In this document: positions 1-35,362 of the stretch, piece after piece
Layout: each line of letters opens with the position of its first letter
How positions within the stretch are numbered: position 1 is the stretch's first letter
Assembly (NCBI GenBank): GCA_025499625.1
Contig: JAFMVD010000057.1
Coordinates: 1 to 35,362 of the forward strand
Direction: 5' to 3'
Origin: Carboxylicivirga fragile
GTDB lineage: Bacteria; Bacteroidota; Bacteroidia; Bacteroidales; Marinilabiliaceae
Length of the DNA stretch: 35,362 nucleotides
Translations under genes and position numbers: made by a program
Notes under the pieces: model-generated
What the model was told of the DNA's origin: nothing
Seen by the model: the letters and a program-made list of their open reading frames with translations, nothing else
Databases searched by the model: none

Positions 1-26
1 GGTCTAATTTGAAATAAAAAACCAAA

Positions 27-43
27 CGCCCAATAAATGGGCG
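27..43. repeat. Short GC-rich hairpin at window start
   Basis: CGCCCA (27-32) and TGGGCG (38-43) form a perfect 6-bp stem around a 5-nt loop. A T-rich run follows it only on the minus strand, so it could end minus-strand transcription or be the 3' tail of a gene outside the window. A second palindrome, CCGACT/AGTCGG at 68-81, lies just downstream. Its role is unknown. Confidence 0.4.
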
Positions 44-167
44 CTGTAGAAGAGAATTTTATGAATCCCGACTTTAGTCGGTTAATAGTGAAAAATAATG
101 AAACGAGTCATGAGAATAAAATCCCTCACACGCGGATAAATACTTGCAGGCGAGTTTTATATGACAA

Positions 168-608
168 ATGAAAGTAAAATATAAACAGATGAAAAATTTA
201 GTGATTGCATGTTTGTTATTTATAAGTTCGGGAGTATGTACTGCACAAGATAAAGGTGGTGTTATTTTCCAGGATATAAGTTTTGAACAGGCTTTTGATT
301 TAGCAAAACAAGATGGGAAACAGGTGTTTGTGAAATATTCTACCAATGGTTGTGCACCATGTAAAATGATGGATGAGTCTGTATATACCGACACGAGTAT
401 TGCAGAGAAAATGAATAAGAATTTTATCTGTATAAAATTAGATCCCATTAAAGATAGAAGCCTGGAAAAAAGAGCCAGGGAAGTACATCAAATTAAAGGC
501 TTTCCAACCATGCTATTTTTTGATGCAAAGGAAGCGCTGATTTTAAAAGCTACAGGAGGAAAGAGTATTGAAGAGTTTAAGCATATTCTTGATGATGTAA
601 TAAACTAA
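168..608 (+). CDS. Secreted thioredoxin-fold protein (CxxC type)
   Basis: This 146-residue protein probably acts as a periplasmic thiol-disulfide oxidoreductase. It begins with a signal peptide whose hydrophobic core is LVIACLLFISSG and whose cleavage site is probably after CTAQ. A thioredoxin-like domain follows, with the active-site motif CAPC at about residues 62-65 and the cis-proline loop GFPTMLFFD at about 112-120. The size fits a single thioredoxin domain, as in the DUF255/thioredoxin_7-like proteins of Bacteroidota. The ATG at 189 (MKNLVIA) is an equally good start and would shorten the n-region by seven residues. It stands alone, with more than 550 bp of non-coding or remnant DNA downstream. 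Its partner proteins cannot be inferred. Confidence 0.88.
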   Translation: MKVKYKQMKNLVIACLLFISSGVCTAQDKGGVIFQDISFEQAFDLAKQDGKQVFVKYSTNGCAPCKMMDESVYTDTSIAEKMNKNFICIKLDPIKDRSLEKRAREVHQIKGFPTMLFFDAKEALILKATGGKSIEEFKHILDDVIN

Positions 609-769
609 TTGCTTTGGTATTTATATCGTTATCTACAGTCCAACTCCGTAACGGCATCATAACAACAAGCATTTTAATTTAGTTTAAAGTCATACTTAAT
701 TCAGATTAAACACACATTAAATTCACGATTTTGTGACTTTAAAGTGAATTTGATCTGATAATAATGTAA

Positions 770-913
770 GTCAAATATGGAAATAAATGGGAGAAGTTCC
801 CTAGTAGTTCCAATGCAGTATATACTAAAGTATTAGTGTCGAGTGACCTTAAGCCAAATGCTTTATATGATTCAGGAAATGTAGTTGTGTATAAAAGAAA
901 TGGAATTGCTTAA
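770..913 (+). pseudogene. Possible 3' remnant of a degraded gene
   Basis: After an in-frame TAA at 767-769, the + strand stays open for about 47 codons to a TAA at 911-913, with no ATG. The deduced peptide has ordinary protein composition, including WEKFPSSSNAVYTKVLVSS and NVVVYKRNGIA, with alternating beta-strand-like hydrophobic residues. A proper terminator begins 42 bp after its stop. This looks like the C-terminal end of a secreted or beta-rich protein whose 5' part has been lost. I do not recognise the family, and it could be chance coding potential. Confidence 0.4.
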
Positions 914-955
914 TAGTTGACATTAATTGATTTGGTTTATCATTGGTGGTTAATT

Positions 956-994
956 AGTCCGGTTGTTTGGTTTAGCAATCGGACTATTTTTTTT
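956..994 (+). terminator. Rho-independent terminator
   Basis: AGTCCGGTTG (956-965) pairs with CAATCGGACT (976-985), with one G-U pair and a 10-nt loop, and is followed by a T tract at 987-994. It lies downstream of the remnant frame ending at 913 and upstream of the lacI-family promoter, so it insulates that promoter. Confidence 0.85.
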
Positions 995-1064
995 GATCGT
1001 TAGTCCTTTGTCTCCTATTCTGCCCGAAGTATTTGTTAAATGAACTCAAAAAGCGCTTGTTTTA

Positions 1065-1096
1065 TTTGTGCACGAGCACAATGTGGCTTATTTTTG
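1065..1096 (+). promoter_or_regulatory. Promoter of the LacI-family gene
   Basis: The -33 element TTTG (1065-1068) and the -7 element TATTTTTG (1089-1096) match the Bacteroidota consensus TTTG/TAnnTTTG with a 20-bp spacer. Transcription would start near 1103, leaving a leader of about 68 nt. The operator at 1066-1081 covers the -33 element and half of the spacer, which suggests autorepression. Confidence 0.6.
1066..1081. promoter_or_regulatory. LacI-family operator O1
   Basis: TTGTGCACGAGCACAA is a 16-bp inverted repeat with 6-bp perfect arms and a central CpG, as is usual for LacI-family operators. Its exact reverse complement occurs upstream of galE at 2395-2410. It overlaps the regulator's own -33 element. 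Confidence 0.75.
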
Positions 1097-1170
1097 TTGA
1101 AGTACGCGAAGGGGTAGAGTTCATATAATTATACCTTTAATAGTGGTGATGAAACAAAGACTATTCAAAG

Positions 1171-2226
1171 ATGGATACAAAGAAAACATCGTATACGATT
1201 AAGGAGATAGCCGAAATGGCACAGGTGTCGAGGGCAACAGTAGATAGAGTGATACATGGTAGAGGAACGGTTTCTAAAAAAGCATATGATAAGATTAAAT
1301 ACATCCTTGATAAGATCGATTACAAACCAAACATTGTAGCTCAAACCTTACGAAAAGGTGAGTTGTTCAAGGTAGCTGTACTAATGCCAGATAGCGACTT
1401 TGACGTTTATTGGAAACGTGCCATTGATGGCATTAATAAGGTGGTGGAAGAATTATCTTTTATTGGTGTAAGTGTCGATTTACATCTGTTTAATCCGTTT
1501 AAAGAAATAAGTTTTAACCATCATGCTAAGCAAATACTGAAAGGTGGCTATAGTGGAGTGTTGGTAGCGCCGGTTTTTTATTCCGAGGCTGTAGCGTTTT
1601 TGAATGAATGCAAAAAACTGAGCTTGCCTATGGTGACATTTAATACGCATATTAAAGATGATAATGTGCTGTGTCATGTTGGGCAAGATCTGGAAAAAAG
1701 CGGGCGAACAGCAGCAGCTTTGCTGGCTAAACTTTTAAAAGCGGGCGATGAGTATCTGCTTGTGCATATTGATGAGGATATCCATAATGCCAAACATATT
1801 CAGGAGAAGGAAGATGGTTTTTTAGACTATTTCTCTGAATCAGGAGGGCGAAATCCGAATATTCATACCTTGAAGATTGAGGACACTAAAGAACTTGAGA
1901 AAAGGTTGCTAGGTGTTTTAGACGATCATCCTGAAATAAAAGGGATTTTTGTGAGTACCTCAAAGGTTTATTATGTGGCCGAATTGGTTCATTCTTATAA
2001 TTTAAACGTGCATGTGCTTGGCTACGATTTAATAAAAGAGAATGTGGACTTTTTAAATTCTGGGCACATCGATTTTATCATATACCAGAATCCTGGTTTA
2101 CAGGCCAGCACTGCTATTTCCTTGCTCTTAGATCATTTGGCCTTCAAAAAAGAAATCCCCAAGCTGAAGTATTTACCAATCGAGATAGCTATAAAAGAAA
2201 ATTACATGGACTACATAACTGACTAA
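1171..2226 (+). CDS. LacI-family transcriptional regulator
   Basis: This 351-residue protein starts with a LacI-type helix-turn-helix: TIKEIAEMAQVSRATVDRVI at about 9-28, then a hinge region ending PNIVAQTL near residue 60. The rest is a periplasmic-binding-protein-like effector domain (about 67-345), so the inducer is probably a sugar or sugar phosphate. Length and layout are typical of the family. It sits between two copies of the same 16-bp palindrome, one on its own promoter and one before the galE operon. The simplest reading is an autoregulated local repressor of that operon. The effector cannot be read from sequence; galactose, an N-acetylhexosamine or a derivative would fit the neighbours. 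Confidence 0.93.
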   Translation: MDTKKTSYTIKEIAEMAQVSRATVDRVIHGRGTVSKKAYDKIKYILDKIDYKPNIVAQTLRKGELFKVAVLMPDSDFDVYWKRAIDGINKVVEELSFIGVSVDLHLFNPFKEISFNHHAKQILKGGYSGVLVAPVFYSEAVAFLNECKKLSLPMVTFNTHIKDDNVLCHVGQDLEKSGRTAAALLAKLLKAGDEYLLVHIDEDIHNAKHIQEKEDGFLDYFSESGGRNPNIHTLKIEDTKELEKRLLGVLDDHPEIKGIFVSTSKVYYVAELVHSYNLNVHVLGYDLIKENVDFLNSGHIDFIIYQNPGLQASTAISLLLDHLAFKKEIPKLKYLPIEIAIKENYMDYITD

Positions 2227-2274
2227 TTCAGTTTGTTATACCGTTCGTATTCGGTATTATCGGCTTATGCAGTC

Positions 2275-2290
2275 TTGTGTACGAGCCCTG
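2275..2290. promoter_or_regulatory. Degenerate operator-like site
   Basis: TTGTGTACGAGCCCTG matches the O1 sequence at 12 of 16 positions, in the same orientation. The left half is nearly intact and the right half is poor. It may be a weak auxiliary site 120 bp upstream of O2, or chance. Confidence 0.3.
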
Positions 2291-2394
2291 TAATTTTCCA
2301 CAATAGATTGTGTCTGGCGAAAATGCAAATAATCAAAGCTTTATGGTGTTCGATTAAGGTGCGTGTTTTGCATGAATTATTAATTTTATGCAAA

Positions 2395-2410
2395 TTGTGC
2401 TCGTGCACAA
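2395..2410. promoter_or_regulatory. LacI-family operator O2, galE operon
   Basis: TTGTGCTCGTGCACAA is the exact reverse complement of O1. The arms extend to 8 bp (AATTGTGC and GCACAATT, 2393-2412). It lies 12 bp upstream of the predicted -7 element, so a bound regulator would cover the -33 region. Confidence 0.75.
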
Positions 2411-2422
2411 TTATAATTTTAT

Positions 2423-2430
2423 TACATTTG
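2423..2430 (+). promoter_or_regulatory. -7 element of the galE operon promoter
   Basis: TACATTTG matches the Bacteroidota -7 consensus TAnnTTTG. No good -33 TTTG lies at the normal 19-20 bp; the nearest TTG (2395-2397, inside O2) is 25 bp away. Transcription would start near 2437, about 30 nt before the galE start. Confidence 0.5.
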
Positions 2431-2467
2431 TGGTGTATTATAAAATAGAAGAGAGGTAAAAACTAGC

Positions 2468-3490
2468 ATGAGTAAAAAGATATTGGTTACAGGTGGCACA
2501 GGATACATCGGATCACATACGGTCGTTGAGTTGATTCAAGAGGGTTTTGAAGTGGTTATTATCGATGATCTGTCAAATTCTCAAGTTGAAGTGGTGGATC
2601 GTATAGCAGACATAACAGGTGTGAAACCAGGATTTGAGCAATTTAATTTATGTGATGAAGGTTTATTGTCCGATTTCTTTCAAAGGCACAACGACATTGT
2701 GGGCGTGATCCATTTTGCTGCATTCAAGGCAGTTGGTGAATCGGTAACAAAGCCATTAAAATACTATAGAAACAACCTTGTTTCGCTAATGAATGTGCTT
2801 GAAAGTTTGGACCACCTTTCCTTGAAGAATGTTGTATTTTCTTCATCGTGTACTGTGTATGGTCAGCCGGATAACTTACCTGTAACTGAAAATGCACCAC
2901 TCAAACCTGCGGAGTCGCCCTATGGCAATACCAAAAAGGTTTGTGAAGAGATTTTGTTGGACGCTTGTTCGGCTGATATAGATCTTAATGTGATTTCACT
3001 GCGCTACTTTAATCCTGTGGGAGCACACGAAAGCGCCTTAATAGGAGAATTGCCCAAAGGAAAGCCGAATAACTTAATGCCATTTATTACTCAAACGGGG
3101 GCAGGTATTCTGCCTGAATTAAGTGTGTTTGGCGATGATTACGATACCGAAGATGGAACTGCCATACGCGATTATGTGCATGTGGTAGATTTGGCTAAGG
3201 CACACATTGCGGCAGTTAAGCATTTATTGAATATTTCTTCGGATAATAATTACCAGCATTATAACATCGGTACGGGCAATGGATACAGTGTGTTGGACTT
3301 AATCAAATCTTTTGAAAGACACACAGGGCAGAAGCTTCCTTATAAGATAGTTGGGCGCAGAGCTGGTGATATAGAAAAGATATATGCCGGAACAGCTTTA
3401 GCAAATGAGCGATTGAATTGGAGTGCCAAACTTGAGTTAGATGAAATGGTATCGTCAGCCTGGAAATGGCAAAAGACCTTAAAAAATTAA
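2468..3490 (+). CDS. galE: UDP-glucose 4-epimerase
   Basis: This 340-residue short-chain dehydrogenase interconverts UDP-glucose and UDP-galactose; some family members also act on the UDP-N-acetylhexosamines. The NAD-binding motif GGTGYIGSH spans residues 9-17. The catalytic serine is S127 in FSSSCTVYG, and the YxxxK pair is Y152/K156 in SPYGNTKK. C-terminal family motifs such as RDYVHVVDLA and the GTGNGYSV loop are present, and the length equals that of typical GalE. It is the first gene of an operon, with the next gene's ATG only 6 bp after the stop. It lies directly downstream of LacI operator O2. Acceptance of GlcNAc/GalNAc forms cannot be decided by eye. Confidence 0.96.
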   Translation: MSKKILVTGGTGYIGSHTVVELIQEGFEVVIIDDLSNSQVEVVDRIADITGVKPGFEQFNLCDEGLLSDFFQRHNDIVGVIHFAAFKAVGESVTKPLKYYRNNLVSLMNVLESLDHLSLKNVVFSSSCTVYGQPDNLPVTENAPLKPAESPYGNTKKVCEEILLDACSADIDLNVISLRYFNPVGAHESALIGELPKGKPNNLMPFITQTGAGILPELSVFGDDYDTEDGTAIRDYVHVVDLAKAHIAAVKHLLNISSDNNYQHYNIGTGNGYSVLDLIKSFERHTGQKLPYKIVGRRAGDIEKIYAGTALANERLNWSAKLELDEMVSSAWKWQKTLKN

Positions 3491-3496
3491 TTGACC

Positions 3497-4120
3497 ATGA
3501 ATAGGATTATAGCTAAATACCTCGGGGGAATGGGGCGAAACAATGGGGATGATCTTGAAAAGAGCTATCCCATTATGATCGACAATTGGAATTATCCCAT
3601 CGATTCAGAAGTCCATTTTGATATTGCGTATGATGAAGGCAATATTTATCTTAAATATATTGTTGAAGAATCAAATGTAAAGGCTGTTTATACCAATATA
3701 AATGAAGCTGTTTGGGAAGATAGTTGTGTTGAGTTTTTCATCTCGTTTGGCGATGAAAAGTATTACAATTTTGAGTTTAACTGTATAGGCAATGTGCTCG
3801 TTGGATATGGACCTAATAGGGACGAGCGTAAAGCAATCGATGTTGAATTGATTAAACAAATAAGGGTTGTACCATCTCTTGGTAAACAAAAAATTGAAAT
3901 TGTTGATATTAAAACGGAATGGACATTAGATATTCAAATACCACTAGCAGCTTTTCAGTTTACTGATATTAAAAGTTTGAAGGGGCTTAGTACTCACTGT
4001 AACTTTTATAAATGTGGCGATAAGCAGGTAGTACCTCATTTCTTATCGTGGAACCCAATTAAAGCAGAACAGCCTAACTTCCATTTACCGCAGTACTTTG
4101 GAGAGGTGGTTTTTGAATAA
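3497..4120 (+). CDS. CBM9/DOMON-like carbohydrate-binding protein
   Basis: This 207-residue protein lacks a signal peptide. It resembles the CBM9-like beta-sandwich (DOMON-type) domain, with the hallmark stretch WEDSCVEFFISFG at about 75-87, followed by YYNFEFNCIGN and the late motif HFLSWNPIKAEQPNFHLPQYFG near the C-terminus. Secreted CBM9-like domains usually bind sugars or heme; here the domain is the whole protein and appears cytoplasmic. The ATG at 3497 is preferred over the in-frame TTG at 3491. It sits 6 bp after galE and 18-42 bp before the kinase gene, so it should be in the same transcript. It may be a binding or chaperone partner or a small enzyme on this fold; the function is unknown. 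Confidence 0.7.
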   Translation: MNRIIAKYLGGMGRNNGDDLEKSYPIMIDNWNYPIDSEVHFDIAYDEGNIYLKYIVEESNVKAVYTNINEAVWEDSCVEFFISFGDEKYYNFEFNCIGNVLVGYGPNRDERKAIDVELIKQIRVVPSLGKQKIEIVDIKTEWTLDIQIPLAAFQFTDIKSLKGLSTHCNFYKCGDKQVVPHFLSWNPIKAEQPNFHLPQYFGEVVFE

Positions 4121-4162
4121 CAAAGCTTACCAGTATTAATGATATTAGAAAACATTTATAAC

Positions 4163-5254
4163 ATGGAAAATAACTTAAGATTTATTGCTTCTAACTTTCT
4201 CCTGGAAGGAGAAGTAAAGGAAATTAAGCCCTTAGGTGAAGGTTTTATTAACGATACTTTTATTGTTGAAACAGAAAGTAGTTCAACGCCTAATTATTTA
4301 ATGCAGCGTAAAAACAAGAACATTTTTACCGATGTGCCAGCTATGATGGATAACATTGAGCGGGTATGTCAGCATTTAAAAGCTAAGGTGAAAGCTCAGG
4401 GCGGTGATCCAATGCGCGAGGCAATGACTGTTATAAAAACAAAGGAACAGGCATTGTATTTTAAAGATGCCGAGGGTGAATATTGGGCTGTCTGTTTGTT
4501 TATTACCGATAGTGTAACCTATGAAGCTGCTGATTCACCTGAATTAGCCTACGCGGGTGGTAAAGGAATTGGAAAATTCCAAAGTATGACTTCTGATTTT
4601 AAGGGGCAGTTAACAGATATTCTTCCGGGGTTCCATAATATCCGCTTCCGTTTTAAGCAGTGGGATGAAGTATTAAGTAAAGATCATGTAGGTAGAAAGA
4701 AGGAGCTAATGGCTGAGATTGACTGGATTGAAGGCAGAAGAGAAGAAATGCTAGAATTCTGGTCTAAAGTTGAGGATGGAACCATTCCTACCCGGGTAAC
4801 GCATAACGATACAAAAATCAACAATATCCTTTTTGATGACAAAGGTGATGTGCTTTGTGTGATTGACTTAGATACGGTATTAAGTAGTACAGCATTAAAC
4901 GATTTTGGTGATGCCATTCGTTCGTACACTAATACTGGGCTTGAAGATGATACCAATCTTGATAATGTGTCGATGGATATGGCTATTTTTAAGGCATATA
5001 CTGAAGGTTACTTATCAGAGACCAAATCTTTCTTAAAGCCTGCGGAATTAGAATATTTGGCGTTTTCAGCCAAATACATTACCTACGAACAAGTATTGCG
5101 ATTTTTAATGGATTACATTGATGGGGATAACTATTATAAAGTGAAATCGCCTGAGCATAATTTGGTTCGTACGCATGCACAATACAAGCTATTGCAAAGT
5201 ATCGAGCAGCAGTATGGTCAAATGAAAGAAGTTGTTGCAGATGCAGTAAAATAA
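4163..5254 (+). CDS. APH-family sugar kinase, NahK-like
   Basis: This aminoglycoside-phosphotransferase-fold kinase most likely phosphorylates a sugar at the anomeric carbon, like N-acetylhexosamine 1-kinase. The start at 4163 gives 363 residues; an in-frame ATG at 4139 would add eight. A glycine-rich region PLGEGFINDTFIVE near residue 25 precedes an APH N-lobe. The catalytic loop THNDTKINNILFD carries H214, D216 and N221, and the metal-binding IDLDT carries D235. It lies between galE and a nucleotidyltransferase, so the expected flow is sugar to sugar-1-phosphate to UDP-sugar to epimer. No antibiotic role is suggested by the context. The family is secure; the exact substrate (GalNAc, GlcNAc, Gal or other) is inferred. 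Confidence 0.82.
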   Translation: MENNLRFIASNFLLEGEVKEIKPLGEGFINDTFIVETESSSTPNYLMQRKNKNIFTDVPAMMDNIERVCQHLKAKVKAQGGDPMREAMTVIKTKEQALYFKDAEGEYWAVCLFITDSVTYEAADSPELAYAGGKGIGKFQSMTSDFKGQLTDILPGFHNIRFRFKQWDEVLSKDHVGRKKELMAEIDWIEGRREEMLEFWSKVEDGTIPTRVTHNDTKINNILFDDKGDVLCVIDLDTVLSSTALNDFGDAIRSYTNTGLEDDTNLDNVSMDMAIFKAYTEGYLSETKSFLKPAELEYLAFSAKYITYEQVLRFLMDYIDGDNYYKVKSPEHNLVRTHAQYKLLQSIEQQYGQMKEVVADAVK

Positions 5255-5284
5255 ATTCTTGGTAGAGCGTTCAAAAAAAACTAT

Positions 5285-5326
5285 GGAACGGTTCTTTATT
5301 GCAAGATACTAATAAAGAACCGTTCC
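5285..5326. repeat. Perfect 16-bp-stem hairpin inside the operon
   Basis: GGAACGGTTCTTTATT (5285-5300) pairs perfectly with 5311-5326 across a 10-nt loop, in the 114-bp gap between kinase and nucleotidyltransferase genes. There is no T run after it on the + strand; an A8 run at 5273-5280 precedes it, which is a T run when read on the minus strand. It may attenuate or stabilise mRNA between the two genes, or bind a protein. Confidence 0.7.
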
Positions 5327-5368
5327 GTTAATACATGAAAATTTCAAAACAGACCACTAAATAAAAAA

Positions 5369-6271
5369 ATGAAACCAACATTATTAGTATTAGCCGCCGG
5401 AATGGGAAGTCGTTATGGCGGTTTAAAACAGATGGATCCTATTGGTCCATCAGGAGAAACAATTATTGATTATTCCATACACGATGCTATTGAGGCTGGA
5501 TTTGGTAAGATTGTATTTGTGATCAGAGAAAGTTTTGAGACGGAATTTAAAGCTCTATTCAACGCCAAACTTGAAGGTAAACTAGAAGTTGCCTATGTCA
5601 ATCAAGAATTGGAAAAAGTTCCGGATCAATGTAAATATAATTCAGAAAGAGAGAAGCCATGGGGGACAGGGCACGCTATTTTAATGGCCAAGGATTGTAT
5701 TCAGGAGCCCTTTGCCGTTATCAATGCCGATGACTTTTATGGCAAAGAAGCCTTTGTTACAATAGCTAAGTTTTTGACTGAAGAATGTTCTGATAATACC
5801 TATGGGATGGTTGGTTATCAAATAAAGAATACCATTTCAGAAAATGGTTCTGTTTCCCGAGGTGTCTGTTCAACCGATAAAGATTCAAATTTATTGGATG
5901 TGATTGAACGCACGCATATCGAGAAAAAGGATGATGGTATTGCCTACAAGGAGACTGATGTTTGGACTTTTGTTAATGAAAACACAACGGTTTCGATGAA
6001 CTTTTGGGGCTTTTCACCAAAAATATTTGAGCAACTAGAAGTGCAATTTATCGAATTCTTGGAAACTCAAGGGCAGGCCTTAAAATCTGAATTCTTTATT
6101 CCATCCGTGGTGAGTAAGGTTATTATGGATGAGATGGCGAGTGTAAAGGTTTTGAAATCAGAAGTACAGTGGTTTGGAGTAACCTATAAGGTTGATAAAG
6201 AAAAGGCAATAAATTCGGTGAGTGAGTTGGTAAACCAAGGTGTTTATCCATTGAAGTTATGGAGTGAATAA
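5369..6271 (+). CDS. Sugar-1-phosphate nucleotidyltransferase
   Basis: This 300-residue nucleotidyltransferase has a Rossmann-like core that transfers a nucleotide to a sugar-1-phosphate. The signature LAAGMGSRYGGLKQMDPIG (residues 8-26) is the nucleotide-binding and PPi-release loop, and INADDFYG (118-125) holds the metal-binding aspartate region. PWGTGHAILMA at 97-107 is the base-recognition stretch. In family terms it is NTP_transferase, related to UTP- or GTP-dependent pyrophosphorylases. It follows the kinase by 114 bp with a strong hairpin between them, and a bidirectional terminator closes the unit. As a partner of the NahK-like kinase and GalE it would make the UDP-sugar. Nucleotide and sugar specificity are not visible. 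Confidence 0.85.
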   Translation: MKPTLLVLAAGMGSRYGGLKQMDPIGPSGETIIDYSIHDAIEAGFGKIVFVIRESFETEFKALFNAKLEGKLEVAYVNQELEKVPDQCKYNSEREKPWGTGHAILMAKDCIQEPFAVINADDFYGKEAFVTIAKFLTEECSDNTYGMVGYQIKNTISENGSVSRGVCSTDKDSNLLDVIERTHIEKKDDGIAYKETDVWTFVNENTTVSMNFWGFSPKIFEQLEVQFIEFLETQGQALKSEFFIPSVVSKVIMDEMASVKVLKSEVQWFGVTYKVDKEKAINSVSELVNQGVYPLKLWSE

Positions 6272-6293
6272 ATAGGATAATTGATATGTATTT

Positions 6294-6329
6294 AAAAAGG
6301 TTTTGGCAGCATCGTCAAAACCTTTTTTG
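6294..6329. terminator. Bidirectional rho-independent terminator
   Basis: AAAAAGGTTTTG (6294-6305) pairs with CAAAACCTTTTT (6316-6327) around a 10-nt loop, with T-rich flanks on both strands. It separates the convergent galE operon (+) from the HTCS gene (-). Confidence 0.88.
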
Positions 6330-6352
6330 TTTTGTAATCAATTGTAGGTATT

Positions 6353-9300
6353 CTAATTTCTATACTTATTGATGTACTCTCTTGGTGAGTATTTAAATAA
6401 TTGAGTGAAACACCTTGTGAAATAACTTGGGTCGCTAAAGCCCACCATGTATGCTATTTCATTAATTTTATATTCATCTTTGGCCAACAGCTCCGACGCC
6501 TTTCTAAGGCGTATCGATCTAATAAATTCCTGAATAGAGAGGTTAGTATTATCATGAATCTTGCGGTAGATGGTTGATCGACTCAAGTTGACTTCAGTGC
6601 AGAGTGACTTGACGTTAAAATCAAAATCTGATATGTTATCCTTAACTATTTCAGTTATTTGCTTTAATAGTTCCTGATCTTCTTCTTTGGATTTATCCAC
6701 AAAACTGTCTCTCAGAAATTTTGATTGCAGTTCTATGCGGTAATCAATTTGCTTCTGTATTTTTAGTTTAAGAATTTGAAGATTAAATGGTTTTGTAATG
6801 TAGTCGTCTGCTCCTGATGATAATCCTTCCAATTGATATTTAATATCGGATAATGCAGTAAGAAGTATTAGGGGTATGTGGGTTGTTTTAATATCTGATT
6901 TTACTTTATTGCAAAGTTGAATACCATTCATGTCAGGTAGGTTGATATCACATAAAATGAGGTCGGGTTGGTGTTTATTAATCATTTCCAAGCCTTTTTC
7001 TGCTGACTCTGCTAATTCTACCTTGTAGTCGTTCGAAAGGGTATTAAAAAGGAAGTTAGCTAATGAGGTGTTGTCTTCAATAACCAATAGCTCCTGCTTG
7101 TTTGTATCTTCATTTTCATCTATTTTCTCCAATGCAACTGTTTCACTTTCATCAGAAATGAATACCTCATTTACAGAGTTGTTGGACTTTTTATTCTTAC
7201 TGGCCTTATCCTTTAAATCTGATATTGGAAGGGAAATTGTGAATATCGTTTCTATGTTAGGTTCGCTACTCACAGCTATTTCTCCATTATGAAGATCAAC
7301 AAATGATTTAACAATCGATAATCCAATACCATGACCTACGCTATTATGATTGTCTTTTTTATCCTGATAAAAGCGATTGAAAATATTACTTAGCTGGTCT
7401 TTTTCTATACCCACACCCGTGTCCGATACTTTAATAATTAAAATATTTTCTGATTGTAAGTCGAGCTGAACACTTATGTTACCACCTGCTTCAGTATTTT
7501 TAAAGGCATTCGACAGAAGATTCAATAAAATCATCTCCAGTTTTTTAGGATCAGCCCATATCGTAATTTCTTTATTGGAAAAAGAAGATTGAAGCGTGAT
7601 GTTTTTCTTCCGGGAAAGATCCTCAAATAGAGAGGTGATGTGTTTGATAAAACTAATTGCATCAATTTGACTTACATCAAGTTTCATGTTATTGGTCTCT
7701 ATTTTTCTGAAATCTAATAATTGTTGTATTAGAATCATCAATTTTGACGCATTTGTGTAAGCCGTTTTAAGTTGTTTAATTACCTGGTTTGAGTTGGTTT
7801 TTGAGAAGTTATCAATTATGTTCTGGAGAGGTGCTGTGATGAGTGTTAAAGGCGTTAGGAATTCGTGTGATATATCGGTAAAGAACTGTAATTTGGCACG
7901 ATTGGCCTCTTCAACCTTATCACTCAATTCTTTTAAATTCTCGTTTTGTACTTTTATTTGTGAGTGTTGTTCGCTTAAGAGCTTGTTTTTATTCACAACC
8001 ATGCTGTTGATTTTTAACAGTGCGTCGTTCTGTTTTTCTATTTGTAGCTTTTGCTCATTAAGGGTTTCTGTTTTTTTATTAACTCTTTCGGTTAAAATAA
8101 GATTTTGCCTTTTTATGTTGTAGGTTCTTAAAAATATGATGGTATAAACTAAAGCTATAATGCATAGTAGTAACAGTATAATGAACCATTTCGTTCTGTA
8201 AAATGGGGGAGGTATATTTATTATTATCGCCGTATATTCATCATTCCATACACCATCATTGTTCGAGCCCATCACCTTAAAAGTATATGTTCCGTGGGGG
8301 ATGTTCGTGTATGATGCTATACGTCTTGATCCAGCGTTAATCCATTTTTTATCATAGCCTTCAAGAATGTATTTATATTGATTTTTGGATGACTGGCTGT
8401 AGGATAATGCGGCGTATTGAAAACTGAAAGTTGATTCGTCGTAATGCAGTGTAACTTCTTTGGTAAAACTAATGTCGTTTGTTAGGATGTCAGGATGTGT
8501 TTTGTGATTAATCGGTTCATATAAGATTTCCATACTTTCGATCATTACCTGAGGTATGTATGAATTGGCTTGTATGTTTTCCGGCTTAAAAACATTAAGA
8601 CCGTTAATGCCGCCCAGATAAAAAACGCCGTCTTCACTTTCAAAGAAAGCATACATGTTAAACTCATTACTTTGCAGGCCATCCTGATAAGTATAGTGTT
8701 GAATTCTATCCGTTCTGGGTGAGTAGGTGGTTAGTCCATTGTTGGTAGTGCACCATATCCTACCTTCATCGTCTTCTAATATTCCATAAATTGTTTTTAG
8801 TAGGTGTTCGCTATTATCAGTAGGTCGACTTAGAGTTTCAGACGATTGATTATATTTAAACAAACCAGAACTGGTGCCAAGCCATATGGTTTGCGACTGT
8901 GATTCAATAATGGTATGTATCTCGGTAAAAAGTTTTGATTCACCATTGTGTTTTTCACTTGGGTATACTTGCGATAACTCCTCCGTGTGTCTGTCAAAAA
9001 GGTATAAAAATCCATCTCGAGAGCCTAGCATCAATTGCCCTTCGGCATTTTCAATCATGCTAATTATATAAGTTGGAAACGTTGTTTTGCTATCTCCCTT
9101 AGGCTTAATGAATTTAAATGACTCACTTTCAAGATCTAATTTTATTAATCCCACAACGCTTGAAAACCATATGGTACCATCAGAATCTGTAAGCGCTGTC
9201 AGGAAAGAAGACACTTTTTGGCCTGTTTGCTCTAGTATTTTGCTTGAAATTTTTTCAGTTGTACCATCCTTTTTTCGAAGAACAATTTCATGTTCATTTG

Positions 9301-10561
9301 AATAAAACAGTCCAGCATTTTTGTTGTACAATAAATCTCCAAAAGTTATGTCTACATGCTTTTTTGCCGAATTTTTTGATTCTGTTTTGAAAAAATCATT
9401 CTCCAGTTCAATTAGCCCCATGGGTGTATTCATCCAAATGGATTTATTATTATCCATACATATTGAATAAACATTATTGGCAATATGATCTGTTTCAGGA
9501 TTGGAAAAGAAGTTGTTATATGTGGAAAAACGGTTGAAGTTTGGATCGAAATTATTGACCCCGCCTATAAATGTTCCAATCCATAATATACCGGCATTAT
9601 CTTCAAATAAACAGACAGTTTCATTGTCGGAAAGTGAGTGTTTTTGATAGGGGTTATGAAAATGGTTAGTTATTTTTTCAGAGTGCTGTGAAAGGTAACT
9701 AAGCCCTGCCTTGGATGCAGTCCATACCTCACCTTTGTTCGTAATTAAAACATCGTTGAGCATGTTGGTTGGCAAGGCGCTGTTATCTGTACTGAAATGC
9801 TGAATGACTTTATCTGTCCTCGACTGGTATTTTATTAAACCATTGTTTTCTGTCGCGATGTAAATATTGCCTTTTAAATCAAATTTAAATGAGCGAATAC
9901 TGGCATTACAAACAAGTTTATTCTTTACCTTTTTAATATTTCTTTCAATATCACCTTGGTTTAGGTCGATAACATAAAGTCCATTGCTTGTGCCTAACCA
10001 AAGCTGATTGTTAGAATCTTTCTGAATACATCTTATTCTTTTAACAGCTTCTTTTAGTTTAAAATTGATGGTTTTAAATGCATTGGTGTTTTGATCGAAC
10101 AGAAACAGACCTTCAATCCCGGAAGCCACCCAAAGAGAGTCCTTACTTGAGGCATATATTTGATTTATTTCACCAAAAGTTACATTGGCTTTAGGGGAGA
10201 AGGCGGAATGATATTGTATGAACTGATCATTCTCTCGCTTGTAAGCAGAAATGCCAGATTTCTCTGAGCCAATCCAGAGTGTAGAATCAAAAGGATTGGA
10301 ATATAAACAGGAAATGTCATTGCTGATTATTGAATTAGGATCTTTATGATCGTAACGATACTGTTTAATTTCGTAGCCATCGTATTGATTAAGCCCATCA
10401 GCAGTACCAAACCATAAATAACCATATTGGTCTTGCGCAATTGCCTTTACCGAAGATTGGGATAGTCCATCCTTTAAGGTGATTTGAGAAAAGCGGACAT
10501 CAGCATGCTTTGGTGTGCAGAAAAGGAATAATAATAGAACTAGTACAAGACTTCGTTTCAT
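6353..10561 (-). CDS. Hybrid two-component system regulator (HTCS)
   Basis: This 1402-residue one-protein two-component system senses a glycan fragment in the periplasm and activates the adjacent utilisation genes. In order it has a signal peptide (1-20), two-component propeller repeats (about 25-660, many LWxG/NGL blades), a Y_Y_Y domain (about 715-785), a transmembrane helix (about 791-812), a coiled coil (815-890), HisKA with the phosphorylated H899 in DISHEFLTP, HATPase (N box near 1014-1018, DTGVGI near 1047, GHGIGL near 1076), a receiver with D1205 in LCDINLPD and K1257, and an AraC-type DNA-binding domain (about 1305-1402). All key residues are present. It is divergent from the SusC/D run, the usual arrangement for a regulator of its own PUL. 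Confidence 0.97.
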   Translation of the reverse strand: MKRSLVLVLLLFLFCTPKHADVRFSQITLKDGLSQSSVKAIAQDQYGYLWFGTADGLNQYDGYEIKQYRYDHKDPNSIISNDISCLYSNPFDSTLWIGSEKSGISAYKRENDQFIQYHSAFSPKANVTFGEINQIYASSKDSLWVASGIEGLFLFDQNTNAFKTINFKLKEAVKRIRCIQKDSNNQLWLGTSNGLYVIDLNQGDIERNIKKVKNKLVCNASIRSFKFDLKGNIYIATENNGLIKYQSRTDKVIQHFSTDNSALPTNMLNDVLITNKGEVWTASKAGLSYLSQHSEKITNHFHNPYQKHSLSDNETVCLFEDNAGILWIGTFIGGVNNFDPNFNRFSTYNNFFSNPETDHIANNVYSICMDNNKSIWMNTPMGLIELENDFFKTESKNSAKKHVDITFGDLLYNKNAGLFYSNEHEIVLRKKDGTTEKISSKILEQTGQKVSSFLTALTDSDGTIWFSSVVGLIKLDLESESFKFIKPKGDSKTTFPTYIISMIENAEGQLMLGSRDGFLYLFDRHTEELSQVYPSEKHNGESKLFTEIHTIIESQSQTIWLGTSSGLFKYNQSSETLSRPTDNSEHLLKTIYGILEDDEGRIWCTTNNGLTTYSPRTDRIQHYTYQDGLQSNEFNMYAFFESEDGVFYLGGINGLNVFKPENIQANSYIPQVMIESMEILYEPINHKTHPDILTNDISFTKEVTLHYDESTFSFQYAALSYSQSSKNQYKYILEGYDKKWINAGSRRIASYTNIPHGTYTFKVMGSNNDGVWNDEYTAIIINIPPPFYRTKWFIILLLLCIIALVYTIIFLRTYNIKRQNLILTERVNKKTETLNEQKLQIEKQNDALLKINSMVVNKNKLLSEQHSQIKVQNENLKELSDKVEEANRAKLQFFTDISHEFLTPLTLITAPLQNIIDNFSKTNSNQVIKQLKTAYTNASKLMILIQQLLDFRKIETNNMKLDVSQIDAISFIKHITSLFEDLSRKKNITLQSSFSNKEITIWADPKKLEMILLNLLSNAFKNTEAGGNISVQLDLQSENILIIKVSDTGVGIEKDQLSNIFNRFYQDKKDNHNSVGHGIGLSIVKSFVDLHNGEIAVSSEPNIETIFTISLPISDLKDKASKNKKSNNSVNEVFISDESETVALEKIDENEDTNKQELLVIEDNTSLANFLFNTLSNDYKVELAESAEKGLEMINKHQPDLILCDINLPDMNGIQLCNKVKSDIKTTHIPLILLTALSDIKYQLEGLSSGADDYITKPFNLQILKLKIQKQIDYRIELQSKFLRDSFVDKSKEEDQELLKQITEIVKDNISDFDFNVKSLCTEVNLSRSTIYRKIHDNTNLSIQEFIRSIRLRKASELLAKDEYKINEIAYMVGFSDPSYFTRCFTQLFKYSPREYINKYRN

Positions 10562-10708
10562 ATTAATTGAATCGTTGAAAGCGTTGAGGGCTTAAAAATA
10601 CCAAAAAAAGTTGGCTTCGTCACTGTTTTACTTTATTCAAATCGGTAGTTGTAATGTGCTTATATGGCAATGAAAATAGGCCATTGAGCAATGAATCCTA
10701 TTTTTAGA

Positions 10709-10741
10709 ACGATCCGTCCTATAAAAAAACGCTCTGTCCTA
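10709..10741 (+). promoter_or_regulatory. Direct repeat, candidate HTCS binding site
   Basis: ACGATCCGTCCTA (10709-10721) and ACGCTCTGTCCTA (10729-10741) agree at 11 of 13 positions and are spaced exactly 20 bp apart, about two helical turns. AraC-type domains of HTCS proteins typically bind such direct repeats. It ends 41 bp upstream of the predicted -7 element, a normal activator position. Confidence 0.6.
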
Positions 10742-10782
10742 GCATTAAGTTATAGATACCAAAGTATACACTTTTTAACTAA

Positions 10783-10790
10783 TAGATTTG
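10783..10790 (+). promoter_or_regulatory. -7 element of the PUL promoter
   Basis: TAGATTTG matches the TAnnTTTG consensus exactly. The expected -33 TTTG is absent, which fits an activator-dependent promoter. It would leave a leader of about 120 nt before the first gene. Confidence 0.5.
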
Positions 10791-10918
10791 TCGTGTAGTC
10801 AATTATAGTATGATGCTTGGTTACCATTGATAATGATAGAATATAAAAGTAAGTATTGACTTACAATGTATGATATGTCCCATAATATTATTATTTATTT
10901 GATGAAAAATGAAAATCT

Positions 10919-11839
10919 ATGAGAACACAAACAATTAATGCAAGCAAGTTGCCCGATGGTCGAAAGATAAGATCTTTGGGAGCATCTCTTTTTGCAGTTG
11001 CTTTGATGGTTTTATCATTAACCACAAGTTGCGAAAAAGATGATGAAGCTGGAAGTTTACCTACTACCGAGACTATTGAAGTTGCAGAAATATCTGATGT
11101 TGACGTTATTGTTAATGGAGAGGTTACTTCCAATGGAGGAACCAAGCTGTTGGCAATGGGTGTCTGTTGGATTCCAGGAAGTGTTGAGCCAACTGTCGAT
11201 GATAATTTCGTGCCTGTTGGAGAGTACACGCAAAATGGCATTCTAGAGGAGGATTGGGATTATTCAATTAAATTGAGTGGTTTGTCAGCTGAAACAGAAT
11301 ACAGTGTTCGTTCATATGCAGCAAACTCTGCTGGTGTTTCTTACGGTGAAACGATTACTTTCATGACTAAAGCAGGTAAAACCTTACATGCTCTTACGGC
11401 AGATATGATTGAAACACATGTTCAGGAGCCTTATGAGGGGCCAAAGGAAGGTCTTGTGGATGGTGATCCGGGTACTTATTGGCACTCAGCGTGGTCGGTG
11501 GCTGGTGCAGAATTACCAGCGCATATTCAAATTAATTTTGATGAAGAAAAAAGTATTGGTGGATTTACGTTTATGACTCGTTTTAGTGGTGCAAACGGTA
11601 ACGATCCTGGTCAGTTTGATGTGCAAACCAGTACTGATGGAATGAACTTTACAACCGTATGGGAGTCAGCTGAAATAATTGACGCCTTGGTGCAACCAAG
11701 TGTAAATGATATTGCACTTGATAAGAATTATACGTCAAAGTACTTCCGAATCAGAATTTTGAATACACGAAGCAGAACTGGAACTTGTACTCATATGGCA
11801 GAATTAGAAGTATTCGAAGATGGTTTATTGCCTTATTAA
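10919..11839 (+). CDS. F5/8C-domain surface lipoprotein of the PUL
   Basis: This 306-residue lipoprotein probably binds glycan at the cell surface. A lipoprotein signal ends in the lipobox LTTSC, giving lipidated Cys38 followed by acidic EKDDE. Acidic residues after the cysteine are typical of surface-exported lipoproteins in Bacteroidota. A fibronectin-III-like domain (about 52-150, with MGVCW and YSVRSYAANSAGVSYG) precedes an F5/8 type C/discoidin domain (about 155-303, DGDPGTYWHSAW and MAELEVFE). It lies 26 bp before susC, whereas in classic Sus loci the surface glycan-binding protein follows SusD. The N-terminus is unusually long before the hydrophobic core, but no better downstream start exists. 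It shares the discoidin module type with the protease at 18514. Confidence 0.85.
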   Translation: MRTQTINASKLPDGRKIRSLGASLFAVALMVLSLTTSCEKDDEAGSLPTTETIEVAEISDVDVIVNGEVTSNGGTKLLAMGVCWIPGSVEPTVDDNFVPVGEYTQNGILEEDWDYSIKLSGLSAETEYSVRSYAANSAGVSYGETITFMTKAGKTLHALTADMIETHVQEPYEGPKEGLVDGDPGTYWHSAWSVAGAELPAHIQINFDEEKSIGGFTFMTRFSGANGNDPGQFDVQTSTDGMNFTTVWESAEIIDALVQPSVNDIALDKNYTSKYFRIRILNTRSRTGTCTHMAELEVFEDGLLPY

Positions 11840-11865
11840 TAGCTAACAAGATTAAACGATAAATA

Positions 11866-14800
11866 ATGAAGTATATTAAATCAACAATGCTTCCTACTGG
11901 AAGTAATATTTATATAAATATGCTAAAACGGAATATGAAGTTTTTAAGCCTTTTTATCATCGTTTTACTATCAAGCTTTTATGCTAGTGCACAGACGCTA
12001 GAAGTGAGCGGTACTGTTATAGATGCTGAAACTCAGGAAGCTTTACCAGGTGTATCTATCGCGATTAAAGGCACAACCACTGGTACCATTACAGACTTTG
12101 ATGGAAATTATAAACTCAATGTTAGTAACCAGGATGCTGTTTTATCCTTTTCGTTTATAGGTTATGAGATACATGAAGTAGCAGTAGCAGGCCAGTCTGT
12201 CGTTAATGTGTCTCTGGTTTCTGATATGACAAGTCTGGACGAGGTTATGGTAGTAGCTTATGGTACTATTAAAAAATCAAATCTAACTGGTTCTGCTGTT
12301 GCTTTGGATAATAAAGAACTTAAGGATGTGTTTACATCCAATGTTTCATCCATGATACAAGGTAAGGTTGCCGGTGTTTATGCTGCTTCCACAAGTGGTA
12401 GGCCGGGAGCTACTGCGGATATTACCATTCGTGGTAAGGGTTCTCTTTCGGGTCCAACAGCACCGCTTTGGGTAGTAGATGGAGTTATCTATGGCAATTT
12501 TGATCCTGGAATCAGTCCTACTGATGTGGAGAGTATTACAGTGCTCAAGGATGCATCTGCTACATCATTATACGGTTCTTTGGGTGCTAATGGTGTTATC
12601 TTAGTGCAGACCAAGACAGGTGATGGAGTATCAAAGATTAGTGTGAATGCGTCGCGTGGATACTCTAAATTTAATATGGGTAACTTTTCCCTGATGAATT
12701 CACAGGAATTGTATGACTATCAAAAGACTTGGAATCCAAATGTTTCTGAAGATGTTTTAGCAACCGATACAGATTGGCTTGAGAATGGAACGCAAACAGG
12801 AGTAGCTCAGGAGTATAATGTTAGTTATTCAGGGGGAGGCGAGAAAATTAGCACCTATTTATCTGGAACTTATTATGGGGAAACTGGTACTATTAAGGGT
12901 TATGATTATGACCGTTATTCAGCGCTTGGTAACATCAATATTAAGGCTACTGAAAAACTGTCAATCAGATTAAATCTTTCAGGTGATTACAGCACTACAT
13001 ACAACCAAGAACATTCGCTATATAATATGTATACATACATGCCATGGGATGAGCCCTACCTTCCAGATGGTTCTGTGTTGGATCCACGAACAGAAGCCGG
13101 AGAAGACTATCTGCTAGAGAATGGTAAAGTTTGGTATGGTCGTGATAATAATAATTATCTATACGATTTGCAGTATAACTTCGGGACTTCCCGTGGAAAC
13201 AACTTCCGAATCAATTTGGGATTTGATTATAAGATTAACGATTGGTTAACTTTTTCCTCAATGAACAATATTGCACTTAATTTTGGTCAGAACGATTATT
13301 ATACCGATCCGCGTTCATTCGCTGGTATGGCAAATAATGGTAGTTATTCTGAAACACATAGCTTTACTCAAAGACGCTTTACTAACCAGTTACTCCGTCT
13401 GCAAAGGGACTTTGGACTACATTCAGTAAATAGTTTTATAGCCTGGGAGTATAGCGATTTCTATACAGAGAATGCATCAGCAGCTGGAAAAGGTGTAGGT
13501 GGTGGATTGCAAGTGCTTAATACAACAGCAGAAGCATTAAGCGTTGGTGGTTACAAAGGTGAAAGTGCTAAACAAAACCTAATGGCGAACATTCAGTATG
13601 CCTATGACAATAAATATCTAGCTACAGCTTCATTTAGTCGTCAGGGATCAAGTAGCTTCGGCCCTAACAATAAATACGGTAACTTCTGGTCTGCCAGTGT
13701 AGGATGGAATGCGCACCACGAATATTTTATTAAAGAAATTAATTGGTTGAATGTGCTTAAGCTTTCTGCTAGTATGGGGCAAATTGGTAATGCACCAGGA
13801 GGATTCCAGTATCTTGGCTATTATGCTTTTGTTGATCAGTATAATGGAAAGGGAGCAGCTACACCATATCAGAAAGGTAATCCAGATATTAGCTGGGAAA
13901 AAGTAACCACTTACAATACGGCTATTAATGCACGTTTGTTTGATCGTGTTGGCTTGAATCTGGATTTATATTACAAGAATAGTGATGGTCTGTTGACTTA
14001 TGTGCCATTAGCTGCAATGACTGGTTATAATGGCGTTTGGATGAACATTGGACAGGTTAGCAATAAAGGGTATGAATTAAGTATTTCACCGGAAATTATT
14101 AAAGGAAAGCGTTTCAGATGGGATATGACTATTAATCTGGCATACAATAAAAACCGTGTGGAAGAGTTGTATGATAATCAAGCTGTTAATCGTGGCAATA
14201 ACCGATTTGAAGTGGGGTATGACATGGATTCATATTATCAGCGTGTATGGTACGGAGTGAATCCAAATAATGGAGATCCATTGTGGGAGAGAGTTGAAGA
14301 AGAAGTGGATGGAGAAGGAAATGTGATTGGCGAAACAATAAGTTTGACTTCGAATTATGCAGACGCAACACTTCAGTTCACAGGAACTAAAGGAACACCT
14401 AGCTATGTTGGAGGTATTTTTAATTCTTTCAGCTTTGACAATTTTACACTGTCTGCAAACATATCTTTTGTTGGAGACGTGTATAAGTATAACAGCAGCC
14501 GCGAGTTATTTGATAGTGATGGTTCGTACGTTGGATTCAATAATATGAATCTGATGGATGGCTGGAGTCGTTGGGAGAAGCCTGGTGATGTAGCTACGCA
14601 CCCGAAACCTTATGACGGTGGTTTGAATGCCAATAAAGTGTCGTCACGTTATCTTGAAGATGCCAGTTTTATTCGTTTACGTAACGTGAACCTATCGTAT
14701 ACTATCCCGACAAATTTGGCGGAACGCTTGAAAATTAAGAATGCCTCGGTATATGTCAGTGCAGATAACCTGATTACCATTACCGATTGGTCAGGAGTAG

Positions 14801-14868
14801 ATCCAGAAACAGGAGCATTGTATCCTATTTCGAAAAAGGTATTGTTTGGCGTAAGAGTAGATTTTTAA
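11866..14868 (+). CDS. susC: SusC-like TonB-dependent outer membrane transporter
   Basis: This 1000-residue outer-membrane barrel imports oligosaccharides with TonB energy and pairs with the SusD protein downstream. After a signal peptide (ending near FYASAQ, residue 43) it has the carboxypeptidase-D-like domain (VSGTVIDAETQEALPGVSI, about 48-125), a TonB box region DEVMVVAYGT (about 125-134), the plug domain (GADITIRG-type motif ATADITIRGKGS, about 182-193) and a long barrel ending in the aromatic VLFGVRVDF. No STN domain is present, so it is not an anti-sigma-linked type. ATGs at 11920 and 11935 would give a more usual signal peptide. It is the second gene of the HTCS-controlled run. Confidence 0.96.
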   Translation: MKYIKSTMLPTGSNIYINMLKRNMKFLSLFIIVLLSSFYASAQTLEVSGTVIDAETQEALPGVSIAIKGTTTGTITDFDGNYKLNVSNQDAVLSFSFIGYEIHEVAVAGQSVVNVSLVSDMTSLDEVMVVAYGTIKKSNLTGSAVALDNKELKDVFTSNVSSMIQGKVAGVYAASTSGRPGATADITIRGKGSLSGPTAPLWVVDGVIYGNFDPGISPTDVESITVLKDASATSLYGSLGANGVILVQTKTGDGVSKISVNASRGYSKFNMGNFSLMNSQELYDYQKTWNPNVSEDVLATDTDWLENGTQTGVAQEYNVSYSGGGEKISTYLSGTYYGETGTIKGYDYDRYSALGNINIKATEKLSIRLNLSGDYSTTYNQEHSLYNMYTYMPWDEPYLPDGSVLDPRTEAGEDYLLENGKVWYGRDNNNYLYDLQYNFGTSRGNNFRINLGFDYKINDWLTFSSMNNIALNFGQNDYYTDPRSFAGMANNGSYSETHSFTQRRFTNQLLRLQRDFGLHSVNSFIAWEYSDFYTENASAAGKGVGGGLQVLNTTAEALSVGGYKGESAKQNLMANIQYAYDNKYLATASFSRQGSSSFGPNNKYGNFWSASVGWNAHHEYFIKEINWLNVLKLSASMGQIGNAPGGFQYLGYYAFVDQYNGKGAATPYQKGNPDISWEKVTTYNTAINARLFDRVGLNLDLYYKNSDGLLTYVPLAAMTGYNGVWMNIGQVSNKGYELSISPEIIKGKRFRWDMTINLAYNKNRVEELYDNQAVNRGNNRFEVGYDMDSYYQRVWYGVNPNNGDPLWERVEEEVDGEGNVIGETISLTSNYADATLQFTGTKGTPSYVGGIFNSFSFDNFTLSANISFVGDVYKYNSSRELFDSDGSYVGFNNMNLMDGWSRWEKPGDVATHPKPYDGGLNANKVSSRYLEDASFIRLRNVNLSYTIPTNLAERLKIKNASVYVSADNLITITDWSGVDPETGALYPISKKVLFGVRVDF

Positions 14869-14894
14869 CATTGAATCCTTTTTAAACTAAGAGT

Positions 14895-16565
14895 ATGATA
14901 ACTAAAAATATATATTCGATCATTATGATTTTGCTGGCATTTTCAATAACTGCCTGCGATATTACTAGAGAGCCCTTTCAGGATTTATCTGATGACAAAG
15001 TATTTGCTGATGAGTTGGGAATTGAAGCAGCGGCCTTGGGTACATATGCCCTACTGAAAAAGAATGGATTTATGCGACCTTACCATTTTCATGGCGAATT
15101 TGGAGGTGATAATATTGCACTAAGTGGGTCTACTACTGATAATTTGTTTTATATGTATAATTATCAGCATATCCCAACTAATGGACATTTGAATAGTTTA
15201 TGGTCTACTTGTTACCAAGGAATAGTGAATGCCAACAAAGTGATTGCGAATGCTGAGCAAGGTACTCCTCGATTAAATCACGTGATCGGAGAAATGTACT
15301 ATTTACGTTCATTCTTCTATTTGAATTTGGTATCCATCTGGGGAAGACCATATAATCAAGATCCAAATGGTAATATGGGGGTACCTATTATTTTGGATGC
15401 TGAGCCTGATGTGAATAGCCTTCCAGGAAGGGCAAGTGTTAAAGAGGTTTATGACCAGATTGTATCTGACTTAGAGGTCGCTGCTGAGTTAATGAGTGAG
15501 TTTAAACGTGTAGATAGTGAGTATCCAATTTATGCTTCAGAGCAGGCTGCTTATGCATTGTTATCACGAGTACACCTTTATATGGAAGAAAATGTAGAGG
15601 CAGCTGAGTACGCAACTAAAGTGATTGAATCTCGTAATTTCGAATTAATTACTGGAACAGCATATGAAACTTTCCCGACGATGGTACCCGAAGATAATTC
15701 AGAAGTAATCTTTGCCTGTCGTGCATTGAAAGATGAAGATGATTATGGTTGGTATGCCTTTGGAGGTATGTATGCTACCATTGATGGTGTTGGATGGGGA
15801 GAGATGTATGCCTCAGAACCTTATCGTAATTTGTTGGAAAAGAATCCAGGCGACCGCAGGAGCAAATTTATTGAGCCGCAGTATGTGGATGATGGAACTT
15901 ATGAGTTGACTTATTCTTATGATAAAGCAGCACCAACGGGGGCAAGAATGTTTCAGATGTATAAAGTAACTGATAATGTTGGCACTTGGGAGTACGAATA
16001 TAATGGTGGTACTCACGCTGTAATGACTGAGGAAGTGGATGGTGTAATGAAATATTACATTACCGAAGGCGAGCATATTAGTGAAAAGACTTATGTACGT
16101 GTTGATAAAACAATGAAAGTTCGTAATGGCTATCCTAAGTATTTTGTTCTTAAATGTTCGAATCAGGAAGGGCAACCACAATTGTTTTCGCCAATTATTT
16201 CACGTTTGGCAGAGATGTATTTGAATCGTGCGGAGGTGAAGGCTAAAGCTCTTGATGTGGATGGTGCACTGGACGATGTGAATGTAATAAGAGAACGCGC
16301 GGGTATACCAATATATACTGCTGTACCTGACGGGAAAACGATACTGGATGTTGTATTGGAAGAACGTCGTTTAGAGTTGGCTTTCGAAGCCCATCGTCGC
16401 TATGATATTTTCCGTAATGGATTGACATTGGATCGCAAATATCCTGGTACACATGATAAAGGATCTAATGCTTTGGTGACCATACCTGCTGATCATCTTC
16501 GAGTTGTTGACTATATTCCTGAAGCGCAGATTTTGGCGATGCCTAATCTAATTCAGAATCCATAG
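14895..16565 (+). CDS. susD: SusD-like glycan-binding lipoprotein
   Basis: This 556-residue outer-membrane lipoprotein forms the lid over the SusC barrel and captures glycan. The lipobox SITAC gives lipidated Cys21. An N-terminal SusD-like region (LSDDKVF..., MYYLRSFFYLNLVSIWGRPY at about 133-152) and the C-terminal RagB/SusD region (LAEMYLNRAEVKAKALDVDGALDDVNVIRERAGIP, then LEERRLELAFEAHRRYDIFR) are both clear. The length is typical. It starts 26 bp after susC, the same gap as before susC, and a terminator follows 14 bp after its stop, so the glycosidase genes downstream may need their own promoter or depend on readthrough. Confidence 0.96.
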   Translation: MITKNIYSIIMILLAFSITACDITREPFQDLSDDKVFADELGIEAAALGTYALLKKNGFMRPYHFHGEFGGDNIALSGSTTDNLFYMYNYQHIPTNGHLNSLWSTCYQGIVNANKVIANAEQGTPRLNHVIGEMYYLRSFFYLNLVSIWGRPYNQDPNGNMGVPIILDAEPDVNSLPGRASVKEVYDQIVSDLEVAAELMSEFKRVDSEYPIYASEQAAYALLSRVHLYMEENVEAAEYATKVIESRNFELITGTAYETFPTMVPEDNSEVIFACRALKDEDDYGWYAFGGMYATIDGVGWGEMYASEPYRNLLEKNPGDRRSKFIEPQYVDDGTYELTYSYDKAAPTGARMFQMYKVTDNVGTWEYEYNGGTHAVMTEEVDGVMKYYITEGEHISEKTYVRVDKTMKVRNGYPKYFVLKCSNQEGQPQLFSPIISRLAEMYLNRAEVKAKALDVDGALDDVNVIRERAGIPIYTAVPDGKTILDVVLEERRLELAFEAHRRYDIFRNGLTLDRKYPGTHDKGSNALVTIPADHLRVVDYIPEAQILAMPNLIQNP

Positions 16566-16578
16566 ATAAATACGAATA

Positions 16579-16616
16579 AATAAAAGGCGATGTTTATCGT
16601 CGTCTTTTATTTTTTT
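16579..16616 (+). terminator. Terminator after susD
   Basis: AATAAAAGGCGATG (16579-16592) pairs with CGTCGTCTTTTATT (16598-16611) through two G-U pairs and a 5-nt loop, followed by a T run at 16610-16616. It could set a lower expression level for the downstream enzymes. Confidence 0.85.
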
Positions 16617-16691
16617 AATAATAGACTTGGCCAATAATTAATTATTTTTATGGTCATTAATAAATTGAACAAACTAGTAAAATCAAAGTGT

Positions 16692-18182
16692 ATGTCATCA
16701 AGTAGAAGGTCATTTTTAAAAAATATAGCAGTTGGAGCAGGTGTTGCTGCTGCCGCACCATTAGCCGGATGTAGTACAGGTTCGAGAAGTAAGGAAGCAG
16801 TTGCTTATATACGTGAGAATGCCGAACGAGTACCTAAGATGGAGTTTAACATGTGTGGATATGCCGCTCCTAAATTGGATAAGGTACGTATCGGTTTTGT
16901 TGGCATCGGCGATAGAGGTATCGGAGCAGTTGACCGTATGGGTTTTATTGAAGGAGTAGAAGTGACCGCTCTTTGTGATACACGTCAGGCTGCCATTGAT
17001 GGTGCTCAGGCCTCACTGGTAAAAGCCGGATTGCCTAAAGCAAAAGAATTTACTGGAAGTGATACGTCTTTTAAAGCGCTTTGTGATAGTGGCTTGGTTG
17101 ATTTAGTTTACATTGCTACTCCATGGGAATGGCATGTGCCTGTAGCTATTGCTGCAATGAAGGGTGGAAGTCATACTGCTGTTGAGGTATCTACAGCCAG
17201 AACCATGGACGAATGTTGGGAAATGGTTGAGGTGTCAGAGCAAACTAAAAAGCATTGTATAATTCTTGAAAACTGCTGTTACGATTTCTTCGAGTTGCTT
17301 ACACTTAACATGGCACGTCAGGGAGCTTTTGGTGACTTGGTGCATGGTGAAGGTGCTTATATTCACGATTTGGATTATTGGCATTTTAATAAACCACAAG
17401 ATGATAAACCACGTGGCGATGGTGCTTACGATAAGTTGTGGCGCTTGCACGAAAATACTCGTAAAGCCAACGTATATCCAACGCATGGTTTAGGACCTAT
17501 CTGTCAGGCCATGGATATTAACCGTGGCGACCGAATGGATTATTTGACGGCTATGATGTCTGACGATTTTACTTTAGCTAATCGAATTAAAGAGCTGGCT
17601 CCAGAACGTCCCGATTTACAACAGTTTATTGGTAAGGAGATGCGCGGTAACATGGACATGCAAATGATACGTACCGTTAAGGGGCGTACCATGATGATTC
17701 AGCACGATATCAGTTCACCTCGTCCGTATTCACGTATACATATGTTGAGTGGAACCAAGTGTTTTGCTCAGAAGTGGCCGCTTCAGCACATTGCTTTTGG
17801 ACATAATAAGGCTGATGATGCTAAAATGAAAGAGCTACAAGAGAAATATGCTCCGGAAATTATTACGCGTATTGGCGAGATGGCTAAACAAGTTGGTGGC
17901 CATGGAGGGATGGATTTTATGATGGATTGGCGATTAATCGACTGTCTGCGCAATGGACTTCCTATGGACATGGATGTGTATGATGCTGCCGCTTGGTCGT
18001 GCATTACGCCACTTAGTGAATGGTCCATAGCCAATGGTTCTAAGCCAATTGATATTCCTGATTTTACACGCGGTAAGTGGAAGACTAATAAGCCTCTTGA
18101 ACTATCACTAAAAGGTGGCGGAACAACGGGTGTTCGTAATCTAAAGAAAGCGGACTCGGGCAAGCAATTGTCAGTAGATTAA
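16692..18182 (+). CDS. GH109-type NAD-dependent glycosidase (Tat-exported)
   Basis: This 496-residue protein belongs to the Gfo/Idh/MocA fold and matches glycoside hydrolase family 109, whose known members are alpha-N-acetylgalactosaminidases that use a tightly bound NAD+ in an oxidation-elimination-reduction cycle. A Tat signal (SSSRRSFLK, R5/R6) is followed by a hydrophobic core and AGC. The nucleotide fold starts at VRIGFVGIGDRGIGAV. GH109-like motifs include LENCCYDFFELLTLNMARQG, HGEGAYIHDL and YPTHGLGPICQAMDI. Tat export fits a protein that folds around NAD in the cytoplasm. The ATG at 16692 is preferred; an upstream in-frame ATG at 16650 would put 14 residues before the Tat motif. It lies in the PUL after the susD terminator. 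The substrate within GH109-like enzymes is inferred. Confidence 0.88.
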   Translation: MSSSRRSFLKNIAVGAGVAAAAPLAGCSTGSRSKEAVAYIRENAERVPKMEFNMCGYAAPKLDKVRIGFVGIGDRGIGAVDRMGFIEGVEVTALCDTRQAAIDGAQASLVKAGLPKAKEFTGSDTSFKALCDSGLVDLVYIATPWEWHVPVAIAAMKGGSHTAVEVSTARTMDECWEMVEVSEQTKKHCIILENCCYDFFELLTLNMARQGAFGDLVHGEGAYIHDLDYWHFNKPQDDKPRGDGAYDKLWRLHENTRKANVYPTHGLGPICQAMDINRGDRMDYLTAMMSDDFTLANRIKELAPERPDLQQFIGKEMRGNMDMQMIRTVKGRTMMIQHDISSPRPYSRIHMLSGTKCFAQKWPLQHIAFGHNKADDAKMKELQEKYAPEIITRIGEMAKQVGGHGGMDFMMDWRLIDCLRNGLPMDMDVYDAAAWSCITPLSEWSIANGSKPIDIPDFTRGKWKTNKPLELSLKGGGTTGVRNLKKADSGKQLSVD

Positions 18183-18198
18183 GCTCCTTAAGAATAAA

Positions 18199-18228
18199 CA
18201 ATGGTAACTTAATTTCTAGTTACCATTG
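18199..18228. terminator. Hairpin after the GH109 gene
   Basis: CAATGGTAACT (18199-18209) pairs perfectly with AGTTACCATTG (18218-18228) around an 8-nt loop. Only a weak T-rich stretch follows, so termination is plausible but not certain. It begins 17 bp after the stop codon. Confidence 0.55.
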
Positions 18229-18300
18229 TATTTAACCTGAATTATTCATTAGGAATCATTTTTTTATGATGAACTAATGGATCCATGAAGGTTAACCCCG

Positions 18301-18318
18301 TCACGATAATTATCGTGA
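18301..18318. promoter_or_regulatory. 18-bp perfect palindrome, possible operator
   Basis: TCACGATAATTATCGTGA is fully self-complementary with no spacer, which favours a dimeric DNA-binding protein over an RNA hairpin. I found no second copy in the window. The regulator is unknown. Confidence 0.45.
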
Positions 18319-18513
18319 TAGAAAATCACCATTTTGGTATTTTTACCAAATGGATGATTTGCTTTATCGTTATGCATTTAGGCTATTTTTTATTATTCGA
18401 ATGCATAGTTTGGGTTTAAGTGCCTCTAAGTTGCGAAATCAAAAACAGACTTAATTCATTATTAAAGGTCTTAAGGTGTTAAGAATTTACACCTTCATTC
18501 TCTTAGTATATTT

Positions 18514-20076
18514 ATGAAAGTAGATATGAGATCAATACTAATTAGTTTCATAATTATAACATTGGCGTTTTTCATGGCTTGTTCTTCCGATTCTCCATCA
18601 CCAGAGGAAGGAAGGCAGAAAGAAGAAGATGTCAGTTATGAATCATCCGCAAAGTACAATTTAAACATTGTTTATTTCGTTCCCACTGATATTAGTGAAA
18701 GAAATGAATGGCATCGGCGATTAAGTGAGATTCTTCTTCATGGTCAGTCTTTTATTTTGAAGCATATGAACGAATATGGTTTTGGTAATATGACCGTAAA
18801 TATGTTTGTTGATAAAACCTTGGGGCGTGTTAAAATTACCAAGATAAGCGGAGAACATGCAACGAGTTATTATCCCTATGAAGGTGGTGGTGTCAAGATG
18901 ATCGAAGAGATAGAATCGTATTTTAATAGTCATCCATCAGAAAGAAATAGTGATCATACTTTAGTATTGATACCAGTCAAAAATCCGGATCCAGATAAGC
19001 GTGATATTCCCTATTATGGCTATGGGCGATACTGCTTTGCTTTAGATTATGACGATATGGACATAGCCTATCTAAAGGATGAGGATGAAAGAGGACAGAA
19101 AGCTACAACATACATTGGAGGACTTTTACATGAATTAGGGCATGCCCTTAATTTACCTCATAACAAACAAACTGTTTCGGACGATAACAACCCTAATAAA
19201 GGTACAGCTTTGATGGGCAGTGGTAATTATACCTATGGCAAATACCCAACATATCTGACAAAAGCGAGTTGTGCCATATTAAATAATTGCCAGGTTGTAA
19301 GTGATAGTGAGTCAATTGTTTTCTACCAAGGAGCTTCGTTAGAGGTGGAAGGTATTCAGTCTAGATATGAAGGTGGTGATTTAGTAGTATCGGGTTCTAT
19401 TGAAACGAATACGCCGGTAAGTCATGTTAATTTTTACAATGACCCGGCTACTGACAATGCCGATTATGATGCAGTTTCCTGGTGTGTTGAGGTTATTAAT
19501 AATGCCTTTGAAGTGAGAATGCCTGTTAATGATTTATTTCTAAAAGGAAATACTCCTTATGTACTTCGGCAGCGGTTTTTACATGAAAATGGAGAGATTT
19601 CAACTTTTTCTTATGCCTATGAATTCATAGATAATGAGTTATTTATTGAATTTGGAGACAAGGACTATCTGGACAGAAGTCAATGGGCAGTAATCGATTT
19701 TAGTTCGGAAGAACAAAATGAAAAGGCGGCTTATGTACTTGATGGTGATAAGCAAACATTTTGGCATTCAAGATGGTCAACTAATGTAGCGTCATACCCT
19801 CACTACCTCTCCATTGATATGGGGCAGATCCAATCGCTTAATGGCTTTACTTTTGTGCAACGCGATGGCATGAGAAAAGTAAAGGATATAGAGATATTCA
19901 TTAGTTCAGATAGTCAAACCTGGGAAAGTAAAGGAAATTTTGTGCTCAAAAACATTAATACTGCACACCACGTGGTTTTAGAGGAAGCCTGTAGTTGCAG
20001 ATATTTTAAAGTGGTTGCCAAATCGGCTTTTGATCAGGAGCAGTTTGCTGCAATGGCTGAAATAATGTGTTTTTAG
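18514..20076 (+). CDS. Metzincin-like lipoprotein protease with F5/8C domain
   Basis: This 520-residue lipoprotein has a lipobox MAC with lipidated Cys23. Its catalytic domain (about 45-265) carries the zinc motif HELGHALNLPH, with ligands H206, H210 and H216 and catalytic E207, and a likely Met-turn at M234 in ALMGSGNY. This fits the metzincin pattern HExxHxxGxxH except that asparagine replaces the usual glycine. An Ig-like region (about 270-375) and a C-terminal F5/8C domain (about 388-520, DGDKQTFWHSRW) follow. It probably cuts glycoproteins at the cell surface. It does not match the M60 mucinase motif (HExxH with a distal Glu) by eye. It lies in the PUL after a structured 331-bp gap and before the DUF3472 gene. 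Confidence 0.75.
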   Translation: MKVDMRSILISFIIITLAFFMACSSDSPSPEEGRQKEEDVSYESSAKYNLNIVYFVPTDISERNEWHRRLSEILLHGQSFILKHMNEYGFGNMTVNMFVDKTLGRVKITKISGEHATSYYPYEGGGVKMIEEIESYFNSHPSERNSDHTLVLIPVKNPDPDKRDIPYYGYGRYCFALDYDDMDIAYLKDEDERGQKATTYIGGLLHELGHALNLPHNKQTVSDDNNPNKGTALMGSGNYTYGKYPTYLTKASCAILNNCQVVSDSESIVFYQGASLEVEGIQSRYEGGDLVVSGSIETNTPVSHVNFYNDPATDNADYDAVSWCVEVINNAFEVRMPVNDLFLKGNTPYVLRQRFLHENGEISTFSYAYEFIDNELFIEFGDKDYLDRSQWAVIDFSSEEQNEKAAYVLDGDKQTFWHSRWSTNVASYPHYLSIDMGQIQSLNGFTFVQRDGMRKVKDIEIFISSDSQTWESKGNFVLKNINTAHHVVLEEACSCRYFKVVAKSAFDQEQFAAMAEIMCF

Positions 20077-20162
20077 TAATAAGTAAGATTAATTGATAAA
20101 ACGCTCTTAACCTGATCTTTATGTGATCATATAAGGCAATGGTAGATTTTTTAAAGTAATAG

Positions 20163-20192
20163 TCCGGACCTAATAATTATTGAGGTGTCGGA
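20163..20192 (+). repeat. Leader hairpin before the DUF3472 gene
   Basis: TCCGGACCT (20163-20171) can pair with AGGTGTCGGA (20183-20192) with an internal bulge, about 20 nt before the start codon. It could affect translation, but the structure is modest. Confidence 0.3.
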
Positions 20193-20212
20193 GTTTATAA
20201 AGAAATATAATC

Positions 20213-21538
20213 ATGAAATATATAAATTGGTTTCAGAATTTAGTTTTTGCAGCTATGTGTATAGTATACATTGGCTGCACAGGTTGTAGTAAAGATGATG
20301 ATCCGGAACAAATTAAAGTACCGGAGATGAATATTAAAGTACCTGTTGGAGGAAATGCCTGGGTAGTTGATGATCCTTTTAAAGGAGGTCATTTAATTTC
20401 CGACGAGGGATTACAATCATGGACAAGTAAAGGTGATAAAATCAGAGTATATTTTAAATTGCCCAAGGCTGGTGAGCTAAATGTTGGTTTGCTATCGAAA
20501 GTACAAAAGGGCACTTCAACCATTAAGTGTACTGTTGATGGGAAAAGCATCGAAAAGGAAGTGGATAATACATCTTTAAAAACCAATTACATCGGAACGT
20601 TTGAGGTTTCCGAAGCCGGATATCATTTTGTAGAGCTTGAAGGTGTCTCAAGAGAAGAAGGTGTTTTTGCTGATATAACTGAGGTAAAATTAGGGGGCGA
20701 AGCATGTAATGGAAAAATGTACTTTGTAAATGAGGAGTATTATTGGGGGCGTAGAGGACCGTCGGTACATTTAGGATACGAGGTTCCGAGTGCAGCTTCC
20801 AATGTTGAATATTTTTACAATGAAGTAACAGTCCCAGAAGGGCAAGATGTGATTGGTTCGTATTACATGGCCAATGGTTTTGGCGAAGGCTATTTTGGCA
20901 TACAGGTTAATTCCGAATCAGAGCGTAGAGTTTTGTTTTCGGTATGGAGTCCTTTTGAAACCGATGATCCAAGTTCAATTCCTGAGGATGAAAAAATCAT
21001 TCTTGTTAAAAAGGGAGAAGGTGTTTCTACCGGCGAATTCGGGAATGAAGGATCGGGTGGACAGAGTTTTCTAAGGTATAATTGGATTACGGGCAATACC
21101 TATCAGTTTTTATTGAAAGGCAAACCTTTAGCTGATGGTTATACACAATATACTGCTTGGTTCAAAGGACCGGAACTTCAGGACTGGAGATTAATCGCCA
21201 GTTTCAAGCGACCTAAAACACAAACGTGGTTAACTAACCAATATTCATTTTTAGAGAATTTTCATACCGAAACTGGTGCCATTTCGCGCATGGCTAAATA
21301 CAATAATCAGTGGGTGCGCGATACTAATGGAGATTGGTTTGAAATGACAAAAGCGAAATTTACGGCCGATGCTACTGCTCGAAAAGAGTCACGTATGGAT
21401 TATGCCGGAGGTGTTTCAGATGGTATTTTCTTTATGAAGAATTGTGGTTTCTTTAATGAAACAACTCCTATTGATAGTCACCATATGCGCACAGAGTTGG
21501 GTGTAGAGCCAGTAATTGATTTTGATAATTTGCCTTAA
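20213..21538 (+). CDS. DUF5077/DUF3472 lipoprotein
   Basis: This 441-residue lipoprotein has a short signal with a cysteine-rich lipobox, YIGC or CTGC, so Cys22 or Cys25 is lipidated, followed by SKDDD. The first half (about 38-155) resembles DUF5077, a beta-sandwich with carbohydrate-binding character. The second half (about 170-400) resembles DUF3472, with EEYYWGRRGPSVHLGY and LRYNWITGNTYQFLLKGKP. These two domains occur together in Bacteroidota, often in PULs, but no reaction is established for them to my knowledge. Its position between the protease and the GH2 enzyme makes a glycan-binding or accessory role likely. It is 136 bp after the protease gene. Confidence 0.8.
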   Translation: MKYINWFQNLVFAAMCIVYIGCTGCSKDDDPEQIKVPEMNIKVPVGGNAWVVDDPFKGGHLISDEGLQSWTSKGDKIRVYFKLPKAGELNVGLLSKVQKGTSTIKCTVDGKSIEKEVDNTSLKTNYIGTFEVSEAGYHFVELEGVSREEGVFADITEVKLGGEACNGKMYFVNEEYYWGRRGPSVHLGYEVPSAASNVEYFYNEVTVPEGQDVIGSYYMANGFGEGYFGIQVNSESERRVLFSVWSPFETDDPSSIPEDEKIILVKKGEGVSTGEFGNEGSGGQSFLRYNWITGNTYQFLLKGKPLADGYTQYTAWFKGPELQDWRLIASFKRPKTQTWLTNQYSFLENFHTETGAISRMAKYNNQWVRDTNGDWFEMTKAKFTADATARKESRMDYAGGVSDGIFFMKNCGFFNETTPIDSHHMRTELGVEPVIDFDNLP

Positions 21539-21564
21539 AATAGTTAAGTTAAATATGTTTCTTA

Positions 21565-24827
<3,263 letters not shown>

Positions 24828-24908
24828 AAAGAGTAAAGGCTGAGTTTAGTTAAATATTTGTAAATGTGAGAAAATAACTTGCCAAATAAGAAATTAACCC
24901 GATAATTT

Positions 24909-24916
24909 TATCTTTG
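24909..24916 (+). promoter_or_regulatory. -7 element before the DUF1016 gene
   Basis: TATCTTTG fits TAnnTTTG exactly and lies 16 bp upstream of the ATG at 24933. No good -33 partner is visible at normal spacing (the nearest TTG is 27 bp away). The nuclease gene may therefore have its own promoter. Confidence 0.4.
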
Positions 24917-24932
24917 AGGTAAATACTAGAAG

Positions 24933-25993
24933 ATGGATTTAATTCAAAATACGAACGAATATAAAAAGTGGATTGAGGAATTAAAATCAGAGATTCAGAA
25001 GTCTCAGATTAAAGCGGCTATTTCTGTGAATCAGGCACTTTTGGATTTATATTGGAGGATTGGAAAAGCAATTTCGGAGAAAATAAATGAAGGAAATTGG
25101 GGAACGTCGGTTGTGGAAAATGCATCGAAGGATTTAAGAATTTATTTTCCAAATCAGCGAGGATTTTCTCGTTCGAATCTTTTCTCGATGAGAAAATGGT
25201 ATGATTTTTACACAAAATCAAGACTTGAGATTGAAAAAGTCCAGCAACTTGTTGGACAAATTCCATGGGGCATAATGTGTTGATTATCACAAAGGCTGAT
25301 ACTATAGAAGAAGCTGTTTTTTATATTAACAAAACAATTGAAAATAATTGGTCTCGGGCAGTTTTGGAGCATCAGATCGATTTGAATTTTTATAAACGTT
25401 CAGGAAAAGCAATAACAAATTTCAATACTACATTACCAGAACCACAATCAGAATTAGCGATAGAGACACTGAAAGATCCATACAAATTTGATTTTCTGAC
25501 TTTAAAAGAAAAGGCACTAGAGAAAGACATTGAGGAACAACTAGTAAAGCATATCACATCATTTCTTCTTGAACTTGGAGGTGGTTTTTCTTTTGTTGGG
25601 AGACAAGTTCCTGTAAAAATTGACGGCGAAGACTTCTTTATTGACTTACTATTCTATCATATCAAATTGAAATGTTATGTGGTTGTCGAATTGAAATCCG
25701 TAAAATTCAGAGCAGAATATGCAGGGAAAATGAATATGTACCTTTCTGCGGTTGACGATTTAATGAAAAGTGAAAGTGAAAATCCAACGATAGGATTACT
25801 TCTTTGTAAAAGTAAATCGGAAGTGATAGCAGAGTATGCACTACGAGGAATCTCTCAACCAATTGGGGTTGCAGAATATGAAATTGTAAAATCTATACCA
25901 TCTGACTTAAAGCCTGAGTTGCCAACTGTAGAAGAGATAGAACAAGAATTGGCTTCAACAATGTATAAAAATAATAACCGTGATGATGAGTAA
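24933..25993 (+). pseudogene. DUF1016/YhcG PD-(D/E)xK nuclease, frameshifted
   Basis: Two overlapping frames together make one YhcG-type protein of about 352 residues. The first (24933-25283) carries the DUF1016 N-terminal domain (ALLDLYWRIGKAIS, FSRSNLFSMRKWY) and ends VGQIPWGIMC. The second (25265-25993) continues HNVLIITK. The joint IPWG-HNVL is the family's normal sequence, so one G is missing from the G run near 25268 (four Gs where five would keep frame). The C-terminal nuclease core is intact: D127, E142 and K144 in IDLLF and VVELKS. The second frame has its own ATG at 25265, so two polypeptides could be made. YhcG-like proteins are accessory nucleases often found with restriction or mobile genes; here it interrupts catabolic genes. 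Confidence 0.85.
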
Positions 25994-26173
25994 ATTAAAC
26001 GTCAAAGATTTGCTTCAACTGAAATGTAATTTGACACGTATGTGTTGTGGGTTCTTTTACGTTTCTCAAAGTCAATAAATTAGCGTGGTGATTGCTATGG
26101 AGGAAATCAGCGCAGTAAAATTTTATGAATCCAAAAAAAATGGTAATGTTTAAAAGCAATTTTCTTGATGCTG

Positions 26174-27445
26174 ATGAACTATAAACGAATTATACAAATT
26201 GTTCTGCTAATGGCAGTGCTTGTTTTAAGTACTTACTTGTTCAAACAAGCTGATACTTATACTTCGAGTGCTGCTTTTTGTAATAGTTGCCATGTTCATA
26301 ATCATGCTCAACTGTCCTGGGAAGGGTCAACTCATTACATCGAATCTGAAGAGGAGCTTAGCTGTGTTTCGTGTCATCTTCCCCCAAAAGGAGAAGGTTT
26401 TTATCGTGAGAAAATTAAAAGAGGTTTTAAGGATGTTTACGCCTATTATTTTAAAGATTCTGTGGATCATAATTGGGAGTTGAAGTCCAGGCCAGAACAA
26501 GCCAGGGAACATACATTTAAAGCCTCTTGTTTAGAGTGCCACCCTAAACTGTTTCCTATTCAGTTATCGCCAAATGGTGAAATAGCCCATTGGCATTATC
26601 AGCAGCATGAAACAGATATGCATTGTATCGATTGTCATTTAAATGTTGGACATGGACCAGGCGGAAAAGCATCTCATAATTTTGAGTTATTGAACACAAC
26701 TATAAAAACTGATACCTTATATCTGGTTTCGGCACAGATACGCGATTTAAAGAGTTTTACTGAAACCATTCCTCAAAGTAGTATTGGTTTTGATATGATT
26801 GCCATTGAAAAAGGAGATTCATCTTTTTTTATTGGGAAAGCCGAGGTAAGCTGGGATGAGTATTTATTGTTCCTAAGAGAAACAGAATCAGAAGGCAGAA
26901 GTGAGAATGAGATCGATGGCTTTAGTGGAGCTACACCACCATGGGGTAATCCTGATCAAGGTTGGGGAATGGGAAGTCGTCCGGCCATTACCATGACGCA
27001 TCATGCAGCAAGTATGTATTGTAAATGGTTGTCGGTACGAACCGGGAAAAGCTATCGCTTGCCAACTGAGGCGGAGTGGGAGTATGTAGCCAGGCAGGTA
27101 ATTACAACAGAATCAGAATTGGTTAATACCATCAATTCAGATAAAACAAAAACCATAGAGCCGCAAGAGGTAAGTCCTGATGTACTTGGTTTACATCATT
27201 TGTTTGGCAATGTCAAAGAGTTTTGCGCCGATGAATTTGAGAAAGGCAGCAAAGAGCATGTTCTGAAAGGAGGTTCTTTCAAATCAGAAAAGACAAATTA
27301 TCGAGCTGATTATCGGGAAGCGACACAGCACGATCATTGGATGAAAACCGATCCGCAAATACCCAAAAGCATTTGGTGGTATTCCGATTGTAATGATGTT
27401 GGCTTTCGTTTGGTATTAACTTATCAGAATACAGAAAAACCGTAA
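26174..27445 (+). CDS. NapC/NrfH-like tetraheme cytochrome fused to SUMF1-like domain
   Basis: This 423-residue protein joins a membrane-anchored multiheme cytochrome to a SUMF1 (FGE-sulfatase) fold. The N-terminal helix (about 5-23) anchors it. Four CxxCH heme motifs follow: CNSCH, CVSCH, CLECH and CIDCH (about residues 36, 64, 119 and 151), in the NapC/NirT/NrfH pattern with CHVHNHAQLSW after heme 1. From about residue 205 comes the SUMF1-like domain: RLPTEAEWEYVAR, LFGNVKEFCADE, VLKGGSF, NDVGFRLVL. The cysteine pair that makes formylglycine is absent (GGSFKSEKTNYRADYR), so it is probably not a true FGE. ATGs at 26168 and a TTG at 26165 are alternative starts. The next gene starts 4 bp later. 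An electron-transfer role from menaquinol is inferred from family knowledge. Confidence 0.8.
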   Translation: MNYKRIIQIVLLMAVLVLSTYLFKQADTYTSSAAFCNSCHVHNHAQLSWEGSTHYIESEEELSCVSCHLPPKGEGFYREKIKRGFKDVYAYYFKDSVDHNWELKSRPEQAREHTFKASCLECHPKLFPIQLSPNGEIAHWHYQQHETDMHCIDCHLNVGHGPGGKASHNFELLNTTIKTDTLYLVSAQIRDLKSFTETIPQSSIGFDMIAIEKGDSSFFIGKAEVSWDEYLLFLRETESEGRSENEIDGFSGATPPWGNPDQGWGMGSRPAITMTHHAASMYCKWLSVRTGKSYRLPTEAEWEYVARQVITTESELVNTINSDKTKTIEPQEVSPDVLGLHHLFGNVKEFCADEFEKGSKEHVLKGGSFKSEKTNYRADYREATQHDHWMKTDPQIPKSIWWYSDCNDVGFRLVLTYQNTEKP

Positions 27446-27449
27446 TGAT

Positions 27450-28751
27450 ATGGGCAAATATTCACGTCGCGAGTTTATAAATAATACCCTGTTGGCAGGT
27501 GGATTAACATTGGCATCGAGCTTGGGGAGTTGCAAGTCAAAATCGGTAAAACAACCCTTGGATGCTGCACCTGACGGACCCGTGCTTAAAGCTGGTTTAA
27601 TTGGTTGCGGTTCACGGGGTACAGGTGCTGCAGTTAATTACCTCGATGCAGGGCCAAGTTTGGAATTGGTGGCCTTGGGCGATGTGTTTGAAGATAAGTT
27701 AATAGCTTGCCGACAAAACCTAAAGGAAAAAAAGGGAATTGAAATAGATTCGGAAAAGTGTTTTGTTGGCTTAGATGCGTTTCAAAAAGTGATTGATGCT
27801 GGTGTTGATGTGATACTACTGGCAACTCCGCCTTATTTTCGTCCTGAGCATTTCGAAGCGGCAGTTAAAGCCCGTAAGCATGTGTTTATGGAGAAGCCGG
27901 TTGCCGTTGATCCGGTGGGCGTACGCAGTATTCTTATTAATTCTGTGAGAGCAGAGGAACTTGGTTTAAGTGTTGTAACGGGTACAATAAAGCGCCATCA
28001 GGCCGATTACCTCGAAACCTATGAGCGCATTAAATCCGGAGCCATTGGCGATATTGTATCGGGCAATTGTTATTACAATCAAGGTAAATTGTGGCATGTT
28101 AATCCACGTGCTGAGTGGACTGAAGTTGAGTCGATGATTCGGAATTGGGTTAATTGGACCTGGTTATCGGGTGATCATATAGTGGAGCAGCATATTCACA
28201 ACCTCGATTTAATGAATTGGTTTATCGGTTCTCATCCTCTTTCGGCCACAGGCTTTGGCAGTCGTCAGAGACGTACCACTGGCGATCAGTTCGATAATTT
28301 CAGTGTGGATTATATCTATCCTAACAAGGTGCATGTGCACAGCATGTGTCGACAAATTAATGGCTGTACTAACAAGGTGAGCGACCTAATTCGAGGCACG
28401 CATGGTTATACCAATTGTGAGAATACCATATTTAATGCCAAAGGCGAAATGAAATGGAAATACGAATTAACAGAAGAACAGGAAAAAGACAAGTGGCACT
28501 TTTTTTGGCGTGCTTTTGCCCAGGAGCATATTGATTGGGTGACTGCCATCAGAACCAAGGTGCCCATCAACGAAGGTAAACAAATAGCCGAAGCAACATT
28601 AATGGCGATTATGGGAAGAATATCAGCATATACTGGGAAAATTGTTACTTGGGACGAAATGCTTAACAGCGATCTTCGAATTGGCCCCAAGGTTTTTGAT
28701 ATGTTTACTACAGGCATAAAAAAGGCTATCCCAGTAATGGGGACATTGTAG
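27450..28751 (+). CDS. Tat-exported Gfo/Idh/MocA-family oxidoreductase
   Basis: This 433-residue protein has a Tat signal (YSRREFINNT) with a lipobox-like LGSC, so it may be a lipoprotein. The dinucleotide-binding motif LIGCGSRGTGAA starts near residue 50. The family motif MEKPVAVD is near 147-154, and DHIVEQHIHNLDLMNWF, near 245, carries the HxxxD-type catalytic region. Family members oxidise or reduce sugars with a tightly bound NAD(P). Tat export after folding with cofactor is known for glucose-fructose oxidoreductase. It differs from the GH109-type protein at 16692 in lacking the NCCYD motif. It lies 4 bp after the cytochrome-SUMF1 gene and is probably co-translated. Its substrate is unknown; its 3' end meets the minus-strand SRPBCC gene. 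Confidence 0.88.
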   Translation: MGKYSRREFINNTLLAGGLTLASSLGSCKSKSVKQPLDAAPDGPVLKAGLIGCGSRGTGAAVNYLDAGPSLELVALGDVFEDKLIACRQNLKEKKGIEIDSEKCFVGLDAFQKVIDAGVDVILLATPPYFRPEHFEAAVKARKHVFMEKPVAVDPVGVRSILINSVRAEELGLSVVTGTIKRHQADYLETYERIKSGAIGDIVSGNCYYNQGKLWHVNPRAEWTEVESMIRNWVNWTWLSGDHIVEQHIHNLDLMNWFIGSHPLSATGFGSRQRRTTGDQFDNFSVDYIYPNKVHVHSMCRQINGCTNKVSDLIRGTHGYTNCENTIFNAKGEMKWKYELTEEQEKDKWHFFWRAFAQEHIDWVTAIRTKVPINEGKQIAEATLMAIMGRISAYTGKIVTWDEMLNSDLRIGPKVFDMFTTGIKKAIPVMGTL

Positions 28752-28758
28752 TTTGCGA

Positions 28759-29298
28759 TTACTTGCCAGGGTTACTTTTATTCGTTTTTAAGCTTTTCTC
28801 CCAGTAAGGTTTAAACTGCTCAATCATAAAATGTTTCCACACATTTTCAATTACCTCGGGCCATTCTGCTTCAAATTCACCTGCACCATGCACCTCTATT
28901 TTAAGTATGGTGGAATCATTAATAGCCGATAAATGATAGGTGCTGACCAATGTTAGAGCATGACCCGCCAAGCCAAGCGGGCCTTCCATGCGGAGCAATT
29001 TACCTCGTTGCGCACCTGTAACCACGGCATGGCGAACACCATCGCCCGACTCATCAAATATTTCGTAAAAACCACCGCCCGGTTTTGCTTCAATGTATAA
29101 TTGATGTGGGTTACCTGAAAAAGTATGATCCCACCATGGACTGATATCACCCGTTAGTTTATCGTACACTTGTTCAGGTGCTCCTGATAGTTTTGTTTCC
29201 AACTCAAACTGAAAGTTGGTTGCGATTGTTTTTTCTTTTTTACTATTCTGACAAGCAAAAAAGATTAATGCCAATATGGTGATGGTAAACAGTCTCAT
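28759..29298 (-). CDS. SRPBCC-fold (AHSA1/START-like) lipoprotein
   Basis: This 179-residue lipoprotein has the lipobox FFAC with lipidated Cys16. The rest resembles a SRPBCC/polyketide-cyclase-like helix-grip domain: a basic start (FELETKLSGAPEQVYDKLTGDISPWWDHTF), a GGGFYEIF strand and a C-terminal helix with WPEVIENVWKHFMIEQFKPYWEKSL. Such folds bind hydrophobic ligands, but here lipid attachment implies a periplasmic or outer-membrane location. It follows the DUF294 signalling gene by 16 bp on the same strand and is convergent with the oxidoreductase gene, 7 bp away. No specific ligand can be named. Confidence 0.72.
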   Translation of the reverse strand: MRLFTITILALIFFACQNSKKEKTIATNFQFELETKLSGAPEQVYDKLTGDISPWWDHTFSGNPHQLYIEAKPGGGFYEIFDESGDGVRHAVVTGAQRGKLLRMEGPLGLAGHALTLVSTYHLSAINDSTILKIEVHGAGEFEAEWPEVIENVWKHFMIEQFKPYWEKSLKTNKSNPGK

Positions 29299-29314
29299 GA
29301 TTCCATGTTGTTTT

Positions 29315-31852
29315 TTAATCCGTATTTTTTATCTCACTCACAATGCTTGTTGATAAATTATTAATCAATTGAAAAATACTTTTTAAAAAATTCTTTTCCA
29401 CAGGCGAAAGCTCTGCCAGTTCAATTGTATTTACAGGGTGTTCACCAGCCTGAATTAAGCGGGATTGATTCTTAAGGCGTATTTTCATCACATAATTGTA
29501 AGCTAAACTTATGTCCTTGTAAAAATCCTCTGATATTTTTCCAGCCTCGTAAAGCGCCTTAATACGTTCGGTCGTATTTGTGGTTTCAATACCATGTTTA
29601 AGCGCACTTACTCTGCTGTATTTTACAATTGGTGTTAATATCGTTTTTAGGTCAATGGTTTTTTCTTTTGATGTATGATCATTTCCCACCAGGTTACCAA
29701 AGGCATTAATTGGCGATTTAAAATTGCTGGTCATCTCAGCTAGTTTTAGCAGGAACTCGTTATTTGATTGAGCCAAATTCATAACATGTTGTCTCAAATC
29801 ATCACTCAGTTGATTGTCTCCGTATATGGTTCTGAAATCAATAAAGGTACTGGCCTCAATCAATCTTTCAATATCTGGTTCATCTACCCAAGATGAGAAA
29901 TAGGCTTTCCATTTTGAGAGCGGTTGGCACCATTTGGGGTTACAAGCCATCATGCCACCCTTGCAATAGTTATAACCAATTTGATCGAGCGAATCTGATA
30001 TGTAATTGGCCAATTCCAGGAAGTACTCTTGTACTTTTTCATTGCTATGGGCATCGTCGTAAATTAAGCCATTGTCCTGATCGGTTAGGAGTGTTTGCTC
30101 CCTTCTGCCTTCACTACCAACTACCATAAACACATATTTGCATGGGGCAGGGCCATAGGTCTCAATGCCAAATTCTATGATTTTCCGAGTGATTCTATCT
30201 GAAATTGAAGAAGCAAAAGCAACGGTGTCGTATGTGTTTTCATTGCTTTCGGCTAATGCATGAATGAGTGTTGGTATTTTGTTGTGAATGATAGCTAATT
30301 CTTCAACTGTATTGGTGTTTTCTATTTCGAGCAATAAGTAGGCAAGCGTATTGTGCTGGATGGAAATAATACTCTCGTAAGAAATAACGCCCGAGATGGT
30401 ATTATCGTGATCGGTAGTTACCAGGTGAGAAACTTTTTGGCTAGTGAAAGATAACAAGGCTTCGTGCAGACTGGCCGAGTCCGAAATGGTGCATATAGGC
30501 GCAGTCATGATGCTGGCAACCGGACTGTCTAAATTACTACTTTTAGCCACCGCTTTTTTGGTCACATCCTTGTTGGTTACAATGCCCAGAATGATCTTAT
30601 CTTGTTTTACCAGTAGAAAATCTTTTTTCAAACGACTCATTTTATTGGCGGCCATTTGAATGCTGGTATCAGCTGTGCAAGCTGCGATTGATTGAACCAG
30701 GTGTTTAATAGGCTGCTTCATCAATAAGAGAGAAGTCTTAACTTCTCCTGATAGTTTGTCTGATTCCCGTTCAGCTACTTCTTTTCGCGATACTTCTTTG
30801 GTTGTAATAATGTAACCATAGGTATCGGCGTATTCTACCTTCGAAATGGAGATGATCACTTCCTTTAGTATGTTGTCGCTACAAATGAGAGACGACTCAA
30901 AGGAGAATGATTTAGTGTTATCTTTGAAGTTGGGATGAATGCTTTCCCACTTAGTGGTAAATAATTCTTCTAGTTTTTTATGGCTAATTTCTTCTTGACT
31001 AAAGCCACAAAGTGTTCTGAATTTTGCATTCGAGAAAATAATAGATTCATTCAGAAACATGAGTGTTCCTTCATTTGATGCCTCTACCAGTGTGACGTAT
31101 TTTTGCCGTGATTTATGTAATTCTGCAGTTAGATTTCTCCGCTTTAGTTCAATTCCTAAGCTTTGGCGAACCACATAAAAAAGTATCAATGCGATGATGA
31201 AGGCAATAATCAAGGAAATGATTAAAAGGGAGTTTTTTAGCGCTTTAATCTCTTCTTCAACATCATCGAGGTAGATACCCGTTCCAACGATCCAGCCCCA
31301 GGGTTCAAATGATTTAACCGACGATAATTTAGGGACAATTTTTGTGGAATCATCCTTCCACTGCCACATGTAATCGATAAATCCTTCATTTTGTTCTTTT
31401 ACAACTTTAGTGGCTTCAACAAAGAGTTTTTTACCATTGGCATCGTAATAGTTGTTTAAATCCGTTCCAATAAGTTCTGGGCGGTAAGGATGCATTATCA
31501 TTGTTGGTTTTTCATCAATTATCCAGAAATAATCTTTTTGCTCGGAGCCATAACGTATTTGCGCTACTCTTTCTTTAGCCAGCTGTTGTGCTTCTTGCAG
31601 ACTAATTGTTGAATCGGCATATTCACTTTCGTATTCACTAATTAAACTCCAGGCTGTATTGGTTAGTTCTGCAATCATTTCCTTTTTATCATCCATTATG
31701 GCTTTCTCAAAAAATGGAATGAAGAAAACCTGAATGGAAGCAATAAACAATATGATTGCCAAAGAGGATGGTAAAACGACACCTAAGTAGAAGCTTCTGT
31801 TGTTTTTCAAAATGTGGGCATTAACGATATTAAAAATGAAATCGGATAGCAT
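29315..31852 (-). CDS. Cache-PAS-CBS-DUF294 nucleotidyltransferase signalling protein
   Basis: This 845-residue membrane sensor has a transmembrane helix (about 20-43), an extracytoplasmic single Cache domain (about 45-200, with DYFWIIDEKPTMIMHP and WGWIVGTGIYLDDVEEEI), a second helix (about 205-228), a PAS domain (about 245-360), a CBS pair (about 385-500), and a GlnD-like nucleotidyltransferase (about 565-690) with GSEGRREQTLLTDQDNGLI at 579-597. A DUF294 C-terminal helical region ends the protein. The G-S then DxD pattern suggests an active nucleotidyltransferase, perhaps modifying a target protein in response to a small extracellular ligand such as a carboxylate. It is upstream of the SRPBCC gene. 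The full chain in one protein is uncommon. Target and ligand are unknown. Confidence 0.85.
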   Translation of the reverse strand: MLSDFIFNIVNAHILKNNRSFYLGVVLPSSLAIILFIASIQVFFIPFFEKAIMDDKKEMIAELTNTAWSLISEYESEYADSTISLQEAQQLAKERVAQIRYGSEQKDYFWIIDEKPTMIMHPYRPELIGTDLNNYYDANGKKLFVEATKVVKEQNEGFIDYMWQWKDDSTKIVPKLSSVKSFEPWGWIVGTGIYLDDVEEEIKALKNSLLIISLIIAFIIALILFYVVRQSLGIELKRRNLTAELHKSRQKYVTLVEASNEGTLMFLNESIIFSNAKFRTLCGFSQEEISHKKLEELFTTKWESIHPNFKDNTKSFSFESSLICSDNILKEVIISISKVEYADTYGYIITTKEVSRKEVAERESDKLSGEVKTSLLLMKQPIKHLVQSIAACTADTSIQMAANKMSRLKKDFLLVKQDKIILGIVTNKDVTKKAVAKSSNLDSPVASIMTAPICTISDSASLHEALLSFTSQKVSHLVTTDHDNTISGVISYESIISIQHNTLAYLLLEIENTNTVEELAIIHNKIPTLIHALAESNENTYDTVAFASSISDRITRKIIEFGIETYGPAPCKYVFMVVGSEGRREQTLLTDQDNGLIYDDAHSNEKVQEYFLELANYISDSLDQIGYNYCKGGMMACNPKWCQPLSKWKAYFSSWVDEPDIERLIEASTFIDFRTIYGDNQLSDDLRQHVMNLAQSNNEFLLKLAEMTSNFKSPINAFGNLVGNDHTSKEKTIDLKTILTPIVKYSRVSALKHGIETTNTTERIKALYEAGKISEDFYKDISLAYNYVMKIRLKNQSRLIQAGEHPVNTIELAELSPVEKNFLKSIFQLINNLSTSIVSEIKNTD

Positions 31853-31929
31853 TACAGCTAAAGTTCCCGACTAAATTAATGATTTTCGATATAACTATTG
31901 TAATCAAGTAAAAGGTAACTACGAATGGT

Positions 31930-31983
31930 ATAAAAATAAGAATCGCATCTTTAGCACAATGTGTGTATAAAGATGCGATCCTT
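31930..31983 (-). terminator. Terminator of the DUF3360 gene
   Basis: On the minus strand AAGGATCGCATCTTTA (31983-31968) pairs with 31953-31938 with a single mismatch, followed by TTATTTTTA. It ends the gene whose stop is at 32005. Confidence 0.88.
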
Positions 31984-32004
31984 AATATGAATTAAATATT
32001 GTTT

Positions 32005-33483
32005 TTAGAATATTCCCTGTATGCCTGGCAACTGTCCTACCAATGCAAGTGAAACAACACAAATCACGAACATAACTGCCGGTATAATTAGTTTCTCAGA
32101 CAAAGAAAGTTGTTTAGCTCTGTCAGGATCTCCTATTAAACCAAGGTTATCGAGTAACATGGTTAAGGCCCATCCGAATACCGGGTTAACAAATGCACTT
32201 GCAAAAATACATGTTCCTGCACTTAGGGCATCTTTTTGCTTTTGTACCATCTGCATTCCGGCTTCAAGTAATGGTAGAAACACACCAACAATAAGCGCCA
32301 CACGTAGTACTGGAGCCCACATGGCCAAATCCATTGGTGCACCAAGAATAGACACTAATACACAAAGCAGACCTGTTAGTATGGCACCACCAGGAATAGG
32401 GCGTTTAGCAATAGCTGCCGGAATCATGTATGTACCCCAGGATGATGCTAAGTTACCACCACCAAGAAACGATCCTACCGCCTGGCGAATGGATGTGATT
32501 GTCATCGTATCATCGATATCCATTAATACATTCTTCGCTTTTTTAGGGTAGTTAAGCTCTTGGAATACGCGGTGTCCTAAATAATCGGGAGTCCACATGG
32601 CAACAGCCAAAATAGCAAAAGGCGTTACGGCTAAGAATTCTTTTAGTCCCGGCCATCCTAAGGTCCATCCAGTATCTTCTCCCCACCACCAACGCGGGTC
32701 GAAATGAGGTAATCCCGGTTCAGTAACAAATTTAAAATCGGCTCCCATGGAAAAAGCAATAATACCTGCAATGGCCGAACACAATGGTATAGCTAACCAA
32801 CGCTTGTTGATACGTGCCAGAAGGGCATATATAATGACAGTAGTACCAATCACAACAAATGAAATAGGACCTGCTTTCGCATCTAATCCGGCCTCGGCTG
32901 CCGACCATAAACCAAACTTGCTAATTTGACTGAAAAGGCCTGTTGCACCAAGGAAAATAAGCAATCCGGCACGAACACCAACACCAGTAATGTTCATCAG
33001 TTTTGAGCCACCTTTGGAAACAGCCAGCACCATACCAAAAACACCTACCATTACTCCCAATGCCAGTGGATGTCCTCCGGCAGCAGCAATCATTGCAATT
33101 AGTGGTATCATTGGACCATGCGTTCCGGCAAGGTTGGCATTAGGATTTAAAACGCCTGAAAATAAAATGACGAAAATACCACCAGCGATTAGCATCTCCC
33201 AGCGTACATTTTCTGCTATGAATGCATTTTGCAGCACAGAATCGCCTCCAAATAAATTAAACTCTGTAGCAAATGCCGCAACCATGGCAGCTACCATCAC
33301 AATTTTACCAATTGTTGCAGCTAGTGCAGGAACAAAATCTTCAATTTCGATTCTGAAATCTCTAAAAGGAAGATTCAATCTCCATTTACGAAATTTCATC
33401 ACTTCCAACTCGTGCTCTAAGTACTCATTCCTATTGGAAAAGTCCTTGGCATCCCGCCTTTTCTCTTTGTAACTCTTACTCAT
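32005..33483 (-). CDS. Polytopic membrane permease, DUF3360-like
   Basis: This 492-residue integral membrane protein has about 12 predicted hydrophobic segments after a charged cytoplasmic N-terminus (about 1-45). Glycine- and proline-rich stretches such as GVLNPNANLAGTHGPMIPLIAMIAAAGGHPLALGVMVGVFG and VGSFLGGGNLASSWGTYMIP resemble SulP/xanthine-permease-type transporters. The closest family I recall is DUF3360. The substrate is unknown. It has its own terminator and a promoter with an embedded palindrome, so it is a single-gene unit under separate control. Antisense ORFs covering much of it are shadows of its biased codon use. Confidence 0.75.
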   Translation of the reverse strand: MSKSYKEKRRDAKDFSNRNEYLEHELEVMKFRKWRLNLPFRDFRIEIEDFVPALAATIGKIVMVAAMVAAFATEFNLFGGDSVLQNAFIAENVRWEMLIAGGIFVILFSGVLNPNANLAGTHGPMIPLIAMIAAAGGHPLALGVMVGVFGMVLAVSKGGSKLMNITGVGVRAGLLIFLGATGLFSQISKFGLWSAAEAGLDAKAGPISFVVIGTTVIIYALLARINKRWLAIPLCSAIAGIIAFSMGADFKFVTEPGLPHFDPRWWWGEDTGWTLGWPGLKEFLAVTPFAILAVAMWTPDYLGHRVFQELNYPKKAKNVLMDIDDTMTITSIRQAVGSFLGGGNLASSWGTYMIPAAIAKRPIPGGAILTGLLCVLVSILGAPMDLAMWAPVLRVALIVGVFLPLLEAGMQMVQKQKDALSAGTCIFASAFVNPVFGWALTMLLDNLGLIGDPDRAKQLSLSEKLIIPAVMFVICVVSLALVGQLPGIQGIF

Positions 33484-33533
33484 ACTCTTAAATTCAGCCT
33501 CTTAATAAATGTTGTTTTTATACACAAAGGCAG

Positions 33534-33563
33534 CAAAAATAGTAAAATAGCGATAAGTCACAA
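33534..33563 (-). promoter_or_regulatory. Promoter of the DUF3360 gene
   Basis: Read on the minus strand, TTG (33563-33561) and TATTTTTG (33541-33534) are separated by 19 bp and match the Bacteroidota -33/-7 pattern. Transcription would start near 33527, about 44 nt upstream of the start codon. Confidence 0.5.
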
Positions 33564-33574
33564 TACTTATTGTG
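33559..33574. promoter_or_regulatory. Palindrome over the DUF3360 promoter
   Basis: CACAATACTTATTGTG has 7-bp perfect arms around a 2-bp centre and covers the predicted -33 element, as expected for a repressor site. It is not the LacI operator seen at 1066 and 2395: its half-sites point the other way. No nearby regulator gene is visible. Confidence 0.5.
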
Positions 33575-33624
33575 CTATCTAACAGTGATTTTGATCGATT
33601 ATGAATAAGGCTTTTTGCCTGCAC

Positions 33625-34569
33625 TCACTGTGCTTTTTGGCAGACCCATATGTTACGGGTAAATTTTTTACCTTTTTTTTCTACAGTACAATGGTCAGAA
33701 ATGCTCAATCCTGATTGTTTTATCAGAGCTTTAATATCGAGTGTAGATACAATAACCAGTTTATCGGCTAACTTCGAAGCTGATTCTAAAATGTGCAAGG
33801 TGTTATTGTCATCCGAATGGCTAAACAAATTGTAGGGCAAGTCAACTATGGCAGCATCGTAGCTGGTGTTGATGTCTTTTAGGTCGGAGCGATACACATT
33901 GGCGGTGTAATTAAAATGAGCCAGATTTTCTCTTGTTGCCTTGCATGCTTTCCAATGAATGTCGCAGCCCTCAATGTCGATTCCGGAAATACATGCCTCA
34001 AGCATTACTGTGCCAACACCACAGCCAGCATCTAATAAGCGTTTCTTACTATTGCCTTTTGAAGCAATGCTGACAAGCGTTTTCGCAATGTCTATGTTGA
34101 TTGCACTGCTAAATGAACAAGGTTTATTCTGGTGTTTCAGCCAATCGCTGTCGTGTTTTGTTAATACCCCGAAATACCAGGTGTTTTCGAAATAGCATAT
34201 GGAATAAATAATGGTTGGATTAACATAGTCGGGATCGCCTTCGATGCAAAAGCCCACGTCTTTTAACTTGCTTAACCTTTCGGGATATTTGGTTTTGTCG
34301 CCATCCAAAACTAGGTATTCAGCCTTAAAACCATCGATGTGAATGTTTTTTTGTTTGATCTCATCAAGCAGCGAAGAATAATCACTTGAGTGTGAATGAA
34401 TGTCAAATCTACATCTGATAAAGGGACTTATGGAAGGATCTACTTTTATGTTCGAAAACAAAAAGTTGTTTTTTTCTTCTTTATCGAAAACTTGCCTCGA
34501 TTCCAACTTACATAATTCACTATTATGAATGTCGTATGTAAATGAATATATATAGCGGTGATTGTGCAT
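33625..34569 (-). CDS. Class I SAM methyltransferase, TRM11/UPF0020-like
   Basis: This 314-residue protein has a C-terminal Rossmann methyltransferase domain. Motif I is LLDAGCGVGTVMLEA (178-192), motif II is EGCDIHW, and motif IV is DLPYN (243-247), a variant of the DPPY motif of N-methyltransferases acting on bases. This fits TRM11/Trm-G10-type RNA (tRNA guanosine N2) methyltransferases. The N-terminal 165 residues are poorly recognisable and could be a diverged RNA-binding part. DNA methylation is an alternative, but no restriction partner lies nearby. It is separated by about 95 bp from the DUF4269 gene. Confidence 0.75.
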   Translation of the reverse strand: MHNHRYIYSFTYDIHNSELCKLESRQVFDKEEKNNFLFSNIKVDPSISPFIRCRFDIHSHSSDYSSLLDEIKQKNIHIDGFKAEYLVLDGDKTKYPERLSKLKDVGFCIEGDPDYVNPTIIYSICYFENTWYFGVLTKHDSDWLKHQNKPCSFSSAINIDIAKTLVSIASKGNSKKRLLDAGCGVGTVMLEACISGIDIEGCDIHWKACKATRENLAHFNYTANVYRSDLKDINTSYDAAIVDLPYNLFSHSDDNNTLHILESASKLADKLVIVSTLDIKALIKQSGLSISDHCTVEKKGKKFTRNIWVCQKAQ

Positions 34570-34664
34570 ATAAAATATTAGTTCTTGTGAAGATTAATTA
34601 AGTGGCGTTTCTCAATAAAAAGATAACTGATTAGATGTCTGTTTACCTTCCTAAGAAAAGCTAA

Positions 34665-35198
34665 TTATTTTTCCAGTTCTAAAAGGGCTTCGTAAGGATC
34701 TCCTTTCAATCCTAGTTCAATAGCAAAAGCAGGTTCCGTTTTGTATCCTTTTTCTTTTAATTTGATAATTCTTTTCCTGAATTCATCACCATGTTCCAGA
34801 AGCAAATTATGCTCAATAATCATGTGACGATAAGCCCTTTGGTTAACAGTTGGAACATTCTGACCAAATATTTCTATTTCAAATCCATCCATGAAGAAAT
34901 TAGCAACAATCGCTAATGATTCTTGTGATGTGTTTTTCCAAATTTTAAATCTTTCAGCAGTACCGAACTCTCTTACCAGTAGTTTTTCAATACTGTGTTT
35001 GTCAGTAAAGTGGCAAACGATATCTAAATCACTATTCTCAATGTCAATATTGATAGGGATTGTTCCTACTAAAATTGGATCAAACTCATTGAGAATAGTC
35101 ATTATTTCATTTTTGCTTAGAACTTCATAAACGTGCCTTTGCTTGTCGTTTCCACCTTTTAGATATGTTATGTTTTTAAAGTCTATGTTTGAGTTCAT
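34665..35198 (-). CDS. DUF4269 nucleotidyltransferase-fold protein
   Basis: This 177-residue protein matches DUF4269: after an N-terminal helix region the strand-turn VGTIPINIDIENSDLDIVC (44-62) carries G45 and the acidic pair D57/D59, the layout of minimal nucleotidyltransferases. FEIEIFGQNVPTVNQRAYRHMIIEHNLL and a C-terminal KLKEKGYKTEPAFA complete the domain. These proteins are usually cytoplasmic and of unknown function. The gene has no clear operon partner; the methyltransferase follows on the same strand about 95 bp downstream. Confidence 0.85.
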   Translation of the reverse strand: MNSNIDFKNITYLKGGNDKQRHVYEVLSKNEIMTILNEFDPILVGTIPINIDIENSDLDIVCHFTDKHSIEKLLVREFGTAERFKIWKNTSQESLAIVANFFMDGFEIEIFGQNVPTVNQRAYRHMIIEHNLLLEHGDEFRKRIIKLKEKGYKTEPAFAIELGLKGDPYEALLELEK

Positions 35199-35328
35199 TG
35201 TTTTTTAAGTAGTCTTCTAACGGCTTGTCAAATAGAGCGTGGTTAAAGCTTTGTATTTTATATTTTCATACACTAGTGACCGACTAATTTTTTAAAATGA
35301 GGGTACTCCCTAAAGGTTTCCCCTCAAA

Positions 35329-35361
35329 GTTGTAAATTGATTTTGCGAAACATTTTACAAC
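35329..35361. repeat. Inverted repeat at the window end
   Basis: GTTGTAAA (35329-35336) and TTTACAAC (35354-35361) form a perfect 8-bp inverted repeat around 17 nt. It is cut close to the window edge, so its context cannot be judged. The 164 bp after 35198 hold no gene that I can support. Confidence 0.4.
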
Positions 35362-35362
35362 A

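Follow-up and report, generated by a model that had tools for sequence, protein, structure and literature searches.

Within the window, that is, the 35,362-nucleotide stretch of Carboxylicivirga fragile DNA analysed here, a NapC-type tetraheme cytochrome is fused in a single reading frame to a SUMF1-like domain, and the gene that follows codes for a Gfo/Idh/MocA oxidoreductase. The pair looks like a previously undescribed system that feeds electrons from extracytoplasmic sugars to the respiratory chain. What the computation itself establishes is how the domains are arranged, that the two genes are neighbours and are inherited together, and that residues of catalytic type, quinol residues of NrfH type and the flavinylation motif are present. 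We regard as evenly balanced the proposal that the pair is a membrane-bound periplasmic sugar dehydrogenase, most likely for glycosides, with a path of covalent FMN and hemes to menaquinone. The features of the fusion protein are the following:

26174..27445, + strand: NapC-type tetraheme cytochrome plus SUMF1-like domain, single ORF, 423 aa from ATG
26180..26263, + strand: N-terminal membrane-anchor helix, residues 3-30 (helix in the AlphaFold2 model; hydrophobic stretch in the sequence)
26189..26653, + strand: NapC/NirT domain, residues 6-160 (PF03264, E 4e-20; NrfH 2j7a, E 4e-07)
26279..26293, + strand: heme motif 1, CNSCH (36-40), invariant in 59 fused proteins
26363..26377, + strand: heme motif 2, CVSCH (64-68), invariant in 59 fused proteins
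26411..26434, + strand: K80 to D87, aligned to NrfH Lys82 and Asp89 (alignment with NrfH)
26528..26542, + strand: heme motif 3, CLECH (119-123), invariant in 59 fused proteins
26624..26638, + strand: heme motif 4, CIDCH (151-155), invariant in 59 fused proteins
26819..27331, + strand: SUMF1-like domain, residues 216-386 (PF03781 FGE-sulfatase, E 2e-18; Foldseek)
26915..26935, + strand: D248-GFSGA-T254, predicted ApbE flavinylation motif with T254 as predicted FMN acceptor (consensus match)
27347..27379, + strand: subfamily signature TDPQIPKSIWW (392-402), which none of 19 other SUMF1 paralogs has

The first-pass annotation of this DNA had described a membrane anchor, four CxxCH motifs and a SUMF1-like C-terminus in one ORF, and Pfam, alignment and structural model all bear this out. 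An alternative TTG start 9 bp upstream of the ATG would give a fusion protein of 426 aa. The AlphaFold2 model (pLDDT 71.8, pTM 0.56) is weak at the hemes and in the motif loop, and FMN cannot be placed in it given that pLDDT is below 50 at residues 239-263. The fusion is neither an assembly artefact nor peculiar to this genome, given that 14 near-full-length relatives (L003-L016) are found in other public assemblies, that 39 of the 295 genomes surveyed in the order have a match (G187 having the NapC part only, at a contig end) and that a full-length fusion is present in another class of the same phylum (G669). A natural split of the fusion in G266 was considered and rejected, because its NapC-only and SUMF1-only pieces both lie at contig ends and are broken contigs. 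The PHROGs search gave nothing useful.

The cytochrome part reaches 72.6 bits with PF03264, for which the cut-off is 24.1, and has the four CxxCH motifs of the family. In the alignment of 59 fused proteins, which leaves out 9 further fused ORFs without the literal string RLPTE, K80 is kept in 59 of 59 and D87 in 58 of 59. These residues correspond to Lys82 and Asp89 of NrfH, which we take to be its quinol site; judged by this alignment, the fusion protein is one with a putative quinol site of NrfH type. It is not NrfH itself, with 71.4 bits against an equivalog cut-off of 134.2 (TIGR03153), and the genome has its NrfA-type partner at a different locus, next to a second NapC.

The SUMF1-like domain belongs to the SUMF1/FGE superfamily by fold and by PF03781 (67.2 bits, cut-off 23.3), and its Foldseek matches are to FGE, PvdO and EgtB, and include the variable protein TvpA and PorK. 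It contains an exact copy of the consensus D-x-x-[S/T]-G-A-[S/T] that is given for ApbE flavinylation in the parts of PMC8238504 and PMC12052999 consulted. The same seven letters occur in an NqrB/RnfD-family protein of the same genome, which stands with an apbE gene; the motif is found in none of 19 other SUMF1 paralogs and, as background, in 4 of 1705 other proteins. In the alignments of SUMF1-like domains from which the motif counts were taken, the Asp and the Thr/Ser (D248, T/S254) are kept in 110 of 110 domains, fused and unfused. Of 68 distinct fused proteins, only 23 have the exact consensus, while 43 have Pro for Ala and 2 have V or I before the Gly. Of 51 unfused proteins only 5 match exactly, and 42 have another residue, mostly Arg, in place of the Gly. 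Pro at that position was seen in 0 of 36 motifs from known target families of related genomes. Since canonical FGE also has the Asp in the aligned stretch, D248 may be an ancestral residue of the fold and not a sign of flavinylation.

Genes for ApbE were looked for around the SUMF1 genes from a search of the phylum in which 80 of 395 genomes gave a match. The proximity test used the best SUMF1 match per genome and the 37 unfused genomes in which that match was 1e-56 or better, leaving out 3 fused genomes and 40 others, many of them with more distant SUMF1 paralogs. ApbE lies at most 3 kb from the SUMF1 gene in 12 of these 37 genomes against 0.155 expected, and 200000 simulations reached at most 5 genomes. 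Counted by locus, 21 of 63 unfused loci have an ApbE gene no more than 4 genes away, and in these 21 no other D..[ST]GA[ST] protein was found at up to the same distance from the SUMF1 gene. The SUMF1-adjacent ApbEs fall largely in one clade (25 of 33; 3 label changes versus 17.5 in shuffles), in a tree where two pairs of adjacent ApbEs are duplicates and the non-adjacent ones are all from Bacteroidota sensu lato. No ApbE gene was found near any of the fused loci; ApbE is present in 47 of 47 genomes examined. The same SUMF1 subfamily is fused to PSCyt1, a second and unrelated c-heme module, in 3 of 3 tested proteins, one of which (L021) adjoins an ApbE gene.

A joint reading of these data, which we put at slightly short of an even chance, is that ApbE would have a further kind of substrate in the SUMF1 fold, which would serve as an electron carrier with covalent FMN, taking hydride from NAD locked in the exported Gfo protein and feeding c-type hemes and the quinone pool. 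The heme partner would be NapC in Bacteroidales and PSCyt1 in Verrucomicrobia, and one hub could serve several Gfo dehydrogenases per cell. The variant motif DxxTRP[ST] would have evolved together with an ApbE lineage dedicated to it in Bacteroidota, Planctomycetota, Verrucomicrobiota and Acidobacteriota.

It is unlikely that the SUMF1-like domain is free of flavin and only binds sugar or docks the Gfo protein, with electrons reaching the hemes otherwise or via a diffusible carrier. Such a role would suit a fold that is a known non-catalytic scaffold (TvpA, PorK), and would agree with the departure of most fused proteins from the exact motif and with the lack of ApbE nearby. It does not explain why Asp and Thr/Ser stand at ApbE spacing in every aligned domain, why the motif is absent from all 19 other SUMF1 paralogs, or why ApbE is enriched beside the unfused relatives, and a hydride-to-electron step, which transfer from NAD to heme requires, would still be needed. 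This alternative is close to the view of the first-pass annotation, in which the SUMF1-like fold was a ligand-binding or docking part; the domain stands as described, while for its role the ApbE motif makes a redox module with covalent FMN more likely than binding or docking only. Thr254 would be the residue that bears the FMN.

The partner of the fusion protein starts 4 bp after its stop codon, where a Tat-signal Gfo/Idh/MocA protein had been claimed, and the claim holds. Its features are as follows:

27450..28751, + strand: Tat-signal Gfo/Idh/MocA oxidoreductase (P0002), predicted lipoprotein, 433 aa (PF01408, PF22725)
27450..27533, + strand: twin-arginine signal and lipobox, Cys28 (ortholog alignment)
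27603..27620, + strand: GCGSRG dinucleotide-binding turn (52-57), with G52, G54 and G57 conserved
27891..27899, + strand: EKP motif with catalytic lysine K149, invariant in 33 aligned proteins
28197..28208, + strand: HNLD (250-253), catalytic histidine region, with H250, N251 and D253 invariant in the alignment

Among 72 Gfo orthologs, the RR motif is present in 72, a simple lipobox pattern in 66 and a Cys aligned with Cys28 in at least 95%, so that from its sequence the protein looks like a Tat-exported lipoprotein. This lipoprotein character, like the ApbE motif of the SUMF1-like domain, is an addition to the first-pass annotation. Its membership of the Gfo/Idh/MocA family is given by the Rossmann domain PF01408, by a fold match and by K149 and H250, both invariant in 33 proteins, the region of H250 being presumably catalytic as in the family. 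The model of P0002 has a pLDDT of 87.4, and Foldseek gives YjhC with NAD(H) as the best match, with AADH and GFOR also among the structural matches. The BT_2158 glycoside 3-dehydrogenase family (NF058561) was rejected as an assignment, at 21.5 bits versus an equivalog cut-off of 750.

In the proposed mechanism, the Tat-exported and lipid-anchored Gfo protein, with NAD tightly bound, would oxidise a sugar hydroxyl. ApbE would have attached FMN to Thr254 of the SUMF1-like domain, and the hydride would pass from the Gfo-bound NAD to this FMN. The flavin would then split the electron pair and deliver single electrons to the four NapC hemes, and these to menaquinone in the membrane. The Gfo protein and the fusion protein would form a complex, electrons would run from sugar to quinone, and the substrate would probably be a glycoside oxidised at C3.

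The opposite flow, in which menaquinol would supply the electrons for the Gfo protein to reduce a keto-sugar or another organic acceptor in an anaerobic respiration, is quite improbable. NapC/NrfH proteins usually oxidise menaquinol, and all the domains are reversible in principle; but with a potential near -74 mV menaquinol donates poorly to NAD (-320 mV) and to a sugar ketone, and it is the oxidative direction that runs downhill.

The two genes are inherited together. Of 71 distinct fused loci, 65 are followed directly by the orthologous Gfo gene in the same orientation, at a median gap of 27 bp, an adjacency that spans families and the other class represented by G669; the neighbour is thus not random. 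Among the 295 genomes surveyed in the order, 40 have at least one of the two proteins: 38 have both, one has the fusion alone and one (G193) the Gfo protein alone. The fused proteins form one clade, and the SUMF1 and Gfo trees each group the members of the fused lineage (SH-aLRT 100). Among unfused members of the SUMF1-like subfamily, this Gfo gene is at position +1 in 32 of 51 loci. The Gfo protein may also function without a SUMF1 partner, since 18 paralogs of the same family, in 10 genomes, lie away from any SUMF1 gene.

A closed NAD cycle in the Gfo protein, as in glucose-fructose oxidoreductase, aldose-aldose oxidoreductase and GH109, with the cytochrome serving another partner and the two genes grouped for regulation, is highly improbable. 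Gfo proteins exported by Tat that keep NAD(P) bound and cycle between two substrates are known, AADH and GFOR resemble P0002 in structure, and paralogs occur without the fusion; the near-perfect co-occurrence, the adjacency and the congruent clades argue against it.

Returning to the glycoside dehydrogenase, the neighbours in the 71 fused loci appear, from their families, to be of 3-keto-sugar type: a TIM-barrel isomerase/epimerase in 35, ThuA in 12, a BT_2158-like Gfo in 10 and a 3-keto-disaccharide hydrolase (DUF1080) in 8. No 3-keto-sugar gene adjoins the pair in the window itself. A link to gluconate/GMC was rejected, since a search of 12 genomes found a GMC gene in only 3, the window's own genome not being one of them. 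The earlier suggestion of a sugar module wired to the quinone pool gains from the adjacency, the co-occurrence, the NrfH-like Lys/Asp pair and these neighbours, with the role of the SUMF1-like domain changed.

That the SUMF1-like domain acts on a separate protein in the way FGE modifies sulfatases is scarcely credible in spite of the PF03781 match above cut-off and of ORFs upstream in some same-genus loci (L143, L144) that resemble sulfatases by look only, because none of 68 distinct fused proteins has a Cys among the 8 residues that follow GGx[YFW], the place of the catalytic cysteines in FGE, which also upholds the original remark that the formylglycine-forming pair is missing. The subfamily is annotated as 'formylglycine-generating enzyme family' despite lacking these cysteines.

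To our knowledge, exported NAD-dependent sugar dehydrogenases have no obvious route for recycling their cofactor in the periplasm. If the proposal is true, a flavin-heme partner would explain how this is achieved, another domain family would join the known flavinylation targets, and the SUMF1-like subfamily without catalytic cysteines would acquire a function. Gut and environmental Bacteroidales would have a way for sugars to enter respiration, and other phyla would have equivalents of it.

In the open-licence literature, no paper was found that connects NapC to SUMF1, or that connects Gfo/Idh/MocA to either ApbE or NapC/NirT. The extracytosolic carriers named as flavinylated by ApbE in the parts of PMC8238504 and PMC12052999 consulted are NqrB, NqrC, RnfG, FMN_bind, DUF2271 and DUF3570; they list no target with a SUMF1 fold, and the main texts of both papers do not mention formylglycine, SUMF1 or Gfo. 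PMC11334425 mentions neither formylglycine nor sulfatase, Gfo or NapC. With these carriers the window protein shares the seven-residue motif, and some of its unfused relatives share the ApbE gene next door. With the NrfH/NapC quinol dehydrogenases (PF03264) it shares the anchor, the four CxxCH motifs and the Lys and Asp of the quinol site. It differs from them in being fused to a SUMF1-like domain, in having His42 at the position aligned with Met49 of NrfH, and in a locus without the nitrite reductase partner of NrfH systems, the same genome having a separate pair of NrfH-like protein and cytochrome c552.

Among sugar oxidoreductases, BT2158, the periplasmic glycoside 3-dehydrogenase of Bacteroides thetaiotaomicron, is like P0002 an exported Gfo/Idh/MocA protein of Bacteroidales; no electron-transfer protein is described for it in the portion of PMC11300592 consulted. 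Disaccharide metabolism is a likely common theme. In the Agrobacterium GlycDH operon, with the eliminase AtOGE and the hydratase AtHYD, TIM-barrel isomerase-like proteins adjoin a Gfo gene, as in part of the fused loci, and this Gfo reduces 3-keto-glucose with added NADH; as described in the consulted part of PMC10628242, the operon has neither a heme protein nor a SUMF1-like protein. The lactose 3-dehydrogenase LacABC, with its 3-keto-disaccharide hydrolase of DUF1080, a family also present at some of the fused loci, uses a GMC flavoprotein according to the part of PMC9007349 consulted, whereas no GMC gene was found in the window genome; like the system proposed here, it couples the 3-oxidation of a sugar in the periplasm to the respiratory chain.

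The gene pair under study is composed of the following two features:

26174-27445, + strand: NapC/SUMF1-like fusion protein P0001, 423 aa, with an N-terminal anchor (PF03264, E 4e-20; PF03781, E 2e-18)
Starting 4 bases past the P0001 stop: Gfo/Idh/MocA protein P0002, 433 aa, with a twin-arginine signal (sequence and Pfam)

The first-pass annotation had described an anchored protein with four CxxCH motifs and a SUMF1-like domain devoid of the cysteine pair of the formylglycine-generating enzyme (FGE), followed after 4 bp by a Tat-signal Gfo/Idh/MocA gene, and all of these elements are present. All four CxxCH motifs are conserved without exception across the 59 aligned fused proteins, and Cys is absent from the eight residues after GGx[YFW] in all 68 distinct fused proteins.

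The same annotation had proposed that the two genes form one module, which would be at odds with a fusion that occurs only here or with a random neighbour in homologous loci. Neither is the case. Fusion matches (E up to 1e-25) were found in 39 of the 295 genomes of the order Bacteroidales, counting one (G187) that holds the NapC part only, at a contig end, and a genome from another class of the phylum (G669) has one full-length fusion. Among the best 80 of 422 relatives in the contig scan, 14 are near full length, all recorded as Bacteroidota, and beyond these only SUMF1-type matches were obtained. In a SUMF1-domain tree (n=77, quick method without bootstrap), all 31 fused domains, including that of G669, lie on one side of a single branch (SH-aLRT 100). 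It is clear that the fusion is real and old. Flanks were available for 71 distinct fused loci, and in 65 of these the P0002 ortholog follows directly on the same strand, with a median gap of 27 bp; elsewhere it lies upstream on the same strand in L009, convergent to the fusion in L137 and L171, at +3 in L138 and at +5, behind 9.3 kb, in L187, and is absent from the stretch of L136. Relatives of P0002 (E up to 1e-60) are likewise found in 39 of the 295 Bacteroidales genomes, 38 of which also match the fusion; G187 has the fusion without the Gfo protein and G193 the Gfo protein without the fusion. The Gfo proteins from fused loci form one clade versus those from unfused loci (SH-aLRT 100, sample of 33 + 33). 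The Gfo neighbour of the fusion is not random.

Among the same best 80 of 422, the relatives that come closest without belonging to the fused clade are exported SUMF1-like proteins without NapC, from Flavobacteria, Chitinophagaceae, Sphingobacteria, Saprospiria, Rhodothermota, Balneolota, Planctomycetota, Verrucomicrobiota, Acidobacteriota and Armatimonadota. Of the 51 unfused loci in which a SUMF1 gene was recognised, 32 have a P0002 relative at +1 on the same strand, two have it directly upstream and one has it at +2; none was found in the other 16, some of which stop at a contig edge. Given that unfused SUMF1 genes also adjoin P0002 relatives, the conserved core is the SUMF1-Gfo pair rather than the heme module. 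A different heme module, PSCyt1, is fused to the same subfamily in the three Verrucomicrobia proteins tested (L021, L025, L040). A C-terminal DPQxPKSxWW signature is common to fused and unfused members and missing from 19 of 19 other SUMF1 paralogs; judged on sequence, the SUMF1-like part of the fusion belongs to a distinct subfamily. Maribacter-like genomes (L018, L019, L048, L215, L216; gene families tested in L018 only) have this subfamily without Gfo, then a YceI-type protein, with ApbE, the flavin transferase that attaches FMN, next in some, and PSCyt1/PSCyt2/PSD1 cytochrome-type genes and an RR-signal protein in most.

The NapC part aligns with NrfH (PDB 2j7a), with K80, D87 and H42 at the positions of Lys82, Asp89 and Met49, respectively. 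K80 and H42 are conserved in all 59 fused proteins and D87 in 58. Lys82 and Asp89 are quinol-site residues of NrfH. The genome carries elsewhere a separate NapC-type gene adjoining a cytochrome c552 gene (PF02335), and because this distinct NrfHA pair exists, the fusion is something other than the NrfH of this genome.

P0002 looks like a Tat-exported lipoprotein: all 72 orthologs carry the RR motif, 66 of them match a simple lipobox pattern, and at least 95% have a Cys in the alignment column of C28. Across 33 aligned Gfo proteins, the residues G52, G54, K149 (of EKP), H250 and D253 do not vary. The AlphaFold2 model (pLDDT 87.4) matches YjhC with bound NAD(H), as well as inositol dehydrogenases and aldose-aldose and glucose-fructose oxidoreductases. 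Membership in the BT_2158 glycoside 3-dehydrogenase or IolG families was rejected, given that P0002 falls below the cut-offs of both. Another 18 Gfo paralogs from the P0002 family (L296-L313), drawn from ten Bacteroidales genomes, occur in varied neighbourhoods, with no SUMF1 gene beside them in these stretches; they could share one putative flavin-heme hub or else function alone.

The neighbours of the fused pair in the 71 loci include TIM-barrel isomerase/epimerase types (35), ThuA-like proteins (12), a second, BT_2158-related Gfo protein (10) and 3-keto-disaccharide hydrolases (PF06439; 8), and the same TIM-barrel type is near in 20 of 63 unfused loci. In the unfused locus L023, SUMF1, Gfo and a TIM barrel are preceded by consecutive genes of the GMC oxidoreductase, gluconate-2-dehydrogenase-subunit-3 and PF06439 types. 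Such neighbours are the company of 3-keto-glycoside pathways in the consulted parts of PMC9007349, PMC10628242 and PMC11300592; none was seen beside the pair in the window's own genus. Upstream on the same strand, window 10919-24827 holds SusC/SusD-like genes, a GH109-like Gfo protein and a LacZ-type beta-galactosidase; the LacZ gene is upstream of the pair in the window and several relatives, same-genus loci among these (7 of 71 fused loci), and in the window only a yhcG-like ORF pair lies between. This yhcG/DUF1016-type nuclease gene (24933-25993) is broken into two overlapping ORFs, and PF17761, continuing from positions 1-95 in the first to 96-137 in the second, points to a frameshift. At 29315-31852, one protein combines a Cache domain, a PAS-like stretch, CBS and a DUF294 nucleotidyltransferase pair.

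Residues 248-254 of P0001 read DGFSGAT, and the excerpted text of PMC12052999 gives the ApbE consensus as D-x-x-[S/T]-G-A-[S/T], the last residue receiving FMN. The same DGFSGAT is found in the NQR2/RnfD-family protein (PF03116) of this genome, whose gene sits in a cluster that also contains apbE and encodes an FMN_bind protein. Asp248 and Thr/Ser254 are retained in 110 of 110 aligned SUMF1-like domains (59 fused, 51 unfused), and the exact motif has a background of 4 occurrences among 1705 other proteins encoded at the retrieved loci. Of the 63 unfused loci, 21 have an ApbE gene at most four genes away and 20 have one within 3 kb; PF02424 was confirmed in the eight neighbour ApbEs tested, and no other protein within four genes of the SUMF1 gene in these 21 loci has the exact motif. 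Across 37 whole genomes (unfused, best match 1e-56 or better, only the best SUMF1 match per genome), ApbE is less than 3 kb from the SUMF1 gene in 12 versus 0.155 expected, with at most 5 reached in 200000 simulations. In an ApbE tree (n=55; non-adjacent ApbEs solely from Bacteroidota in the wide sense, two adjacent pairs being duplicates), 25 of 33 SUMF1-adjacent ApbEs fall in one clade (SH-aLRT 98), and the adjacency label changes 3 times versus 17.5 in shuffles. ApbE is encoded in all 47 genomes examined.

Against flavinylation, only 23 of the 68 distinct fused proteins have the exact motif, 43 having Pro for Ala and two V or I before Gly, and no ApbE neighbour was found at the 71 fused loci. 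Around FMN_bind matches in related genomes, the Ala position of 36 such motifs is A in 28, G in seven, S in one and P in none. The NqrC-type FMN_bind protein of the window's own genome (L233) reads DGISGGT, with Gly at the Ala position, and therefore this position varies within an accepted target family. The exact motif is present in 5 of 51 unfused proteins, and 42 have another residue in place of Gly, most commonly Arg followed by Pro. In a canonical FGE, the aligned stretch has the Asp but Ala at the Thr position. ApbE neighbours are found at 16 of 40 loci without Gly252 versus 1 of 9 with it; this could mean a dedicated transferase for the changed motif, and it is also tied to phylogeny. 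On balance, we lean towards P0001 of the window itself carrying FMN.

c-Type hemes, which take one electron at a time, need a go-between to accept the hydride of NAD, a role that flavin fills. Electrons would pass from the sugar to NAD held in the Gfo protein, to FMN on the SUMF1-like domain, to the tetraheme NapC part and finally to menaquinone. The chain so proposed employs every conserved part and is energetically downhill. The heme modules vary by lineage while the SUMF1-Gfo core is constant, as expected if the SUMF1-like domain were the electron exit of the dehydrogenase.

In the open-licence literature, no paper was found that joins NapC, SUMF1 and cytochrome c, NapC/NirT with Gfo/Idh/MocA, ApbE with Gfo/Idh/MocA, or Gfo/Idh/MocA with formylglycine-generating and cytochrome. 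The main texts of the flavinylation surveys PMC8238504 and PMC12052999 make no mention of formylglycine, SUMF1 or Gfo, nor does that of PMC11334425 of formylglycine, sulfatase, Gfo or NapC. Each domain is known, and what appears undescribed is their combination and the SUMF1 fold as an ApbE target. The NapC-SUMF1/Gfo pair would belong among the extracytosolic flavin and heme electron-transfer systems.
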